This document shows, piece by piece, positions 1-64,000 of a stretch of 64,000 nucleotides of DNA. The stretch is taken from contig NZ_JAUNOQ010000011.1 in the NCBI RefSeq assembly GCF_030531065.1, forward strand, positions 1-64,000, given 5' to 3'. Position 1 is the stretch's first letter. Each line of letters starts with the position of its first letter. This stretch comes from Phascolarctobacterium sp. Lineage in GTDB: Bacteria; Bacillota; Negativicutes; Acidaminococcales; Acidaminococcaceae. The translations under genes and the position numbers were made by a program. Below the pieces are notes generated by a model. It had not been told where the DNA came from. It did not search any database and was given only the letters and a program-made list of their open reading frames with translations.

Positions 1-204
1 TTTTGAGATTAAAAACTTATGAAAATTTTACTTGACTTTTATTAGCAGGTCTTTTGCCGACAAAAGAAGTAACTACAAACACGCCTAACGTAACGCAAGA
101 ACGCCATAGAAAAAAATAAATACGAACGTTCTTTTCGGTATCGTTTCGTTCCCCTAAACCCCTCCCAATTTTATAATTCTATTTATAATTTTCTAAAAAT
201 TATC

Positions 205-233
205 TTGCCAAGCACATCCTTTTTTGTTATAAT
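205..233 (+). promoter_or_regulatory. Sigma-70 type promoter
   Basis: TTGCCA at 205-210, a 17-bp spacer and TATAAT at 228-233. It points towards the first Rpn gene, about 275 bases upstream of its start. Confidence 0.5.
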
Positions 234-259
234 ATATAAAAGTCAAAAAATCAAAAGTC

Positions 260-517
260 TAATCGTATCTCTTACCCTCTCCCCCAAAACTTTTTAAGAG
301 ATAATGCAGTACCAAGTCGGTTGTAACTCAAACGCAACCGGCGGTACTGCTTTTTTGTTTTACCGGCAACTGCCGCCCGCGCCCGGTAAAATATCCTTCC
401 CGCCCGCAATTACCGCCCCGCAAGCGGAATACGAACCGCACCCGCCGCTAAAAAAGCAAAACTCCATGACAAAATAATCCGGAAAATGTTATAATTAAGG
501 AGACGAGCATGACTAAA
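260..517 (+). repeat. Long direct repeat, copy 1 (partner at 1387-1641)
   Basis: About 255 bases, nearly identical to 1387-1641. Each copy includes a terminator hairpin, a second inverted repeat, the ribosome-binding site and the first three codons of an Rpn gene. Differences are a few substitutions and small indels in the first 50 bases. Confidence 0.95.
306..356 (+). terminator. Intrinsic terminator in repeat copy 1
   Basis: Outer stem CAGTACC (307-313) with GGTACTG (343-349), inner stem CGGTTG with CAACCG, then a T-rich run from 351. It lies upstream of the first Rpn gene, so it either ends an earlier transcript or attenuates the Rpn leader. Confidence 0.75.
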
Positions 518-1333
518 TTTGAAGACCTGACAATCCAAAATAATTTCCTGTTCCAGCAGGTGATGAAAAACAAACGCATCTGCAAGCGTCTTATCGAAGA
601 GCTGCTCAACATCAAAATCGCCGAGCTTTCCTATCCCTACGCCGAAAAAACGATTCAAACAGGCGTCGACAGCCGCGGCGTGCGGCTCGACATCATCGTC
701 GCCGACGAAAAGCGCACGCATTATAACCTAGAAATGCAGGTAAAAAACAATAAAAGCGCGGAAACCGGCGAACCGCTTTTGCCGAAACGCACGCGCTATT
801 ACCAGGCGTCGCTTGATATGGATTTGCTTGGCAAAGGGCAGGATTTCGATAAGCTTAACGACACCTATATTATCTTTATCTGCGCCTTTGATTTATTCGA
901 CGAAGGAAGATACGTCTACACCTTTAAAAACAAATGCCTGGAGAATCCTGAATTAGAAATGGGCAACGGCGCGACGGTGGTGTTCGTCAATTCTTTGGGA
1001 AGCAAGGGCGACATTTCGCCCTTGGCTAAAAGCTTTTTGGCATATGTAAACGATAAAACCGTAAGCGACGAATTTACAGAAGAAGTGGACGCTGCCGTGG
1101 CTGCGCTCAAGCGCGACAGCGAGGTGAGGAGGCAGTTTATGTTGTTAGAAATGGCATTACACGACGAACGCATGGAAGGACGCAGGGAAGGTAGAGCAGA
1201 GGGTATACGCGACATTGCTCTCGATATGCTCAAGGATAAGTATACCTTAGCGCAGATTCTCAAGCTTTCCCGCTTGAGTAAGGAAGAAATTTACGCTTTG
1301 GCGCAGGCCAACGGCTTGGAAGTCCCCGTCTAA
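509..1333 (+). CDS. Rpn family recombination-promoting nuclease (PD-(D/E)XK), paralog 1
   Basis: A 274-residue protein of the Rpn / PDDEXK_2 transposase-like family, which are DNA endonucleases linked to RecA-independent recombination and phage defence. The N-terminal 150 residues hold the nuclease core, with the motif GVRLDIIVAD followed by YNLEMQVKN (the D...ExQ active-site pattern at about residues 59-90). The C-terminal third is charged and helical (DERMEGRREGRAEG) and ends in a short helical domain. The start is supported by AAGGAGA before the ATG. A second paralog follows at 1633 behind a copied leader. An internal start at 1139 is annotated separately. No transposon ends were found, so calling it a transposase would be misleading. 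Confidence 0.9.
   Translation: MTKFEDLTIQNNFLFQQVMKNKRICKRLIEELLNIKIAELSYPYAEKTIQTGVDSRGVRLDIIVADEKRTHYNLEMQVKNNKSAETGEPLLPKRTRYYQASLDMDLLGKGQDFDKLNDTYIIFICAFDLFDEGRYVYTFKNKCLENPELEMGNGATVVFVNSLGSKGDISPLAKSFLAYVNDKTVSDEFTEEVDAAVAALKRDSEVRRQFMLLEMALHDERMEGRREGRAEGIRDIALDMLKDKYTLAQILKLSRLSKEEIYALAQANGLEVPV
1139..1333 (+). CDS. Predicted intragenic small protein of Rpn paralog 1 (RpnS-like)
   Basis: An in-frame ATG at codon 211 of the Rpn gene is preceded by a consensus Shine-Dalgarno AGGAGG (1127-1132) at a 6-base spacing, which is better than many true starts in this window. Translation from it gives 64 residues: the charged linker plus the C-terminal helical domain. In Escherichia coli, Rpn C-terminal domains are made separately from internal starts and block the full-length nuclease. 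The same role here is an inference from the start signal and from conservation of the segment in paralog 2. Confidence 0.5.
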   Translation: MLLEMALHDERMEGRREGRAEGIRDIALDMLKDKYTLAQILKLSRLSKEEIYALAQANGLEVPV

Positions 1334-1386
1334 GCCGCAAGCCGCGCAAAATTTTACAGTGCGGCAAATTATGCCAATAAAATACG

Positions 1387-1641
1387 TAATCGTATCTCTT
1401 AGCCTCCCCCAAACTTTTTAAGAGATAATGCAGTACCAGGTCGGTTGTAACTCAAGCGCAACCGGCGGTACTGCTTTTTTGTTTTACCGGCAACTGCCGC
1501 CCGCGCCCGGTAAAATATCCTTCCCGCCCGCAATTACCGCCCCGCAAGCGGAATACGAACCGCACCCGCCGCTAAAAAAGCAAAACTCCATGACAAAATA
1601 ATCCGGAAAATGTTATAATTAAGGAGACGAGCATGACTAAA
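1387..1641 (+). repeat. Long direct repeat, copy 2 (partner at 260-517)
   Basis: Near-identical copy of 260-517, running from just after the first Rpn gene to codon 3 of the second. It carries the same hairpin terminator and ribosome-binding site. No promoter like the one at 205-233 precedes it. Confidence 0.95.
1430..1480 (+). terminator. Intrinsic terminator after Rpn paralog 1
   Basis: CAGTACC (1431-1437) pairs with GGTACTG (1467-1473), with an inner CGGTTG/CAACCG stem, followed by six T. It is the same hairpin as at 306-356. Confidence 0.8.
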
Positions 1642-2463
1642 AACAGCTTTGACACATTGCCCATCAGCAACGATTTTATGTTTAAGAAAGTTATGGAAAA
1701 CAAGCGCCTGTGTAAAAAACTCGTCGGCGCAATTATGCAAAAGAAAATCGCCGATATTATTTACACCGAAACGGAAAAGACCATCGAGCCGTATTACGAC
1801 AGCCGCGGCGTGCGTCTGGACGTTATCATTGCGGACGATAAACGCACGCGCTACAATCTGGAAATGCAGGTCAAAAATACTTTAGGCGATATAAGCGGCG
1901 AACCGGTGTTGCCTAAGCGCACGCGCTACTACCAGTCCATCATGGACATGGATATGCTGCAAAAAGGGCAGGATTTCGACGAATTAAATCCGTTGGTTTT
2001 AGTTTTCATCTGCGCATTTGATTTTTTCAACGAAGGGCGCTATGTCTACACCTTCAAAAGCAGATGCCTGGAAAATTTAGCGCTGGAACTCAAAAACGAA
2101 GTAACCGTACTGCTACTAAATTCGCAAGGTATGCGCGGCAACGTAACGCCGCTGGTCAAAAACTTTTTGCGTTACGTGAACGAAAACGTGCCTATTGATA
2201 AATTTACGCAGGAAGTAGAAACGGAGGTAGTACGGCTGCGGCAAGATAAGAAAGCGAGGCGAGAATACATGGTATTATCCACAAGATTAAAGGACGAACG
2301 CATGGAAGGACGCAGGGAAGAACGCGCTGCAAGAAATCGTGATATAGCGCTCGATATGCTCAAAGACAAGTATACCTTAGCTCAGATTCTCAAGCTTTCC
2401 CGCTTGAGTAAGGAAGAAATATACGCTTTGGCGCAGGCCAACGGTCTGCAAGTAGTCGAATAG
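1633..2463 (+). CDS. Rpn family recombination-promoting nuclease, paralog 2
   Basis: A 276-residue paralog of the preceding gene with the same architecture: a PD-(D/E)XK core with GVRLDVIIADD and YNLEMQVKN, a charged linker (DERMEGRREE) and a C-terminal helical tail. DNA identity with paralog 1 is highest at both ends. The leader and first codons are almost identical, and the last 170 bases are very close, while the middle differs widely at DNA and protein level. This mosaic pattern suggests recombination or gene conversion at the ends rather than simple tandem divergence. AAGGAGA precedes the ATG. Confidence 0.9.
   Translation: MTKNSFDTLPISNDFMFKKVMENKRLCKKLVGAIMQKKIADIIYTETEKTIEPYYDSRGVRLDVIIADDKRTRYNLEMQVKNTLGDISGEPVLPKRTRYYQSIMDMDMLQKGQDFDELNPLVLVFICAFDFFNEGRYVYTFKSRCLENLALELKNEVTVLLLNSQGMRGNVTPLVKNFLRYVNENVPIDKFTQEVETEVVRLRQDKKARREYMVLSTRLKDERMEGRREERAARNRDIALDMLKDKYTLAQILKLSRLSKEEIYALAQANGLQVVE
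2269..2463 (+). CDS. Predicted intragenic small protein of Rpn paralog 2 (RpnS-like)
   Basis: An in-frame ATG at codon 213 gives a 64-residue C-terminal product, the same length as in paralog 1. The upstream GAGGCGAG is a weaker ribosome-binding site than AGGAGG in paralog 1 but is correctly placed. The segment is the best conserved part of the two proteins outside the nuclease motifs. An antitoxin role is inferred from the family. Confidence 0.4.
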   Translation: MVLSTRLKDERMEGRREERAARNRDIALDMLKDKYTLAQILKLSRLSKEEIYALAQANGLQVVE

Positions 2464-2482
2464 CTTTACACCTCGCGTCTAA

Positions 2483-2632
2483 AATTTCAAAAACGATATT
2501 ACCGGTTCTTTGGAAAATGGCAAGAGCGCCGACCTTTTGGTTATCGACGGCAATCCTTTGGAAAATATCCGCGCTATCAGCGTAGAAAATATGCAGGTAA
2601 TTATGAAAGAGGGAGAATTTATCAGAGGCTAA
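2483..2632 (+). pseudogene. 3' remnant of an amidohydrolase gene
   Basis: One frame reads as the last 49 residues of an imidazolonepropionase-like amidohydrolase: GSLENGKSADLLVIDGNPLE, then IRAISVENMQVIMKEGEF and a stop. This matches the usual ending G-S-x-E-x-G-K-x-A-D-L-x-x-x-x-x-N-P-L followed by V-x-x-x-x-K-x-G. A stop codon lies just upstream in the same frame, and the catalytic barrel is absent. The gene was probably cut when the Rpn duplication formed. Confidence 0.75.
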
Positions 2633-2728
2633 TCTGATTCGCTTCGAGATATAAGCAGTCATCATAAATTTCTTGGTGGCTGCGCCTAAATTAGAAACGA
2701 GCGCGTAAGCGCGCAAAACAAAATTTGA

Positions 2729-2771
2729 AAGCTGCAGCCAACTATTTTCAGAGTCGGCTGCAGCTTCCTTG
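2729..2771 (-). terminator. Terminator of the SDR gene
   Basis: Perfect 11-bp stem AAGCTGCAGCC (729-739 of this kb) with GGCTGCAGCTT (756-766). On the minus strand it is followed by a U-rich tail. Confidence 0.75.
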
Positions 2772-2801
2772 CTTTTGGCGGTTTATACTTTACTTATAGA
2801 A

Positions 2802-3635
2802 TTATAAATTCGCGGGTGCCAGCGGCCCGTAAAAATAACTGGCGGTAGCGCCGCCGTCAATCAAAAACGTAGAACCCGTAATAAACGCGCTCCTGTCGCT
2901 CAATAACAGCTCGGCCACATTAGCTACTTCATCCGCAGTGCCCGGACGTCCGGCGGGACACTTAGCAAACATATTCTTATAAAAATCGCCGCGCGGCCCG
3001 TTAAATTCGTCTATTGCCAAAGGCGTTACGATAATTCCCGGAGCAATGGCGTTAAGTCGCGCGCCACGTTCGCCCCATTTCACGGCTTCCGCCATTACGC
3101 GCTTTTCATTGCACCGTTTCGCTAATTGGTAAGCGTGCAACGTATCGCGGATATTTTGCGGCTGCAATAAGGGCAAGGATAGCAATTCTTCCGTCGGCGC
3201 GGTAGCAAGTAAAGCGTCATCTTCCGCCGACAAGGCCGGCATACGCCAACCGGACTGGCTGGAAATCGTGACGCCGGAACCGCCTCTTTTTATTATTTTT
3301 CCAACTTCTTCCAGTAAAACGGCCGTGCCGTACAAATCAACTTTTAAAATTGCTTCTATCGGCGCTTGGCTGGGCGAAACGCCCGCCGCGTTGACCAAGA
3401 TAGCAATTTCGCCGAAGCTCTGCGCTAATCCGAGCATTTGCATAATCGACGCGCGCGAAGACAAATCCATTTCCGTCGGCGTAGTATCGAAACCCGCTTC
3501 GTTCATCGTTCTAGAAACAACCTTGGCGTTTTCCAGATTTTTATCGCCAATCACAATCTTCATGTTGCAGCCCATTCTGCGGGCGATAGCCATGCCTATT
3601 TGTCCGGCTCCCGTTAAAATCATTACGTTTTTCAT
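2802..3635 (-). CDS. SDR family NAD(P)-dependent oxidoreductase
   Basis: A 277-residue short-chain dehydrogenase/reductase. The Rossmann glycine motif TGAGQIG is at residues 8-14, a VNAAG version of the NNAG motif near residue 87, a serine-rich catalytic strand SSQSG near 149, and the active-site Y-x-x-x-K (YQLAKR) near 190. A 35-residue insert separates the serine from the tyrosine. The C-terminal end (FLIDGGATASYFYG) is typical. The substrate cannot be told. It lies 156 bases downstream of a LysR gene on the same strand, which may control it. Confidence 0.85.
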   Translation of the reverse strand: MKNVMILTGAGQIGMAIARRMGCNMKIVIGDKNLENAKVVSRTMNEAGFDTTPTEMDLSSRASIMQMLGLAQSFGEIAILVNAAGVSPSQAPIEAILKVDLYGTAVLLEEVGKIIKRGGSGVTISSQSGWRMPALSAEDDALLATAPTEELLSLPLLQPQNIRDTLHAYQLAKRCNEKRVMAEAVKWGERGARLNAIAPGIIVTPLAIDEFNGPRGDFYKNMFAKCPAGRPGTADEVANVAELLLSDRSAFITGSTFLIDGGATASYFYGPLAPANL

Positions 3636-3791
3636 TTCTAAAGCCTCCTGTTGCTCATGTATTTACTTTTATTTTACGTATGGCAGCCATGGAAAGCAAT
3701 TCTCATTCACGGGAAAAGCAATAAGAAAAACTTATGGCAAAGGCGCGTCAACCGAAGTTGGCAAACGCGTCTCGGTCTAATAATTCATGTT

Positions 3792-4685
3792 TTAGTTATT
3801 TTCCGACGCAAACTGCGACTTTAACATATCGGCGAACTCTTCTACGTAATAGCCTGAATTATCGGCGCGCCAAAAAGCGCAGCTCGTCGATTTGATGGGT
3901 TTGCCTTTGCGCGTTAATAATACTCGGCTCAGCGCAGGCGCAAATTCCGGTTCGCGTTCGCCGCTGTCGACCGGTAAAAATCCTTTATTTCGGATTACTA
4001 AAAAACGCGCTTCCTCTAAATTTTCCGCAAACAAAAAATCTCCCCGGACGCCTAAAACGTCGCGGTAATAGTTTCGTTCCGTTTCTTGCTGCTCAGCGGC
4101 CGCCACTAAAATGCAAGGAATATTTTTTAACTGCGCCAGCTCTACGCTGAACAAAGCGGACAACGGATTTCTTGCCGCTATTTCTACGTAAACGTCGCGT
4201 ATAGCTAAAACGCAATTAACATATTCGTCCGAAAACGCCCTGCGTTGGTCGCTTAATATTAAATCGACGCCGTCGTTGCGCAAAGCGTAGTACAAGTCTT
4301 CATGGCTGCCGCTCATAATCTGCACGGCAACATTGGGATATTTGGCCGCAAAGTCTGCGATTGCCAAAGCAAATTCTTGCCTGCTATGGCTCTTTAAATA
4401 ACCTATACGCAATTCCAAAGCCGTCCTTTGCGCTATACGAACGGTTTCGCGGCGCAGCCTTTCAAAATCTGCCGTCAGTATAAGGCTTTGACGGTAAAAA
4501 TGTTCTCCCGCAGGCGTTAGCGAAAATTTTCTGTTTTCGCGGTTTAATAATCTGACTCCTAATTCGTTTTCCAAATTTTGCAGCTGTTGCGAGATTGCGG
4601 ATTGCGAAATAAAACATTCTTCCGCAGCTTCTGTAAAATTTTTGCAGCGGACAACCGCTTGAAAATATTTAATTTGCTTGAGCAT
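3792..4685 (-). CDS. LysR family transcriptional regulator (1)
   Basis: A 297-residue regulator with an N-terminal winged helix-turn-helix (FTEAAEECFISQSAISQQ at residues 17-34) and a LysR effector-binding domain. A longer reading frame begins at 4730, but the ATG at 4685 is preceded by GGGAGGT at the right spacing and gives the family's standard beginning MLKQIKYF. It resembles the second LysR at 15630 through the whole HTH, so the two are paralogs. Likely target: the SDR gene just downstream. The inducer is unknown. Confidence 0.9.
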   Translation of the reverse strand: MLKQIKYFQAVVRCKNFTEAAEECFISQSAISQQLQNLENELGVRLLNRENRKFSLTPAGEHFYRQSLILTADFERLRRETVRIAQRTALELRIGYLKSHSRQEFALAIADFAAKYPNVAVQIMSGSHEDLYYALRNDGVDLILSDQRRAFSDEYVNCVLAIRDVYVEIAARNPLSALFSVELAQLKNIPCILVAAAEQQETERNYYRDVLGVRGDFLFAENLEEARFLVIRNKGFLPVDSGEREPEFAPALSRVLLTRKGKPIKSTSCAFWRADNSGYYVEEFADMLKSQFASENN

Positions 4686-4912
4686 TGTTTTACCTCCCAC
4701 GCTGTTGGCAGCAAGAACGCTTTTGCTCATTCGCCTTTATCAAAGCGTTCGTCTATTACCAATAATATCATATGCTAAGCCGACGGCAATAGCAATACGA
4801 AAACAAATTTTGCGCCGCCGTGAAAAAATTTAGGCGCGAAAACTAAAACGGCCGGAGCAGCGTCGGGCATTTTCTTTTTCCCGCTTTCCCGAACAAATTC
4901 ACGCTTCTATGC

Positions 4913-4941
4913 TTTATAAAATATGTGATTTATGGTATCAT
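4913..4941 (+). promoter_or_regulatory. Candidate promoter of the tetrapyrrole operon
   Basis: TATCAT at 4936-4941 with an upstream TGG (extended -10) and TTTATA at 4913-4918, spacer 17. The rest of the 4686-5003 gap holds no gene and no riboswitch that I can recognise. Confidence 0.45.
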
Positions 4942-5003
4942 ATATAAGTTAAGAAGACTGTTTAATGAAATATATTATCGTTTCCCGGCAGGTGAATAAA
5001 GCA

Positions 5004-5666
5004 ATGCTTATTAAGAACGATTTTTACTACCCGGCAATGCTGCGCTTACAAGGAAAGCGCTGCGTGATTGTCGGCGGCGGCGCAGTGGCGGCGCGCAAGC
5101 TGTTGTCGCTGTGCGCAGCCCAGGCTTGCGTTACGGTCGTCGCCCCGAAGTTTAGTAGCGAACTGCAAAAGCGGGCGCAGCTTTATAATTGCAAATTAGT
5201 GCGCGCGGCTTACGACCCGCAGTACCTTGACGGCGCTTTCATCGTCGTCGCCGCTACGGACAGCGCCGCAGTCAACAGACAAATCACAGCCGACGCGCCC
5301 TGCCTGTGCAATAATATTACCGAGCCGGAGCTGAGCAATTTCATCGTTCCCTCGTCCTTCAGGCAGAGAAATATCGCCGTAGCTTTGGCGACCGGCGGCG
5401 TGCCGGCCTTTACGCATTTGCTCAAAAAACTTTTGCAGCGCGCCGTAACGCCGGAGCTGGCGGACTTCAACGAATTTTTGCGCCAGCAGCGCGCGGCGGC
5501 GCGACAAATACCTTCCACGCCCGCGCAGCGCACAGCCTTTTGGCGGCAAACGCTGGACGACGAAATTTTAAATTTATTAACGGCAGGCCAAGCTGCTCAA
5601 GCAAAGGAGAAAATCATCGATGCAATTAACGGTTTTAGGACTCAATCACAAAACGGCGCCCGTTGA
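5004..5666 (+). CDS. sirC: Precorrin-2 dehydrogenase (siroheme synthase N-terminal type)
   Basis: NAD-dependent oxidation of precorrin-2 to sirohydrochlorin. The 220-residue protein has the Rossmann motif VIVGGGAVAARK near the N-terminus and the family's NNITEPELSNFIVPSS and GGVPAFTHLLKK segments. The C-terminal methyltransferase of full CysG is absent; that activity sits in the cobA-hemD fusion downstream. An ATG at 4965 is possible, but the ATG at 5004 has GGCAGGTGA at the right distance. The 3' end overlaps hemA by 47 bases, so translation is probably coupled. Confidence 0.9.
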   Translation: MLIKNDFYYPAMLRLQGKRCVIVGGGAVAARKLLSLCAAQACVTVVAPKFSSELQKRAQLYNCKLVRAAYDPQYLDGAFIVVAATDSAAVNRQITADAPCLCNNITEPELSNFIVPSSFRQRNIAVALATGGVPAFTHLLKKLLQRAVTPELADFNEFLRQQRAAARQIPSTPAQRTAFWRQTLDDEILNLLTAGQAAQAKEKIIDAINGFRTQSQNGAR

Positions 5667-6924
5667 AATCCGTGAACGCTTTAATTTCAGCAGCGACCGG
5701 GTAGCCAGCATACTTCGGCGTATGCGCAATTACGATAACATCCCCGAAGCCATGCTGCTTTCTACCTGCAACCGCACGGAGCTGTACATGGTTATCGAAA
5801 ATCCGCGCGAGGCCATTCCCTTTTTAAAGCATCTGCTCAAGCATTTGGCGGGCGAAAATTATAAGGGCGAATATTTTTATAATCTGACCGGCACCTTATG
5901 CGTAAGGCATCTCTTCCGCGTCGCCTCCAGTCTGGATTCGCTGATTATCGGCGAAGGGCAGATTTTGAGCCAGATTAAAAACGCTTACCAAATCGCCCGC
6001 AACAGCGGCATGACGGATACGATTTTAAATACGCTGATGAACCGCGCCATCGCCGTGGGCAAGCGCGTGCGCACGGAAACGAAGATCGCTTACAGCAGCG
6101 TGTCTGTTTCCAGCGCCGCCGTCGATCTGGCCATCGATATTTTGGGCGATTTGACGCGCGCCAATATCCTCGTAGTCGGCGCGGGCCACATGAGCGAGCT
6201 GACGGCGCGCCATCTCATCGACAAGGGCGCGAAAACAATTTTCGTCAGCAACCGCAATTTTGACCACGCCCAGGAGCTGGCCGAAAAATTCAGCGGCACG
6301 GCCATCCCCTATCAGGAAATGTTCAAGCAGGCGGCGCAGGCCGATATCATCATCACCTCTACCGGCGCGCCCCATTATGTGCTGACCGCCGAAAATTTAG
6401 GGCCGTTACTGCCCCAGCGTCAGGGACGGCCGCTGATTCTTATCGATATCGCCGTGCCCCGCGACGTGGACCCGGCCTTAAACGGCATGAAGGGCGTGAC
6501 CGTCTATAATATCGACGACCTAGAGGACGTGGTGGACGTCAATAAAAATTTCCGCAGCCACGAAGCGCAAATTGCCGAGCAAATTATCGCCGAAGAAATC
6601 GAAGCGCTCAAAGAACGCCTGCGCTATTACACCATGCGTCCCGTAATGGTGCAGCTGCACGACAAAATGAATTTTCTGCGCCAGAAGGTGCTCAAAAAAG
6701 CCTTTATCAAGCTGCCGGAGCTGACGGACGGGCAACGCCGCATTATCGATTTGATGACTCAGAGGCTGGAGCATAAATTCCTGCGCGAGCCCATGAAGGC
6801 CATGAACGCCGTAGCCGGTACGCCGGAGGAGGAACGCTACAAAAAAATGATGTGCGATTTATTCTTACTGAACGAAAGCGGAGAGGAGTTTGGCGATGAA
6901 AGCAAAATTGAAGATTGGGACTAG
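5620..6924 (+). CDS. hemA: Glutamyl-tRNA reductase
   Basis: First committed step of the C5 pathway: NADPH-dependent reduction of glutamyl-tRNA to glutamate-1-semialdehyde. The 434-residue length is normal. Visible motifs are the start LGLNHKTAPVEIRER, the catalytic cysteine in STCNRTELY (Cys50), SLIIGEGQILSQIK, the NADP-binding VVGAGHMSE segment and a C-terminal dimerisation domain. AAAGGAG precedes the ATG. It overlaps sirC upstream and hemC downstream (29 bases). Confidence 0.97.
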   Translation: MQLTVLGLNHKTAPVEIRERFNFSSDRVASILRRMRNYDNIPEAMLLSTCNRTELYMVIENPREAIPFLKHLLKHLAGENYKGEYFYNLTGTLCVRHLFRVASSLDSLIIGEGQILSQIKNAYQIARNSGMTDTILNTLMNRAIAVGKRVRTETKIAYSSVSVSSAAVDLAIDILGDLTRANILVVGAGHMSELTARHLIDKGAKTIFVSNRNFDHAQELAEKFSGTAIPYQEMFKQAAQADIIITSTGAPHYVLTAENLGPLLPQRQGRPLILIDIAVPRDVDPALNGMKGVTVYNIDDLEDVVDVNKNFRSHEAQIAEQIIAEEIEALKERLRYYTMRPVMVQLHDKMNFLRQKVLKKAFIKLPELTDGQRRIIDLMTQRLEHKFLREPMKAMNAVAGTPEEERYKKMMCDLFLLNESGEEFGDESKIEDWD

Positions 6925-7816
6925 GCAAAGCCTGCTGGCTCTGTGGCAGAGCAACCACATTGCAGCCTGCCTGCGCCGGCAATATCCCGAATGCGAAATA
7001 GAATTAAAAAAGATAGTTACCAAGGGCGATAAAATTTTGGACGTGCCCCTGGCGCAAATCGGCGGCAAGGGACTCTTCACCAAAGAAATCGAAGAAGAAC
7101 TGCTGAGCGGCGAAATCGATTTAGCGGTTCACAGCCTGAAGGATATGCCCACGGTGCTGCCCGAAGGCTTGTGCCTGACGGCCATCACCACTCGCGCCAA
7201 CGTAGGCGACGCTTTCGTCAGCAATAAATACGCCAGCTTCGCCGAGCTGCCGCTGGGCGCGGTAGTCGGCACCTCCAGCCTGCGCCGCAGGGCCCAGCTG
7301 TTAGCCGCCCGCCCCGATTTAGATATCCGGGATTTGCGCGGCAATGTGGATACCCGCCTGCGCAAGCTGGACGAGGGCCTATACGACGCCGTTATTCTGG
7401 CAGCCGCAGGTCTGGAGCGTTTGGGCCACGCCGACCGCATTCAAAGCTTGATTCCCTCCGCCGTTTGCCTGCCTGCCGTGGGCCAGGGCGCTTTGGCAAT
7501 CGAATGCCGCGACGGCGACAAGGAAACGCGCGCCATGCTGGACTTTTTAAACGACCTGCCCACACGTCAGGCCACCGGCGCCGAACGCGCCTTTTTGGGC
7601 TTAGTCGAAGGCGGCTGTCAGGTTCCCATCGGCGTGCACGCCGACGTGGAGGGCAATAAAATCCGCGTGGAGGCTATCATCGCCGCTTTGGACGGCAGCA
7701 CCGTTTTACGCGACACAATTACAGGCAGCGCCGACGACGCCGTCAGCCTGGGACAAGAATTAGGCAGAAAAATGCTGGCTAACGGCGGCCGGGAAATTTT
7801 GGCCGCCATACTTTAA
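6896..7816 (+). CDS. hemC: Hydroxymethylbilane synthase (porphobilinogen deaminase)
   Basis: Polymerises four porphobilinogens into hydroxymethylbilane. The 306-residue protein begins KIGTRQSLLALWQ, contains GTSSLRRRAQL and DLRGNVDTRL, and has the dipyrromethane-cofactor cysteine in EGGCQVPIG near residue 240. The ATG at 6896 is chosen over a TTG two codons upstream because GAGAGGAG is well placed for it. It overlaps the hemA end. Confidence 0.97.
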   Translation: MKAKLKIGTRQSLLALWQSNHIAACLRRQYPECEIELKKIVTKGDKILDVPLAQIGGKGLFTKEIEEELLSGEIDLAVHSLKDMPTVLPEGLCLTAITTRANVGDAFVSNKYASFAELPLGAVVGTSSLRRRAQLLAARPDLDIRDLRGNVDTRLRKLDEGLYDAVILAAAGLERLGHADRIQSLIPSAVCLPAVGQGALAIECRDGDKETRAMLDFLNDLPTRQATGAERAFLGLVEGGCQVPIGVHADVEGNKIRVEAIIAALDGSTVLRDTITGSADDAVSLGQELGRKMLANGGREILAAIL

Positions 7817-7829
7817 GGAGAGTGACATA

Positions 7830-9347
7830 ATGACTAAACAGGGTAAAGTTTATTTGATAGGCGCAGGCCCCGGCGACCCCGGCTTATTAGGCTTAAAAGC
7901 CAAGGAATGTCTGGAAACCGCCGACGCCGTAGTTTACGACCGCCTGGCCGACCCCCGCATTCTGGCCTTCGCCCGCAAGGACGCAGAAATGGTTTACGTG
8001 GGCAAGGCCAGCGCCAACCACACCATGCGCCAGCCCGATATCAATAAATTGCTTGTCAAGCTGGCCCAGGAAGGCAAAACCGTCGCCCGCTTAAAGGGCG
8101 GCGACCCCTTCGTTTTCGGCCGCGGCGGCGAAGAAGCCATCGAGCTGCTGGAAGCGGGCCAGCCCTTTGAATTCGTTCCCGGCGTTACCAGCGCCATTGC
8201 CGTCGCCGAATACGCCGGTATCCCCGTTACCCACCGCCATGTGGCGACCTCCTTTGCCGTAATCACCGGCCACGAGGACCCGACGAAAGGCGAATCCACC
8301 ATTAACTGGCAGGGCTTGGCCACCGCCGTCGATACGCTCGTCTTCCTCATGGGCGTGGAAAATATTGAAAAAATCAGCAAGCAGCTCATCGCCAACGGTC
8401 GCAGTGCAAGCTGCCCCGCCGCCGTTATCCGCTGGGGCACCCATCCGGAGCAGCGCACGCTCGTCACCACACTGGGCGCAGCCGCCGAAGACGTCAAGAA
8501 AAATAATTTGAAGCCCCCCGCCATCTTCATCGTCGGCGAGGTAGTTAAGCTGCGCGAGCAGCTGCAATGGTTCGACAACAAGCCGCTGTTCGGCAAAACC
8601 GTTATCGTCACCCGCGCCCGCGCTCAGGCCAGCGAGCTGACCAAAAAACTGGAAGCCCGGGGCGCAAAGGTTATCGAAGTCCCGGCAATCAAAATCGTCC
8701 CGGCCGCCGATTACGCTCCTTTGGATAAAGCTATCGGCGAGCTCAACGCTTATAAATGGCTGGTCTTCACCAGCGCCAACGGCGTGGATTATTTCTTCCA
8801 ACGCTTACTGCAAGCAGGCAAAGACGCCCGCGCCCTGGCCAACGCCAAGCTGGCGGCCATCGGCAGCGCCACCGCGCAAGCCCTGGCGGAACGCGGCCTC
8901 GCCGCCGACCTTATTCCCTCCGCCTACAAAGCGGAAGAACTGGCCGAAGCCTTGGCTGATAAAATCGTTCCCGGCGATAAAATTTTAATCGCCCGCGCCA
9001 AGGTGGCCCGCGAAGTGCTGCCCGAATCCCTGCGCAAAATCGGCGCGGACGTAAACGTCGTTACGGCTTACGAAACGGTTGCCGACTGCGAAAACAAGGA
9101 CGAGCTTTTGGCAGCCTTACAAAACGGCGACGCCAGCGTCGTAACCTTCACCAGCTCTTCCACCGTGACCAACCTGCTGAAAGTTTTGGGCAACGAGCAA
9201 AAATTATTAGCCAACGCCGCGCTTGCCGCCATCGGCCCCGTGACCGCGGAAACTTTGCGCAAGCACGGCTTCGCTCCGGCAATTGAAGCGCAAGAATATA
9301 CCATCGACGGCTTAATGCGAGCTATCGAAAATTTTTATCATAAATAA
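7830..9347 (+). CDS. cobA-hemD: Uroporphyrinogen-III C-methyltransferase / uroporphyrinogen-III synthase fusion
   Basis: A 505-residue bifunctional protein. Residues 1-245 form the SUMT domain that makes precorrin-2 with [58 protein letters not shown] and [11 protein letters not shown]. Residues 255-505 form the uroporphyrinogen-III synthase domain, beginning [12 protein letters not shown] and including [10 protein letters not shown] and FTSSSTV. The fusion is common in Firmicutes. It closes the ring and diverts it to siroheme/cobalamin in one polypeptide, fitting sirC in the same operon. No hemE-hemH follow, so protoheme synthesis is not shown here. AAGGAGAG precedes the ATG. Confidence 0.96.
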
Positions 9348-9405
9348 GCGCCGACAAAAGTCAGCCGCTTCCTTTCGTCATAATTATGTAAGGAGTGAAT
9401 GCAAA

Positions 9406-10398
9406 ATGTCCATTACAGGTTTTCCCATCTACCGTCCGCGCCGCACGCGCGCTACCGAAAATCTGCGCGCTATGATCCGCGAAACGGAAGTATCCGCTAA
9501 AGATTTAATTTATCCGATTTTCGTCGTGCCCGGCGAAAATATTAAACACGAAATCGAATCCCTGCCCGGAAATTACCACTGGTCCGTCGACCGCGTTTCC
9601 GAATGCGTGGACGAGGTAGTTAAGCTGGGCATCCCCGCGATTATCCTGTTCGGCGTGCCGTCCTACAAGGACGCCGTCGGCAGCAGCGCCTGGGATATGA
9701 ACGAACCCGTGCAAAAGGCCTGCAAACTCATCAAAGAAAAATATCCCGACCTCGTTATTATTACCGACGTCTGCATGTGCGAATATACCGAGCACGGCCA
9801 CTGCGGCGTTTTGGAAAACGGCTGCACCGTCAACAACGACGAAACCCTGCCGCTGCTGGCGAAGGTCGCCGTTTCCCATTGCCGGGCAGGCGCCGATATG
9901 ATTGCGCCCTCCAATATGATGGATGGCTATGTGAAGGCCATTCGCGAAGCGCTGGACGCCGCCGGGTTTAATAACATTCCCATCATGGCGTACTCCGCAA
10001 AATTTGCTTCCGCCTATTACGGTCCCTTCCGCGCGGCAGCAGACTCTACTCCATCCGCAGGCGACCGCAAGGGCTACCAGATGGACCCGGCCAACGGCGA
10101 CGAAGCGCTGCGCGAAGTGGCGCTGGATATCGAAGAAGGCGCGGACATTGTGATGGTTAAACCCGCGCTGGCATTTTTGGATATCGTGCGGCGCGTCCAT
10201 GAAACCTTTAACCGTCCGCTGTGCGTTTACAATGTCAGCGGCGAATACGCCATGGTTAAAGCCGCGGCGGCCAAAGGCTGGATTGACGAAAAACGCATCG
10301 TTATGGAAACTATGCTGGGCTTCAAACGCGCCGGCGCGAAAATGATTATCACCTATCATGCGCTGGACGTGGCAAAATGGCTGCAAGAAAATCGCTGA
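9406..10398 (+). CDS. hemB: Porphobilinogen synthase (delta-aminolevulinic acid dehydratase)
   Basis: Condenses two aminolevulinates to porphobilinogen. The 330-residue protein has the zinc-type cysteine cluster [14 protein letters not shown] near residues 123-136, the first active-site lysine in [14 protein letters not shown] and the Schiff-base lysine in [11 protein letters not shown]. The N-terminus [16 protein letters not shown] is standard. AAGGAG precedes the ATG. It lies 58 bases after cobA-hemD. Confidence 0.97.
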
Positions 10399-10424
10399 TA
10401 AAGCCTTTTGGATAAACCAAAAAT

Positions 10425-10527
10425 AAAGCAGTCGAGAAAGTACCAGATGCGAGGCGTGGCGACGACGGCGTATAATTAATACTCCTAGGAGCCATAACGA
10501 AGCAGATGGTATTTTATCGGCTGCTTT
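10425..10527. repeat. Imperfect long inverted repeat between hemB and hemL
   Basis: The 26-base arms at 10425-10450 and 10502-10527 match at 21 positions (AAAGCAG...CGA.AAA.TACCA...TGC). The loop of about 50 bases contains a smaller palindrome, CTCCTAGGAG. The right arm ends close to the hemL ribosome-binding site. It could be an RNA hairpin that tunes hemL, or a small interspersed element. Confidence 0.6.
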
Positions 10528-10542
10528 GAAGGAAGGATTATT

Positions 10543-11850
10543 ATGACTAACATAAAATCAACTCACGCCTTTGAAGAAGCGCGCCACTACATCCCCGGCG
10601 GCGTCAACAGCCCCGTCCGCTCCTTCCGCAGCGTCGGCGGCGTGCCGCCCTTTATCGCCGGCGGCAAGGGCAGTAAAATCTACGATATCGACGGCAACGA
10701 ATATATCGATTACGTTTTGAGCTACGGCCCGCTGCTTATGGGCCACGCTCCCGATTGCGTAACGAAAGCGATTCAGGCGGCGGCAGAAAAGGGCACGTCC
10801 TACGGCGCGCCTACGCTGGCCGAAACCGAGCTGGCCAAATTAGTCTGCCGCTTAGTTCCCTCCATGGACATGGTGCGCATGGTCAACAGCGGCACGGAAG
10901 CGACGATGAGCGCCCTGCGCCTGGCCCGCGCCTACACGGGACGCGACTGCATCGTAAAATTTATCGGCTGCTATCACGGCCACCACGACAGTTTGCTGGT
11001 GAAGGCCGGCAGCGGCGCTACCACCTTCGGCGTGCCGGACAGCCCCGGCGTGCCTAAAGCCGTAGCGTCCACCACCATCACCGTGCCGTTCAATAATTTG
11101 CCCGCGCTGGAAAAAGTTTTCGCCGAGCGCGGCGCGGAAATCGCGGCCGTAATTTTAGAGCCCACCCCCGGCAATATGGGCTTAGTGCTGCCGCATGACG
11201 GCTATCTGCAGGCGGTGCGCGAGCTGACTAAAAAATATGGCGCTCTCTTAATCTGCGACGAAGTGATGAGCGGTTTCCGCAGCGCCCAGGGCGGCAGCCA
11301 GTCGCTGTACGAAATCGACCCGGATATTACCTGCCTGGGCAAGGTTATCGGCGGCGGCCTGCCGGTAGCGGCCTACGGCGGCAAGCGCGAAATCATGCAG
11401 CAGGTTTCGCCTGCGGGGCCGATGTACCAGGCCGGAACCCTGAGCGGCAATCCGTTGGCGATGGCCGCAGGCATAGCGGCGCTGAACTATATGGAGCAGC
11501 ATAAGGTCTGCGAAAAGCTGGAGAGTATGACCGCTATTTTAACCGGCGGGCTGGAACGCGCCGCAGCCAAAGCGGGCATGCCCGTGCAGGTGCACCGTCT
11601 GGGCAGTATGTTCACCGTCTTTTTCAGCGATAAGCCTGTAGAAGATTACGACGGCGCGGCGGCATGCGATTTGGAAGCTTTCAAAATTTACTTCCATTCC
11701 ATGCTGGAGCAGGGCGTTTACCTGCCGCCGTCCCAGTTTGAAACCAATTTCCTCTCGCTGGCGCACAGCCCGGAGGATATTCAAAAAACTATCGACGCCG
11801 CAGCCAACGCTTTCGCAAAAGTCGCGCAAGCTAGAGGATATAAGGCGTAA
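10543..11850 (+). CDS. hemL: Glutamate-1-semialdehyde 2,1-aminomutase
   Basis: PLP enzyme converting glutamate-1-semialdehyde to 5-aminolevulinate. The 435-residue protein shows [13 protein letters not shown] at the N-terminus, [25 protein letters not shown] with the PLP aspartate, and the PLP lysine in [25 protein letters not shown] precedes the ATG. As last gene of the cluster it supplies the precursor used by hemB; the inverted repeat in front may separate its expression from the upstream genes. Confidence 0.97.
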
Positions 11851-11873
11851 ACGAATCTAAAATTTAGAAATAC

Positions 11874-11924
11874 AAAACCACCGTAAGGCGAGCAAGTACA
11901 GCCCTCAAGCTTACGGTGGTTTTG
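11874..11924. terminator. Bidirectional terminator between hemL and the ATPase gene
   Basis: AAAACCACCGTAAG at the left pairs with CTTACGGTGGTTTT at the right (ending about 11922), with A and T runs on the two sides. It serves the convergent hemL and ATPase genes. A similar but not identical hairpin follows copZ. Confidence 0.85.
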
Positions 11925-11951
11925 CTTTACAGATTTTATTTTAAAATTTCG

Positions 11952-13160
11952 TTACCATTGACCGAGTAAAAAATCTTTAATATTATAGTGAATAATCCCG
12001 TTGCGGCTCAAATCAAATTCGTCCATGGAAACTACATACTTAGGAAAATTATCCTCGATACCGTCGTATGCGCCAAATTCCCGTTCCACAGTTTCCGGCG
12101 ACGCTAACAGATAAGTCACCTGAATATAAATTTTCTTGCCCTGCTTTACAGCCGCAAAATCTATTTCCTGCGCGCCGTTGCGCCCTACATATACCGTATA
12201 CCCGCGCCGCAAAAGCTCCAGATAAACTATATTTTCCAAAATCAAATTGATATTGGGCAAATTGCCGCCAAACACCGCCTCGCGAATGCCATGGTCCGCC
12301 ATATAATATTTTTCGTTCACAGCCAGCAATTTTTTCCCTTGTAAATCTTCGCACTTAACCTGATAAAATAAAAACGCATCCGTAGCCGCTTTAAGATAAT
12401 TTAAAATAGTTTCTGCCGCGACTTTGCGTCCTTCGCTTTTAAAATATTTTGTGATGCTGTTAGCGGAAAAACTATTGCCTGTATTCACCGTTAAATAGGC
12501 GATAATTCTTTCCAATAAATCCACGTCTCTAATATTATTCCGTTTTACAATATCCTTTAACTCTACAGAATTATACAAATCCTGCAAGTACTGACGGCAC
12601 GGCGCTTGTTCGTAACGCAAAACGCTTAAATAAGGCATGCCGCCAAACGTCAAATATTCTGCAAAGCGCTGCGCTAAAGAATAGTCCGGAAAAACTTCTT
12701 GATGCAGCTCGCAAAATTCTGCAAAAGAAAACGGATAAATAATAAATTCTACATAACGGCCGGCTAAATACGTCGCCAATTCGCCGCTCAGCAATTTAGC
12801 GTTGGAACCCGTAAGATAAATATCGCAGTCCAAAGCCACGCGCAAGGAATTGATACATTTTTCCCAAGACGCCACCTCCTGTATTTCGTCAAAAAACAAA
12901 TATGCCTTGCCCTTAATTTGGCGCGCCCTCGCCGTAATTTCTTCATGCAAAGCCTCCGCCGTACATAAACGCGCGTTGCTTAAATTTTCAAAATTGATAG
13001 TAATAAAATTTTCCGCAGCGATGCCGCGTGCCAATAATTCATTTTTAATCAGCTCCAACATTACGGATTTGCCGCTGCGGCGAATACCTGTAATTACCTT
13101 AATCAAATCATTCCCAATAAAAGGACGTATCTTTTGCATATATAATTCGCGCGTAATCAT
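11952..13160 (-). CDS. ATP-binding protein, AAA_14 / DUF4143 family
   Basis: A 402-residue P-loop ATPase of the family often called archaeal-type ATPase. The Walker A GIRRSGKS is at residues 26-33, Walker B AYLFFDEIQE near 92, and sensor-like LTGSNAKLLS near 115. The C-terminal DUF4143 domain carries a nuclease-like strand pattern (EIDFAAVKQGKKIYIQV). The cellular role of the family is not established. AGAAGGGA precedes the ATG. Three palindromes at 40-bp spacing lie in its upstream region and probably control it. Confidence 0.85.
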   Translation of the reverse strand: MITRELYMQKIRPFIGNDLIKVITGIRRSGKSVMLELIKNELLARGIAAENFITINFENLSNARLCTAEALHEEITARARQIKGKAYLFFDEIQEVASWEKCINSLRVALDCDIYLTGSNAKLLSGELATYLAGRYVEFIIYPFSFAEFCELHQEVFPDYSLAQRFAEYLTFGGMPYLSVLRYEQAPCRQYLQDLYNSVELKDIVKRNNIRDVDLLERIIAYLTVNTGNSFSANSITKYFKSEGRKVAAETILNYLKAATDAFLFYQVKCEDLQGKKLLAVNEKYYMADHGIREAVFGGNLPNINLILENIVYLELLRRGYTVYVGRNGAQEIDFAAVKQGKKIYIQVTYLLASPETVEREFGAYDGIEDNFPKYVVSMDEFDLSRNGIIHYNIKDFLLGQW

Positions 13161-13188
13161 TATATCCCTTCTTTCGGTTTCATCTTAT

Positions 13189-13284
13189 CACAGTTATAAC
13201 TGAAGCGCAAGCAAATTTTGTTGCTCATTTCAGTTATAACTGAAGAAATCACGATTTTCATCGCTCGTTTCGGTTATAACTGAA
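13189..13284. promoter_or_regulatory. Three palindromic operators at a 40-bp period
   Basis: The 16-bp perfect palindrome TTCAGTTATAACTGAA occurs at 13229-13244. Near-copies are at 13189-13204 (two flank mismatches) and 13269-13284 (one mismatch). Starts are exactly 40 bp apart, close to four helical turns. They lie 29-124 bp upstream of the ATPase start and just before the promoter of the FMN reductase gene. Confidence 0.75.
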
Positions 13285-13296
13285 GAAAATTTTCTC

Positions 13297-13327
13297 TTGA
13301 CTTCAAGCAAGGTTCAAGTTGTAAAAT
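13297..13327 (+). promoter_or_regulatory. MerR-type promoter, site A
   Basis: TTGACT (13297-13302), a 19-bp spacer and TAAAAT (13322-13327). The spacer holds the dyad CTTCAAG-CAAG-GTTCAAG (13301-13318), a diverged copy of the motif seen at sites B, C and D. It drives the FMN reductase gene at 13364. Confidence 0.7.
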
Positions 13328-13363
13328 AAAAATACAATCCAATCTATCAGGAGGAAGAAAAAT

Positions 13364-13897
13364 ATGAGCAAGAAAGTTTTAATTTTAGGCGGCAGTCCGC
13401 GTAAGGGCGGCAATTCCGATATTTTGTGCGACGAATTCCGCAAGGGTGCGGAGGCCGCCGGTCACACGGTAGAAAAAATCCGCTTACAGGAAAAGAAAAT
13501 CAATTACTGCCTGGCCTGCTACGGCTGCCGTGAAAGCGGCAAATGCGTGCAAAAGGACGACGCCAACGAAATCATCGACAAGATGCAGGCAGCCGACGTC
13601 ATCGTTTTGGCCACGCCCGTTTATTTTTATTCCATGAGCGGCCAAATGAAAACTTTTATCGACCGCGCCGTTGCCAAATGGACGCAAATCGTCGATAAGG
13701 AATTTTATTTTATCGCCACCGCCGCCGAACATAAAGCTTCGATGGAACGTACTATGGACGCATTGTACGGCTTTACCGACTGTTTGACGGGCGCCGCAGT
13801 CAAGGGCAAAATTTACGGCGAAGGCGTTTACCAAAAGGGCGAAGTGAAAGCTACGCCCGCTATGCAGGAAGCGTACCGCATGGGGCAAAATATTTAA
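13364..13897 (+). CDS. NAD(P)H-dependent FMN reductase / flavodoxin family protein (1)
   Basis: A 177-residue flavodoxin-fold protein. The FMN phosphate loop GSPRKGGNSD is at residues 10-19, a cysteine cluster CLACYGCRESGKC at about 49-61, and the TPVYFYSMSGQMKTFIDR segment near 84-101. This class reduces FMN or quinone-like acceptors with NAD(P)H; the cysteines recall the iron-sulfur flavoproteins. GGAGGAAG precedes the ATG. Its promoter (site A) carries a MerR dyad, linking it to the redox genes at 14.7-22.9 kb. Confidence 0.85.
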   Translation: MSKKVLILGGSPRKGGNSDILCDEFRKGAEAAGHTVEKIRLQEKKINYCLACYGCRESGKCVQKDDANEIIDKMQAADVIVLATPVYFYSMSGQMKTFIDRAVAKWTQIVDKEFYFIATAAEHKASMERTMDALYGFTDCLTGAAVKGKIYGEGVYQKGEVKATPAMQEAYRMGQNI

Positions 13898-13937
13898 ACG
13901 CCGCTCCACCGGCCGCTTAAAATGTAATAGCGCATAC

Positions 13938-13987
13938 AAAAAAGCTGGCGCATTAAGCTTACCGTTAAGCTCGTGCGCCAGCTTTTG
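13938..13987 (+). terminator. Terminator copy 1, left border of the toxin-antitoxin cassette
   Basis: A 13-bp stem AAAAGCTGGCGCA (13940-13952) with TGCGCCAGCTTTT (13974-13986) and an inner AGCTTA/TAAGCT stem. It is identical over 48 bases to the hairpin at 14682-14729. Confidence 0.85.
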
Positions 13988-13993
13988 CTTTAA

Positions 13994-14022
13994 TTGACAA
14001 TATTCCCTCAAAGGAATATAAT
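13994..14022 (+). promoter_or_regulatory. Consensus promoter with operator in its spacer
   Basis: TTGACA (13994-13999), 17 bp, TATAAT (14017-14022): a full consensus promoter. A perfect inverted repeat TATTCC-N6-GGAATA (14001-14018) fills the spacer, the expected place for autorepression by the antitoxin or the toxin-antitoxin complex. Confidence 0.8.
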
Positions 14023-14044
14023 ATGTTTAAAGGCGGTGCGTAAT

Positions 14045-14404
14045 TTGTTTGACGTTGATTTTTACAGACTCGAAAACGGGGAAGCTCCTGTAGAAATTTT
14101 TTTGGATAGCCTTAATATCAAAATGCGAAACAAAGCGTTAGATAGTCTTTTGCTTTTGGAAGAATTTGGAAATACCTTGCGAGAACCGCATTCCAAACAC
14201 ATTGAAAGCGGCATTTTTGAATTAAGAATTAAATTTGCCAGCGACATCAGCAGAATATTTTATTTTTTCTACGTCGGCAATAAAATAATCCTTACTAACG
14301 GCTTCATCAAAAAGACTAGCAAAACTCCAAAATCAGAATTAAATTTGGCGAAGAAATATAAAGCGGATTACGAAAAACGCTTTGGCGCCAAGGAGGCGAA
14401 GTGA
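14045..14404 (+). CDS. HigB/RelE-type toxin (Gp49-like, type II TA)
   Basis: A 119-residue protein of the phage-derived Gp49-like / HigB family, typically ribosome-dependent mRNA interferases. Visible features are the N-terminal strand DVDFYRLENG, the helix EIFLDSLNIKMRNKALDSL, the conserved IFELRIKF strand with the arginine, RIFYFFYVGNKIILTNGF and KKTSKTPKSEL. The consensus promoter ends at 14022, so the start must lie downstream. TTG at 14045 has GGCGGTG at a good distance; GTG at 14036 is the alternative. The stop is one base before the antitoxin ATG. Confidence 0.85.
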   Translation: MFDVDFYRLENGEAPVEIFLDSLNIKMRNKALDSLLLLEEFGNTLREPHSKHIESGIFELRIKFASDISRIFYFFYVGNKIILTNGFIKKTSKTPKSELNLAKKYKADYEKRFGAKEAK

Positions 14405-14405
14405 A

Positions 14406-14678
14406 ATGAGCGATTTAAAAAAATATTTTGCCAAACAAATGCAAGATCCGGAATTTAAAGCTGAACACGACGCTACCAGAGTTGAATTTGAAGTAGTTCG
14501 CGCATTAGCGGCAGCGAGAGCAGAAACTCATATAACGCAGCATGAATTGTCCCTGCGGTCCGGCGTCCGCCAATCCAACATCAGCCGTATAGAAAGCGGC
14601 GCTTGCATACCTACGCTTGCTACATTACAAGCCCTGGCGCGAGGAATGAATAAAAAACTAATTATTGATTTTAAATAA
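14406..14678 (+). CDS. XRE-family antitoxin (HigA-like)
   Basis: A 90-residue protein with a Cro/C1-type helix-turn-helix (TQHELSLRSGVRQSNISRIE near residues 45-64) and a conserved end GACIPTLATLQALARGMNKK. AAGGAGG precedes the ATG at 14406. The toxin-first order is typical of higBA. It should neutralise the toxin and repress the promoter at 13994 through the TATTCC/GGAATA operator. Confidence 0.88.
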   Translation: MSDLKKYFAKQMQDPEFKAEHDATRVEFEVVRALAAARAETHITQHELSLRSGVRQSNISRIESGACIPTLATLQALARGMNKKLIIDFK

Positions 14679-14681
14679 GCC

Positions 14682-14733
14682 AAAAAGCTGGCGCATTAAG
14701 CTTACCGTTAAGCTCGTGCGCCAGCTTTTTTTT
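14682..14733 (+). terminator. Terminator copy 2, right border of the toxin-antitoxin cassette
   Basis: Same stem as at 13940-13986 (AAAAGCTGGCGCA with TGCGCCAGCTTTT, here 14683-14695 and 14717-14729), followed by eight or more T. It ends the TA operon and could also serve the convergent flavodoxin gene. Confidence 0.88.
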
Positions 14734-14741
14734 GCGTGTGC

Positions 14742-15350
14742 TTATTTTTTATATCCCAATTTATTCAGCCATTCGTCAATGCCCTGCGGGCGGTTGACGG
14801 TGATGCCGTCGATTACTTTAGCGTTTTTCTTATTTAACGCGTCGTGCAGCTTGGGCAGGGTTTCGCTGATATCGCTGCCGCCGCTGGTACAGAACAGCAC
14901 TACGGTTTTGCCGCTCAAATTACTTTTCTCGATAAAGCTGAACACCGCCATGGGCGCCTGGTGCCACCAAATGGGATAGCCGATAAAAATCACGTCGTAG
15001 TTTTGCTTATCCGGCAGCGTCCCCTGCAGCGCCGGGCGCGCGTCGTTCTGCATTTCGGCCTTCGCTACTTCGGTACACTCGCGGTAAGCGGACGGATAGG
15101 GATTTACCGTAGCAATTTTAAACAGGTCGCCGCCGATAATTTTTTGCGCGTCCTGCGCCGCCCTTTCGGTCGTGCCGCTATAAGTAAAATAAGCGATTAA
15201 AGTCTTTTTGCCCTGCAAGCCTTCGCTTGCCGCCGTCGGAGCCGTTTTGGCCGGAGCGGGCTGCGCCGCGCTGCTTGGAGTTTGTCCGCCGCAAGCGGCG
15301 ACAATTAGCGCTACAAAAACCAACATTAAAACGGTAATTAATTTTTTCAT
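14742..15350 (-). CDS. Flavodoxin-family lipoprotein
   Basis: A 202-residue exported flavodoxin-like protein. The N-terminus is a lipoprotein signal (MKKLITVLMLVFVALIVAAC, lipobox Cys20) followed by a Pro/Ala linker. The flavodoxin domain starts at KTLIAYFTYSGTTERAA (FMN phosphate loop S-G-T-T-E) and has VIFIGYPIWWHQAPMAVFSF and VVLFCTSGGSD. It would act on the outer face of the cytoplasmic membrane. AGGAGGAC precedes the ATG. Its promoter has a perfect MerR dyad (site B). Confidence 0.88.
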   Translation of the reverse strand: MKKLITVLMLVFVALIVAACGGQTPSSAAQPAPAKTAPTAASEGLQGKKTLIAYFTYSGTTERAAQDAQKIIGGDLFKIATVNPYPSAYRECTEVAKAEMQNDARPALQGTLPDKQNYDVIFIGYPIWWHQAPMAVFSFIEKSNLSGKTVVLFCTSGGSDISETLPKLHDALNKKNAKVIDGITVNRPQGIDEWLNKLGYKK

Positions 15351-15399
15351 ACGTCCTCCTTAGCTTATAGCCGCCGCTACCGGCGGCTTATTTATTTTT

Positions 15400-15430
15400 A
15401 TTTTATACCTTAAAGCTCACTTTAAGTCAA
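15400..15430 (-). promoter_or_regulatory. MerR-type promoter, site B (perfect dyad)
   Basis: On the minus strand TTGACT (15430-15425), a 19-bp spacer and TAAAAT (15405-15400). The spacer contains the perfect dyad CTTAAAG-N4-CTTTAAG (15409-15426). It drives the flavodoxin lipoprotein. An overlapping TATAAA gives a 17-bp alternative. Confidence 0.8.
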
Positions 15431-15462
15431 GAAGCGTAACAAAAGATTTGCACTTTTATCAC

Positions 15463-15493
15463 TTGACCTTTAGTCGGCTTCAGCAGTTATAAA
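15463..15493 (+). promoter_or_regulatory. Possible MerR-type promoter, site E (weak dyad)
   Basis: TTGACC (15463-15468), 19 bp, TATAAA (15488-15493). The spacing is as at the other sites, but each arm of the dyad matches only about four of seven positions. It points towards the LysR gene at 15630. Confidence 0.35.
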
Positions 15494-15546
15494 AGAAGTA
15501 AAGCTTATTTATCCTCACTCCAAACATTACCATCGCTAATGAAAGG

Positions 15547-15570
15547 CATTAATTTTAGAATTTGTTTATC
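15547..15570. repeat. 24-bp motif upstream of LysR (2), copy 1
   Basis: 22 of 24 bases match 16536-16559; the shared core includes CATTAATTTTA and ATTTGTTTATC. It lies 10 bases before a TATAAT box (15581-15586) that has no good -35, so it is a candidate LysR binding site. Confidence 0.65.
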
Positions 15571-15629
15571 CCTGCCCGCTTATAATACCATAAGGTTAAA
15601 TAATGTTTATCATAAGGAGGAGACATTTC

Positions 15630-16541
15630 ATGCTTATGCAGCAAATAAAATATTTTACGGCCGTTGTAAATTGCAAAAGCTTTACCGAAGCGGCGGAGCA
15701 ATGTTATATTACTCAATCCGCCATCTCGCAGCAGATAAAATCTTTGGAACGCGAGCTGGGCGTGCAGCTGATTCAGCGCGGCAACCGCAAATTCTGCCTG
15801 ACACCGGCCGGAGAATTTTTCTACCGCAACTGCCTGCTGCTGGTGGAGGAATTCAACCGTTTGAAAAGCGAAACCAAGCAAATTGGCAGGCTCAGCGGCA
15901 ATTTGCTGCGCATCGGCGCTTTAAGCAGCTACGGCGGCGCCGAGCTTTTGGACGCGGCCTCCACCCTGCTGGCGAAATATCCGGAGCTGTCGCTGAATTT
16001 AGTATCCGGAACCCACGACGAGCTTTGCGAAATGATTGCCCGCGACGAAATCGATTTGGCCTTCAACGACCAGCGCAATTCTGTCACGGACGAATACGGC
16101 TGCCGCCAGCTGGCTACCGCCGGCGCTTTTATCGCCGTCGCGCCCCAATCCAAGCTGAGCCGTCTGGACTACGCCGAACCGAATATGCTGCGCGCCACTC
16201 CCTGCATTCTCGTCGCCGCGCCCGAACAGCAAAGCTCGGAAAAGCGTTTCTTCCGCCTCAGACTGGATATGAGCGATAATTTTTTATACGCGGCCAATTT
16301 AGAGGAAGCTATGTATATGGTTATCAGCGATAAGGGCTACCTGCCCATGGATATGTATTCCGTCAACCGCGCCCGCTACAGCGGTTTTATCCATTGCATC
16401 CCCTTGTACCGCAACAACCGGCAGCTGACCAAGCGCTACTGCATCTTTTGGAAACGCAGCCGCGCCAACGACGCTATGGAGGAATACGTAAGGGTTTTGG
16501 AAAGCAAATTCGTTAGTACTCCAATTAATGATTCCCATTAA
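15630..16541 (+). CDS. LysR family transcriptional regulator (2)
   Basis: A 303-residue LysR regulator starting MLMQQIKYFTAV, with the HTH FTEAAEQCYITQSAISQQ at residues 18-35 and a substrate-binding domain. The ATG at 15630 is favoured by AAGGAGGAGA. It is a paralog of the LysR at 3792. It is flanked by two near-identical 24-bp motifs, one in its own promoter region and one overlapping its end in front of the porin promoter, suggesting control of itself and the porin. Confidence 0.9.
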   Translation: MLMQQIKYFTAVVNCKSFTEAAEQCYITQSAISQQIKSLERELGVQLIQRGNRKFCLTPAGEFFYRNCLLLVEEFNRLKSETKQIGRLSGNLLRIGALSSYGGAELLDAASTLLAKYPELSLNLVSGTHDELCEMIARDEIDLAFNDQRNSVTDEYGCRQLATAGAFIAVAPQSKLSRLDYAEPNMLRATPCILVAAPEQQSSEKRFFRLRLDMSDNFLYAANLEEAMYMVISDKGYLPMDMYSVNRARYSGFIHCIPLYRNNRQLTKRYCIFWKRSRANDAMEEYVRVLESKFVSTPINDSH

Positions 16542-16559
16542 TTTTATGATTTGTTTATC
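16536..16559. repeat. 24-bp motif upstream of the porin promoter, copy 2
   Basis: Matches 15547-15570 at 22 of 24 positions. It overlaps the last codons of the LysR gene and the -35 region of the porin promoter. Confidence 0.65.
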
Positions 16560-16579
16560 TATTCGCGCTCTTCTATAAT
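16551..16579 (+). promoter_or_regulatory. Promoter of the porin gene
   Basis: TTGTTT (16551-16556), 17 bp, TATAAT (16574-16579). It gives a leader of about 245 bases. The leader holds a GC-rich inverted repeat (GGTCGGCCGCG...CGGCCGGCC near 16667-16694) and an element near 16590-16660 whose ends AAAAAGCAG and CTGCCTTTTT could pair. Confidence 0.7.
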
Positions 16580-16832
16580 GGAAATGTAAAAAGCAGCCAT
16601 GGTAGTACTAAGGATTTTGCCTCCAGGGGTGGGGGTTTTACTCACATTCACTGCCTTTTTACACCCGGTCGGCCGCGTCCCTGGCGGCCGGCCTGCCTAT
16701 AGCTGTAAAACGCTGCGCGCAGCCGACGCTACCGCATTTTGAGGAAACAAGGCAACTCAAAAACCGAGGGCGCGTTAATCTGGGAGCGGCGTTTTGTAAA
16801 TATTTTTCTCAAAGCAAAGGGAGGAAAAGAAA

Positions 16833-18092
16833 ATGAAAAAGTCTCTCGTATTAGCAATGGCAATGGCTCTGGGCGTAACCGCTTCCGCCTATGCCGCAAA
16901 CCCGTTCAGCGACGTTCCCGCAGGCCACTGGGCATATGACAGCGTAAACAAGCTGGCTGCAGCAGGCGTAATCGACGGCTACGGCGACGCTACCTTCGGC
17001 GGCGACAAGCTGATGACCCGTTATGAAATGGCGCAAATCGTAGCGAAGGCTATGGCTCGCGGCGCTAACGTCGACAAGCTGGCAGCAGAATTCGCCGACG
17101 AACTGGACACTCTGGGCGTGCGCGTCGCCAACCTGGAAAAGAAAGCCGATAACGTAAAAATCACCGGCCAAGTTCGTATGTCCTACGCTTCCGGCGATAC
17201 TTCCCGCGGCGGCGACCATGGTCGTCTGCGTACCCGTCTGTTCATTAACGGCGCAGTAAACGACGACTGGACTTACACCGCGCGTTTGGAAAACAACCAA
17301 TACACCGACAATAACTCCGGCGAAGACGACACCAATTTGAACTGGGCTTTCGTATCCGGCAAGATTGGCGGCATTAAGGTTGACGCAGGCCGCAACGATT
17401 TCGTTTACACCGACACCATGGATACCCGCGGCGACGGCATTAAACTGTCCTACGGCAAGGACCTTAAGCTGACCGGTTGGGCTTTGAAGGGCGTTTCCAG
17501 CACTTCCGTCGGCGGACGCAAAGCCAACGTCTTAGACGACGACGGTAATGTTATCAATCCGCAACAATCTTTTGAAGGCGACCGCATTTACGTTGCCGAT
17601 TTAGGCGCTAAATTGGGCGTAGTAAACGCTAACGTGCGTTACTTCAAAACCGATATGCAAACCGAAACTTACGATAAAGAATTTATCGAAGCTGCTGTAG
17701 CATTCCCCATCGCCAAAGATTTGAAACTGAGCGCATCTTACTTCAACGGCGACGTTGAACAAAGCGGCGGCTTTGACGACAACGGCTATTTAGTAGGATT
17801 AAACTACAAAGGCGCCAAAGCTTCTCAAGTCGGCAGCTGGGGCTTGTACGCTAAATACAGCGAACGTCCTTGGGCTACCTACCTTGAGCCTACCGTATTC
17901 GCAGGTACTTACGCAACTCAGCCCGCTTCTTACAACACCGTTGCTGGCGACGGCTATAAGGGCTACGAAGTCGGCGGCAATGTAACCTTGGCTAAGAACA
18001 TAGTTCTCGGTCTGAAATACACCGACTTTGAATCCCGCGAAGGCGACGACGCTAACCAAGTTATGTGGTCCGAAGTAATATTCACTTTCTAA
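16833..18092 (+). CDS. ompM: SLH-domain outer membrane porin (OmpM/Mep45 type)
   Basis: A 419-residue outer-membrane porin specific to Negativicutes. Residues 1-21 are a signal peptide ending AYA. Residues 22-75 form one SLH domain (NPFSDVPAGHWAYDSVNKLA ... TRYEMAQIVAKAM) that binds modified peptidoglycan. A short coiled coil follows (LAAEFADELDTLGVRVANLEKK), then a beta-barrel from about residue 108 ending in phenylalanine (EVIFTF). It anchors the outer membrane and lets solutes through. GGGAGGAAAAG precedes the ATG. In Selenomonas the SLH ligand is cadaverine-linked peptidoglycan; a matching decarboxylase gene lies at 37126-38307. Confidence 0.95.
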   Translation: MKKSLVLAMAMALGVTASAYAANPFSDVPAGHWAYDSVNKLAAAGVIDGYGDATFGGDKLMTRYEMAQIVAKAMARGANVDKLAAEFADELDTLGVRVANLEKKADNVKITGQVRMSYASGDTSRGGDHGRLRTRLFINGAVNDDWTYTARLENNQYTDNNSGEDDTNLNWAFVSGKIGGIKVDAGRNDFVYTDTMDTRGDGIKLSYGKDLKLTGWALKGVSSTSVGGRKANVLDDDGNVINPQQSFEGDRIYVADLGAKLGVVNANVRYFKTDMQTETYDKEFIEAAVAFPIAKDLKLSASYFNGDVEQSGGFDDNGYLVGLNYKGAKASQVGSWGLYAKYSERPWATYLEPTVFAGTYATQPASYNTVAGDGYKGYEVGGNVTLAKNIVLGLKYTDFESREGDDANQVMWSEVIFTF

Positions 18093-18154
18093 TTTCATCG
18101 CCACATTTCATTTCGACACCCAAACTGCCAATCCAAAATTGGCGAACACACATC

Positions 18155-18194
18155 AAAGGCTCCTTACGCACGCAGACGTAAGGAGCCTTTATTA
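18155..18194 (+). terminator. Terminator of the porin gene
   Basis: A 14-bp stem AAAGGCTCCTTACG (18155-18168) with CGTAAGGAGCCTTT (18177-18190), followed by a T-containing tail. Confidence 0.85.
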
Positions 18195-18276
18195 TGCTCT
18201 ATGCTCTTTAAAATTCAATATACCTATAAGCAGGATTAGAAACCGCAGTAATATCGAACTTATGTTTCTTTTATGC

Positions 18277-18282
18277 TATAAT
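18277..18282 (+). promoter_or_regulatory. Extended -10 promoter of small-peptide element 1
   Basis: TATAAT at 18277-18282 preceded by TGC (extended -10). The predicted transcript begins near GGTACTACC at 18291. Confidence 0.55.
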
Positions 18283-18397
18283 AATATCTAGGTACTACCA
18301 TAACGGTATGCGGTTGTCCCTCTCTGTGTAAGGGAGGGTGCGTCCCTCCCTTGATAGGATTTTTTGTCGAAATCTAATTAGAGAGGGGGCGATCACC

Positions 18398-18499
18398 ATA
18401 AGTTGTACTGAGGTCATTGGCCTTTTAACCCTTATTGCTTTTGTAGCATTTGGGTGTATCAACCTTGGTATTAAGATTGGAAAAGAACGCAAAAAATAA
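18398..18499 (+). CDS. Small hydrophobic peptide, holin-like type I toxin, ATA in place of ATG
   Basis: A 33-residue frame: one hydrophobic helix (EVIGLLTLIAFVAFGCINLG) and a basic tail (KIGKERKK). The context GGGGGCGATCACC-ATA aligns with GGGGGTGATACT-ATG of the clear toxin gene at 23074-23151, with ATA exactly where ATG is expected. The gene is either silenced by a start-codon mutation or uses a rare start. Extended -10 promoter, leader hairpin, bidirectional terminator and convergent antisense promoter are all intact. The family match is by arrangement and short helix, so only moderately sure. Confidence 0.5.
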   Translation: MSCTEVIGLLTLIAFVAFGCINLGIKIGKERKK

Positions 18500-18580
18500 C
18501 CGCCCCGTCCTGACAAAACGAGCGGTTATTTTTTTAACTACTGCTTGAGGGACAACCGCTTATCGGTAGTACCTTTCTGT
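18490..18580 (-). ncRNA. Predicted antisense antitoxin RNA of element 1
   Basis: Minus-strand promoter TTGACT (18615-18610), 17 bp, TATAAT (18592-18587). The RNA would start near 18580 and stop at the shared terminator, overlapping the 3' end of the peptide mRNA. This is the layout of type I loci such as txpA/ratA and bsrG/SR4. Confidence 0.55.
18495..18535. terminator. Bidirectional terminator of element 1
   Basis: AATAACCGC (18495-18503) with GCGGTTATT (18522-18530), T-run to the right and A-run to the left, so it works for both convergent transcripts. Confidence 0.85.
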
Positions 18581-18789
18581 ATTTATATTATAACAGCAGA
18601 ATGCGAAGAAGTCAAATTGGGGCTCTTTAACAAAAAATTCCCGCCGCGAAATTTTCCAGCCATCCGTCATGCTGCAAAAACAAAACAAGTGACGATTTAC
18701 CCAAAAAAGGAGTACATATCGCCTCTTGTTTTTTATTTTGTTATTTTGTTTGCCGCCTGCAAAAAATGTGCGTCAGCCGCCGCCAAGCT

Positions 18790-19272
18790 TTACTGCTCCT
18801 TCACCAGCAGTTCTTCCGGACGGTAGTGCATATCGCGCAGCTGCTTGCGAACCTCCCGCAGCTCGGCCGGCACCTCGTCCTCGTCCATTTCGCGCGGCAC
18901 GGCGGTGGAGCCCGCTTCCTTAGCCGTCTGGTAATACCACACTTTATAATCCAAAATGCGCATAATTTTTTGCAGGTTAGCCATTTGCTCCTCCATGGCG
19001 GCCTGCTGCTTTTTGATAAGCGCCAGGCGCTGCTCGATGGACGCGTCTCCCTGCTGCACCATACGCATAAATTCTTTGATATCCTTTAAGGGCATACCGG
19101 AATTTTTCAAACAGCTGATGATGCACAGCCCCTCGTAGTCGCTTTCTTTAAACATACGGATGCCGCCCTCGCTGCGCTCCACGAACGGCAGCAAACCCTC
19201 CTTATCATAATAGCGCAGGGTCGAAGGCTGCACCTGCATAATCTTCGCCATTTCGCCAATCGTATAAAACAT
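18790..19272 (-). CDS. MerR family regulator (AdhR/NmlR-like)
   Basis: A 160-residue regulator: N-terminal MerR winged helix (YTIGEMAKIMQVQPSTLRYY, then GGIRMFKESD), a coiled-coil dimer helix (IEQRLALIKKQQAAMEEQM) and an acidic C-terminus. Cys54 in ISCLKNSGM sits where the AdhR/NmlR group has its conserved electrophile-sensing cysteine. No metal-binding cysteine pair is seen at the C-terminus. The ATG at 19272 has TGGAGGCGG at the right distance; an upstream in-frame start at 19299 lacks this. It is divergent from the aldo/keto reductase gene across site C. Its likely targets are the promoters at sites A-D. Confidence 0.9.
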   Translation of the reverse strand: MFYTIGEMAKIMQVQPSTLRYYDKEGLLPFVERSEGGIRMFKESDYEGLCIISCLKNSGMPLKDIKEFMRMVQQGDASIEQRLALIKKQQAAMEEQMANLQKIMRILDYKVWYYQTAKEAGSTAVPREMDEDEVPAELREVRKQLRDMHYRPEELLVKEQ

Positions 19273-19306
19273 TTCTACCGCCTCCAAAATTTTTTCCAAA
19301 AAGCTC

Positions 19307-19337
19307 TTGACTTAAAGCTGACTTTAACTTCTATAAT
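19307..19337 (+). promoter_or_regulatory. MerR-type promoter, site C
   Basis: TTGACT (19307-19312), 19 bp, TATAAT (19332-19337). The spacer holds CTTAAAG-CTGA-CTTTAAC (19311-19328), one mismatch from a perfect dyad. It lies between the MerR gene and the aldo/keto reductase gene. Confidence 0.82.
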
Positions 19338-19423
19338 TTAATTAAACTTACAGCTACATTATACCACAGCTGTTGTAAATAGCAAACGCGTATATCTACA
19401 AAAATGAAAGCGAGGTTTTAATT

Positions 19424-20311
19424 ATGGAATATGTAACTTTAAGCAACGGCGTAAAAATGCCAATCCTTGGCTACGGCGTTTACCAGGTAACGAAGGACGA
19501 ATGCGAGCGCTGCGTTTTAGACGCGCTCAAAGCCGGTTATCGTTCCATCGACACGGCGCAAAGCTATTTTAATGAGGAAGAAGTCGGCGCAGCGCTGGTT
19601 AAGTCAGGCGTCCCCCGCCGGGAAATTTTCCTGACCACTAAAATCTGGGTGGAACATTACGGTTACGAAGCCTGCAAAGCCTCCGTCGAGGAATCTTTGA
19701 GAAAGCTCAAGACCGATTATCTGGATTTGTGTTTGCTGCACCAACCCTTTGCCGATTATTACGGCGCGTGGAGAGCGTTGGAGGAATTGTACGAAGCCGG
19801 AAAAATCAAAGCGATTGGCGTTTCTAATTTCTATCCCGACCGCCTGGTAGACATCGCCAGCTTCGCCCGCATCCGCCCCATGGTAAACCAGGTTGAAACT
19901 CATCCCTATAACCAGCAGGTTGTGGCTAAAGAGTACATGGATAAATATAATGTGCAAATCGAAGCCTGGGCTCCCTTCGGCGAAGGCCGCAAAGGATTGT
20001 TTGAGGACGAAACGCTAAAAGCCATCGGCGCCAAATACGGCAAGACTACGGCGCAGGTAATGCTCAGATGGCACATTCAGCGCGGCGTCGTTGTTATCCC
20101 CAAGTCCACGCATTACGAGAGAATGGTAGAGAACTTCAACGTTTTTGATTTCGCGCTTACGGACGAAGATATGGCGGCCATCGCAGCGCTTGATAAAAAA
20201 GAAAGCTCCTTCTTCTCCCACTACGACCCCGCCATGGTGGAATGGTTCGTAAAAATGGTGGAAGAACGTAAAACTAATAAAGACTGCCGCAAGGATAAAA
20301 AGAATTGGTAA
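19424..20311 (+). CDS. Aldo/keto reductase
   Basis: A 295-residue NADPH-dependent AKR of the diketogulonate reductase type. The catalytic Asp and Tyr are in RSIDTAQSYFNEEEVG, Lys in TTKIWVEHYGYE, His in LCLLHQPFADY, and the C-terminal cofactor segment is VVIPKSTHYERMVENFNVF. It reduces aldehydes and ketones, fitting carbonyl detoxification under an AdhR-like regulator. It is the first gene of a run with a CMD-family protein (13-base gap) and an alpha/beta hydrolase. Promoter: site C. Confidence 0.93.
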   Translation: MEYVTLSNGVKMPILGYGVYQVTKDECERCVLDALKAGYRSIDTAQSYFNEEEVGAALVKSGVPRREIFLTTKIWVEHYGYEACKASVEESLRKLKTDYLDLCLLHQPFADYYGAWRALEELYEAGKIKAIGVSNFYPDRLVDIASFARIRPMVNQVETHPYNQQVVAKEYMDKYNVQIEAWAPFGEGRKGLFEDETLKAIGAKYGKTTAQVMLRWHIQRGVVVIPKSTHYERMVENFNVFDFALTDEDMAAIAALDKKESSFFSHYDPAMVEWFVKMVEERKTNKDCRKDKKNW

Positions 20312-20324
20312 GGAGGCAACTACT

Positions 20325-21035
20325 ATGTTTAAAAAATCCATCGTCATTTCCTGTTTAGCGCTTGCCAGCTTAGGAATTTTGGGCGGCCCGGCGCACGCCG
20401 CCGATAAACAGCCGCTTACTCCGCGCGAATCCAGCATAGTTACCGTAGCCGCTTTTACGGCTCAGGGCGATTTGGAAAATTTGCGCCCCGCTCTGAACCA
20501 GGCGTTGGACGCCGGCATGACCGTCAACGAAGTGAAGGAAGTGCTGCTGCACCTGTACGCTTATTCCGGCTTTCCCCGCTGTCTGAACGGTTTGAACACG
20601 CTCATCAGCGTACTGGAGGAACGCAAGGCCGCAGGTATTGAGGACGTTGTCGGCCGCGATGCTACTCCCGTCGACCCCAACCGCGACCGTCTGGCCAACG
20701 GCACGAAAACGCAGACCGAAATAGCCGGACGCCCCATAGGCGGCAAGCTTTACGACTTCGCTCCCTTCGCCAATACGCTGCTGCGCGAGCATCTTTTCAA
20801 CGATTTATTTGAGCGCGACCTGCTCACCTATCAGGAGCGCGAATTCGCTACCGTCGGCGCGCTGGCGGGCATCGGCAACGTAAATCCGCAATTAGCCGGG
20901 CATATGCGCTGCAGCCTGAACGTGGGCATTACGGCAGACGAATTGCAGGCGGCAGTTAAATTATTGGGCGAGCGCGTCGGTCAAAAAACCGGCGACAACG
21001 CGCAAGCCGTTTTAGAAAAGGTTTTGCAAAAATAA
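20325..21035 (+). CDS. Exported carboxymuconolactone decarboxylase family protein
   Basis: A 236-residue protein with a signal peptide (residues 1-25, ending AHA) and two CMD/AhpD-like helical repeats: EVLLHLYAYSGFPRCLNGL in the first and EREFATVGALAGIGNVNPQL in the second. The CxxC of peroxidase-active AhpD is absent from the first repeat (YSGFPRC). Similar proteins are fused or linked to redox and cupin proteins, with unclear enzymology. AAGGAGG precedes the ATG; it is co-transcribed with the aldo/keto reductase. Confidence 0.85.
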   Translation: MFKKSIVISCLALASLGILGGPAHAADKQPLTPRESSIVTVAAFTAQGDLENLRPALNQALDAGMTVNEVKEVLLHLYAYSGFPRCLNGLNTLISVLEERKAAGIEDVVGRDATPVDPNRDRLANGTKTQTEIAGRPIGGKLYDFAPFANTLLREHLFNDLFERDLLTYQEREFATVGALAGIGNVNPQLAGHMRCSLNVGITADELQAAVKLLGERVGQKTGDNAQAVLEKVLQK

Positions 21036-21089
21036 TTCTTCAATAATAATTTAAAGAACGAAAATAATTTGAGAAACGAGGTAAGCATC

Positions 21090-22148
21090 ATGAAAAAAAT
21101 TTATCTGGCAGCTTTAATGGCTTTGGCCTTGGGCGTAGCGGGCAGCGCCGCCGCCGCTCCTTATCAGGATAACCCCTACACTTTAGTTTATGACCACGCC
21201 ATCACGCAGAATATCAAGGGACAGGTTAATATTCATCCTGTAAGCTATATGCTGCACGGCGTAAAAATCGCCGCCAATGTTTATACTCCGGCTAATTATA
21301 ATCCGCTGAAAAAATATCCGGCGGTGGTCGTCGCTCATCCCAACGGCGGCGTTAAGGAGCAGGTAGCAGGCCTGTACGCGCAGCGCCTGGCAGAGCTCGG
21401 CTACATCACCATCGCTGCGGACGCGGCTTATCAGGGAGCCAGCGGCGGCGAACCCCGCAATCTGGACGTGCCCTACTACCGCACCGAAGATATCCACGGC
21501 ATGGTGGACTACATCAGCCAATATCCCGGCGTGGACGCTGACCGCTTAGGCGCTTTGGGCATCTGCGGCGGCGGCGGCTACACTCTGAACGCAGCCAAAT
21601 CCGAAAAGCGCGTGAAGGCCTTCGCTACCATCAGCATGTTCAACAGCGGCCGCGTAAGACGCAACGGTTATATCGATTCCCAATTGGACAACGTGCAAGA
21701 GCGCATGGCTCAGGCAGCCGCAGCCCGCGCCGCTGAAATTGCCGACGGAACCGTTTCCTATGCCGGCAACGTGGACTTCGACGCGCTGACCGACGAGGGC
21801 ATCGCCAAAATCGGCACCGATTTGTACCGCGAGGGCATGATGTACTACGGCCGCACCCATCGTCATCCCAACTCCACCTTCCGCTATACCACCGGCAGCC
21901 TCATGGAATTGATGAGCTGGGACGCAACGGATAACATAGATTTGATTAACGCGCCGCTGCTGCTCATCGCAGGCGCTAAGGCCGACTCCCTCTATATGTC
22001 CGAGGACGCTTTCGCCAAAGCCACCGGCACGAGCGACAAAGAGCTGTTCACCGTCCCCGGCGCAACGCATATCCAAACCTATTATGTGCCCGAATATGTG
22101 GACCAGATTGTGAATAAGCTGCAAAGCTTCTACGGGCGCACGCTGTAA
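21090..22148 (+). CDS. Exported alpha/beta hydrolase, dienelactone-hydrolase-like
   Basis: A 352-residue secreted hydrolase. A signal peptide (MKKIYLAALMALALGVAGSA) is followed by an alpha/beta-hydrolase fold. The nucleophile elbow reads G-I-C-G-G-G (near residue 167), so the predicted nucleophile is cysteine rather than serine, as in dienelactone hydrolase. The oxyanion region is AHPNGGVKEQ, and the catalytic histidine is probably in VPGATHIQTYY near the end. GAGGTAAGC supports the ATG at 21090 over a start seven codons upstream. It is third in the aldo/keto reductase run. Confidence 0.85.
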   Translation: MKKIYLAALMALALGVAGSAAAAPYQDNPYTLVYDHAITQNIKGQVNIHPVSYMLHGVKIAANVYTPANYNPLKKYPAVVVAHPNGGVKEQVAGLYAQRLAELGYITIAADAAYQGASGGEPRNLDVPYYRTEDIHGMVDYISQYPGVDADRLGALGICGGGGYTLNAAKSEKRVKAFATISMFNSGRVRRNGYIDSQLDNVQERMAQAAAARAAEIADGTVSYAGNVDFDALTDEGIAKIGTDLYREGMMYYGRTHRHPNSTFRYTTGSLMELMSWDATDNIDLINAPLLLIAGAKADSLYMSEDAFAKATGTSDKELFTVPGATHIQTYYVPEYVDQIVNKLQSFYGRTL

Positions 22149-22184
22149 TTCGCAAGAAAAATTTACAGGCCTCCCTTGAAACGC

Positions 22185-22215
22185 TTGACTTAAAGTCAAC
22201 TTCATGCCTTATAAT
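22185..22215 (+). promoter_or_regulatory. MerR-type promoter, site D
   Basis: TTGACT (22185-22190), 19 bp, TATAAT (22210-22215). The dyad CTTAAAG-TCAA-CTTCATG (22189-22206) has a perfect left arm and two mismatches on the right. Confidence 0.78.
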
Positions 22216-22270
22216 AAGGATAGGAAGCGCGCGGGAAATTTCCGCGCGGCGTAACAAGGAGGTTTTTATA

Positions 22271-22888
22271 ATGAAGGTTTTATTGGTCAACGGCAGTCCG
22301 CACGTCCACGGCAATACGGATATCGCCTTGCAGGAAATGATAAAAATTTTTCAGGCCGAGGGCGTGGAAACAGAAGTGCTGCACATTGGGCACAAGGCTA
22401 TCCGCGGCTGCATCGCCTGCCGCAAATGCGCGCAAACGGGCCGCTGCGTTTTCGACGACGAGGTCAACGCCGCCGCTCCCAAATTTGCGGAGTGCGACGG
22501 TTTGGTAATCGCCAGTCCGGTTTATTACGCTTCGGCTAACGCTACGCTTATCGCCTTCCTCGACAGGCTGTTCTTCAGCACACAGTTCGACAAAACCATG
22601 AAGGTAGGCGCGAGCGTAGTCGTAGCGCGCCGCGGCGGTTTATCATCCACCTTCGACGAATTAAATAAATATTTCGCCATCTGCGGGATGCCCATCGCTT
22701 CCAGCCAATACTGGAACAGCGTGCACGGCCGCGAGCCGGGCGAAGCGCTGCAGGACGGCGAGGGTCTGCAAACCATGCGCACTCTGGCCCGCAATATGAC
22801 CTTTTTGATGCGCTCCATCGCCCTAGGCAAAGAAAAATACGGCTTGCCGGAAAAGGAGCCGTGGATTGGCACGCACTTCGTCCGTTGA
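22271..22888 (+). CDS. NAD(P)H-dependent FMN reductase / flavodoxin family protein (2)
   Basis: A 205-residue flavodoxin-fold reductase: FMN loop GSPHVHGNTDIAL, cysteine cluster CIACRKCAQTGRC near residues 48-60, and SPVYYASANATLIAFLDRLF. It is related to the protein at 13364, which has the same cysteine spacing pattern. AAGGAGG precedes the ATG. It has its own MerR-type promoter (site D), so expression probably follows the upstream aldo/keto reductase run. Confidence 0.87.
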   Translation: MKVLLVNGSPHVHGNTDIALQEMIKIFQAEGVETEVLHIGHKAIRGCIACRKCAQTGRCVFDDEVNAAAPKFAECDGLVIASPVYYASANATLIAFLDRLFFSTQFDKTMKVGASVVVARRGGLSSTFDELNKYFAICGMPIASSQYWNSVHGREPGEALQDGEGLQTMRTLARNMTFLMRSIALGKEKYGLPEKEPWIGTHFVR

Positions 22889-22946
22889 GCGGACGGGCGC
22901 GGACGTGCGGTTACAGCTCGGCGGCGTTTGTATAAAGCGATAAGCC

Positions 22947-22975
22947 TTGACTATTTTTCGTTTTGCGTTTACAAT
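22947..22975 (+). promoter_or_regulatory. Antisense promoter of small-peptide element 2
   Basis: TTGACT (22947-22952), 17 bp, TACAAT (22970-22975), pointing at the toxin gene. Confidence 0.75.
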
Positions 22976-22982
22976 AAGAAAA

Positions 22983-23067
22983 GAGATAGCCGGTTGTGGT
23001 AAGTCGGCTCTCCCCAAAAAAGTATTGTTTGAAAGGAAGCCGCTTAACCGCACGTTAGGCGGTTTTT
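22983..23067 (+). ncRNA. Predicted antisense antitoxin RNA of element 2
   Basis: An RNA of about 85 bases from the promoter at 22947 to the hairpin AACCGC/GCGGTT (23046-23064) and its T-run. It converges on the toxin mRNA and overlaps its 3' end. Its 5' GAGATAGCCGG resembles the toxin mRNA 5' GAGATAGTCGG. Confidence 0.6.
23041..23067. terminator. Shared terminator of element 2
   Basis: AACCGC (23046-23051) with GCGGTT (23059-23064) and a T-run to 23067. On the minus strand the same hairpin lies just after the toxin stop codon. Confidence 0.7.
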
Positions 23068-23073
23068 CTCATT

Positions 23074-23151
23074 TTATTTGCGAAATGAGAGAATGAGAAC
23101 TACAAGCGTAGCGAAGCTAATCATCAACGATAACGCTTCAGCAACAGTCAT
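23074..23151 (-). CDS. Putative holin-like toxin (type I TA)
   Basis: A 25-residue peptide beginning MTVAEALSLMISFATL and ending LILSFRK: one transmembrane helix and a basic end, typical of the Firmicute putative holin-like toxin group (TxpA-related). GGGGGTGAT lies before the ATG. The leader contains a CCTACTC/GAGTAGG hairpin that can hide the ribosome-binding site. Promoter: TGG-TATAAT (23221-23213, extended -10). Such peptides depolarise the membrane unless blocked by antisense RNA. Confidence 0.8.
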   Translation of the reverse strand: MTVAEALSLMISFATLVVLILSFRK

Positions 23152-23212
23152 AGTATCACCCCCTACTCTTAGGGAGTAGGAAAACCGACAAGCCGACTAT
23201 CTCATGCCCAAT

Positions 23213-23221
23213 ATTATACCA
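23213..23221 (-). promoter_or_regulatory. Extended -10 promoter of the holin-like toxin
   Basis: On the minus strand TGGTATAAT (23221-23213), with only a weak -35. The predicted mRNA starts near GAGATAGTCGG. Confidence 0.6.
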
Positions 23222-23271
23222 TACATCAGCAAAACTGCGAAGCATTTTACAAAAATATTTTTGCTAAAAAT

Positions 23272-23307
23272 AAAGACTGCCGCATTTTTTAATGCGACAG
23301 TCTTTTT
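23272..23307 (-). terminator. Terminator of cyuA
   Basis: AAAGACTG...GCATT pairs with AATGC...CAGTCTTT around a T-rich loop; U-rich on the minus-strand side. Confidence 0.8.
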
Positions 23308-23311
23308 AATT

Positions 23312-24574
23312 TTAGAGGCCCAGCATGACGTCGATAATTTCTTTATCGGTTTCCACCATGCCCTGGCTGGCGATTTTGCCCACCGCGGCGATGGTTTCGT
23401 CGGCAGTTTCCTGCACGATGCCGTCGCCGCCGGCAAAATTGCGCTGCGCCATCGACATATCGAAACCCAGCAGGCCGCCCTCTACCGCCATGGCGATTTT
23501 AGCGGCGCAGGACGATTTTGCGCCGTCGCAGATAATGCCGGAATTGATGGCCAAAGCGTTTTCCACCGTATGCTCGATTTGCTCGTCCGTCATATCGTGC
23601 AGATAAGCGACGCCCGCCCCGCTGCCGCAGCCCGCGCTGACCGCGCCGCAGTAAGCCGACAACTTGCCGATGCCCTGCTTTAAGTAAATCGTCACCAAAT
23701 CGCTGAGCAGCACGGCGCGGTACAATTTTTCTTCGCTAACGCCCAGCGCACGGGCGTAAACCACAACGGGAACGCTCGCCGTAATCCCCTGGTTGCCGCT
23801 GCCCGATACGATAACCACCGGCAGCTCGCAGCCGTTCATACGCGCGTCGCTGCCCGCCGCCGCCGTAGCCCGCGCCCGCGTGCGCAAGCTTTCGGGGTCG
23901 CGCTGCAGCAAAATTTTGCCGATGCTCGCGCCGTAATCGCGCGCCAAACCTTCTTCGGAAATAGCCATATTATACTCAATCTGGCGTTTCAATAACGGCA
24001 GCGCGTTATCCAGCGGCATATTACGCGCCGCGTCCAAAACGTCTTCGATAGTCCACACGCTCTGCGCCGTTGCCGCAGTCTCCGGCACGATTGGTTTTTC
24101 CAAAACCGTCGCGCCGTTCTTTTTGATGGAAGTGATATTAGTATGGTCCGTGCGAATCGTCACTTCGGCGTTCTGCCCGCCGCCCGCAACGAAAACGCGG
24201 ATGTAAAAAATATCGGGCTCCTCCGAAACGTGAATCTTAATCGTACCCGATTCCGCCAGGCGTTTAATCGCTTCCTTTTCCCGCCCGTCGATATAGGCCA
24301 GCACCTCCAGCTGCCGCTCCGGGTGCGCGGCCACCAGGCCCGCGGCGCAGGCGACCTCGATGCCCTTCATCTGATTCGTATTGGGCACGACCACGCTCTT
24401 GACGTTTTTGATAATATTGCGGCTGACCCAGATTTCTACCTGCTCCGGAAAGCAGCCCAGCTGCTCGCGGCACACGGCGGCGCAATAAGCGATAGCGATG
24501 GGCTCCGTACAGCCCATGGCCGGGATGAGCTCCTCGGCCAGCGCCTCCTCGTAAACGGCGTATTTATTTTCCAT
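23312..24574 (-). CDS. cyuA: L-cysteine desulfidase family protein
   Basis: A 420-residue protein of the CyuA/YhaM (UPF0597) family: an oxygen-sensitive [4Fe-4S] enzyme splitting cysteine into pyruvate, ammonia and sulfide. Candidate cluster cysteines are in AMGCTEP (residue 22) and in CGSGAG and CDGAKSSC of the C-terminal domain. GSGNQGI and the glycine-rich AGGGQNAEV are family signatures. GGAGGGT precedes the ATG. It lies downstream of lysA on the same strand but is separated from it by a terminator. Confidence 0.9.
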   Translation of the reverse strand: MENKYAVYEEALAEELIPAMGCTEPIAIAYCAAVCREQLGCFPEQVEIWVSRNIIKNVKSVVVPNTNQMKGIEVACAAGLVAAHPERQLEVLAYIDGREKEAIKRLAESGTIKIHVSEEPDIFYIRVFVAGGGQNAEVTIRTDHTNITSIKKNGATVLEKPIVPETAATAQSVWTIEDVLDAARNMPLDNALPLLKRQIEYNMAISEEGLARDYGASIGKILLQRDPESLRTRARATAAAGSDARMNGCELPVVIVSGSGNQGITASVPVVVYARALGVSEEKLYRAVLLSDLVTIYLKQGIGKLSAYCGAVSAGCGSGAGVAYLHDMTDEQIEHTVENALAINSGIICDGAKSSCAAKIAMAVEGGLLGFDMSMAQRNFAGGDGIVQETADETIAAVGKIASQGMVETDKEIIDVMLGL

Positions 24575-24633
24575 GATTACCCTCCATCCGCGCAGGGCGC
24601 AGCCCCGCCTGTAATTCTAAAATAATTTTATAA

Positions 24634-24675
24634 TAAAAAAATCCGCCAAACAAGCAAATTTTGTGTGACGGATTC
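24634..24675 (-). terminator. Terminator of lysA
   Basis: On the minus strand AATCCG (24674-24669) pairs with CGGATT, followed by a run of seven U. Confidence 0.8.
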
Positions 24676-24692
24676 GTCGGCGCGCACGCGCC

Positions 24693-25985
24693 CTACATTT
24701 TTATTTTCGCTTCCTCCGCCAGCTTTGCGCCGTATTCGGGACTGAAGTCGAAAGTTGCAAAATAATCGGCGGGAGTTTCGGCGCGGCGGATCAGCCTGGC
24801 GCTGCCGTCCTCCTGCAAAAGTATTTCCGCGCTGCGCAGCTTGCCGTTGTAATTATAGCCCATGGAAAAGCCGTGCGCGCCCGCGTCGTGAATAAAGAGC
24901 AGGTCGCCGATATCGATTTTGGGCAGCATCCTGTCGATAGCGAATTTATCGCTGTTTTCGCACAGGCCGCCGGTAACGTCGTACTTGTGGTCGCAGGGCA
25001 CGTCCTCCTTGCCCATTACCGTAATATGGTGGTAAGCGCCGTAAATCGCCGGACGCATCAGGTTGGCGGCGCAGGCGTCGCAGCCGATATATTCCTTATA
25101 GGTGTGCTTCTCGTGGATAGCCTTCGTAACCAGACCGCCGTTGGGCGCCAGCATAAAGCGTCCCAGCTCCGTAAAAATTTTTACGTCGTCCATACCCGCC
25201 GGTACTAAAATTTCTTCGTAAGCCTGACGCACACCCTCGCCTATCGCCAAAATATCGTTATCCTGCTGTTCGGGGCGGTACGCCACGCCGACGCCGCCGG
25301 ACAAATTGATAAACTCGATATGCGCGCCGGTTTTTTCCTTCAGCTCCACGGCCACCTTGAACAGAATCCGCGCCAGCTCCGGATAATAAGCGTTGGTCAC
25401 GGTATTGGAAGCCAGAAAAGCGTGCATCCCGAAATGCTTCACGCCCTTTTGCAGCAAAATTTTATAAGCTTCGATAATTTGCTCATGCGTCATGCCGTAT
25501 TTGGCGTCGCCGGGGTTATCCATAATATTATTGGCGATCGCGAAATGGCCGCCTGGATTATAACGGCAGCTAATCGTGTCGGGAATATCGGCCACCTTTT
25601 CCAGAAAATCAATATGCGTAATATCGTCCAGATTGATGGTGACGTTCAGCTTGCGGGCCAGCCGGAAATCCTCCGCCGGCGTAGCGTTGGAGGAAAACAT
25701 AATCTCGCTTTCCTTAAAGCCCACGGCGTCGCTCAGCAAAAGCTCCGTATAGGACGAGCAGTCCGCGCCGCAGCCCTCCTCGCGCAAAATTTGCAGCAGG
25801 TAGGGGTTAGGCGTAGCCTTCACGGCAAAATATTCCTTAAAGCCCTTGTTCCACGCAAAAGCCTTGTACAGCAGGCGCGCCGTGCGGCGGATGCCGGCCT
25901 CGTCGTACAGATGAAAGGGCGTCGGGTACTCGGCTACGATTTTTTCTAATTTTTCTTTAGTAACAAAGGGTATTTTTTTCGACAT
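24693..25985 (-). CDS. lysA: Diaminopimelate decarboxylase
   Basis: A 430-residue fold-III PLP decarboxylase making L-lysine from meso-diaminopimelate. The PLP lysine is in EYFAVKATPNP, the phosphate site in NLSGGVGVAYRP, and substrate residues in GGLCENSDKF and HDAGAHGFSMGYNYNG. It differs from the lysine/ornithine decarboxylase at 37126, which lacks the CENSD signature. AAAGGTGATA precedes the ATG. It lies just downstream of a TrmB-type regulator. Confidence 0.93.
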   Translation of the reverse strand: MSKKIPFVTKEKLEKIVAEYPTPFHLYDEAGIRRTARLLYKAFAWNKGFKEYFAVKATPNPYLLQILREEGCGADCSSYTELLLSDAVGFKESEIMFSSNATPAEDFRLARKLNVTINLDDITHIDFLEKVADIPDTISCRYNPGGHFAIANNIMDNPGDAKYGMTHEQIIEAYKILLQKGVKHFGMHAFLASNTVTNAYYPELARILFKVAVELKEKTGAHIEFINLSGGVGVAYRPEQQDNDILAIGEGVRQAYEEILVPAGMDDVKIFTELGRFMLAPNGGLVTKAIHEKHTYKEYIGCDACAANLMRPAIYGAYHHITVMGKEDVPCDHKYDVTGGLCENSDKFAIDRMLPKIDIGDLLFIHDAGAHGFSMGYNYNGKLRSAEILLQEDGSARLIRRAETPADYFATFDFSPEYGAKLAEEAKIKM

Positions 25986-25990
25986 CTATA

Positions 25991-26686
25991 TCACCTTTCC
26001 GTAAGTTGGATCAGCGCAATCTCGTTTTTCAAAGCTTCTTTAAATAAATCTACCAGATTACGCTTACAGGAATACAAGCAGCTGGAATCTTCCGCGTCCT
26101 CCAAATCCCCGGTCAAAACCGTGCGGGAATCGGCAATCAGGCGTATTTGCTCGTTCTGCTTTACCGTGCCGTAGCAAATTGCGCCCGGAAGCGTAAAGGA
26201 CTTATCGCTGATAACGACCACCTTCAGCCCGCGGGCCACAGCCTCCGCTAACGGCTGGCGCAGCAGCGCCAAAACCCGCGCGTTGGCCGACACGTAAATG
26301 CGCGCCTGCGCCTGACGCACCGTATTGCGCAGCTTATTGATAATCTCGCGCTCGCCCTTAATCGTGACGTAGCCTTCCGCGTCGCCTGGCAGCGCCGGCA
26401 GCTGGCCGAGGATATCTTCTTTAATTTCTGCCAGACGGTTCAGCTTATTGGCGCAAAATTCCGCAGGAGCCACCGGCGTGTAGCGCGTCACCTTGCCCTC
26501 CTCCAGCACGTAGGCCGCGCCCTTGTCCACCAGTCCGGCCAAAGCCGTGTAGGTATTGGAGCGCGAAATCCCCGTCTGTTTGGAGGCCTCGTAGCCCGTC
26601 AGCTGACCGGCCTTGAGCAGCAGCACATACAGCGTCGCTTCCTGCTTGGTCAAATTAAAATTGGTAAGTCCTTCGATAAGATCCAT
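25991..26686 (-). CDS. TrmB family transcriptional regulator
   Basis: A 231-residue regulator with an N-terminal TrmB winged helix (LTKQEATLYVLLLKAGQLTG, ASKQTGISRSNTYTAL) and a C-terminal phospholipase-D-like effector domain (ARIYVSANARVLALL). It ends five bases before lysA and is likely co-transcribed with it. Its promoter (26758-26730) overlaps an imperfect palindrome GTTCCTGTTTAAGAAC, which suggests autoregulation. The effector is unknown; sugar binding, the family default, need not apply. Confidence 0.88.
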   Translation of the reverse strand: MDLIEGLTNFNLTKQEATLYVLLLKAGQLTGYEASKQTGISRSNTYTALAGLVDKGAAYVLEEGKVTRYTPVAPAEFCANKLNRLAEIKEDILGQLPALPGDAEGYVTIKGEREIINKLRNTVRQAQARIYVSANARVLALLRQPLAEAVARGLKVVVISDKSFTLPGAICYGTVKQNEQIRLIADSRTVLTGDLEDAEDSSCLYSCKRNLVDLFKEALKNEIALIQLTER

Positions 26687-26713
26687 AGTCCCTCATTCAG
26701 CTCTTCTTTTATT

Positions 26714-26758
26714 GTTCCTGTTTAAGAACACTATACTATTTTTTTCTACGGTTGTCAA
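26714..26758 (-). promoter_or_regulatory. Promoter and operator of the TrmB-lysA unit
   Basis: On the minus strand TTGACA (26758-26753), 17 bp, TATAGT (26735-26730). The imperfect palindrome GTTCCTGTTTAAGAAC (26714-26729) covers the start site. Confidence 0.75.
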
Positions 26759-26827
26759 TGACTAACTATGATTTTTTTGACTGCGCCTCCCCCGTGTAAA
26801 AATCTTGTGAAATCATTTAGCCGCCGC

Positions 26828-26856
26828 TTTACAACGGCTTTGCCCGCGCGTATAAT
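26828..26856 (+). promoter_or_regulatory. Promoter of MATE exporter 1
   Basis: TTTACA (26828-26833), 17 bp, TATAAT (26851-26856), about 95 bases before the start codon. Confidence 0.65.
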
Positions 26857-26951
26857 ATCTCAAGTTACAAAGGCGTTTTACAGCCAAGGCGCAGGCAAAC
26901 TTTTTTTATAACGCTAATAGCCGGCTTGCCGCGCCTGCGAGGGGGCAAAAG

Positions 26952-28298
26952 ATGAGTAAATTCAAAGAACACGGTGAAAGATTGTCCGTCTTTAAAATGA
27001 CCTGGCCCATCTTCATTGAAATTTTGCTGCAAATGATGGTCGGCAACGTGGACCAGTTTATGCTGAGCCGTTATTCCCAGCATTCCGTGGCTGCGGTCGG
27101 CAACGCCAACCAGATTATCAATATCGTTATTATCGCGCTCAGCGTTATCAGCATGGCCGCTACAATTTTAATCGCCCAGCACCGGGGCGCGGGCAATAAG
27201 GAAAAGGTCGCCGAGGTCTGCACGGTCGCCTTGCTGACCAACGTGGTCCTTGGCGGCGTTATCAGCTTGGTATTATTCGTTTTTGACGATTTCTTTCTGC
27301 ATCTTTTAGACGTACCGCCGGATATTTGGGCGGAGGCCGCGCTGTTTCTGCGCTATATCGGCCTGTTTATTATCGTGCAGTCGGCCTACATCTCCTTTAT
27401 TTCCTTTTTCCGCGGCTATTCGTTGCTGAAGGTCACTATGATGACTTCCATCATCATGAACGTCGTCAATATTACGGGCAACTGCTTTTTGATTCACGGC
27501 TTCGGCCCCATCCCCTCTCTGGGCGTTCTGGGCGTTACCATCAGCACCAATACCAGCAAGGTTTTGGGCCTGCTGCTCATTATGTATTTCTTCCGCCGTT
27601 TTATCGACGTGCGCCTGTCCTGGAAATATCTTACGCCCTTTCCCAGGCATACGCTTTTTAAAATTCTCTACCTGGGCCTGCCCTCCGGCGGCGAATCCCT
27701 TTCCTACCAAATCTCCCAGATGGTCATTATGCGTTTCGTCAACGTCATGGGGCTGGTGGTCATTACCACGAAGATTTACGCCTACATTATCGCCAACTGC
27801 ACTTACGTTTATACGCAGTCGCTGGCTATGGCGACGCAAATCATCGTGGGCTTTTTAATCGGCGTCGGCAATCTGGACGCCGTGAGCGCGCGCGTGTGGA
27901 AAACCGTTCGCCTAGGCGTGTTCATCAGCGGCTCGCTGACCTTCCTGCTGTATCTGAACAGCGATTTTATTTACGGTATTTTTACCGACAATCCCGAAGT
28001 TTTGGAGCTGGGGCGGCATATCTTTCTCATTGAAATTTTTCTGGAGATGGGCCGCGCCGTCAATATGGTCATGGTTATGTCCCTGCAGGCAGCGGGCGAT
28101 ATTAAATGGCCGGTAACGACGGGGTTGATTTCCATGTGGCTGACCGCGACTCTGGGCTCCTACATTTTGGGCATTGTCTGCGGCCTGGGGCTTATCGGCG
28201 TCTGGCTGGCCATGTGCGCGGACGAAATTCTGCGCGCCTGCGTCTTTATTTACCGTTGGCGCAGCGGCGGCTGGAAAAAGATTAAGCTGATAGATTAA
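26952..28298 (+). CDS. MATE family efflux transporter (1)
   Basis: A 448-residue inner-membrane multidrug/toxin exporter with about 12 helices in two MatE halves (first half from WPIFIEILLQMMVGNVDQFML, second from LPSGGESLSYQISQMV). It uses a sodium or proton gradient. GAGGGGGC precedes the ATG. It is divergent from the TrmB regulator, which might also control it. Confidence 0.92.
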   Translation: MSKFKEHGERLSVFKMTWPIFIEILLQMMVGNVDQFMLSRYSQHSVAAVGNANQIINIVIIALSVISMAATILIAQHRGAGNKEKVAEVCTVALLTNVVLGGVISLVLFVFDDFFLHLLDVPPDIWAEAALFLRYIGLFIIVQSAYISFISFFRGYSLLKVTMMTSIIMNVVNITGNCFLIHGFGPIPSLGVLGVTISTNTSKVLGLLLIMYFFRRFIDVRLSWKYLTPFPRHTLFKILYLGLPSGGESLSYQISQMVIMRFVNVMGLVVITTKIYAYIIANCTYVYTQSLAMATQIIVGFLIGVGNLDAVSARVWKTVRLGVFISGSLTFLLYLNSDFIYGIFTDNPEVLELGRHIFLIEIFLEMGRAVNMVMVMSLQAAGDIKWPVTTGLISMWLTATLGSYILGIVCGLGLIGVWLAMCADEILRACVFIYRWRSGGWKKIKLID

Positions 28299-28338
28299 GC
28301 GGCGGCTTAAAATTTTCTTTTCTAAAATAATATGCGCA

Positions 28339-28387
28339 TAGCAAAAGCGACGGACGTCTCTAGCTTCGACATCCGTCGCTTTTTTGT
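28339..28387 (+). terminator. Terminator after MATE exporter 1
   Basis: AAAAGCGACGGACGTC pairs with GACATCCGTCGCTTTTTT; good T-run. It may also serve the convergent rsmA operon. Confidence 0.85.
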
Positions 28388-28413
28388 ACGCTTTTTTCGT
28401 TATGCAAATTAAA

Positions 28414-29268
28414 TCAGCCGCACGCCTCCCCAAAGGTATTGGTCAGCCGCGCAAATTCTTCCAGGCTCAGGGTTTCGGCGCGGCGCTTGCCGTCCACCGC
28501 CGCCAATTCTAACCAACGCGCTACCTGCTCGCCGTTCACGCCCATATTTTTCAGCGAATTGCTGAGCATTTTGCGGCGCAGGGAAAAGGCCGCCTTGACC
28601 ACGCGGAAGAATAAGCCTTCGTCGCACACCTGCACCGGCGGCCGACTGCGGCGCTTGCACACGATGACCGCAGAATCCACGGCCGGAGCGGGAATGAAGG
28701 ACGAGGGCGGCACGATGAAAGCGATTTCCGGCTCCGTATAATACTGAATGGCTACGGACAGCGCGCCGTAATCCTTGCCGCCGGGCCGCGCCGCCATCCG
28801 CTCGGCCACTTCCTTCTGCACCATGGCGACCAAACGCTCCATGGGCAAACGCTTTTCCAAAAGCGCAAAAATAATCGGCGTCGTAATATAATAGGGCAGA
28901 TTGGCGCACACCTTAAAGTCCGGCGCGTCCACCTCCCGCATAATATCCACCTGCAAAATATCGCCGCTGACGACGCGCACGTTGTCGTAGCCGTCCAGCG
29001 TCGTAGCCAGAACCGGCAGCAGGCGCTTGTCCAGCTCCACGGCGACAACCTTCGCGCCGCTTTCCGCCAGCCCCTGGGTCAGAGTGCCGATGCCCGGCCC
29101 CACCTCCAGCACCGTATCTGCCGGCGTCAGCTCGGCTGCTTCAACAATGCGGCGCACAATATCTTCGTCTATCAAAAAATTTTGTCCCAGCTTTTTATCA
29201 GCGCGCAGCTTGAAGCGGTGCAGAATATGATGCGTTACCGCCGGGGACGCAATAACAGGTTTATCCAC
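28414..29268 (-). CDS. rsmA: 16S rRNA (adenine(1518)-N(6)/adenine(1519)-N(6)) dimethyltransferase
   Basis: KsgA/RsmA dimethylates two adenines in helix 45 of 16S rRNA. The 284-residue protein has KKLGQNFLIDEDI, the SAM loop LEVGPGIGTLTQGL and the target-base motif NLPYYITTP. A longer frame exists upstream, but it reads through the rnmV gene. GTG at 29268, preceded by TAGGAGAG, gives the normal length and lies two bases after the rnmV stop. Confidence 0.95.
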   Translation of the reverse strand: MDKPVIASPAVTHHILHRFKLRADKKLGQNFLIDEDIVRRIVEAAELTPADTVLEVGPGIGTLTQGLAESGAKVVAVELDKRLLPVLATTLDGYDNVRVVSGDILQVDIMREVDAPDFKVCANLPYYITTPIIFALLEKRLPMERLVAMVQKEVAERMAARPGGKDYGALSVAIQYYTEPEIAFIVPPSSFIPAPAVDSAVIVCKRRSRPPVQVCDEGLFFRVVKAAFSLRRKMLSNSLKNMGVNGEQVARWLELAAVDGKRRAETLSLEEFARLTNTFGEACG

Positions 29269-29270
29269 GT

Positions 29271-29807
29271 TCACTCTCCTAATTTTTTTATCGCCGCTAA
29301 AAATTCCTCGCGGGTTACTCCGTAATGATTCAGGCGCTCCAAAAAGCGTTTGGCGTTGCCGTAGCCGACGCCCAGCTCCGCGCCCAGCGCGTCGCGCCGC
29401 GCTGACGCCCGTTCGCTGCCGGTCAGTCCGTAGCGAAACAAATCCATATGAGTAAATTCCTGCCGCGGCCGGTATTCTTGATGGCGCACCTTGCTCAAGG
29501 CCGCTAAAATCGCCTGCGGCCGCGCCTGCTCCACGCCCACGTCGTCGTTGGCGGTGGCGTCGCATTTGGGGATAAAGGCCTGCCCCGCGTCGGGAAAGCG
29601 TTGGGTCAGAAAACGGCGGATACGCTCGCCGGCGCCGTCCGGATCCGTCAGGATGATAATGCCCCGCTTTTTATAAGCGGCTTCAATCTGCCGCAGCGTA
29701 TAGGGAGCCAGCGTAAAGCCGCCCGTTTCGATGGTATCGGCCTCCAACGCTTTGCGAATCGCAACCGTATCCATTTTTCCTTCTACTACCAGCACTTCTT
29801 TCAGCAT
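29271..29807 (-). CDS. rnmV: Ribonuclease M5
   Basis: A 178-residue Toprim-domain nuclease maturing 5S rRNA. The Toprim motifs VVEGKMDTVAIRKAL and ILTDPDGAGERIRR are at the N-terminus, and the C-terminal half follows the family pattern (RHQEYRPRQEFTHMDLFRYG). The pairing rnmV-rsmA is conserved in Firmicutes near the origin. GAGGAAGTTTAA precedes the ATG. Confidence 0.95.
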   Translation of the reverse strand: MLKEVLVVEGKMDTVAIRKALEADTIETGGFTLAPYTLRQIEAAYKKRGIIILTDPDGAGERIRRFLTQRFPDAGQAFIPKCDATANDDVGVEQARPQAILAALSKVRHQEYRPRQEFTHMDLFRYGLTGSERASARRDALGAELGVGYGNAKRFLERLNHYGVTREEFLAAIKKLGE

Positions 29808-29821
29808 AAATTAAACTTCCT

Positions 29822-30790
29822 CTATTCAGCAAGAATATAAATTTCGACGTCGCGCCTGCCCCAGTTGATGGCCCGATGATAATCGTTAAAGAATAAATCT
29901 ATCCGGTTGCCCACCATATCGCCGCCCGTATCTCCCGCCATAGCGATGCCGTATCCCGGAATATACATTTTAGTATAGTAGGGAATTACGCGCGGGTCGA
30001 CGGCCACAATCCCCTCGTAAGGAACGATTCCTATGGAAGTGCGGTTACCCGTCGCCACATAAGCGGAAGCGTGCGCCGTCATTTTTTTTGTGTAACGCTT
30101 ATAGCCTTCAGGCGTGTACACCGACATCGCCATGCCCTTGCGGATAATTTTGCTTTCGGGCTCTTCGGTTACGCGGCGGGTCAGCTCCTGCATAGAATGC
30201 TTGCCGTCGCGGCTTTTTATCCGTTTGGAAACAATGGTCTGCTTGCCCGGCTTGCCGGGATGCTTCACGCTTTCGGTACCGAAATTCATACTGTGGTCCT
30301 CTTCATATTTAACGGGGATATCCACGCTGGCTTCGCTGAAATGCAGCTCTTCGCCCCTGCCCAGAACATAAATCTGCATATGGGGCTCTAAGGGCTCGCC
30401 GACAGGAGGATAGACGCGCTCCTTTTTATAGGCAATCCCAATATCCTTCAGGGCCTCGCCGACAGTTGCCTTGGAGCTTTTATATTCCGCCGCCTGCTCG
30501 CCGCGGATAACGCTGAAGGGCACGCCGCGCACCACCGTAATCACGCTGCCGTCCTGCACCCGTTTATTGGGTCCCTGCAAACGCCAGCCGTCGCCGGGTT
30601 CCAGCGTAACGCCAGCCTCCTGCAAAATCTGCGCGGGACTGGCGGCGTTAGTGCGCACCTCTTTGGTCTGGCCGTCGGCCTCTATCGTAACGCGGCGCGT
30701 AATATCAAAGCCCGTCAAGAGCGGCGTCAACAATATCAGGATTACTGCCGCCCACAAACAAGGCAAATGCAACGGGAGTTTCTTCTTCAA
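29822..30790 (-). CDS. Cell-wall protein with DUF348, G5 and 3D domains (YabE-like)
   Basis: A 322-residue exported protein: signal anchor at residues 10-28, two DUF348 repeats (VTIEADGQTKEVRTNAASP and VIRGEQAAEYKSSKATVGEA), a G5 domain (about 150-225) and a C-terminal 3D/double-psi barrel domain. The last shows MTAHASAYVATG, GIVAVDPRVIP and GDTGGDMVGNRIDLFF with the two aspartates of lytic-transglycosylase-like folds. It probably cleaves or remodels peptidoglycan. The start is TTG, chosen because AAGGAGG lies nine bases upstream. It is followed by rnmV, as yabE-rnmV-ksgA in Bacillus. Confidence 0.9.
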   Translation of the reverse strand: MKKKLPLHLPCLWAAVILILLTPLLTGFDITRRVTIEADGQTKEVRTNAASPAQILQEAGVTLEPGDGWRLQGPNKRVQDGSVITVVRGVPFSVIRGEQAAEYKSSKATVGEALKDIGIAYKKERVYPPVGEPLEPHMQIYVLGRGEELHFSEASVDIPVKYEEDHSMNFGTESVKHPGKPGKQTIVSKRIKSRDGKHSMQELTRRVTEEPESKIIRKGMAMSVYTPEGYKRYTKKMTAHASAYVATGNRTSIGIVPYEGIVAVDPRVIPYYTKMYIPGYGIAMAGDTGGDMVGNRIDLFFNDYHRAINWGRRDVEIYILAE

Positions 30791-30915
30791 CCTTCTCGAC
30801 CTCCTTAACTCGTTTTATTTTAACATAAATTAAGCGAAGCCGTCAAATTCGTGACCCCAGGCGCATTCGTCCTTTGCGATACATAAAATTTATATCTATA
30901 TAAGCAAAACTGCCG

Positions 30916-31647
30916 CTATTGCGGCAGCTCTGTTGCGTAATATTTTTTTACTTGCTCCGTATAGCAGCCGTCCTTATCATACATAATCAGCGGCGGTAAA
31001 ACCTCTAAGCCGCGGCTGCCGCCCTTGACCATTTCCATCAGGAAAATCCAGGCCGGTTTGTCCGCAGCAGAATGCACCCATTGCAGACGCTTGGGCTGCA
31101 GGCCGTATTTAAAAGCCAGCTGCATACTTTCCGCGAAACGGTCGGGCAGCTGCACCAAAGCGAAGCGCCCGCGATAGCGCACGGCGAAGGCCGCCGCTTT
31201 AAAAAAATCCTCCAGCGTGGCGGTCAGCTCGTGGCAGGCGGCGGTACCGATACGGCGCACGTTGCCGCTGTTGCGGTAGGGCGGGTTGGCGGCGACCAAA
31301 TCCATGCTTTCCGGGCGCAGCAGCGCTTTATAATCGCGGATATCGCCGTCCACCACCGTCAGCCTGTCCTCCAGGCCGTTAGCGGCAGCGCTGCGGCGCA
31401 GCAATTTCGTCACGTTCGCGTTGCAGTCGACGGCCGTCACGTGGGCCGCGCCGCGGCTGGCTAAAAGCATACTGACGGCTCCGGTGCCGCAGCCCAGCTC
31501 CAACGCTTTGGCTTTGGTCACGAGATGCGGGAAATTTCCCAAAAACACCGCGTCCGTCGTAAAGCAAAATTCATTAGCGTCCTGCCAAATCTTATATAAG
31601 CAACCCGGCAGATAATCGCAGCGCAGGCTGCCCTGCTCCTCAAACAT
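30916..31647 (-). CDS. trmN6: tRNA1(Val) (adenine(37)-N6)-methyltransferase family protein
   Basis: A 243-residue SAM-dependent N6-adenine methyltransferase: ALELGCGTGAVSMLLASRG (SAM loop), the catalytic NPPY in VAANPPYRN, and LVQLPDRFAE. It modifies A37 of tRNA. The ATG at 31647 overlaps the ricT stop by a few bases, so translation is probably coupled (order holB-ricT-trmN6 as in Bacillus). Confidence 0.9.
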   Translation of the reverse strand: MFEEQGSLRCDYLPGCLYKIWQDANEFCFTTDAVFLGNFPHLVTKAKALELGCGTGAVSMLLASRGAAHVTAVDCNANVTKLLRRSAAANGLEDRLTVVDGDIRDYKALLRPESMDLVAANPPYRNSGNVRRIGTAACHELTATLEDFFKAAAFAVRYRGRFALVQLPDRFAESMQLAFKYGLQPKRLQWVHSAADKPAWIFLMEMVKGGSRGLEVLPPLIMYDKDGCYTEQVKKYYATELPQ

Positions 31648-32479
31648 CTTCAGCCTGGGAAGCGTCCACAATTTCGTCCCAATCCACCTGAATAATATTA
31701 TCGGGAGCCAGCTTAACCGACGCCGAATGCTGGCTGCGGTTAATACCGACCACCTGTCCCTCGCCCAAGGGCGTAATCACCAGCGCGCCCATTTTGGGAA
31801 TTTCTATCCGCTCGCGGCGGCCGCCGCTGCCGCAATTCTTGCAGTACATATGGTTTTCGTATTTCAGGCAGCACATCAGACGGCCGCAGATGCCGGAAAT
31901 TTTCGTCGGGTTGAGCGACAAGTTCTGGTCCTTGGCCATGCGGATGGACACGGGCTCAAAATCGCCCAGAAAAGTAGCGCAGCACAGCGGGCGGCCGCAG
32001 CAGCCGATGCCGCCCAGCATTTTCGCTTCGTCGCGCACGCCTATCTGGCGCAGCTCGATGCGGGTGCGGAAAACCGCCGCCAAATCCTTTACCAGCTCGC
32101 GGAAGTCGATGCGTCCGTCGGCGGTAAAATAAAAAATAATTTTATTTACGTCGAAGGTAAATTCCACGTCGATGAGCCGCATGGGCAGCTCGTGGTTTTT
32201 TATTTTTCGCAGGCAGATATTGAAAGCTTCCTTTTCGCGAATTTTATTTTCTGCCAGCTTCAGGTCGTCCTCTGCCGTCGCCTTGCGCATTACCGGCTTG
32301 AGCGGCGAAACGATACCGCTTTCCTCCACCTCGCGCGGGCCGATGACCACCTCGCCGTATTCCACGCCGCGCGCGGTTTCCACGATGGCGAAATCGCCTT
32401 TGGCTACTCCGGTTTCCGCCGGGTCGAAATAATATATTTTACAGGCTTTTTTAAATCTGATACCTACAACTGTCGGCAA
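31640..32479 (-). CDS. ricT: Regulatory iron-sulfur-containing complex subunit RicT (PSP1 domain)
   Basis: A 279-residue PSP1-domain protein of the RicAFT (YaaT) complex, which affects mRNA maturation by RNase Y in Bacillus. It shows the core VGIRFKKACKIYYFDP and the cysteine-rich GIGCCGRPLCCATF, CGRLMCCLKYE and CKNC segments that bind iron-sulfur clusters. TTG at 32479 with AAGGAG eight bases upstream gives an N-terminus like known RicT; a GTG three codons upstream is too close to the ribosome-binding site. Confidence 0.92.
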   Translation of the reverse strand: MPTVVGIRFKKACKIYYFDPAETGVAKGDFAIVETARGVEYGEVVIGPREVEESGIVSPLKPVMRKATAEDDLKLAENKIREKEAFNICLRKIKNHELPMRLIDVEFTFDVNKIIFYFTADGRIDFRELVKDLAAVFRTRIELRQIGVRDEAKMLGGIGCCGRPLCCATFLGDFEPVSIRMAKDQNLSLNPTKISGICGRLMCCLKYENHMYCKNCGSGGRRERIEIPKMGALVITPLGEGQVVGINRSQHSASVKLAPDNIIQVDWDEIVDASQAEDV

Positions 32480-32484
32480 CTTTC

Positions 32485-33495
32485 TCACTCCTTATACGCT
32501 TGATCTATTTTAAGAGCCAGGGCTTCCAGCGTCATGCGCACGCCGGCGCTGCTCTCCAGGACTGCGTAAGCCTCCTGAGTAGCTGCCAGCGCCAGCTTTA
32601 AACCGGCTGCGCGCCACGCAGCGCTTTGCGCTTGCAGCTGCTCGCGCAGGTCGCAATTATATAAATCCGCCGTCAAATTCAGCTTGCACATCAGCAAATC
32701 GCGCAGCAACAGCTGCAGCAGCTTGACAAACAGCAAAGCCTGCGGACGCTCGAAATTTTTCTGCTGCCACACGCGCCCCGCTAGATAATTCAAGGGCATG
32801 GCCAGGGGCAGCGCTTCCGCAAAAGCCAAGGCCTGCTGCCGCAGCTCCAGCGCCTTTTGCCGCTGCAAGTCCAGGGCCAGGCCCACGGAGCCTTCGCTGA
32901 TACGCGCCAGTACCTCCGCTTCTTGCGCCGCGACGCCGCGCGCCGCCAAAAAATTCGCCACCTGCGCCGCAGATACCGGCTGGAAGCGCAGGCAGACTAC
33001 GCGGGAAAGAATGGTCGTCAGCAGCTTTGCTTCCGCCGACGCCAGCAAAACGATAACCCACCCCGCCGGCGGCTCTTCCAAAAGCTTTAAAAAACTGTTG
33101 GCTGCGGCGACGGACATTCTGTCCGCATCTTCTACCAAGCACACCTTAACCGGCGACAGCACGGGCGCAAAGGCGGCCTTGCCGATCAGCTCCTTAATCT
33201 GGTCGATGCTGATATCCTTCAAGCGTCCCGTATCGGGATTCAATTCCCGCTGTACTAAAATAAAATCGGGATGGCTTAAATTTCCGTCCTCCAAATTTAA
33301 TAAGCGGCAGGCTTCGCAGCCGTCCGTTCCCGTATGGTTGAAGCACAGCAGCGCTTTGGCAAATGCCAGCGCCAGCTGTTTTTTGCCCAGCCCTTCCGCG
33401 CCGACGAACAACAAAGCGTGGGGCCGTTCGTCTGCCCGCAAATAATTTTGTAAAAATTTTTTCTGGCGCTCGTGTCCAAGAATATTATCCCACAT
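32485..33495 (-). CDS. holB: DNA polymerase III subunit delta'
   Basis: A 336-residue clamp-loader subunit. The P-loop reads GAEGLGKKQLA, slightly degenerate as usual for delta'; a zinc-binding segment CFNHTGTDGCEAC, the SRC-like region (LSRVVCLRF) and LVEDADRMSVAAANSFLKLL are present. Its ATG directly follows the tmk stop; GGGGCGG serves as ribosome-binding site. Confidence 0.93.
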   Translation of the reverse strand: MWDNILGHERQKKFLQNYLRADERPHALLFVGAEGLGKKQLALAFAKALLCFNHTGTDGCEACRLLNLEDGNLSHPDFILVQRELNPDTGRLKDISIDQIKELIGKAAFAPVLSPVKVCLVEDADRMSVAAANSFLKLLEEPPAGWVIVLLASAEAKLLTTILSRVVCLRFQPVSAAQVANFLAARGVAAQEAEVLARISEGSVGLALDLQRQKALELRQQALAFAEALPLAMPLNYLAGRVWQQKNFERPQALLFVKLLQLLLRDLLMCKLNLTADLYNCDLREQLQAQSAAWRAAGLKLALAATQEAYAVLESSAGVRMTLEALALKIDQAYKE

Positions 33496-34131
33496 TTATT
33501 CCGCCCCGTCCAGCAGCGCGTCCAAAGCCCGCCGCACGGCGGCGGCTACGGTCTGCAAATCTCCTTCGGCGTCGATAATTTTAATACGTTCGGGCTCGGC
33601 CTGCGCCAAAGTCAGAAAGCCCTGCCGCAATTTGCGCTGATAGTCCAGCCCCTGCCGCTCGTAACGGTCGCTGACGCCGCGCCGTTCGCGCCGCCGCGCC
33701 AAAATTTCGGGACTGCCGTCCAAAAGCAGCGTCAAGTCCGGCGTTAAGCCGCCTGCGGCAAAAGCGTTGAGCCGCCGCAGCTCGCTTAATTCCTCCGCGC
33801 TTTTGTCCAGGGCCAGTCCCTGATACGCCAGCGTCGAATCGCTGAAACGGTCGCAGAGCACGAATTTTCCCGCCGCTACCGCCGGACGCAGCAGCTTATC
33901 GACGTGCTCGCTGCGGGCCGCCAAATACAGCAGCGTTTGGGAAATATTGCTCAGGGGCAGTTCCGGGTCCAGCACCAACGCGCGCACCTTTTCCGCCAGC
34001 GGCGTGCCGCCCGGCTCCCGACTGACCACGACCTCGCAGCCCCGCCGCCGCAGATAATCCGCCGCCAGCTGCACCTGCGTAGATTTGCCGCCGCCATCCG
34101 CGCCCTCAAATGTTATAAATTTTCCTCGCAT
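33496..34131 (-). CDS. tmk: dTMP kinase
   Basis: A 211-residue thymidylate kinase. P-loop FEGADGGGKSTQ at residues 7-18, the DR motif in REPGGTPLAEKVR, CDRFSDSTLAYQG, and a LID-like region RRERRGVSDRYERQG. It phosphorylates dTMP for DNA synthesis. It is first in the tmk-holB-ricT-trmN6 string with no gaps. Confidence 0.95.
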   Translation of the reverse strand: MRGKFITFEGADGGGKSTQVQLAADYLRRRGCEVVVSREPGGTPLAEKVRALVLDPELPLSNISQTLLYLAARSEHVDKLLRPAVAAGKFVLCDRFSDSTLAYQGLALDKSAEELSELRRLNAFAAGGLTPDLTLLLDGSPEILARRRERRGVSDRYERQGLDYQRKLRQGFLTLAQAEPERIKIIDAEGDLQTVAAAVRRALDALLDGAE

Positions 34132-34220
34132 TGTTTTATCCTCTATAATACATCATCTAAATAATGCAGTGATTTTTGCGTTTTGCAAAGCCGGGCAATT
34201 ATTATATTTCGCAGCGAATA

Positions 34221-34400
34221 GCGTTTTTAGTGAATGAGGGCATAGAAGCGCAGAAAGTGTGAAATGTTTGAGCGCTAAGCGTCGTTTGCCCCAAACTCTT
34301 CTGCACTGTTTATCGTAAGACGAAAACTATAACCTGCTGTACAGTCGCGAGTTTTGAACACTTTCGTTAGCTTCTGCCCGAAATGAACGTCAAAAAACGG
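34221..34400. repeat. Large imperfect palindrome between tmk and the decarboxylase gene
   Basis: The left arm, from GCGTTTTTAG through GAGGGC and AGAAGC to AAAGTGT (34221-34260), is mirrored on the right by ACACTTTC, GCTTCTGCCC and AAAAAAC (34357-34400). The 34132-34459 gap contains no gene. The structure resembles a non-autonomous MITE or a large folded RNA. No target duplication was recognised. Confidence 0.55.
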
Positions 34401-34459
34401 TTTGAGCGAAGAAATATATAATTGCGGGACACAACTTCACTAATATTTTACAGCGCAAT

Positions 34460-35917
34460 TTATTCGCGCACCACCCGCAGCGTTTGCAGCGAGCTGTCCG
34501 CAGGGCCGCTGACAGGCAGCCCCAAAGCCTTCATCGCCCGGCAGTAAGAAATTATTTCCGGCGTGACGATTTCTCCTGGCAGCAGCACCGGTATCCCCGG
34601 CGGATAAAAGCTGACCTGCTCGCCGCAGACGCGCCCCGCAGCCTGCGCTAAAGGCACGGCTTGCTTGGCGCTGTAAAAAACTTCGCGCAGCGTCAGCGCC
34701 GCCGCCGTCGCCGGAACGGACTGCGCCGCAGCGCCGCTCAAAGGCCGCCGCTTTTGCCGCTCTAAAGCTCGCAGCGCTTCGTCAATGCGCCGCAGCGCCG
34801 CTTCGTAATCAGCCGTAGTATCGGCGTAAGTCACTAAAAACAAGACGTTCCGCGCGTCCACCAGCTCCACGGCCACGCCCGCCTGCCGCAAAGCGTCGCC
34901 GACTTCCACGCCGTTATAACCCCAGTCCGCAAAATTAACCGTTACCTTGGTGTGGTCCAGGCGCAGCCCGCCGCAATCGGCTTCCTCCAGCACGCGCAGG
35001 CCCGCGTGGGCCGCGCACAAACGCCGCAGCTTCTGCGCCGCCGCCACGGCAGCCTCCGCCATTTGTTTGCCGTAAGCCTGCGCCTGTGCGCGCGCCGCGT
35101 CCAGGCTGGCCATCAGCAAATAATTGGGGCTGGTGGTCGTCAGCACGCTCATCACGTCGGCGGCTCGCTGCAAATCCAGCCGCTCGCCCCGCACGTGCAG
35201 CATACTGCACTGGGTCATCGCGCCCAGAATTTTATGCGTGCTTTGAGCGCAGGCATCGGCGCCGCTCTGCAAAGCCGAGGGCGGCAGCAAATCGCTAAAG
35301 CCCAAATGCGGCCCGTGAGCCTCGTCCACTAATAAAACTGCGCCGTGAGCGTGGCAGATCGCGGCAATTTCCGCCGTGCGCGCCGCCACGCCGTAATAAT
35401 TGGGCGTCGTCAGCAAAACGGCTTTAATCGCCTTATCCTCAATTAAAGCCCGCTCTACCGCCTCCGGTGTCACCTGCATCTGCAAGCCGAAGGCCGCGTT
35501 AAATTCCGGCTGCAGATAAACAGCCTCGACGCCGCCCAAAATCAAACCGCCCGCCACGCTGCGGTGCGCGTTGCGCGGCAGCAGCAGCTTTTCGCCCGGC
35601 TGCAGCGCCGTCATCAGCATGGCGTGAATGGCCTGGGTCGTGCCGTTGAGCGCCCAAAAGCAGGCGTCGCTGCCGTAGGTTTTCGCAGCCAAAGCCTGCG
35701 CGTCTTTAATATAGCTCGCAGGCTCGTGAATGTCGTCCAGCTCGCTCATCAGGGAAACGTCCATAGCCGCGCCGCCGCCCAGCTCCTGCCGCAGCAGCCT
35801 TTCCATGCCGCGCCCGCCCTTATGTCCGGGCGTGTGCAGCGGGTACACGTTTTCATATTTATAACGCAGCATGGCATTGAGCAACGGCATACCAGCGTCG
35901 TCTTTGCAAAAATTCAT
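34460..35917 (-). CDS. Orn/Lys/Arg decarboxylase family (fold-I PLP) protein
   Basis: A 485-residue fold-I PLP enzyme with the family start YPLHTPGHKGGRGM, ALNGTTQAIHAMLM, the PLP aspartate in LLVDEAHGPHLGF and the Schiff-base lysine in STHKILGAMTQ. The C-terminal domain ends with VSFYPPGIPVLLPGE. Substrate (arginine, lysine or ornithine) is undecided. ATG at 35917 has GGAGGT upstream; another ATG six codons further up lacks it. Placement before tmk-holB matches Bacillus yaaO. Confidence 0.9.
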   Translation of the reverse strand: MNFCKDDAGMPLLNAMLRYKYENVYPLHTPGHKGGRGMERLLRQELGGGAAMDVSLMSELDDIHEPASYIKDAQALAAKTYGSDACFWALNGTTQAIHAMLMTALQPGEKLLLPRNAHRSVAGGLILGGVEAVYLQPEFNAAFGLQMQVTPEAVERALIEDKAIKAVLLTTPNYYGVAARTAEIAAICHAHGAVLLVDEAHGPHLGFSDLLPPSALQSGADACAQSTHKILGAMTQCSMLHVRGERLDLQRAADVMSVLTTTSPNYLLMASLDAARAQAQAYGKQMAEAAVAAAQKLRRLCAAHAGLRVLEEADCGGLRLDHTKVTVNFADWGYNGVEVGDALRQAGVAVELVDARNVLFLVTYADTTADYEAALRRIDEALRALERQKRRPLSGAAAQSVPATAAALTLREVFYSAKQAVPLAQAAGRVCGEQVSFYPPGIPVLLPGEIVTPEIISYCRAMKALGLPVSGPADSSLQTLRVVRE

Positions 35918-36055
35918 TTCGACCTCCGGACGCACTGCTGTGCGCCGCTGTATTTTAATATTTTATCATACCCAACCTGTTAGTACAAATAAAAAATAGC
36001 GGCGCAATTCAGATACGGCGGCGGCAAATCCCTTTTGTTTTTACAAGGCGAATTG

Positions 36056-36772
36056 TCAAGCTAAGTGCAACGATGTTTTAAAATAGACCTCATATGGTGT
36101 TTTAAAGCCGAGGCATTTCCTTGGCCGCAGATTTAGCTTATCTATCTGCTCTTGAATATATTCTTCCGGTATGTTAGAGATATCTTTTCCTTTAGGAAAA
36201 TATTCTCTTAGTAAGCCGTTAGTGTTCTCGTTACAGCCACGTTCCCACGGATGGTGTGGCGCAGGAAAATAAAATTGCACATTCTCCAGCGCTTTTGTTA
36301 CTTCTTCGTGCTTTGCAAATTCTTTGCCCCTGTCAGGAGTTATCGAATGCAACGGTTGGTTTGTAAATACTCTTATCATTACTTCATTAACGGATTGTGC
36401 GTTTTTACCTTCGGCCTTTCCGCCCAACAGGTAGCGGCTTTTTCTATCAACCAATGTAACTAAGCAGGCACATTTGGCCTTTCCTGCTACGGTATCTGCT
36501 TCCCGGTGCCCTAGCCTTGAACGGTTTCTGGCCCCGGCAGGACGTCCTGAAATATCATGGCTGATTTTTATTTTGCCGCGACGTTCTGTATATTTAGCCT
36601 GAGCCTGCATTGTTGAATAAAGTCCGTTAGAAGAATTACGGCGGATTTCACGGGAAATTGTAGATTTGTTACGGTTTAGAAGCACAGCAATCGTAGAAAT
36701 ATTTTCCCTTCGGCAAGAAAAAATAGTATCTTTTCTCGTTCATATGGTGTAAGATGTTTGTAGTGGCACATA
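36056..36772 (-). pseudogene. IS30 family transposase, frameshifted and internally deleted
   Basis: The reading begins near 36772 with CHYKHLTPYEREKILFFLAE, then needs a frame change near 36700 to continue with ISTIAVLLNRNKSTISREI, the IS30 helix-turn-helix. After RRGK it jumps directly to the segment before the catalytic domain, so the central part of about 100 residues (usual WSPEQI region) is missing. The DDE residues remain: Asp in GHREADTV, Asp in SITPDRGKEF and Glu in NENTNGLLREYFPKG. From the frameshift to the stop the frame is open for about 210 residues. Confidence 0.85.
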
Positions 36773-36862
36773 GAAACCTCCTGTTAATGTTGTCTTTGCA
36801 AACACCATTATATCAGAGTTCTATGTGCCATGCTTATTTCACGGCTTGTTGCACTTAGATTG
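36057..36862 (-). mobile_element. Decayed IS30-family insertion sequence
   Basis: About 806 bases bounded by imperfect 15-bp inverted repeats: CAAGCTAAGTGCAAC (36057-36071) and its mirror GTTGCACTTAGATTG (36848-36862), 14 of 15 matching. It encodes a transposase with a frameshift and an internal deletion, so it is not active. No clear target-site duplication. Confidence 0.75.
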
Positions 36863-37057
36863 TATATTCATCCACAAAAAGTTCGCCGCAAAATTGTACG
36901 TCGCGCTTCAAAAACAAAAAATGCAACGAACTTTTGATGAACGACTACATTTTTTACAGCGAATAATGTAGCTTACAGACAAAAAGTCAGCTTCAAAATT
37001 TACGCCGCGCTTCAACAAAGCAAAAGCGCCGCCCTGTCAAGAGCGGCGCACGCGCAA

Positions 37058-37109
37058 AAAACCGGCCTCTCAAAAGTTAGTTTCCATCTAACCTTTAAGG
37101 GCCGGTTTA
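37058..37109 (-). terminator. Terminator of the lysine/ornithine decarboxylase gene
   Basis: AAACCGGCCTCT pairs with AAGGGCCGGTTT across an inner GTTAG/CTAAC stem. The 36863-37057 stretch upstream holds only AT-rich sequence and a small GCGCCGC/GCGGCGC hairpin (37025-37048). Confidence 0.75.
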
Positions 37110-37125
37110 CAGCTCTAAAAAATAT

Positions 37126-38307
37126 TTATACTGCCGGAGCCAAAATTTCTGCGGCGACAGGCATAACTTCTTCCTTAACTTCTTCCCAAACAACAAAACG
37201 CGCTTTGCTGAAGCCGTTGAAAGTTGTAGCCGAAGCGGAAGTATACGCGCCGCAGGCGGGCACCAAAAGCAAATCGCCGACCTCAAGGGGAGCGGTCATG
37301 CGTCCGCGGAACATAATGTCCAGACTGTCGCAGCTGGGGCCGGCAAAGGTAGCGGCGACGCGCTCGTCGCCTTCCTTAAAGCTCAGCAGTTTGAAATCCC
37401 ACTGGTCGAAAATAACGCCGGAAAAAGTTCCGTACAACCCCTCGTCCAAAAAGTACCAGGGCTGGCCGCCGCGTTCGGTCACGCCGATAACGCTGGTAAT
37501 CAAATTCACAGCCGTGCCGCAGATGTAGCGTCCGGGCTCCGCCCAAATTTCCGTCTCCGGGAAATCTTCATTTAAGCGGGCGCTGATCTGTTTCAGCATT
37601 TCCGGCAGATTAAATTTCACCTTGGGCTCGGGAATGGGGAACCCGCCGCCGATATCCAGAATGCGCAGGTGCAGCCCGGCTGCCTCCGCCTCGTCGAACA
37701 AGCCGCGCGCAATATCCAAAGCGTGCAGATATGGGTCGGAGCTGACGGTCTGGCTGCCGACGTGGAAGGCCACGCCCGCTATATCAAGCCCCGCTTGCTT
37801 GGCTTGCAGCATTAAGGCCAGCGCGTTTTCCCGCGCCGCGCCGAATTTTTTATTCAAGTCCACATGCGCAGAGGAATTATCGATACGCAAACGCAGCAGC
37901 ACCGTCGCGTCGGGACATTGTTTTTTAATTTTTTCTATTTCGCTGGCGCTGTCGAAGGTCATCTTCGTCACGCCGCAGTCACGGCAGGCCTCCAGGCCTA
38001 CGCCCAGCTTCACCGGATTGGCGTAAATCATACGACCGCCTTCCACGCCCATAGCGTTCAGCGTGCGAATCTCGCCGTCGGACGCCACGTCGAAGCAGGA
38101 GCCCATATCGGCCATCACCCGCAAAATTTCCGGATGGGGATTAGCCTTGATTGCGTAGTGGATGCGCACCCGGGGCATATATTTTTTCAAAACCTGATAA
38201 TTTTTCTTAACTTCTTCCAAAGAAAGGACTAACAACGGCGTGCCGTATTGGCTCGCCAATTTTTCCACAGCCTCGCGGCTGAGCTGAAAATGTTTATCTC
38301 TTCTCAT
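37126..38307 (-). CDS. Lysine/ornithine decarboxylase, eukaryotic-ODC-like (fold III)
   Basis: A 393-residue fold-III PLP decarboxylase of the alanine-racemase type. The PLP lysine is in HYAIKANPHPEIL, the phosphate site in DIGGGFPI, E-P-G-R-Y, the catalytic cysteine in GPSCDSLDIM and the C-terminal Y in ACGAYTSASATTFNGF. Length and motifs match the Selenomonas ruminantium lysine/ornithine decarboxylase, whose cadaverine is attached to peptidoglycan and bound by the SLH domain of Mep45. With an SLH porin at 16833 the same role is plausible. ATG at 38307 is preferred to a GTG two codons upstream because of GGGGAGAG. Confidence 0.9.
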   Translation of the reverse strand: MRRDKHFQLSREAVEKLASQYGTPLLVLSLEEVKKNYQVLKKYMPRVRIHYAIKANPHPEILRVMADMGSCFDVASDGEIRTLNAMGVEGGRMIYANPVKLGVGLEACRDCGVTKMTFDSASEIEKIKKQCPDATVLLRLRIDNSSAHVDLNKKFGAARENALALMLQAKQAGLDIAGVAFHVGSQTVSSDPYLHALDIARGLFDEAEAAGLHLRILDIGGGFPIPEPKVKFNLPEMLKQISARLNEDFPETEIWAEPGRYICGTAVNLITSVIGVTERGGQPWYFLDEGLYGTFSGVIFDQWDFKLLSFKEGDERVAATFAGPSCDSLDIMFRGRMTAPLEVGDLLLVPACGAYTSASATTFNGFSKARFVVWEEVKEEVMPVAAEILAPAV

Positions 38308-38348
38308 ATCCACTCTCCCCTTGCCTTAGCATATATTTTTCTCATTAG

Positions 38349-38376
38349 ATTGTACCACAATAAGCGGAAAGTACAA
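38349..38376 (-). promoter_or_regulatory. Promoter of the lysine/ornithine decarboxylase gene
   Basis: On the minus strand TTGTAC (38376-38371), 16 bp, TACAAT (38354-38349). The rest of the 38308-38656 gap has no gene; it contains the serS terminator. Confidence 0.6.
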
Positions 38377-38585
38377 TAGGAAAACGGCAGAAAATTGATT
38401 TTTTTTGAGGAGTTGGGAAAAATTTTACAATAACTGCGGATTGGCTCATTTTTAAGCGGAAAATTTGCAGTTTTTCAAGAAAAAGCAAATTGCGCTTGCC
38501 GCTTTAGCTTTCAGTCAACGCCCCGGTTTTGGATTTTTAAAATCATTGCCGCATAATATTTTTGAAAGCGCAGACCGACGTGCGG

Positions 38586-38612
38586 CAAAAAAGCCGCCCT
38601 TTGCGGGCGGCT
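38586..38612 (-). terminator. Terminator of serS
   Basis: AAGCCGCCC pairs with GGGCGGCTT around TTTGC; U-run on the minus strand. Confidence 0.85.
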
Positions 38613-38656
38613 TGCGCTGAAATATTTTGCTTGAGTTTTGCCTGAAGAGGCAGCTT

Positions 38657-39952
<1,296 letters not shown>

Positions 39953-40009
39953 TCAAAAACATTGTAAATTATATTTTAGCACAATCCCGTGCAAGAAAAA
40001 AGCTTTTCT

Positions 40010-40882
40010 TCAATAACCTATACCTTCGTCGCGGCGGGAAAGATAACGGATAGCGCTGAGCCCGGCTTTCTGCCCCTGCCCTGCGGCGCGGTTGACCTGC
40101 CAGGGCTGTCCGGTGCAGTCGCCGCCGGCGAAAACGCCTTCAATATTGGTTTGGGCCTGATCGTCCACATAAATGCTGCGGCCGCGAATTTCCAATCCCG
40201 GCAAAAAGCTGTTCAGCGGGTCGGTAGCGCGGAAAACGAAAGTTGCCTGCACGCTGTAAAAATCTTCGCCGGCGCGGATGCCCGTAACCTTATCCGTACC
40301 CGTGATTTCTGTCGGCGTATCTAAAACTACGGTAATATTTTTTTTCTTAGGGGGCACAAAGCCCTGATAACGTGGGAAGAAGAAAACATGCTCGCATTGG
40401 TCCGCCAGATATTCTATTTCCTCCATAGCGTCGGGAACCGTAGCCACGGCGGCTACGCGTTTATTTTTATATTTGGCGCCGTCCACAAAAGCGCAGTAGC
40501 TGACGCCGCGTCCCAAAAATTCTTTTTCGCCGGGGAACAGCGTGGAGCGGGAAATGCCCGTCGCCAGCACGACGGCCGACGCGGAATATTCCTCGTGCGG
40601 CGTGCCCAAAATAAAGCCTTCGCCTACCTCGCGCAAAGAAATAATTTTTTCTTCAATAATATCTACAGCCATCTGCTTCAGATGCTTAACAAAAATATCC
40701 ATCAGCTCCGTGCCTGACAAATCGGGAATGCCCATATAGTCGGTAATTTTGGCGACGCTGCGCAGACGCGGGCTGAAGCCGTGGGCTTCAAATAAAATAA
40801 CGCTGCGCCCCTTACTGGAAGCTGTGATAGCGGCAGAAACGCCTGCAGGCCCGCCGCCGATAACGGCAATATCGTACTGCAT
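40010..40882 (-). CDS. TrxR-like NAD(P)/FAD oxidoreductase lacking the redox CxxC
   Basis: A 290-residue flavoprotein with thioredoxin-reductase architecture: FAD motif VIGGGPAGVSAAIT at residues 7-20, VLATGIS, and a C-terminal GVFAGGDCTGQPWQVNRAAGQG. Where TrxR has the catalytic CATC the sequence is SYCAFVDG, so only one cysteine remains. The NADPH loop (VAAVATVPDAMEE) is also degenerate, lacking GxGxxA. It therefore cannot reduce thioredoxin in the normal way; it may act with another electron partner such as ferredoxin. GGAGGACAG precedes the ATG. Confidence 0.85.
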   Translation of the reverse strand: MQYDIAVIGGGPAGVSAAITASSKGRSVILFEAHGFSPRLRSVAKITDYMGIPDLSGTELMDIFVKHLKQMAVDIIEEKIISLREVGEGFILGTPHEEYSASAVVLATGISRSTLFPGEKEFLGRGVSYCAFVDGAKYKNKRVAAVATVPDAMEEIEYLADQCEHVFFFPRYQGFVPPKKKNITVVLDTPTEITGTDKVTGIRAGEDFYSVQATFVFRATDPLNSFLPGLEIRGRSIYVDDQAQTNIEGVFAGGDCTGQPWQVNRAAGQGQKAGLSAIRYLSRRDEGIGY

Positions 40883-41056
40883 AAATCTGTCCTCCGTAAA
40901 TAAATATTTAAAAGCTCTTTATCATTTTTATTGTATGCTTTTCTCCAGTCATAGTCAAACCTTTTTCTCCGCATCTCAAAAAAATTTCATTTTTTTTGCA
41001 AAAAACTCTTGCATTTTTCTCTGCGATAGTGTATTATAATCGAGTAACGTGACCAC

Positions 41057-41132
41057 GGCCCATTAGCTCAGTTGGTAGAGCACCTGACTCTTAATCAGGG
41101 TGTCGTAGGTTCGAGGCCTACATGGGTCACCA
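41057..41132 (+). tRNA. tRNA-Lys (CTT)
   Basis: 76-base cloverleaf: acceptor GGCCCAT with ATGGGTC (one G-U pair), D-arm TAGCTCAGTTGGTAGAGCA, anticodon stem CCTGA/TCAGG around CTT, T-arm with GTTCGAG, encoded CCA. First of five tandem tRNAs. Confidence 0.95.
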
Positions 41133-41138
41133 CACTTT

Positions 41139-41213
41139 GGCCGGTTGGTCAAGCGGTTAAGACACCGCCCTTTCACGGCGGTATCGGGGGTTCGATTCCC
41201 CCACCGGTCACCA
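41139..41213 (+). tRNA. tRNA-Glu (TTC)
   Basis: 75-base cloverleaf: acceptor GGCCGGT with ACCGGTC, anticodon stem CCGCC/GGCGG around TTC, T-loop GTTCGATT, encoded CCA. This tRNA is also the substrate precursor for HemA. Confidence 0.95.
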
Positions 41214-41217
41214 TTCC

Positions 41218-41293
41218 GGGCGCTTAGCTCAGCTGGGAGAGCGTCTGCCTTACAAGCAGAATGTCAGCGGTTCGATCCCGTTAGCGCCCACCA
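41218..41293 (+). tRNA. tRNA-Val (TAC)
   Basis: 76-base cloverleaf: acceptor GGGCGCT with AGCGCCC, anticodon stem TCTGC/GCAGA around TAC, encoded CCA. Confidence 0.95.
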
Positions 41294-41328
41294 TTTTTTT
41301 TGCCCATTTTTAAGCCTCAATAAGTAAT

Positions 41329-41405
41329 GGCCCGGTGGTTCAGTTGGTTAGAATGCCGCCCTGTCACGGCGGAGGTCGTGGGTTCGAGTCCCATCCGGGT
41401 CGCCA
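41329..41405 (+). tRNA. tRNA-Asp (GTC)
   Basis: 77-base cloverleaf: acceptor GGCCCGG with CCGGGTC, anticodon stem CCGCC/GGCGG around GTC, discriminator G, encoded CCA. Confidence 0.95.
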
Positions 41406-41409
41406 TTCT

Positions 41410-41485
41410 GCCTCGGTAGCTCAGTTGGTAGAGCAAAGGACTGAAAATCCTTGTGTCCACAGTTCGATTCTGTGCTGAGGCACCA
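41410..41485 (+). tRNA. tRNA-Phe (GAA)
   Basis: 76-base cloverleaf: acceptor GCCTCGG with CTGAGGC, anticodon stem AGGAC-TGAAAAT-CCTT region with GAA, encoded CCA. Last of the array. Confidence 0.95.
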
Positions 41486-41494
41486 TTCAAGCTT

Positions 41495-41521
41495 AACACC
41501 TGCGCAAGCGGGTGTTTTTTT
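41495..41521 (+). terminator. Terminator of the tRNA array
   Basis: AACACCTGC with GCGGGTGTT, then a run of seven T. Confidence 0.85.
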
Positions 41522-41555
41522 ATATCCGAAAAAATTTTCTAAAGGAGTAGCTGCT

Positions 41556-41720
41556 ATGTTTGAAAAATTTTTCCACGAAGTAAACGGCCCCGTCTGGATC
41601 TTAATCGGCCTCGTCGCCCTGCGCGCCATTTATTCTTCTATTAAGAAAAAGGATTATCCTCACGCCGCCGCCTTTATCGTCGTGCTGGCCGCCGCGGCCT
41701 ACTACGCGCTTTATCTGTAA
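41556..41720 (+). CDS. Small two-helix membrane protein, unknown
   Basis: A 54-residue protein beginning MFEKFFHEVNGPVWILIGLV, with two hydrophobic segments (VWILIGLVALRAIY and AAAFIVVLAAAAYYALYL) separated by a KKKDYPH loop. AAAGGAG lies at the right distance and a strong terminator follows, so it is a real transcription unit between the tRNAs and the copper module. I do not recognise a family. Confidence 0.7.
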   Translation: MFEKFFHEVNGPVWILIGLVALRAIYSSIKKKDYPHAAAFIVVLAAAAYYALYL

Positions 41721-41740
41721 AATCTGACGCAGACGCTTAC

Positions 41741-41770
41741 AAGCTTCCGGAAAAACCGGAAGCTTTTTTA
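41741..41770 (+). terminator. Terminator after the small membrane protein gene
   Basis: AAGCTTCCGG pairs with CCGGAAGCTT, followed by a T-run. It is bidirectional with the HxlR gene, whose stop lies at its right edge. Confidence 0.85.
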
Positions 41771-42127
41771 TTTTTGCGGCTGCATGGAGCAGTGCGGGCA
41801 CGCGCCCTCGGATTCCATCAGCCTGCTGCCCCACGCGTACATAGCCTGCAAAATGGGAAACAGGCTCTGCCCGCGTTCCGTCAGGCTGTATTCCACCTTG
41901 GGCGGCACAACGGGATAAACCTTACGCAAAATCAAAGCGTCGGCCTCCAATTCGCGCAGCTGCTGCGTCAGCATTTTGGGCGTAGCTTCCGGCACCAAAC
42001 GGTGCAGCTCGTTAAAGCGCAGCACTCTGCCGGATAAATGCCACAGCAGCAGCGCCTTGTATTTGCCGCCGATAAGCTGCAGCGTCGCCGCCACCGGGCA
42101 GTTGGCGTTTAAATTTTCTTTTTCCAT
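41768..42127 (-). CDS. HxlR family transcriptional regulator
   Basis: A 119-residue winged-helix regulator. The N-terminus has [20 protein letters not shown], with the conserved cysteine of redox-sensing HxlR members, then [20 protein letters not shown] and [10 protein letters not shown]. The C-terminus carries an extra C-P-H-C motif (GACPHCSM), which could bind metal. AAAGGAGGGAG precedes the ATG. It is divergent from copA across the palindrome GGTAGTAGCTACC, so it probably regulates the copper module. Confidence 0.9.
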
Positions 42128-42161
42128 AACGCGCTCCCTCCTTTTTACAGTATCCTTTCAG

Positions 42162-42215
42162 GTAGTAGCTACCAAAATAGTGCATTCTTGAAAACAAGAT
42201 AGCATTTGCTATAAT
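42162..42215 (+). promoter_or_regulatory. Operator and copA promoter
   Basis: Palindrome GGTAG-TAG-CTACC at 42162-42174, then TTGAAA (42188-42193), 16 bp, TATAAT (42210-42215). A second small repeat TAGC-ATTT-GCTA (42200-42211) overlaps the -10. Confidence 0.7.
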
Positions 42216-42267
42216 AATAGCAGAAGCTGACGCTTCTGTCAAAATTCTCACAGAAGGGAGTATAATC

Positions 42268-44532
42268 ATGCGTAAAGAAATTTTAGATATAACCGGCATG
42301 AGCTGCAGCGCCTGTTCGTCCCGCATCGAAAAGGTCGTGAGCAAAATGCAGGGCGTGGATTCCGTTTCCGTCAACCTGCTGACGAATAAAGCCAACGTAA
42401 GCTTTGACGAAAGCCAAACCGACGCGGCGGCCATTATCACCCGCATTGAAAAGCTGGGCTTCGGCGCGGCGCAGCACCGTGAAAGCGGACGCCCAACCGC
42501 GCAAGCCAAGCCAAAGGACGCGGCGGCTGAAGAGCTGCAGGAAATGCGCCAGCGTTTAATTTTATCGCTGGGCTTTACCGCTCCGTTATTTTATCTGCAT
42601 ATGGGGCGCATGTACGGCTGGCCCCTGCCCGCTTTTGTTTTAGGCGACGCCAATGAAATGATCAACGCTTTATTGCAGCTGTTGTTCTGCATTCCGGTAT
42701 TATTTGCCGGACGCAAATATTTTCTGCACGGCTTCCGCAATCTTTTCACCGGCGCGCCCAATATGGATTCTTTAATCGCCATCGGCAGCGGCGCAGCCTT
42801 CGTTTACGGCTTGTACGCCGTTTTCGGCCTAGCCTACGCCGTCGGACACCGGCAATGGCAGCTGCTGCCCGATTTCGCGCAGGCGCTGTATTTTGAATCC
42901 GCCGCGATGATTTTAGCGCTGATTACCTTGGGCAAATTTTTAGAGGCCCGCGCCAAAAGCCGCACCTCCGACGCCATCACCGCGCTGATGAATCTGGCTC
43001 CTAAAACGGCTTTGGTCGAACGCCGCGGCGTGCAGGGCGAAATTCCCGTGGAAGACGTAGTGACCGGCGATATTCTTATCGTTAAATCCGGCGCCGCCGT
43101 GCCCGTGGACGGAAAAATTACCGAAGGCAGCGGCGCGCTGGACGAAAGCGCTTTGACGGGCGAAAGCCTGCCCGTGGATAAAGTTTGCGGCGATAAAGTG
43201 ACGGGCGGCACCATCAACCGCAGCGGCTATTTTAAAATGCAGGCCACGGCCGTCGGTTCCGACACCGCGCTCGCCAAAATTATCGCGCTCGTAGAAGAAG
43301 CCACTTCTTCCAAAGCGCCCATCGCCAAGCTGGCCGACAAAATCAGCGGCGTTTTCGTACCCGCAGTTATCAGCATCGCCGCGCTGGCCGCCGTCATCTG
43401 GCTGCTGCTGGGCGAAAGTCTGCACTTCGCTTTGACTATCGCGATTTCCGTTTTAGTTATTTCCTGTCCCTGCGCTTTGGGTTTGGCGACGCCCACGGCG
43501 ATTATGGTCGGCACGGGGCGCGGCGCGAAGCAGGGCATCCTTATCAAATCCGCAACGGCTTTGGAAACCGCGCATAAGGTCGACACCGTAATTTTGGACA
43601 AGACGGGCACGGTTACGGAAGGCAAGCCCATCGTGACCGACGTGCTGCCTGTAAGCGCCGGCCGGGACGAATTGCTGGCGACGGCCGCAGCTCTGGAAAG
43701 CTTATCCGAGCATCCGTTGGGACAAGCGGTTATCGCCGCCGCTGCGGACGCAAAATTAAAATGGCCGACGGCCTCCGCTTATACGAACCTGCCCGGACGC
43801 GGGCTGACAGCAAGCATCGACGGCGTTCCCTACGCCGCGGGCAATTTGCAGCTGATGGCGGAAACGGGAGTGGACGTCGAACCCCTGGCGCAGCAACAGC
43901 AGGAGCTGGCAAGCCAGGGCAAAACGCCGCTCTACTTTGCCCGCGAAAATATTTTGCTGGGCGTTATCGCCGTAGCCGACGCCGTAAAGCCCACCAGCGC
44001 CGCCGCTATCGCCCGGCTCAAGGAAATGGGGCTGCGCGTTATTATGCTGACGGGCGACAACCAAACCACCGCCGAAGCTATCCGCCGCCAGGTAGGACTG
44101 GACGAAGCCGTCGCGCAGGTGCTGCCGCAGGATAAGGAGCGCGTCGTCCGCGAGCTGCAGGAAGCAGGGCATACGGTCGCCATGGTGGGCGACGGCGTCA
44201 ACGACGCTCCCGCGCTGGCGCGCGCCGACGTGGGCGTCGCTATCGGCGCGGGCACCGACGTGGCCATCGAAGCCGCCGACATGGTGCTCATTAAAAGCGA
44301 TTTGCAGGACGCAGTGCGCGCTATAAAATTGAGCCGCAGCGTTATGAAGAATATTAAAGAAAATCTTTTCTGGGCTTTCATCTATAATACCATCGGCATA
44401 CCGCTGGCCGCAGGTTTATTATATCCGGCCTACAGCTGGCTGCTCAACCCCATGCTGGCCGCCGCCGCCATGAGCTGCAGCTCCGTTTCCGTAGTGACCA
44501 ACGCGCTGCGTTTGCGTTTTGTTAAGCTGTAA
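42268..44532 (+). CDS. copA: Copper-translocating P-type ATPase
   Basis: A 754-residue P1B ATPase exporting copper(I). It has one N-terminal HMA domain with GMSCSACSSRIEKV, eight membrane helices, the actuator TGES in ALTGESLPVD, the membrane site CPCALGLATP, the phosphorylated aspartate in ILDKTGTVTEG, HP in LSEHPLGQAV and GDGVNDAPALARADVG. GAAGGGAG precedes the ATG. copZ follows after 102 bases. Confidence 0.96.
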   Translation: MRKEILDITGMSCSACSSRIEKVVSKMQGVDSVSVNLLTNKANVSFDESQTDAAAIITRIEKLGFGAAQHRESGRPTAQAKPKDAAAEELQEMRQRLILSLGFTAPLFYLHMGRMYGWPLPAFVLGDANEMINALLQLLFCIPVLFAGRKYFLHGFRNLFTGAPNMDSLIAIGSGAAFVYGLYAVFGLAYAVGHRQWQLLPDFAQALYFESAAMILALITLGKFLEARAKSRTSDAITALMNLAPKTALVERRGVQGEIPVEDVVTGDILIVKSGAAVPVDGKITEGSGALDESALTGESLPVDKVCGDKVTGGTINRSGYFKMQATAVGSDTALAKIIALVEEATSSKAPIAKLADKISGVFVPAVISIAALAAVIWLLLGESLHFALTIAISVLVISCPCALGLATPTAIMVGTGRGAKQGILIKSATALETAHKVDTVILDKTGTVTEGKPIVTDVLPVSAGRDELLATAAALESLSEHPLGQAVIAAAADAKLKWPTASAYTNLPGRGLTASIDGVPYAAGNLQLMAETGVDVEPLAQQQQELASQGKTPLYFARENILLGVIAVADAVKPTSAAAIARLKEMGLRVIMLTGDNQTTAEAIRRQVGLDEAVAQVLPQDKERVVRELQEAGHTVAMVGDGVNDAPALARADVGVAIGAGTDVAIEAADMVLIKSDLQDAVRAIKLSRSVMKNIKENLFWAFIYNTIGIPLAAGLLYPAYSWLLNPMLAAAAMSCSSVSVVTNALRLRFVKL

Positions 44533-44634
44533 GCAGGCTTGAAAAAATAAAACGGCTGCCCTATAATATTTTTATCAGCTAAGCGGCAATCAAGAATTGC
44601 CAAATTCATCATTAAATCAAAGGAGTGACCTATC

Positions 44635-44841
44635 ATGATTAAAACGATTTTCATCGGCGGTATGCACTGCCAGCATTGCGTACAGGCCGTAACCGAAGCC
44701 CTCAAGGCTCTGCCCGGCATCACCAGCGTCAGCGTATCCCTGGAGGATAACTGCGCTACGGTTTCCGGCCCCGCCCCCGACGAAGCCGCCATCAAAACGG
44801 CCATCGAGGACACCGGCTTCGACGTTATCGAAATCGCGTAA
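44635..44841 (+). CDS. copZ: Copper chaperone, HMA domain
   Basis: A 68-residue single heavy-metal-associated domain with the copper motif GGMHCQHCVQAV and the ferredoxin-like pattern ending IEDTGFDVIEIA. It delivers copper(I) to CopA. AAGGAG precedes the ATG. It forms a module with copA and the HxlR regulator. Confidence 0.94.
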   Translation: MIKTIFIGGMHCQHCVQAVTEALKALPGITSVSVSLEDNCATVSGPAPDEAAIKTAIEDTGFDVIEIA

Positions 44842-44853
44842 AACGCGCAAATA

Positions 44854-44902
44854 AAAACCACCGTAAGCTTGCAGGCGCTCATCGCCGGGCTTGCGGTGGT
44901 TT
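44854..44902 (+). terminator. Terminator of the copper module
   Basis: AAAACCACCGTAAGC pairs with GCTTGCGGTGGTTTT; T-rich tail. It resembles the hairpin after hemL. Confidence 0.87.
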
Positions 44903-44946
44903 TGTTTTTGCCAGATTGGTTGTAAAATGCGTTCGGAAAATTGCGC

Positions 44947-45576
44947 TTACGCTTTGACTACGGAAATTTGTTGTTGAACGTGGTTTCCGTTCAGCGCTTC
45001 GTCGGCCATCGCTACGGCGTAATCGGCGTAACTGATGACGCTTTCGCCTTGCGCGTTAAGTAGCAGCGCTTCGCCGCCCAATAAATATTTGCCGGTGCGT
45101 TCGCCGTCTGCCCGGAAATCGCAGGCCGGGCTAACGTAAGTCCACTTTACGTCCTGACGCTTACGCAGCATGGCTAACGCCTGGGCGTGAGCTGCGGCAA
45201 CGGATTTAAAAATATCGGGGAAGTCGGGCGCGTCCGCCACGCAAACGGTGCGCTCCTTGTTGACGAACAAGCTGCCCGCGCCGCCGACAACTAAAAGGCG
45301 AGCGGAAGAGCCGCTTAAAATGTCGCACAAATGCTCTAGGCTTTGCGGCAGCTGGGGCAAAGTTTCTTCCGTCCAAGCGCCGAAGGCGTCGATTACTACG
45401 TCGAACGGTTTTAAATCTTCAGCTGTAACAGCAAAAATATCTTTAATAACGGCGTTGGGCGCTTGGGATTTATTTTCCTTGCGCACTATGGCGGTCACGT
45501 CCTGACCGCGGCGAATCAATTCTTCGGTAATGGCTCGACCTGATTTTCCGTTAGCGCAAACAACAGCAATTTTCAT
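44947..45576 (-). CDS. NAD(P)-binding protein, NmrA/YwnB-like
   Basis: A 209-residue atypical SDR: the nucleotide loop reads CANGKSGRAITEEL (G-x-x-G-x-x-G form), with VVIDAFGAWTEE and LLVVGGAGSLFV in the core. Relatives are stress-linked NAD(P)-binding proteins of unknown substrate. AGGAGG precedes the ATG. It is divergent from an Rrf2 regulator across a long operator, the same pairing as ywnB-ywnA in Bacillus. Confidence 0.87.
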   Translation of the reverse strand: MKIAVVCANGKSGRAITEELIRRGQDVTAIVRKENKSQAPNAVIKDIFAVTAEDLKPFDVVIDAFGAWTEETLPQLPQSLEHLCDILSGSSARLLVVGGAGSLFVNKERTVCVADAPDFPDIFKSVAAAHAQALAMLRKRQDVKWTYVSPACDFRADGERTGKYLLGGEALLLNAQGESVISYADYAVAMADEALNGNHVQQQISVVKA

Positions 45577-45630
45577 AATTGGGGACCTCCTAATGATTGC
45601 GCCCGCCCTTGGCGGCGGCGCGATTGGTAA

Positions 45631-45667
45631 TTATATAGTTGTAATCTCATCGATTACAACTATATAA
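45631..45667. promoter_or_regulatory. Perfect 16-bp inverted repeat operator
   Basis: TTATATAGTTGTAATC (45631-45646), five bases, and its exact complement GATTACAACTATATAA (45652-45667). Further TTGTAA/TTACA half-sites follow at 45680-45730. Candidate Rrf2 binding region for both divergent genes. Confidence 0.85.
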
Positions 45668-45769
45668 TAGCATCACCATGTTGTAATGTCAATAGTTACA
45701 GCAAAATATTGTAAGCATTGACGTTACAACCAGCGAGGGGTATAATAAACGCAAAAGGAGGAAGGACTT

Positions 45770-46207
45770 ATGCAATTTTCTTCACGCTTTACGATAGCCG
45801 TACATATTATGCTGTGCCTGGTGCGTTTCGGCGGCGAATATAAATTGACCTCTAATTTTTTGGCTGGCAGCGTCAACGTCAATCCCGTTATTATCCGTAA
45901 AATTTTAGGCCAGCTAAAGGAAGCCGGTTTAGTGGACGTAGAAGCCGGCGTCGGCGGCGCCTCACTGCGCAAAACGCCGCAGGAAATTACTTTACAAGAT
46001 ATTTTTTTCGCCGTGGAAGGGCAAGAGCAGCAGCTTTTCCATTTTCACGAGCAGCCCAATCCGGCGTGCCCTGTGGGCAAAAGAGTGCATTTGCTTTTGG
46101 ACGCTAAACTAGCGGCGGCCAAACGCGCTTTGGAAAACAGCTTGCGCGGCGTCACCTTGCAATCATTGGCGAACGAGCTGGCTGAGGATGAAAGTAGAAA
46201 GCGATAA
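45770..46207 (+). CDS. Rrf2 family transcriptional regulator
   Basis: A 145-residue Rrf2 regulator (YwnA-like): MQFSSRFTIAVHIMLCL, winged helix KLTSNFLAGSVNVNPVIIRKIL and wing GVGGASLRKTPQEITLQDIF. The three clustered cysteines that hold an iron-sulfur cluster in IscR/NsrR are absent; only Cys16 and a C-P-V-G cysteine remain. So it senses through another route, perhaps thiol modification. AAAGGAGGAAGG precedes the ATG. Confidence 0.9.
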   Translation: MQFSSRFTIAVHIMLCLVRFGGEYKLTSNFLAGSVNVNPVIIRKILGQLKEAGLVDVEAGVGGASLRKTPQEITLQDIFFAVEGQEQQLFHFHEQPNPACPVGKRVHLLLDAKLAAAKRALENSLRGVTLQSLANELAEDESRKR

Positions 46208-46223
46208 GAACAAATTATAAAGC

Positions 46224-47570
46224 TCAAGCGCTTAACGCGCTCTTCTTTTCCAGCACGCGGATAAAATAATGGTAGCTGGCGAAAACGAAAATCGAGCAGC
46301 TTATCCAGGCTACGGGCTCGGCAATACATACGCCCATAAAACCGTAAGGCCCGCTTAAATAAATAGCGACGGCGGAACGCATTATCAGCTCCACACAGCC
46401 GGCAAGCATGGGTATCATACCGATGCCCATGCCCTGACAGGCGTTGCGGTAAATAAAAATCTGGCTCAGGAAGAAATAGGCGGGCACTGTATAGGCAATA
46501 TACATATGCGCGGCCTGCATAACCTCCGGCGCCGGGTCGTCCAGAAAGACGCCGATAACCTCTTCGCCAAACATAAACAATAGCGCGGCCGCCACAACGC
46601 TAAAGGCAAACGACAAAACCGAACAGCGGCGCACAGCCTCGCGGATGCGGTCGAAACGGCGCGCGCCAAAATTCTGCGCCGTAAACACCGCCATTGCGAT
46701 ACCAAAAGAAATCATGGGCTGCAGAGCCAGCTGCTCCACGCGGATGGCCGTTGTAAAACCGGCAATCTGCTGCCCGCCGAATTTATTGCACACCGACTGC
46801 AAAATAATAATGCCCATGCCCAGAACGCTGAACTGCACCGCCATGGGCAAACCCATGCGCAGGTGCGCCCATATTTCCGGCCAGTCCAGATTAAAATCCT
46901 TGCGCCCGACGTGCAGCTGTGGGAAGCGCTTATAAATATAAAACACGCACAAAACCGCCGAAATTGCCTGCGCTATAACCAAAGCGATAGCGCTGCCCGG
47001 CACGCCCCAGCCCAGATAAAGGATAAACGCCAGCGCCAAAGCCACATTGACCACGGACGACACGATTAAAAAATACAACGGCGTTTTGCTGTCGCCCAAC
47101 GAACGCATAATACCGGACAGCAAATTATAACCCATCATAGCGAACAGCCCGTCCACGATAATCATCACGTAAGCGTAAGCGTTAGGCAGCAGCTCCTGCG
47201 GAATATTCATCAGCGCCAGCACCGGGTCGATAACCAAATGCATTACACCCATAATCAGCAGCACGAAAAAAACGCTCAGCACAATGCAGGTGCCGATACT
47301 GCGGCGCATACCTTCCATATCCCGCGCGCCATAGCGCTGTCCCGTCACTACCGTAAAGCCGTTGCTCAAGCCGATGGTCAGCACCATGGTCATCATAAAA
47401 AGCGGCGATACCGCGCCCACCGCCGCCAACGCTTCCACGCCGATAGTGCGGCCAACAATAATAATATCGGCAATATTATACAGCTGCTGAAAAACATTGC
47501 CGATTAACAGGGGCACCATAAAAGGAATTATCAGCTTTAACGGCGCGCCCTCCGTCATATTTTGTAGCAT
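46224..47570 (-). CDS. MATE family efflux transporter (2)
   Basis: A 448-residue exporter with two MatE halves: IIPFMVPLLIGNVFQQLYNIA at the start and LPMAVQFSVLGMGIIILQSV in the second half. It is of the NorM/DinF-like group, distinct from the MATE at 26952. GGAGGTTAG precedes the ATG. The upstream region has a tandem repeat of ATTAACTAACTGA and TGACCAATCAGTCA, resembling a TetR-type operator, though no TetR gene is in the window. Confidence 0.92.
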   Translation of the reverse strand: MLQNMTEGAPLKLIIPFMVPLLIGNVFQQLYNIADIIIVGRTIGVEALAAVGAVSPLFMMTMVLTIGLSNGFTVVTGQRYGARDMEGMRRSIGTCIVLSVFFVLLIMGVMHLVIDPVLALMNIPQELLPNAYAYVMIIVDGLFAMMGYNLLSGIMRSLGDSKTPLYFLIVSSVVNVALALAFILYLGWGVPGSAIALVIAQAISAVLCVFYIYKRFPQLHVGRKDFNLDWPEIWAHLRMGLPMAVQFSVLGMGIIILQSVCNKFGGQQIAGFTTAIRVEQLALQPMISFGIAMAVFTAQNFGARRFDRIREAVRRCSVLSFAFSVVAAALLFMFGEEVIGVFLDDPAPEVMQAAHMYIAYTVPAYFFLSQIFIYRNACQGMGIGMIPMLAGCVELIMRSAVAIYLSGPYGFMGVCIAEPVAWISCSIFVFASYHYFIRVLEKKSALSA

Positions 47571-47581
47571 TTCTAACCTCC

Positions 47582-47619
47582 ATTAACTAACTGAATTAAC
47601 TAACTGACCAATCAGTCAA
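47582..47619. promoter_or_regulatory. Tandem repeat and TGAC/GTCA operator-like site
   Basis: ATTAACTAACTGA twice in tandem (47582-47594 and 47595-47607), running into TGACCAATCAGTCA (47605-47618). Such TGAC-n6-GTCA sites are common for TetR/AcrR regulators of exporters. Confidence 0.45.
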
Positions 47620-47746
47620 CGATATGTAGATTACTATAACATAAAGGAATAATATTGTAAAGAGCTCTTCAACTTAATAAAATATTGCCGCTGCGCCGTT
47701 CAAGGCAGCAAATAAGCGGCAGGACGACTCCTGCCGCTGTAATTGT

Positions 47747-48514
47747 TTACGCTTCTTTAATAACTCTGTTAGTAATAGAGCCGATGCCCTCGATTTCTAT
47801 TTTCACTTCGTCGCCCTCGCCCATCAAGCCGGAGCCCATGGGCGTGCCAGTCAAAATTAAATCGCCGGCGTCCAGCGTAAAGCTGTGCGAAATATAACTC
47901 AAAATTTCATACGGGCTGTAGACCATATCGCTTGTGCGGGCGTCCTGCTTCAGCACGCCGTTATGCCACAGCTTAATGGATAAATCTGTCGGGTCAAGCT
48001 CCGTCTCCAGCCACGGCCCCAACGGGCAGAAAGTGTCGAAGGATTTGCAGCGCAGCCATTGCCGCTCCTGCCGCTGTAAATCGCTGGCAGTGACGTCGTT
48101 AGCGCAGGTGTAGCCCAAAATATATTTATGCACATTTTCCGGCGCTACGTTCTTCATCATTTTTTTAACGACGATGCCCAGCTCCGCGCCGTAAGCCAAT
48201 TCCTTTACCTGCTTCGGCCAGATAATATTTTCTTCCGTTCCGATAACCGTATGCGCCGCCTTGGCAAAAATGCTGGGCTCGCGCGGCACGCTGACGCCGA
48301 ACTCGTCGGCGTGTTTTTTATAATTGAAGCTTACGCAAATAATCTGCTTGGGCACGCAGGGCGCTAAAAGCTGAATTTCGTCCATAGCGAAGGTTTCGTC
48401 TGTAATCTGCCAAAAGGTTTCCAGCGTTCCCTGCACGCGGCGTACCACGCCGCCGTCAATATAACCTATGCCTAAATGTCCCGTTCTTAAATCCTTAAAA
48501 CGCACGCATCTCAT
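47747..48514 (-). CDS. Fumarylacetoacetate hydrolase family protein
   Basis: A 255-residue FAH-fold protein. The metal-binding residues are in YGAELGIVVKK (E-x-E-like pattern around E), and the family segments GYTCANDVTASDLQ, FDTFCPLGPW and LDAGDLILTGTPMGSG are all present. Members hydrolyse or decarboxylate 2-oxo acids such as acylpyruvates. ATG at 48514 overlaps the stop of the PHP gene (ATGA), and GGAGGTAACCC precedes it; a longer frame upstream is not needed. Confidence 0.9.
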   Translation of the reverse strand: MRCVRFKDLRTGHLGIGYIDGGVVRRVQGTLETFWQITDETFAMDEIQLLAPCVPKQIICVSFNYKKHADEFGVSVPREPSIFAKAAHTVIGTEENIIWPKQVKELAYGAELGIVVKKMMKNVAPENVHKYILGYTCANDVTASDLQRQERQWLRCKSFDTFCPLGPWLETELDPTDLSIKLWHNGVLKQDARTSDMVYSPYEILSYISHSFTLDAGDLILTGTPMGSGLMGEGDEVKIEIEGIGSITNRVIKEA

Positions 48515-49299
48515 TGGGTTACCTCCATAATCCGCATCTTTCGTTCTTGAAAATACACCGGCGTAAGGCCGCACGCCGCCGCCATACGCAAAGCCTCCGA
48601 CAAGCGCCGGCCAACGTGTTCCGCATAATGCGCGTCGCTGCCGACGGTGCAGTATTCGCCGCCCAACGCGCGATAGCGTTTATACAACGGCAGTAAACCG
48701 GCGACCGCAGCCGCGTCGTCCAAACGGCGCGTGTTAATTTCAATCGGAATATTTTTTTCGATGAGCAAACGGAAAAGCCTGTCGAAAAGTTCCGGCGCGT
48801 CCTGCAGGCGCAGTTCGCGCCCCACGCCTGCGTAGGGCCAGTAGCGGCAGATATAATCGATATGCGCGAAAGAATCGAAATCCCTGTCCTGCGCCACGCA
48901 AGCGATGGACTCGTTTAAAAATTCTTCGACTATTTGCTGCCGCGTCCTGCCTTCGTAGCAAGTCGGCTCGTACAAATCGCGTCCGCCGATGCAGTGAATG
49001 GAGCCCAGCACATAATCGAAGGCGTGCCCCTGCGCCACTTTTTTATCCTCCGCCGCAGTATGGGCCTGCATACCAATTTCAATACCTATCAGCACTTTAT
49101 CGCCGCACAAGGGCTGCAGGCGGTCAAAATATTTGTCTATATCAAAAATAAAAGCAGTGGGATTGGTCGGATAATCGTAATCCCAATGCTCCGTAACAAT
49201 CATGCCGATATTCTGCGCCTGCGCGGCGGCAATAGCGTCGGCAAATTCCATATGACTGTCACAGGAATAATCGCAATGCATATGCGTATCAAACAGCAA
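48511..49299 (-). CDS. PHP-domain phosphoesterase, histidinol-phosphatase (HisJ) family
   Basis: A 262-residue PHP protein. Metal ligands are visible in DTHMHCDYSCDSH, TEHWDYDYP, GIEIG, LGSIHCIGG and GSDAHYAEHVG. It belongs to the HisK/HisJ histidinol-phosphatase group, but no other histidine genes are nearby, so the substrate is open. The likely start is TTG at 49299, nine bases after AAGGAGG; the first TTG of the frame lies before the ribosome-binding site. It overlaps the FAH gene by four bases. Confidence 0.87.
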   Translation of the reverse strand: MLFDTHMHCDYSCDSHMEFADAIAAAQAQNIGMIVTEHWDYDYPTNPTAFIFDIDKYFDRLQPLCGDKVLIGIEIGMQAHTAAEDKKVAQGHAFDYVLGSIHCIGGRDLYEPTCYEGRTRQQIVEEFLNESIACVAQDRDFDSFAHIDYICRYWPYAGVGRELRLQDAPELFDRLFRLLIEKNIPIEINTRRLDDAAAVAGLLPLYKRYRALGGEYCTVGSDAHYAEHVGRRLSEALRMAAACGLTPVYFQERKMRIMEVTQ

Positions 49300-49620
49300 G
49301 AAAAGCGCCTCCTTCCGCAAATTCTATTTTATCAAATTGCTAAGAAAAAGCAACGGGGCAAGAAGGAATAGTTTTAAAAATTAACAAAATACTCCCAATT
49401 CCACAAACTTTTTCATGTTGATGGGTTGCAAATTTTTTAGAACCTCTGCAATCAAATTCAAGGCAACAATGCTGCTTTTGTTAGTTCAGCAAATGACTGG
49501 CAAATAAGCTTATACCCCTCAAATATAATAAAATCAAAATGAGCATACTATATATTGTTTTATTCAAATATTTCCGAGCTTCTTTTTACTTTCACAGCAA
49601 ATGACCAGCAAATAAACAAA
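49300..49620. other. AT-rich gap with a 21-bp direct repeat
   Basis: No gene seen. CAGCAAATGAC-tg/ca-GCAAATAA occurs at 49487-49507 and 49595-49615 (19 of 21 matching), each containing GCAAAT twice. The AT-rich character continues into the regulator gene downstream, which suggests a transferred block. Confidence 0.5.
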
Positions 49621-51072
49621 TTATGCCCAAACAGGTACATATCTCATATATTTATTGGAGGTTGATGGATCAAGAGGTTTTATAATGTTACGTTTTACAG
49701 CTTCTTTTATTAATCTTGATATGCTTCCGGCAGAAGTTACAGGCAAGCCAAAACGTTTTCTAAGAGAACTATTTGTCAATTGCTCTCCTTGAATATGCAT
49801 AATACATGCGTGCAAGTAAGCAGCCCACAATTTATCTTCTAATGAAAGACTACTAAAATTTACAGCAGCATATAAGGTTACTTTAGTACTTTCTTCATAA
49901 AGCTCAATTTTTGGCGCAGGTAACTGTGCCAATTCGCAAGCAGTTACTATTTTATCCCACCCTGTACCAAGCTCTTCACAAATTTTTAACCGCCGCATTA
50001 AACTAGCAAGTTTTTCATTACGCGATTTAGGAGGATTATCCACTATACGTCTTATATCAACCAAAGGTACGCCTGAATTTATGATCTCAATTCTATTAGC
50101 AAATATTTCTACCGTCGGTCCAGTCCCTGATATTGAAAAATCTTGATGGATCAAAGCATTTGCAACAGCTTCCCTAATTGCCAAATTAGGATATGAAACT
50201 TTCTTTTCTCGTAAACCATTTTCATTAATTATTTCCCTAGTAGGTGTTAAAGATTCTATATACTTCAATAAATTTTCAAAATCACAAGCATATCCATTTT
50301 TAAATATTTCTTCTTTCAACATATTGAGTCGATTAGTACCCTCATATTGAACAACTCGTATTGCTTTACGTACTATTCTAGAAAAATCTGATAGATTTTT
50401 TGCTAAAAGAACAGCACCCATATTTGTAATATCGTATAAGCCGCTATCATTACGAATAATACAATCTTCCTCTATTAAATAGTGAGCTATTTGTTCTCTA
50501 GAATCTGGCTGTACTAAATTCATTAAATCAAAGTAAGTATTATAATTTACCAATGCTAAAGCATCAATCAAGTTCATATCTTGTCTTGCAGTCATCTCTT
50601 CAAAATTTCTATTATGCAACCTATTCCATAAACGAGCCTGCAACGCAGGATAATCTATCAATTTTTTAGTATAGCTTCCCACGCGAATATATTCTACTTT
50701 TTTAAATGTAACTGGATTATTAATAGCGCAATGAATAATTAAAATACCTACAATTACTCCATCTACAGGTACAGCATGATATTCAAAATCAGCATTTGCA
50801 GAAAGTATACCTCTGAGCCAATTTTCTAATTCTTGGTTTCCCTTTTTCAAATTTTGTAAATTATAATCAGTGCCAATTATTTTATGAGTGCTATCTTCTA
50901 CTCCCCACAAAAAGTATGCATAGTTTCTTTCTTCCAAAGCAGCAGCATTTGCTAACGCACTAATATCTTCCCCAATTGTATCTGGAGTATAATTATTATA
51001 TTTAAATTCTAGCCATGGCAATTCTTCAGTATGCTTACATAATTCTTTTACTAGTAACTCTAAATTTTCCAT
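49621..51072 (-). CDS. AlbA_2 (Schlafen-like) domain ATP-binding regulator
   Basis: A 483-residue protein. The N-terminal AlbA_2 domain starts at PWLEFKYNNY and includes GEDISALANAAALEERNYAYFLWGV and YIRVGSYTKKL. The C-terminal GHKL-type ATPase segment has NLAIREAVANALIHQDFS (the N box), IINSGVP and GTGWDKI, followed by a winged-helix tail. Roles proposed for the family include transcription control and defence. ATG at 51072 has GGATAGGAG; a longer frame upstream lacks a site. Base composition is clearly more AT-rich than that of its neighbours, suggesting acquisition. Confidence 0.87.
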   Translation of the reverse strand: MENLELLVKELCKHTEELPWLEFKYNNYTPDTIGEDISALANAAALEERNYAYFLWGVEDSTHKIIGTDYNLQNLKKGNQELENWLRGILSANADFEYHAVPVDGVIVGILIIHCAINNPVTFKKVEYIRVGSYTKKLIDYPALQARLWNRLHNRNFEEMTARQDMNLIDALALVNYNTYFDLMNLVQPDSREQIAHYLIEEDCIIRNDSGLYDITNMGAVLLAKNLSDFSRIVRKAIRVVQYEGTNRLNMLKEEIFKNGYACDFENLLKYIESLTPTREIINENGLREKKVSYPNLAIREAVANALIHQDFSISGTGPTVEIFANRIEIINSGVPLVDIRRIVDNPPKSRNEKLASLMRRLKICEELGTGWDKIVTACELAQLPAPKIELYEESTKVTLYAAVNFSSLSLEDKLWAAYLHACIMHIQGEQLTNSSLRKRFGLPVTSAGSISRLIKEAVKRNIIKPLDPSTSNKYMRYVPVWA

Positions 51073-51122
51073 ACTAAAATCTCCTATCCAAATTACTGAT
51101 AATATTATATCATATTTAAACA

Positions 51123-51166
51123 AAAAAGAACGCAGCTTACTTTCGCTAGCTGCGCTCTCATTTTTA
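51123..51166 (-). terminator. Terminator of ychF
   Basis: AACGCAGCT pairs with AGCTGCGCT around a short loop; U-rich on the minus strand. Confidence 0.8.
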
Positions 51167-51191
51167 CTTCAAAAAAATTTTCCCATCAAAC

Positions 51192-52298
51192 CTACACATT
51201 AAACCTGAATTCTACTACGTCGCCGTCCTGCATAACGTAATCCTTACCCTCCAGGCGCACCAAGCCTTTTTCGCGAGCGGCGGCCTTACTGCCGCAGGCT
51301 ACCAAATCGTCGTAAGAAACAATTTCGGCGCGGATGAAGCCGCGTTCAAAATCGGTATGAATTTTACCGGCGGCCTGCGGCGCTTTCGTATTCTGCTTAA
51401 TAGTCCAGGCGCGGGATTCGATTTCGCCTGCCGTCAGGAAGGTCATCAAGCCCAACAGCTTAAAGCCGGCCTTAATCAAACGGTCCAGGCCCGTTTCTTC
51501 CAGCCCGGCCATAGCTAAAAATTCTGCGGCCTCGTCGGCTGGCAGCTCGGCGATTTCGCTTTCCATTTTAGCGGACACCACGATAACCTCCGCGCCCTCT
51601 TCAGCCGCGTATTTTTTTACGGCCTGCACATAAGTGTTAGCAGAGGTATCGGCTACCTCGCCCTCCGCTACGTTCGTCACGTACAGCACCGGCTTCATGG
51701 TCAGCAAATGCAGCTCGCCCAAAAATTCCAGCTCTTCCTCGTTCAGGCCCAAACGGCGCGCAGGCACAGCCTCGGACAGCCCGGCCATAACCTTTTCCAT
51801 AACGGCCTGCTCCAGCTTCACTTTTTTATCGCCGGTCTTGGCCAGCTTCACCAAACGCTCCTGACGCTTTTCCACCGTTTCCATATCGGCCAGGCACAAC
51901 TCGGTGTTAATAATTTCGATATCGCGCAGCGGGTCGATGCTGCCCTCCACGTGAGTAATATTGCCGTCCTCAAAGCAGCGCACAACCTCGGCTACGGCGT
52001 CCACCTCGCGGATATGGGACAAAAATTTATTGCCCAGGCCCTCGCCCTTGGACGCGCCCTTAACCAAACCGGCAATATCCACAAAGCGCATAGCCGCCGG
52101 AACGATTTTACGCGATTTAAACATCTCGCTCAAAACCTCCAGGCGTTTATCAGGCACGTCCACTACGCCCACGTTGGGCTCGATAGTGCAGAAGGGATAA
52201 TTGGCCGCTTCGGCGCCAGCCTTGGTAATAGCGTTAAACAAAGTGCTTTTTCCTACGTTCGGCAAACCGACGATACCAACCTCTAAATTTGTACTCAC
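51192..52298 (-). CDS. ychF: Redox-regulated ATPase YchF (Obg family)
   Basis: A 368-residue OLA1/YchF ATPase. G1 [15 protein letters not shown]3 [20 protein letters not shown], the non-canonical G4 YVTNVAE (giving ATP preference) and a C-terminal TGS domain ending [16 protein letters not shown]. It binds ribosomes. The start is GTG with GAGGAG upstream. It is near the presumed origin, as in Bacillus. Confidence 0.96.
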
Positions 52299-52397
52299 AG
52301 TAATCGCTCCTCATCATATATATTTAGCATTACGCAGATAGCTGTATATCTAATATATTTTACAATACACGCCCGCTTTATGCAACGCCTGCGGACG

Positions 52398-52433
52398 GAA
52401 AAAGCGCCACCGCTACGCTGAACGATGGCGCTT
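52398..52433 (-). terminator. Terminator of the exported-protein gene
   Basis: AAGCGCCA pairs with TGGCGCTT; A-run on the left gives a U-run on the minus strand. Confidence 0.75.
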
Positions 52434-52443
52434 ATGTAGATTT

Positions 52444-53148
52444 TTATTTTCTGGACATCAATTTATTGGCGTAATTACGCATGGTCTGGTCGGGAACCTG
52501 TTTAAAATCTTCAGGCGGCATGGCAAAGGCTGTCGCTTCATCCACCTCGCCGGAAATTTCCACTACGTCGAAGCGCGGCAGATAGCTTACTTCGTAGCCC
52601 TTCCATTCATCTCCGCCCTTAGCATAATAAAAGCTCAGCGTATTAGCGCCCTTGGTCAGGCGGTCGTAATCATAACCGGTAGCCGCATCGCTGCCGCTTT
52701 CGGGCTTGCTGCTGAACCAGCTTACCAAGGTTTCCGCAAACGCTACGCTCATGCCTGGCAATTCTGGAATACGGTCGTAAGTTTTATGAACGTAATCGAT
52801 AGTGTACCAGTAGCCGCCGCGACAGAAGCTTACGGAATCCTTCAGTACATTGCCTTCGCCGTCGGTAGTAGTGATGCGTTCGGCATTAATGCCCTTAGCC
52901 TCGTTATATTCTGTGCGGTTGACGCGCTTTTGCTGGGCTTTGGACAGCTTGGCGTAAGCCTCCGGCGTCAGCACCTCGCGCATATCGATGGTTTGGGTTA
53001 CTACTAAATGCACCGGATGACGGTCGCTGTTCAAAGTTTCGCCCAGCAGCTTAAAGGTCCGCTGGCCGGGGCTGTAGGCCAAAGCCACCGCAGCGCACAT
53101 TATCGTCAATAAAAAAGTCAAAAAGAAAACTCGCAAAGATTTACGCAT
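52444..53148 (-). CDS. Exported protein of unknown function
   Basis: A 234-residue protein with a signal peptide (MRKSLRVFFLTFLLTIMCAA, cleavage near ALA-YS) and a mature part rich in beta-strand patterns (HPVHLVVTQTIDM, GGYWYTIDYVHKTYDRIP, YEVSYLPRFDVVEISGEV). No family recognised; the layout recalls small periplasmic LolA/outer-membrane-lipid carriers but without a specific motif. GAGGTGAA supports the ATG at 53148. Confidence 0.8.
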   Translation of the reverse strand: MRKSLRVFFLTFLLTIMCAAVALAYSPGQRTFKLLGETLNSDRHPVHLVVTQTIDMREVLTPEAYAKLSKAQQKRVNRTEYNEAKGINAERITTTDGEGNVLKDSVSFCRGGYWYTIDYVHKTYDRIPELPGMSVAFAETLVSWFSSKPESGSDAATGYDYDRLTKGANTLSFYYAKGGDEWKGYEVSYLPRFDVVEISGEVDEATAFAMPPEDFKQVPDQTMRNYANKLMSRK

Positions 53149-53321
53149 GAAATTCACCTCGTTTAAATTCATCTGTATTTCATATTATATCACGCCTGCC
53201 GCAGCTCTGTCATTCTTTACTTAACGGTAAAAATTTTACTTTTTTCAAGCCTTCGCAGATTGACTTAGATATGATAAAATAAAAAAGCTGTGACTTCTTC
53301 CAGCAGGAAGGAGGTGCTTCA

Positions 53322-53411
53322 ATGAACAATACCATCGTTGCCTTTTTGGTATCTGTTGCGGCAAGTATAGCTGGTTACTATATTTGCAAGTGGTTGGACA
53401 GATATCTGTAA
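53322..53411 (+). CDS. Fst-like type I toxin peptide
   Basis: A 29-residue peptide: a transmembrane helix (IVAFLVSVAASIAGYYI) and a charged end CKWLDRYL, recalling the V-L-D tail of Fst toxins. AAGGAGGTG precedes the ATG at a good distance. A bidirectional terminator follows, and an antisense promoter converges from 53537. A segment of the initiation region (53324-53349) is repeated in direct orientation at 53480-53500, so the antisense RNA can pair with the toxin start, as in the par locus of pAD1. Confidence 0.7.
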   Translation: MNNTIVAFLVSVAASIAGYYICKWLDRYL

Positions 53412-53431
53412 GTTCACAGTCAGCCCAAACA

Positions 53432-53463
53432 AAAAATCCCAGGACCGCCATCCTGGGATTTTT
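53432..53463. terminator. Bidirectional terminator of the Fst-like locus
   Basis: A 13-bp perfect stem AAAAATCCCAGGA (53432-53444) with TCCTGGGATTTTT (53451-53463), usable from both directions. Confidence 0.9.
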
Positions 53464-53502
53464 CTTTTGTGTGCTCAACGAACACCACCATTGCCTTTGG
53501 TT
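53432..53502 (-). ncRNA. Predicted antisense antitoxin RNA of the Fst-like locus
   Basis: Minus-strand promoter TTGTTA (53537-53532), 17 bp, TATACT (53514-53509). The RNA of about 70 bases starts near 53502, begins with the complement of the repeated initiation-region sequence and ends at the shared terminator. Confidence 0.65.
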
Positions 53503-53548
53503 ATTTTGAGTATATCACATTCAAAATAATTTAACAAGCATCAATCAA

Positions 53549-53585
53549 CAAAAAAATCCCACAGCGTTTAAGCCGTGGGATTTTC
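53549..53585 (-). terminator. Terminator of rpsF-ssb-rpsR
   Basis: AAATCCCAC pairs with GTGGGATTT; run of seven U on the minus strand. Confidence 0.87.
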
Positions 53586-53608
53586 TAGTTTGTGCTGCTA
53601 ATTAACTC

Positions 53609-53839
53609 TTACTCGCAGGTAAACGGCAGCAAAGCAACGCAGCGAGCGCGTTTGATTGCTACGGTCAATTGGCGTTGATGTTTAGCGCAGGTGCCGGAAA
53701 TACGACGGGGTAAAATCTTACCGCGTTCGGTAATGTAACGGCGCAGCTTAGCTACATCCTTGTAATCGATTTCTTCAACTTTATCAACACAGAAGCTGCA
53801 TACTTTTCTTCTGGGTCTTCTGCCTCTTTCACGTTTCAT
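53609..53839 (-). CDS. rpsR: 30S ribosomal protein S18
   Basis: A 76-residue bS18 with the core [20 protein letters not shown] and [18 protein letters not shown]. The N-terminal CSFC pair is present, suggesting a zinc-binding (C+) form. It is third in the conserved rpsF-ssb-rpsR operon. GGGAGGTT precedes the ATG. Confidence 0.97.
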
Positions 53840-53857
53840 TGCATAACCTCCCTTATT

Positions 53858-54289
53858 TTAGAATGGAATTTCTTCATCAAAGGGAACCGCTTGACCGAAA
53901 GATTCCATACCGCCGCCTTGTGCGGGAGCATTGGAAGGTGCCGGGTTGCTGGGACGGGCGTTGGCAAAATCGCTCTTGCGCTCGATAAACTCGAAGCGGT
54001 CGGCGATAACTTCAGTTACCCAATGTTTATTGCCATCCTTACCGTCGTAGCTGCGGATCTGCAGGCGGCCTTCAATCAGCGCGCGCTGCCCTTTGGTGAG
54101 ACTATTGCCGCATGTTTCTGCCTGCTTACCCCAGATAATAACCGGGATAAAATCGGCTTCTCTTTGCCCATCTTGATTGGCGAAAGGTCTGTCCACCGCC
54201 AGGGTGAACTGACAAACAACTTTACCGGTACTTGTGTAGCGCACTTCCGGATCTCTAGTAAGTCTGCCTAATAAAATAATCCTGTTCAT
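53858..54289 (-). CDS. ssb: Single-stranded DNA-binding protein
   Basis: A 143-residue SSB: OB fold starting MNRIILLGRLTRDPEVRYT, a Ser/Pro/Gly-rich linker and the acidic partner-binding tip DEEIPF. It starts three bases after rpsF ends; translation is likely coupled. Confidence 0.97.
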   Translation of the reverse strand: MNRIILLGRLTRDPEVRYTSTGKVVCQFTLAVDRPFANQDGQREADFIPVIIWGKQAETCGNSLTKGQRALIEGRLQIRSYDGKDGNKHWVTEVIADRFEFIERKSDFANARPSNPAPSNAPAQGGGMESFGQAVPFDEEIPF

Positions 54290-54292
54290 CGA

Positions 54293-54577
54293 TTATTCAC
54301 CTTTTCTGATAATCATGTGGCGCATTACTTCATCGGTAATTTTCATAACGCGATCAAGTTCTTTAACAGCAGCGGCTTCAGCCTGGAAGGTTACGAGAAC
54401 GTACAGGCCTTCGGTCAGATCCTGAATCTCGTAAGCAAGGCGTTTTTTGCCCCAACGATCGGTTTTTTCTACATTACCACCGTTTGCAGTGATGAGGTTT
54501 TCAAATTTAGCAACGATTGCTTCAAATGCTTCCTCTTCAATGGGTTTAACGATGTACATGACTTCGTATGCTTTCAC
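54293..54577 (-). CDS. rpsF: 30S ribosomal protein S6
   Basis: A 94-residue bS6 (YEVMYIVKPIEEEAFE, DRWGKKRLAYEIQDLTEGLYV, MRHMIIRK). The start is GTG at 54577, directly after AAGGAGGAGGTGA; a longer frame to 54682 runs through the leader. Operon promoter: TTGCGC-17-TATAAT on the minus strand, giving a leader of about 70 bases with a hairpin around CCCGAATGGGGG that may be the S6:S18 autoregulatory site. Confidence 0.96.
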   Translation of the reverse strand: MKAYEVMYIVKPIEEEAFEAIVAKFENLITANGGNVEKTDRWGKKRLAYEIQDLTEGLYVLVTFQAEAAAVKELDRVMKITDEVMRHMIIRKGE

Positions 54578-54700
54578 GAAATCACCTCCTCCTTTGGACT
54601 TTGGCCCCCATTCGGGAGCAGAAGAAGTATATATAATATATACAAGCTTAATAATTATATCACCGTCAAGCGGCAAGCGCAATACCTGTAAAGAAAATTT

Positions 54701-54880
54701 TTACAGGCTGCGAATTTTCTGACGCAAAGGCAGAAGCGCCGCCGTATCCCGCAAAGGCGCCATGCCAAAAAATTCTCCCAGCTCCTCATGATTTGGCTTT
54801 ATCAAAAAGGGGCGGTACTTCATAGCTTTCAACACTAACTGTCCCGTGGCGTACACAACGGTACGCACGCCCTTGCCGCC
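54701..54880 (-). pseudogene. Remnant of a pfkB-family (1-phosphofructokinase-like) gene
   Basis: The minus strand reads KGVRTVVYATG, LKAMKYRPFLIKPNHEELGE and FFGMAPLRDTAALL before a stop. This matches the middle of 1-phosphofructokinase (GVKVVxDATGE...KPFLIKPNHHELxELFG). The N-terminal sugar site and the C-terminal GAGD active site are absent, so only about 60 codons remain. It lies between rpsF and the DUF1847 gene. Confidence 0.8.
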
Positions 54881-54958
54881 GGGAAACAACAAGATAAAAT
54901 TTGGAAAATCTGCGTCAATGTGGTAGGATATAAATAAAAATCGGAGGAGGAATCCAAA

Positions 54959-55564
54959 ATGAAATGTAAATGCGCAAGCTGTCCCAGCCACGCCTGCTAT
55001 ACCAAAGGCGTCAACTGCACCGGCGTGCCGCTGGACGAGGTCAAAGCGGCTTATACCGAAGAGGAATTAAAAATCATGCAGGCCGCCGCCTATGTGGAAG
55101 GCACCTTTTACAGCAATATCTGCCGCCTGCAGGAAACCGCCGAATTCGCCAAAGCCATGGGCTACAAAAAGCTGGGCATGGCCTTCTGCATCGGGCTCAA
55201 CAGCGAGGCCCGCTATATCGCCAAATATTTTGAGCAGCAGGGCTTTGAATTTTACAGCGTTTGCTGCAAAAACTGCAGCTTCCCCAAAAAGGAGCTGGGC
55301 TTGAAGCAGGTTAAACCGGAGCTGGAGCACGAAGCCATGTGCAATCCTAAATTCCAGGCAAAATTTTTAGCGGAGCAGGGAGTGGAGCTTTTCATTTCCT
55401 GCGGTCTGTGCGTAGGCCACGACGCAGTTTTCAATATGAACTGCAGCGGACCGGTTACCAATATCGTAGTCAAAGACCGCCTGCTGGCTCACAATCCCCT
55501 GGGCGCAATTTATTCCCGCTACTGGAAGCGCAAGCTGAATATTATGGACGAAGGTGAAGTATAA
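54959..55564 (+). CDS. DUF1847 family cysteine-rich metal-binding protein
   Basis: A 201-residue protein with an N-terminal cysteine cluster (CKCASCPSHACYTKGVNC), CKNCSFPKKELG in the middle and SCGLCVGHDAVF near residue 150, matching the DUF1847 pattern. A redox or metal cofactor is likely, but no activity is known. GGAGGAGG precedes the ATG. It is divergent from rpsF across the pfkB relic. Confidence 0.87.
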   Translation: MKCKCASCPSHACYTKGVNCTGVPLDEVKAAYTEEELKIMQAAAYVEGTFYSNICRLQETAEFAKAMGYKKLGMAFCIGLNSEARYIAKYFEQQGFEFYSVCCKNCSFPKKELGLKQVKPELEHEAMCNPKFQAKFLAEQGVELFISCGLCVGHDAVFNMNCSGPVTNIVVKDRLLAHNPLGAIYSRYWKRKLNIMDEGEV

Positions 55565-55574
55565 AAGCAATATC

Positions 55575-55626
55575 AAAAGACCGCCTGCCAAACGGTAAGC
55601 GGTCTTTTGCTTTCCCTTATTTAAAT
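55575..55626. terminator. Terminator copy 1, left border of the autotransporter cassette
   Basis: AAAAGACCGC pairs with GCGGTCTTTT around an inner CCTGCCAAACGGTA loop. The 52 bases 55575-55626 are identical to 58010-58061. It serves the convergent DUF1847 and autotransporter genes. Confidence 0.9.
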
Positions 55627-55681
55627 TGCTTCGCCTTTTCTCGCGGATAATAAAGAGAAAGAGATATATGTCTAAAATACT

Positions 55682-57859
55682 TTAAAAGTTATAAGTTACT
55701 TGCACGTTGCCGCTGAATCCTTCCCGTTCGCCCGCATATCCGCGCACTTTAGCATCTAAGCTCCACGGAGATTCTTTACTTGCCGCATAGCGTACTCCTA
55801 TTTCGCCAATATATGTGCTTCCCTGCAGGCTCTGCGTCGGCGCACTCAAATTCTGTACCCGCATATCCGCGTCGCCGTTAAATTCATATTCCCAGGCTAA
55901 GCCATAATAAGCCGTCCACCTGCCTTGTTTATTGGCTGTTAAACGCGCTCCTATTTGCAGACGGTCGCTGGTAACGCTGTCGAAAGAAAATTTATCGTCC
56001 GCTACCGTAAAGCTGTCGCTTGCGTTATATGTATGGAAATATTTTCCGTATATATCCAGTTCACTGCTGCCGCTTAAATTATAAATTCTGCCTAAGCCTA
56101 CGTGCGCTCCATAATAAGCGGTATCAGTTTTATATCCGTAACTATTGCCTACGCCGTCTCGCAAAGCGTTTTTCATTTCGCTTTTCAACATACCGGCGCG
56201 CAAGCTGCCTTCAGTGTATACGCCGTTTTCTTGTTTATAACGCAGCATCGCGCCGCCGCCATTGTAGACCAAACTGCCATCGCCGCGAAAGAAATCATCG
56301 TTAAAGCTGTTGAACGTGCGGTAATTGCCGCTCCCATTTTCAAAAAATACGCCCCAGCTCAAATCGCCGCTCTTCAGCTTCTTGCTCGCGCCCACGCCGA
56401 AAAGTCCGCTCCAGCCGTTGATTTTTAAATCGCTGTTCACGTCGTACTTGCTGCGGTTGCCGTAGACTGCGGCAAAAGTTTTAACGCCGTAATGAGCGTC
56501 CGCCGTTAAGCTTAACAAGCCGTCGGAAATTAAATCGCTGCCTTGATTAACAAACGCAGCCGCTACTGCGCGATTTTCAGCGACTAGGTTAACTTGCTTA
56601 TTCACCGTTACTTCCGTTATTTTATATGCAACTTTCCCGCTTTCTATAATTGCTTCGCCTGATCCGGCAACGCCCACGCCTGCGACAAACTTATCGCTTA
56701 CTTTTACATTATCCTGCGTAATTCCCAAATTAGCGCCGCTGGAACTGGTAACCAGCGTCATACTTTCGCCAGCCTGCAACTTCTTGCCGCCGTTAAAGTT
56801 TACGCTATTAAGCTTGATTTGCGTATTCGCCAACGAAGCTTTGAGGTCGTCGGCAGAACCCGTAAGTGATAGTACCGTACCGCCGTTCTGCCACGCGATA
56901 TTCTGCATATCGATGCCGCTAAAATTATACGCGCCCAAGGCAGCGCCGCTCCAACCGTCGATGAGCAGCGTGTTATTTCTTATGTTACTGTCGTTTATCG
57001 CAAAATTGCTGCCATATAATGCCGCATTAGCTACGTTGCCCGTTTCTCGCAAAACGACTTTATTGTCGGTTATTTGGTCATCTTTAGTAGCCAAGCCGCC
57101 AATAACTCTGCCTGTAATATATCCACCGCTAATATTAACGATATTGCCTATAACGTCGCCTTTACTACCTCCGGCACTACTTCCCATGTTTATGGGGACA
57201 CCGCCGCAGGTAATACCGCCGACAATATCTCCGGTGACACTTCCGCCGGAAATATTAACCGTATTTTCTTTAATAGCGTAATTATCTTTTGCATAATAGG
57301 AAGACCCGCCATAAATATCTCCGTTGATTTTCGCGTTTCCCTCTATATTTACCGTATTATTGTGCGCATTACCCAAAGCTCCGTAAACGTCGCCGTCAAC
57401 AACCTCCACGTTACCCTTGATTGTCACCGTATTATTATAACGCTCCGGGATATTTTTACCATTACTTGGCATCATCTCCGCACCAGCGCCATAAACGACG
57501 CCATACCCATTGTTTCCTAATATTTTAGCATTGCCGTCGATTATTACCTCATTATTAAAAACATTTTTCGTATAATCGTTAGAAAAAGCGCCAAAAACTT
57601 TCTTTACTTCTACAGAGCCGCCGATATAAACCTGCGCTCCTGTATATTCCGCTACGCTCGGCTTACCCGCATAGCTATATCCTTGTATCTCCAAATATTT
57701 TCCTTCAATAATATTTATCTTTCCGTTCGCAGCATTACCGTTGCCAATTTTTGTATAATTATCATCCGCCGCAGCGCAACTACTCATCTGCGCCGCTCCA
57801 CTGAACGCAGCCGCCGCTAAAACGCTAACCATAATTTTTCTCAATAAATTTTTACGCAT
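55682..57859 (-). CDS. Autotransporter outer-membrane beta-barrel protein
   Basis: A 725-residue type V secretion protein: signal peptide (KIMVSVLAAAAFSGAAQ), a passenger of repeated short strands (NNTVTIKGNVEVVDGDVYG, NTVNISGGSVTGDIVGG) to about residue 430, and a C-terminal autotransporter barrel from about 450 to the terminal phenylalanine (VQVTYNF). The passenger pattern is that of beta-helical adhesins. GGGAGGTG supports the ATG at 57859; a longer frame upstream is unlikely. The whole gene lies between two identical 52-bp terminators, which points to insertion or exchange as a cassette. Confidence 0.92.
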   Translation of the reverse strand: MRKNLLRKIMVSVLAAAAFSGAAQMSSCAAADDNYTKIGNGNAANGKINIIEGKYLEIQGYSYAGKPSVAEYTGAQVYIGGSVEVKKVFGAFSNDYTKNVFNNEVIIDGNAKILGNNGYGVVYGAGAEMMPSNGKNIPERYNNTVTIKGNVEVVDGDVYGALGNAHNNTVNIEGNAKINGDIYGGSSYYAKDNYAIKENTVNISGGSVTGDIVGGITCGGVPINMGSSAGGSKGDVIGNIVNISGGYITGRVIGGLATKDDQITDNKVVLRETGNVANAALYGSNFAINDSNIRNNTLLIDGWSGAALGAYNFSGIDMQNIAWQNGGTVLSLTGSADDLKASLANTQIKLNSVNFNGGKKLQAGESMTLVTSSSGANLGITQDNVKVSDKFVAGVGVAGSGEAIIESGKVAYKITEVTVNKQVNLVAENRAVAAAFVNQGSDLISDGLLSLTADAHYGVKTFAAVYGNRSKYDVNSDLKINGWSGLFGVGASKKLKSGDLSWGVFFENGSGNYRTFNSFNDDFFRGDGSLVYNGGGAMLRYKQENGVYTEGSLRAGMLKSEMKNALRDGVGNSYGYKTDTAYYGAHVGLGRIYNLSGSSELDIYGKYFHTYNASDSFTVADDKFSFDSVTSDRLQIGARLTANKQGRWTAYYGLAWEYEFNGDADMRVQNLSAPTQSLQGSTYIGEIGVRYAASKESPWSLDAKVRGYAGEREGFSGNVQVTYNF

Positions 57860-58009
57860 AAAAACACCTCCCAAATTGAATTTATGGGAGGAGATTATTA
57901 TTCGGAAAGAATTAAGCGAAGCGCTCGTCCCCCCCAAATGTACATATATATTTTATTCTATAATCTATACATAAAATCCTGCTGCCGCCCAATTTTTCTT
58001 GCACATACA

Positions 58010-58061
58010 AAAAGACCGCCTGCCAAACGGTAAGCGGTCTTTTGCTTTCCCTTATTTAAAT
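58010..58061. terminator. Terminator copy 2, right border of the autotransporter cassette (ilvC terminator)
   Basis: Identical over 52 bases to 55575-55626. It lies just after the ilvC stop on the minus strand and acts as its terminator. Confidence 0.9.
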
Positions 58062-58092
58062 CTGTTGCTTATCTGTCCCTGCGTTTTCTTCT

Positions 58093-59094
<1,002 letters not shown>

Positions 59095-59185
59095 TTACCT
59101 CTTTTCTTTGATTCAAGTCTGTTAATTGTATTTTTATTTAAAAATATTTGAAGCAAATATTTCTTCCCTTATTTTATGACCGGCC

Positions 59186-60844
59186 TTATTTTTCCACCTT
59201 CACAAAATCATCCAGTACCGCTCCCGGCGCTACCATGGGCTCGACGATATCGCCCTGCTGAATAACAGCTTCGATAAGGAAGGGTCCCGCAGCAGCCTTG
59301 GCTTTTTCCAAAGCGGCGGCAAAGTCCTCGCAGGTCGCCGCCTGCACGCCGTCGGCGCCGCAGGAACGAGCGAAGCCGATAAAATCAAAATCCGACAAAA
59401 TAGTCGAAGAATAACGGGCGTCGTAGAACAGGTGCTGCCATTGGCGCACCATGCCCAGGCAACTGTTGTTGATAACGATGCTGATAAGCTTTTTCTGCTC
59501 GCGGCAGGCTGTGTACAGCTCCATGCCAGTCATCTTAAAGCCTCCGTCGCCGCAGATATGCACTATCGTACCGCCGGGCTTGGCGAAGGCCGCGCCCAAA
59601 GCCGCAGGCAGGCCGAAGCCCATAGTGCCGCAGCCGCCGCTGGTCAGATGGTGCCGCGGCTTATCCACCGTCAGATGCTGTGCAGCCCACATTTGGTTCT
59701 GCCCTACGTCCGTAACGTAGACGGCTTCGTCGCCGAAGGTCTTGCTTAAATGCTTCATCAGCCAGGGAGCGGTTAAGCGGTCGCCGTGTTCCAGACTGTG
59801 GTCCTCGGTAGCGTCCCACGCTTTAATCTGCCGCCACCAGTCCGCATGCTCCGCTTTATTTACCAAGGGCAGCAGCTCCTGCAAGGATGCCTTGATGTCG
59901 CCCACCACCGGCACGCTGACGGCAATATTTTTATCGATTTCCGAAGGGTCGATATCCAGCTGAATAATTGTTTTTTGCCCTACATAGCGGGTACGGTCGC
60001 CGGTAACGCGCTCGCTGAAACGGCTGCCAGCCACGACTAAAACGTCGGCGTTGACTACCGCCATATTGGACGCAATATGCCCATGCATACCGGTCATGCC
60101 CAGGCAGCGGGGATTGCTTCCCGGTACTGCGCCCACGCCCATCAGCGTATTGACGATGGGCAGGTCGGCCTTGGCAGCCAGCTCCGCCAGTTCCTTGCCC
60201 GCGTCGCTGTTCAACGCACCGCCGCCTACTAAAAGCACCGGCTTCCGCGCCTTGTTCAGCAGCTCTGCCGCCTGCTGCAGGCTTGTTTTATCCGGAACAG
60301 GCTTAGCGGCGACCGCCTGCTCCTCAGGCTCCGTCCACTCCATTTCCGCTACCTGCAAATTACTTGGGATATCCACTAGCACAGGCCCTGGCCGTCCCTC
60401 TTTCGCAATAGCGAAAGCCCGGCGCAGCGTCGGCAGCAAATCCTCGCTGCGGCGCACCAGCGCGTTGTATTTCGTAATGGGCACGGTCACGCCCACAATA
60501 TCTATTTCCTGAAAGGAATCGCGGCCTAAATTACCCACCGGCACCTGTCCGGTAATCGCTACCAGCGGCACAGAATCCAGATAAGCCGTTGCCAATCCTG
60601 TAACGATATTTGTCGCGCCCGGGCCGGAGGTGGCTATGCATACGCCGGTTTTGCCGCTGGCTCTGGCGTAGCCGTCCGCCGCGTGGATAGCACCCTGCTC
60701 GTGAGCCGTCAGCACATTTTTCAGCGGCGCGTCGTACAGCGCGTCGTACAGGGGAATGACCTGACCGCCGGGATAGCCGAAAACCGTATCCACTCCTTGC
60801 TCCAGCAGCGCCTTAACGATTGCTTGCGAGCCCTTTAACTTCAT
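59186..60844 (-). CDS. ilvB: Acetolactate synthase, large subunit
   Basis: A 552-residue TPP enzyme. The catalytic glutamate is in LTAHEQGAIHAADGYAR, FAD-region segments include GVGAVPGSNPRCLGMTGMHG, and the TPP motif is GDGGFKMTGMELYTAC...NNSCLGM. It condenses pyruvate or 2-oxobutyrate with pyruvate. ATG at 60844 is preceded by AAGGGGGAT; a start 15 codons upstream would overlap the small-subunit gene. Confidence 0.96.
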   Translation of the reverse strand: MKLKGSQAIVKALLEQGVDTVFGYPGGQVIPLYDALYDAPLKNVLTAHEQGAIHAADGYARASGKTGVCIATSGPGATNIVTGLATAYLDSVPLVAITGQVPVGNLGRDSFQEIDIVGVTVPITKYNALVRRSEDLLPTLRRAFAIAKEGRPGPVLVDIPSNLQVAEMEWTEPEEQAVAAKPVPDKTSLQQAAELLNKARKPVLLVGGGALNSDAGKELAELAAKADLPIVNTLMGVGAVPGSNPRCLGMTGMHGHIASNMAVVNADVLVVAGSRFSERVTGDRTRYVGQKTIIQLDIDPSEIDKNIAVSVPVVGDIKASLQELLPLVNKAEHADWWRQIKAWDATEDHSLEHGDRLTAPWLMKHLSKTFGDEAVYVTDVGQNQMWAAQHLTVDKPRHHLTSGGCGTMGFGLPAALGAAFAKPGGTIVHICGDGGFKMTGMELYTACREQKKLISIVINNSCLGMVRQWQHLFYDARYSSTILSDFDFIGFARSCGADGVQAATCEDFAAALEKAKAAAGPFLIEAVIQQGDIVEPMVAPGAVLDDFVKVEK

Positions 60845-60857
60845 TGCTGCATCCCCC

Positions 60858-61079
60858 TTAGGCCAAAGTATTAACGGACACCACGGCAACCTGCTTGGTC
60901 AAAAGTTTAGCCACCTGCGCGGCTGCTAAAGCGTCCAACTGAATTTCCAGCTTCATCGTATCCGCTTCGGCGTCCATCCGCAAAGAACGTACCTGAGCGC
61001 CTTGCTTGGAAAGCACGCGCAAAATACGCGGCAATAAAGTTTCGTCATTTTGTCCGGTTACAAGCACCTTTTCAAACAT
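60858..61079 (-). CDS. ilvN: Acetolactate synthase small subunit-like ACT protein
   Basis: A 73-residue single ACT domain (LVTGQNDETLLPRILRVLSK, VRSLRMDAEADTMKLEIQ), short like IlvM, lacking the C-terminal domain of full IlvN. It should confer feedback control on IlvB. ATG at 61079 is preceded by GGAGGAGAG; a longer frame would run into the T-box leader. It lies 13 bases before ilvB. Confidence 0.88.
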   Translation of the reverse strand: MFEKVLVTGQNDETLLPRILRVLSKQGAQVRSLRMDAEADTMKLEIQLDALAAAQVAKLLTKQVAVVSVNTLA

Positions 61080-61104
61080 TTTCTCTCCTCCATTCAAGTA
61101 CATT

Positions 61105-61380
61105 TTCTGATGGACTAAAAAAGCCCCTACCTGCATATGCAAGTAGGGGCGTAAATTACGCGGTACCACCCTAATTTATCACTTCAGCACCAGTCCATCA
61201 ACCGGCTCGGAGCTAACGCCTCCGCTGCGCATCAGTCTACTCGCTTTCACTTTCGCTGACGAGTTCATGGGTGATTTACTCAATAAGGCTCCGCGCCGAT
61301 TTGCACCAACCATCGGCTCTCTGCAAGCTTTGCACTTATCTTTATTCCCAATCATCACCTTTATGTGTCGATTTGAAATT
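61105..61380 (-). promoter_or_regulatory. T-box riboswitch leader of the ilv operon
   Basis: On the minus strand the conserved T-box sequence AGGGTGGTACCGCG lies at 61172-61159, followed by a terminator GCCCCTAC/GTAGGGGC (61150-61123) with a U-run. Upstream is a long stem I with an AGAGAGCC...GGTTGG distal region. The probable specifier codon is ATC (isoleucine) at 61275-61273, followed by the usual A. Uncharged tRNA-Ile should favour read-through. Confidence 0.92.
61117..61150 (-). terminator. T-box controlled terminator
   Basis: GCCCCTAC (61123-61130) and GTAGGGGC (61143-61150) with TGCATATGCA-like loop pairing and six A on the left, giving a U-run on the minus strand. Confidence 0.9.
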
Positions 61381-61386
61381 ACTGAT

Positions 61387-61415
61387 ACTATACTACCTTT
61401 TCAGCGACTTGTCAA
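61387..61415 (-). promoter_or_regulatory. Promoter of the ilv operon
   Basis: On the minus strand TTGACA (61415-61410), 17 bp, TATAGT (61392-61387), just upstream of the T-box leader. Between 61416 and 61631 no gene is seen. Confidence 0.85.
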
Positions 61416-61631
61416 CTATTTTCTAGAAAAATTTTAGAAAATGCTTTTTTATACACCACACAAAAGCATTCTCCGATTTTTGTACTTGAACCGCGCACAA
61501 AAAGTAAATTGCCTTATTTTGCGCTCCTTTTCAGTATACATATCTATTCAAAGTCCGCAGATTGCGCACACGCTCTTTGGCAGAGAAAAGCAGCCGACGC
61601 TGAACCTTGCACCGGCTGCCAAAATTTCACT

Positions 61632-63005
61632 TTATATTTTTTTCAGGAAGCTGCCCACGTCATTTCGCACAGCTTCAGCATATTCAGCCTTATGGCCCGC
61701 TAAAAATTCTTTAACGGCAGCGGCCAAACCAGCCTCCTTCGGATTGAGCGCCTTTTTATAGCTCAAAGCTAAGGCACGGCCTGCTTCCGTACCGCACAAG
61801 CTCTCGACGGGGGCGGGGCTGATGCCGGCAGTTTCCGCCAGCTTAGCGTACAGCTCAGCGTCGCTCGCGGCGATAAGTTTGACGGCGCTCAGCCACAGAA
61901 TATTGTTCAGCTTGAAATGCACCTTGCCCTTAGCGTATTTCATTACTGCCGCCGGGTCGGCCAAGCCGATATCGGCGTTGCCCAGGCTCAGGCGGTATTC
62001 AAAAGCCGACGCAATGTCGCAGTGCAGCTGTAAATTTTCTGCCAGCGCCGCGTCCTCGTTCAGCATATCCAGACAAACGGCAGCCAGCTTAATGCCGTTG
62101 CGCTCCAGCTCGTTGGCAATCAGATAATGCTCCTGCGGCGTCAGCAGCTTGCCCGGCTTGGACAAAGACAGCTCAAAATCGATATCCCAGGGCGTATTTT
62201 TCAAATAAGAATTATAAATGAACTGCACGTGCATAATCGCTTCGCCGTATTCCAGAATAATACGGTGCAGCTGCGTTTCTTCAAAAGAAAGCTTGCTATT
62301 GCCCACTTTAAATTCAGCGTTGAGATAAGATGCGTTAACCGCTGCGCGGAAGGTTTCGTTAAATTCCTCAAAGCGCTTTTCTACCTCAGCGTCGGACAGC
62401 TTTTCAATATCCAAATTTATTTTATCGCTGCAATCGAAGCCAATCATACTGTAGCCGTAAAGCAGCGCCTTAACGATATCCTCCTCGGTTTTCAAACCGG
62501 CCGCGTTAGCGCCGTAACCCTCGCGCCAGCCTGCTTCCAGCACGCCCCAGGTCGCGGCGTCCACAGCCTCCAGAAAATTGCGCTGCAAAGCGGCGCTGTC
62601 CTCGGCAGTATAATCTACCAGTACCGGCTTCAGCTGACGCTTAGCAAACAGCTCGGCGGCAAAGGCGTCGGCCTCGCCCAGCCAATCGCTAAAGCCCACG
62701 CTGGCGCCGCGAGTGCCGCAGGCCGACGGCGCGGCCCATTTGACAAAACGGCGCACAACGGCGGCGTTATTGGCGTTAAGCGCCGCTACAGTAACCTGCA
62801 CGCCCTTAACCTCAGTCTTTTGCTCCGCTTCCTTCAGCATAGCGCACAAAGGAGCTTCTCCCTGAGCCGCCACTGCCAAACGCTTGCCGTCCGCAGTACG
62901 CACCAAAGCCAGCCAGCCGCCGGGAACCTCGCATACGGATTTATTTATTACCTCGCCTGCCGCTTCCTGCAAAGCGGCTACGGCTATCGCTTGTTTTAAA
63001 GCCAT
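61632..63005 (-). CDS. uxaE: Tagaturonate/fructuronate epimerase family protein
   Basis: A 457-residue protein of the UxaE family, which interconverts D-tagaturonate and D-fructuronate in hexuronate use. The signature region is AATWGVLEAGWREGYGANA, then GYSMIGFDCSDKINL, and IMHVQFIYNSYLKNTPWDID in the C-terminal half. ATG at 63005 has TGGAGGCAGGAAG upstream; an ATG five codons earlier overlaps that site. No other uronate genes are near. The assignment rests on these signatures; the sequence is divergent at the N-terminus. Confidence 0.78.
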   Translation of the reverse strand: MALKQAIAVAALQEAAGEVINKSVCEVPGGWLALVRTADGKRLAVAAQGEAPLCAMLKEAEQKTEVKGVQVTVAALNANNAAVVRRFVKWAAPSACGTRGASVGFSDWLGEADAFAAELFAKRQLKPVLVDYTAEDSAALQRNFLEAVDAATWGVLEAGWREGYGANAAGLKTEEDIVKALLYGYSMIGFDCSDKINLDIEKLSDAEVEKRFEEFNETFRAAVNASYLNAEFKVGNSKLSFEETQLHRIILEYGEAIMHVQFIYNSYLKNTPWDIDFELSLSKPGKLLTPQEHYLIANELERNGIKLAAVCLDMLNEDAALAENLQLHCDIASAFEYRLSLGNADIGLADPAAVMKYAKGKVHFKLNNILWLSAVKLIAASDAELYAKLAETAGISPAPVESLCGTEAGRALALSYKKALNPKEAGLAAAVKEFLAGHKAEYAEAVRNDVGSFLKKI

Positions 63006-63194
63006 TCTTCCTGCCTCCATTTAAACACATAATTTTTCATACTAATATTATCGCTAAAATCGGCGCGTAAAGCAAGCACAAACTGCACTTTATGTAAAAA
63101 ACCTGCGTTTGCGTATAAACTGCGCACATTTGCTTCTGCTTTGACAAACAGCGACAGGGGAAAATACTACTAGCTGTGGTCTGTGCCTTCCAGG

Positions 63195-63342
63195 TTATCA
63201 ACAGTATACACAAACTTATCCACAGTTTTTGTGCATAACTCGGCGCTGTCTACAAGTTATCCACTAAAGGCTTTCTGAATAAAAGGCTTATTTATGCACT
63301 TCTTACCGCTTTATCAACATGTTATACACAAACTGTGGATAA
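63195..63342. other. DnaA-box cluster, candidate replication origin (oriC)
   Basis: Nine DnaA-box-like nonamers within 150 bases: TTATCAACA (63195), GTATACACA (63204), TTATCCACA (63216), TGTGCATAA (63230), TTATCCACT (63257), TTATGCACT (63292), TTATCAACA (63311), TTATACACA (63322) and TGTGGATAA (63334). An AT-rich stretch follows to the right. Neighbouring genes (rpsF-ssb-rpsR, ychF, serS, rsmA-rnmV, tmk-holB-ricT) are origin-proximal in Bacillus. No dnaA, dnaN or rpmH is visible in the window. Confidence 0.8.
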
Positions 63343-63688
63343 CTTTAATAACATCTCCCGGCATCTTTCCACAGCCCTAGATATAGTGCCGCCGCTTCGT
63401 TAAGCGCAGCCGCGCGTCTAAATTTATTCTGCGATTCAGGCTGTCAAGTAAAAATTTTACCGCGCGCTCCGTTATTTAACATATATTTTACGCTATCTTC
63501 GGCAAAAGGCTTGAACAAGCAGGTTTCCTTTTTCTGATAATTAAAATGTGCCGCGAAATTTTTACGTTAAGAAAAATGCGGCATCATAAAAATAAAATGA
63601 ACAAAGGATTAGCTAACGGCATGATAAAAAAATGGCTACCCATTTACACAGATAACCGCCTGCTTAACAAAATATTTAATTAACGCAA
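63343..63688. other. Non-coding stretch right of the DnaA boxes
   Basis: No gene recognised. The sequence is AT-rich with A/T runs (63470-63670) and could include the unwinding element of the origin. Confidence 0.5.
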
Positions 63689-63716
63689 AACGCGCCCAGT
63701 AATTACTAAGCGCGTT
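63689..63716 (-). terminator. Hairpin terminator
   Basis: AACGCGC (63689-63695) pairs with GCGCGTT (63710-63716); T-rich on the minus-strand side. It would end the transcript of the gene entering from the right border. Confidence 0.65.
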
Positions 63717-63740
63717 GGAAAAACTATTAGATTTTACAAT

Positions 63741-63839
63741 GGATTACTTGGCAGGCGTCCGAGTCTTCCGCATATCTCGGGTTTCCTATCTGTACTATCG
63801 ACGTGTAGATCGGATGAAATCTTCCACCTCAAGTAACCC
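63741..63839 (-). ncRNA. Possible structured RNA downstream of the border gene
   Basis: About 100 bases closed by a stem of GGATTACTTG (63741-63750) with CAAGTAACC (63830-63838). Inner pairs are CCGAG (63759-63763) with CTCGG (63776-63780), and AGAT with ATCT. It lies between the stop of the border gene and a terminator. I cannot match it to a known family. Confidence 0.35.
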
Positions 63840-63855
63840 CTCTTAGGTTATTTTG

Positions 63856-64000
63856 TTAAACTGCTATAGCTGTTAACCTCTGATGCCTTAACAGCTCTTC
63901 TCTTTCGATGCGTTCTATTTCTTTATCTAATTCAGTTTCTGTCATATCTTTAATGTAGTCTGGAATTACTACTTTATCATCCAAAATATACGGTTTTAAT
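63856..64000 (-). CDS. Hypothetical protein, 3' end only (runs off the window)
   Basis: The last 47 codons of a minus-strand gene: LKPYILDDKVVIPDYIKDMT, then ETELDKEIERIEREELLRHQ and RLTAIAV before the stop. The end is a charged helix. No family recognised; the start lies outside the window. Confidence 0.6.
   Translation of the reverse strand, partial: LKPYILDDKVVIPDYIKDMTETELDKEIERIEREELLRHQRLTAIAV

Follow-up and report, generated by a model that had tools for sequence, protein, structure and literature searches.

The 64-kb window (the whole stretch of DNA analysed), from a Phascolarctobacterium-type gut bacterium, contains an autotransporter gene bounded by two exact copies of a 52-bp direct repeat, each of which includes a predicted terminator. 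Comparison with congeners shows that the junction between the neighbouring DUF1847 and ilvC genes originally held one bidirectional terminator and, judged from the aligned sequences, this lineage has recently gained 2,435 bp, made up of the autotransporter gene and the second copy of the terminator. Recurrence of the pattern at several other accessory genes of the genome suggests that terminators are places where new genes land.

The DUF1847-ilvC junction and its insert

Both copies of the repeat, at 55575-55626 and 58010-58061, read AAAAGACCGCCTGCCAAACGGTAAGCGGTCTTTTGCTTTCCCTTATTTAAAT. Each consists of a 34-bp hairpin, predicted to be a bidirectional intrinsic terminator (G+C-rich hairpin, then a short run of 4-5 T on the transcribed strand), and 18 bp that are the native flank on the ilvC side. 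The left copy, which has a fold of approximately -20 to -25 kcal/mol and is terminator-like on the minus strand, is predicted to end both DUF1847 (plus strand) and the autotransporter gene (minus strand); the right copy is predicted to end ilvC (minus strand) and to shield the autotransporter gene. The features of the junction are:

54959-55564, plus strand, DUF1847 gene, left neighbour (PF08901, E=2e-53); conserved with ilvC in congeners
55575-55626, left repeat copy, 34-bp bidirectional hairpin terminator (predicted) plus GCTTTCCCTTATTTAAAT; exact match
55682-57859, minus strand, autotransporter gene, 725 aa from ATG (ORF, structural model, Foldseek; homologues match PF03797)
57860-58009, minus strand, upstream region of the autotransporter gene, part of the insert; absent from the empty site of congeners G004 and G005
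58010-58061, right repeat copy, exact match; TGCTTTCCCTTATTT beside ilvC is kept in congeners (L009, L010)
58093-59088, minus strand, ilvC, right neighbour (PF07991 and PF01450)
55627-58061, gained unit of 2,435 bp, comprising the autotransporter segment and a single copy of the terminator; not present in G004 or G005

No copies of the repeat arose by chance in 100 shuffles, and no third copy was found in the whole genome with up to 3 mismatches allowed. As the hairpin core occurs nowhere else in this genome or in the 58 other genomes of the family, a dispersed terminator family was rejected. A special tail motif at cassette terminators, TTTTGCTTT, was also rejected, as it follows ordinary terminators that have no partner. 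The only other exact repeats of at least 20 bp in the window are a 48-bp terminator pair around a toxin-antitoxin cassette and those of tandem Rpn-type genes at 0.3-2.5 kb. Homology past the 52-bp ends was not significant (flank P 0.12 and 0.43), and no known RNA family was matched at the locus.

In congeners G004 (L009) and G005 (L010), the DUF1847 gene (93-94 % identical to that in the window) is followed after ~190 bp by ilvC (94-95 % identical), without an autotransporter gene. The gap holds one bidirectional terminator that has the arm GTAAGCGG in common with the window terminator, and the motif TGCTTTCCCTTATTT, which is also found inside the 52-bp repeat, stands just before ilvC. Presence of both arm and motif at this site indicates that the repeat is native to the DUF1847-ilvC junction. 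The hairpins differ between species but the two window copies are identical, and the duplication therefore postdates the split from G004 and G005. In G058, which belongs to another genus, a single hairpin comes after ilvC and rpsF lies beyond it, with no insert.

A sequence-only reading of the window had described an exact 52-bp duplication enclosing only the autotransporter gene, and had proposed that this gene was slotted between housekeeping genes. The exact match without a third genomic copy, and the sole gene between the copies (minus strand, 55682-57859), bear out the description. The genome comparison it had suggested, for a single terminator between DUF1847 and ilvC, found such a site in two congeners and this, with the undiverged copies, agrees with the proposal; the opposite outcome it had named, a cassette present in all relatives with diverged terminators, was not observed, as relatives do not share the cassette. 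We note that ilvC (58093-59088) is 84-86 % similar to orthologues in other genera versus 76-77 % for some assigned congeners, which may reflect gene exchange or a genus that is broadly defined.

Judged from its model, the protein encoded by the insert is a classical autotransporter. Like the classical (type Va) proteins, it has a signal peptide, a beta-helix passenger, a linker helix and a 12-strand barrel. In the AlphaFold model (mean pLDDT 83.8) the linker helix is made up of residues 421-453, and the best Foldseek matches of the model are EspP (E=8.5e-12), BrkA, EstA, Hbp, AIDA-I and NalP. However, this member is too diverged to match a Pfam model directly; the window protein itself matched nothing in Pfam or NCBIfam, and of the 15 homologues that were aligned, three matched PF03797 (Autotransporter beta-domain), with a best E of 7e-15. 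Homologues were found in 33 of the 59 family genomes, those of highest identity (55-57 %) belonging to two other genera and lying at other places, and none was found in the closest congeners, G004 and G005. An autotransporter-specific cause of the duplication was rejected, as homologues in other genera lack flanking repeats beyond paralogue similarity. The GC3 of the gene (0.48 versus 0.59-0.67 for DUF1847, ilvC and ilvB) lends weak support to a foreign origin, because that of rpsF is even lower (0.40).

Terminator-flanked cassettes elsewhere in the genome

The survey covered 966 kb of the 2,366-kb genome (41 %), read as stretches. For comparison, 397 kb of congener G004 and 700 kb from two other genera were also read. 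We collected direct repeats that were isolated and non-paralogous, with at least 30 exact bp and copies 0.3-12 kb apart. Six were found in the 966-kb sample, and four of these are on terminators (167 detected, covering ~1 % of the sequence):

Repeat 1, 48 bp, terminator; HigBA-like toxin-antitoxin (window)
Repeat 2, 52 bp, terminator; autotransporter (window)
Repeat 3, ~57 bp with 2 mismatches, terminator; DUF4143 AAA ATPase (contig C25)
Repeat 4, 72 bp, amt terminator; 10.8-kb element with a tyrosine integrase (contig C19)
Repeat 5, 85 bp, 3' end of an aminotransferase gene; 8-kb defence-type cassette (contig C10)
Repeat 6, 36 bp (contig C16)

The other window cassette comprises:

13939-13986, left 48-bp terminator copy, exact repeat
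13994-14678, plus strand, HigB-like (Gp49/RelE-type) toxin ORF and HTH antitoxin ORF (PF05973, E=2e-25; PF01381, E=2e-10)
14682-14729, right 48-bp terminator copy, exact repeat, 3 bp past the antitoxin stop codon

The HigBA-like and DUF4143 cassettes have the same tight terminator-gene-terminator layout as the autotransporter, with 3 to ~150 bp of spare DNA per side in all three inserts. The DUF4143 cassette (L198:16755-18183) lies between TetR-type and RNase G genes. Empty sites were seen for the autotransporter and the amt element only; none was found for the toxin-antitoxin and DUF4143 cassettes, the flanks of which are not conserved in congeners.

The C19 element (13283-24183; L112:13283-20000 plus L123:1-4183) encodes a primase-like protein, a RelE/HTH pair and a tyrosine integrase. 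Its 10.8 kb are flanked by the 72-bp copies of the amt terminator, and congener G004 has this terminator a single time, after amt; the integrase element uses the amt terminator as its attachment site. A 23-kb element on contig C23 has att repeats at a tRNA 3' end that run into the terminator. Thus, site-specific integration with duplication of a terminator is very likely to take place in this lineage. Six tyrosine recombinases are encoded in the genome, two classed as Xer type by their scores and four of other kinds, none of them in the autotransporter cassette. In geometry, the autotransporter, HigBA-like and DUF4143 inserts match the C19 element, but they have no recombinase.

The defence-type cassette of contig C10 (16984-25062; L104/L131) also has no integrase inside. 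Its contents, as named from ORF reading, are a HerA-like ATPase, a SIR2-like protein and two methylase/restriction-like proteins. The 36-bp copies on contig C16 are 8.6 kb apart (L075:593-9220) and follow a short hydrophobic ORF resembling a type I toxin; this region holds the only other autotransporter of the same family in the genome.

Genes for Rpn-type PD-(D/E)XK nucleases, with 19 matches in the genome, are often in tandem with the terminator repeated with each (window 287-2463; L099:17274-19953; L110:6487-7930; L104:1-1604). The terminator repeats at C5, C10 and the window start are Rpn paralogue pairs. On contig C17, the repeat around an Rpn gene includes the terminator, and what is left of a lost Rpn copy, its 3' end, precedes the left repeat; from its sequence this looks like a remnant of tandem duplication.

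When terminators were scored pairwise, 7 of 256 near pairs were nearly identical versus none of 1,651 far pairs, with nothing between, and all nearly identical pairs were within 12 kb. Rpn paralogues account for five of the seven. The strict stem finder did not pick up the pairs of the autotransporter, C19 and C17, which were taken from the exact-repeat search.

The earlier reading had drawn a parallel with the toxin-antitoxin cassette, which is indeed bounded by terminators (48 bp exact at 13939 and 14682), and had suggested a general route by which surface and accessory genes are inserted between housekeeping genes. This suggestion gains support but is not proven: the pattern recurs in this lineage at accessory genes, though the mechanism is not demonstrated. 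Nor is it a property of the autotransporter family, homologues of which in other genera lack such repeats. A search of the kind it had suggested, made over the 966 kb, gave the four non-paralogous cassettes on terminators, but several further pairs are tandem Rpn paralogues. Duplicated terminators were not randomly distributed (7 of 256 against 0 of 1,651) and lie around accessory genes.

Origin of the duplicated terminator

The reading we favour, tentatively and at somewhat below an even chance, is that att-like integration duplicated the terminator, with the recombinase supplied in trans or since lost. The incoming DNA, a circle or a transferred segment with the terminator sequence on it, would have recombined at the chromosomal terminator, and the two 52-bp copies would be attL-like and attR-like. 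The terminator would be a tolerated site, with no gene broken and a stop signal kept by both neighbours, the autotransporter gene would be left insulated between two identical terminators, and the identical repeats should permit precise loss of the cassette. Several findings are consistent with this: the single-terminator empty site in two congeners that have no autotransporter homologue, the terminator arm and ilvC-side motif kept at that junction, the identity of the two window copies, the abrupt end of similarity outside the 52 bp (as for att cores), the integrase element between amt terminator copies in the same genome, the equally tight layout of the HigBA-like and DUF4143 cassettes, and the C10 defence cassette, which has an 85-bp copy of a gene's 3' end on each side and likewise no integrase. 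As in att-flanked elements, exact direct repeats are present at both ends of the insert and one is native to the empty site. However, no integrase or recombinase is found between them, where the autotransporter ORF is alone, and the sole integrase-linked case is a larger element. Neither a circular form nor a second location of the unit turned up when other genomes of the family, plasmids and phages were searched, and no plasmid or phage source was matched.

The terminators differ at each locus, and therefore one sequence-specific integrase cannot serve all of them. On this point a duplicating type of repair fits better than att-like integration. Here, a staggered break or stalled fork at the hairpin would capture a foreign fragment, or copy one by template switching, and re-copy the terminator, so that a target duplication of 50-70 bp would arise with no recombinase involved. 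Locus-specific sequences, hairpin-centred repeats of 48-72 bp, sharp ends and the absence of a recombinase all suit such an event. The 19 Rpn-type nuclease genes, an unusually high number, may also be relevant, as Rpn proteins promote RecA-independent recombination in E. coli, modelled as template switching (PMC5350276), but their involvement in terminator duplication is only a guess and is offered as a lead. Repair predicts gene debris, and it fits the tidy inserts worse; the three inserts with autotransporter, HigBA-like and DUF4143 genes are cut closely to their gene units, and a close fit to single transcription units favours defined cassettes over random fragments. We consider repair a somewhat unlikely source. 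Homologous recombination, by which a relative's terminator-autotransporter-terminator DNA (or a one-copy circle) would enter via RecA across the 52 bp or the flanking genes, is unlikely. The 52 bp of identity and the conserved flanking genes would permit it, and the minimal mobile elements of Neisseria are a known precedent, but this route accounts for spread and not for the first duplication, sequence similarity ends at the repeat borders, and the terminator is in no other family genome.

Tandem duplication of gene and terminator followed by loss of one gene copy seems to have occurred for Rpn genes, given the 3' end of the lost copy on C17 and the tandem arrays with repeated terminators. At the autotransporter there is no remnant of a second copy and the right terminator is in its native ilvC context, making this origin very improbable there. 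Recombination between the terminators of an ancestral arrangement would, to go by the anatomy, leave the same single-terminator site in relatives that lost the gene. However, terminators diverge between species and not between the two window copies, the best relatives of the autotransporter are in other genera at other places, and in G058, of another genus, one terminator likewise follows ilvC. An assembly artefact would require a false join, which is unlikely for a short 52-bp repeat present only here. Ancestral loss and artefact together are extremely improbable. As a long shot, a trans-acting recombinase or nuclease system of this lineage might recognise terminator hairpins by their shape, not their sequence, and insert single-gene cassettes, duplicating the terminator each time, an integron-like capture at ordinary terminators; its cassettes would be toxin-antitoxin pairs, ATPases and surface proteins.

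Known systems and related genomes

No paper on terminator-flanked single-gene cassettes was found in the open-access literature. The closest likeness to att-like integration is with tyrosine-integrase elements at gene 3' ends or terminators, in which integration turns a single target copy into two exact direct repeats, tens of bp long, on either side of accessory DNA, but the autotransporter insert is one gene with no integrase. In the minimal mobile elements of Neisseria, as in the insert, individual accessory genes have conserved genes on both sides. What defines these elements is recombination in the conserved flanks and, to our knowledge, duplicated terminators are not a defining feature; the site studied here is empty in two congeners, and no other occupant was seen there. 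In Acinetobacter plasmids, the pdif (XerC/XerD) modules consist of a lone gene or a toxin-antitoxin pair that lies between short recombination sites and lacks a recombinase of its own, as do the autotransporter and toxin-antitoxin cassettes between their short repeats. However, the sites there are 28-bp and dif-like, whereas those here are locus-specific chromosomal terminator sequences. Integron gene cassettes are also mostly single genes bounded by hairpin-forming repeats, but the repeats here are ordinary local terminators that differ in sequence between loci.

Acquired genes would find a natural safe harbour in the terminators of convergent gene pairs, where insertion breaks nothing and, should the terminator be duplicated, the newcomer is insulated at once. 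An identical terminator pair 0.5-12 kb apart would thus be a simple computational mark of recent, possibly reversible gene gains, covering surface and defence genes in gut Negativicutes, and the pattern makes the entry of recombinase-free single genes into chromosomes testable.

In the comparison genomes, no nearly identical near terminator pair was found in G020, and in G007 terminators of one sequence type are scattered, unlike in the genome studied here. On contig C1 of congener G004 (L135:988-5000), Fic-domain and Rpn genes lie beside a tRNA 3' end, and the tRNA 3' end and its terminator are repeated between the genes as an att-like array. On contig C19 of G004 (L153:2467-17685), four similar long terminator hairpins in both orientations stand within ~15 kb, between genes for secreted and lipoprotein-like proteins.
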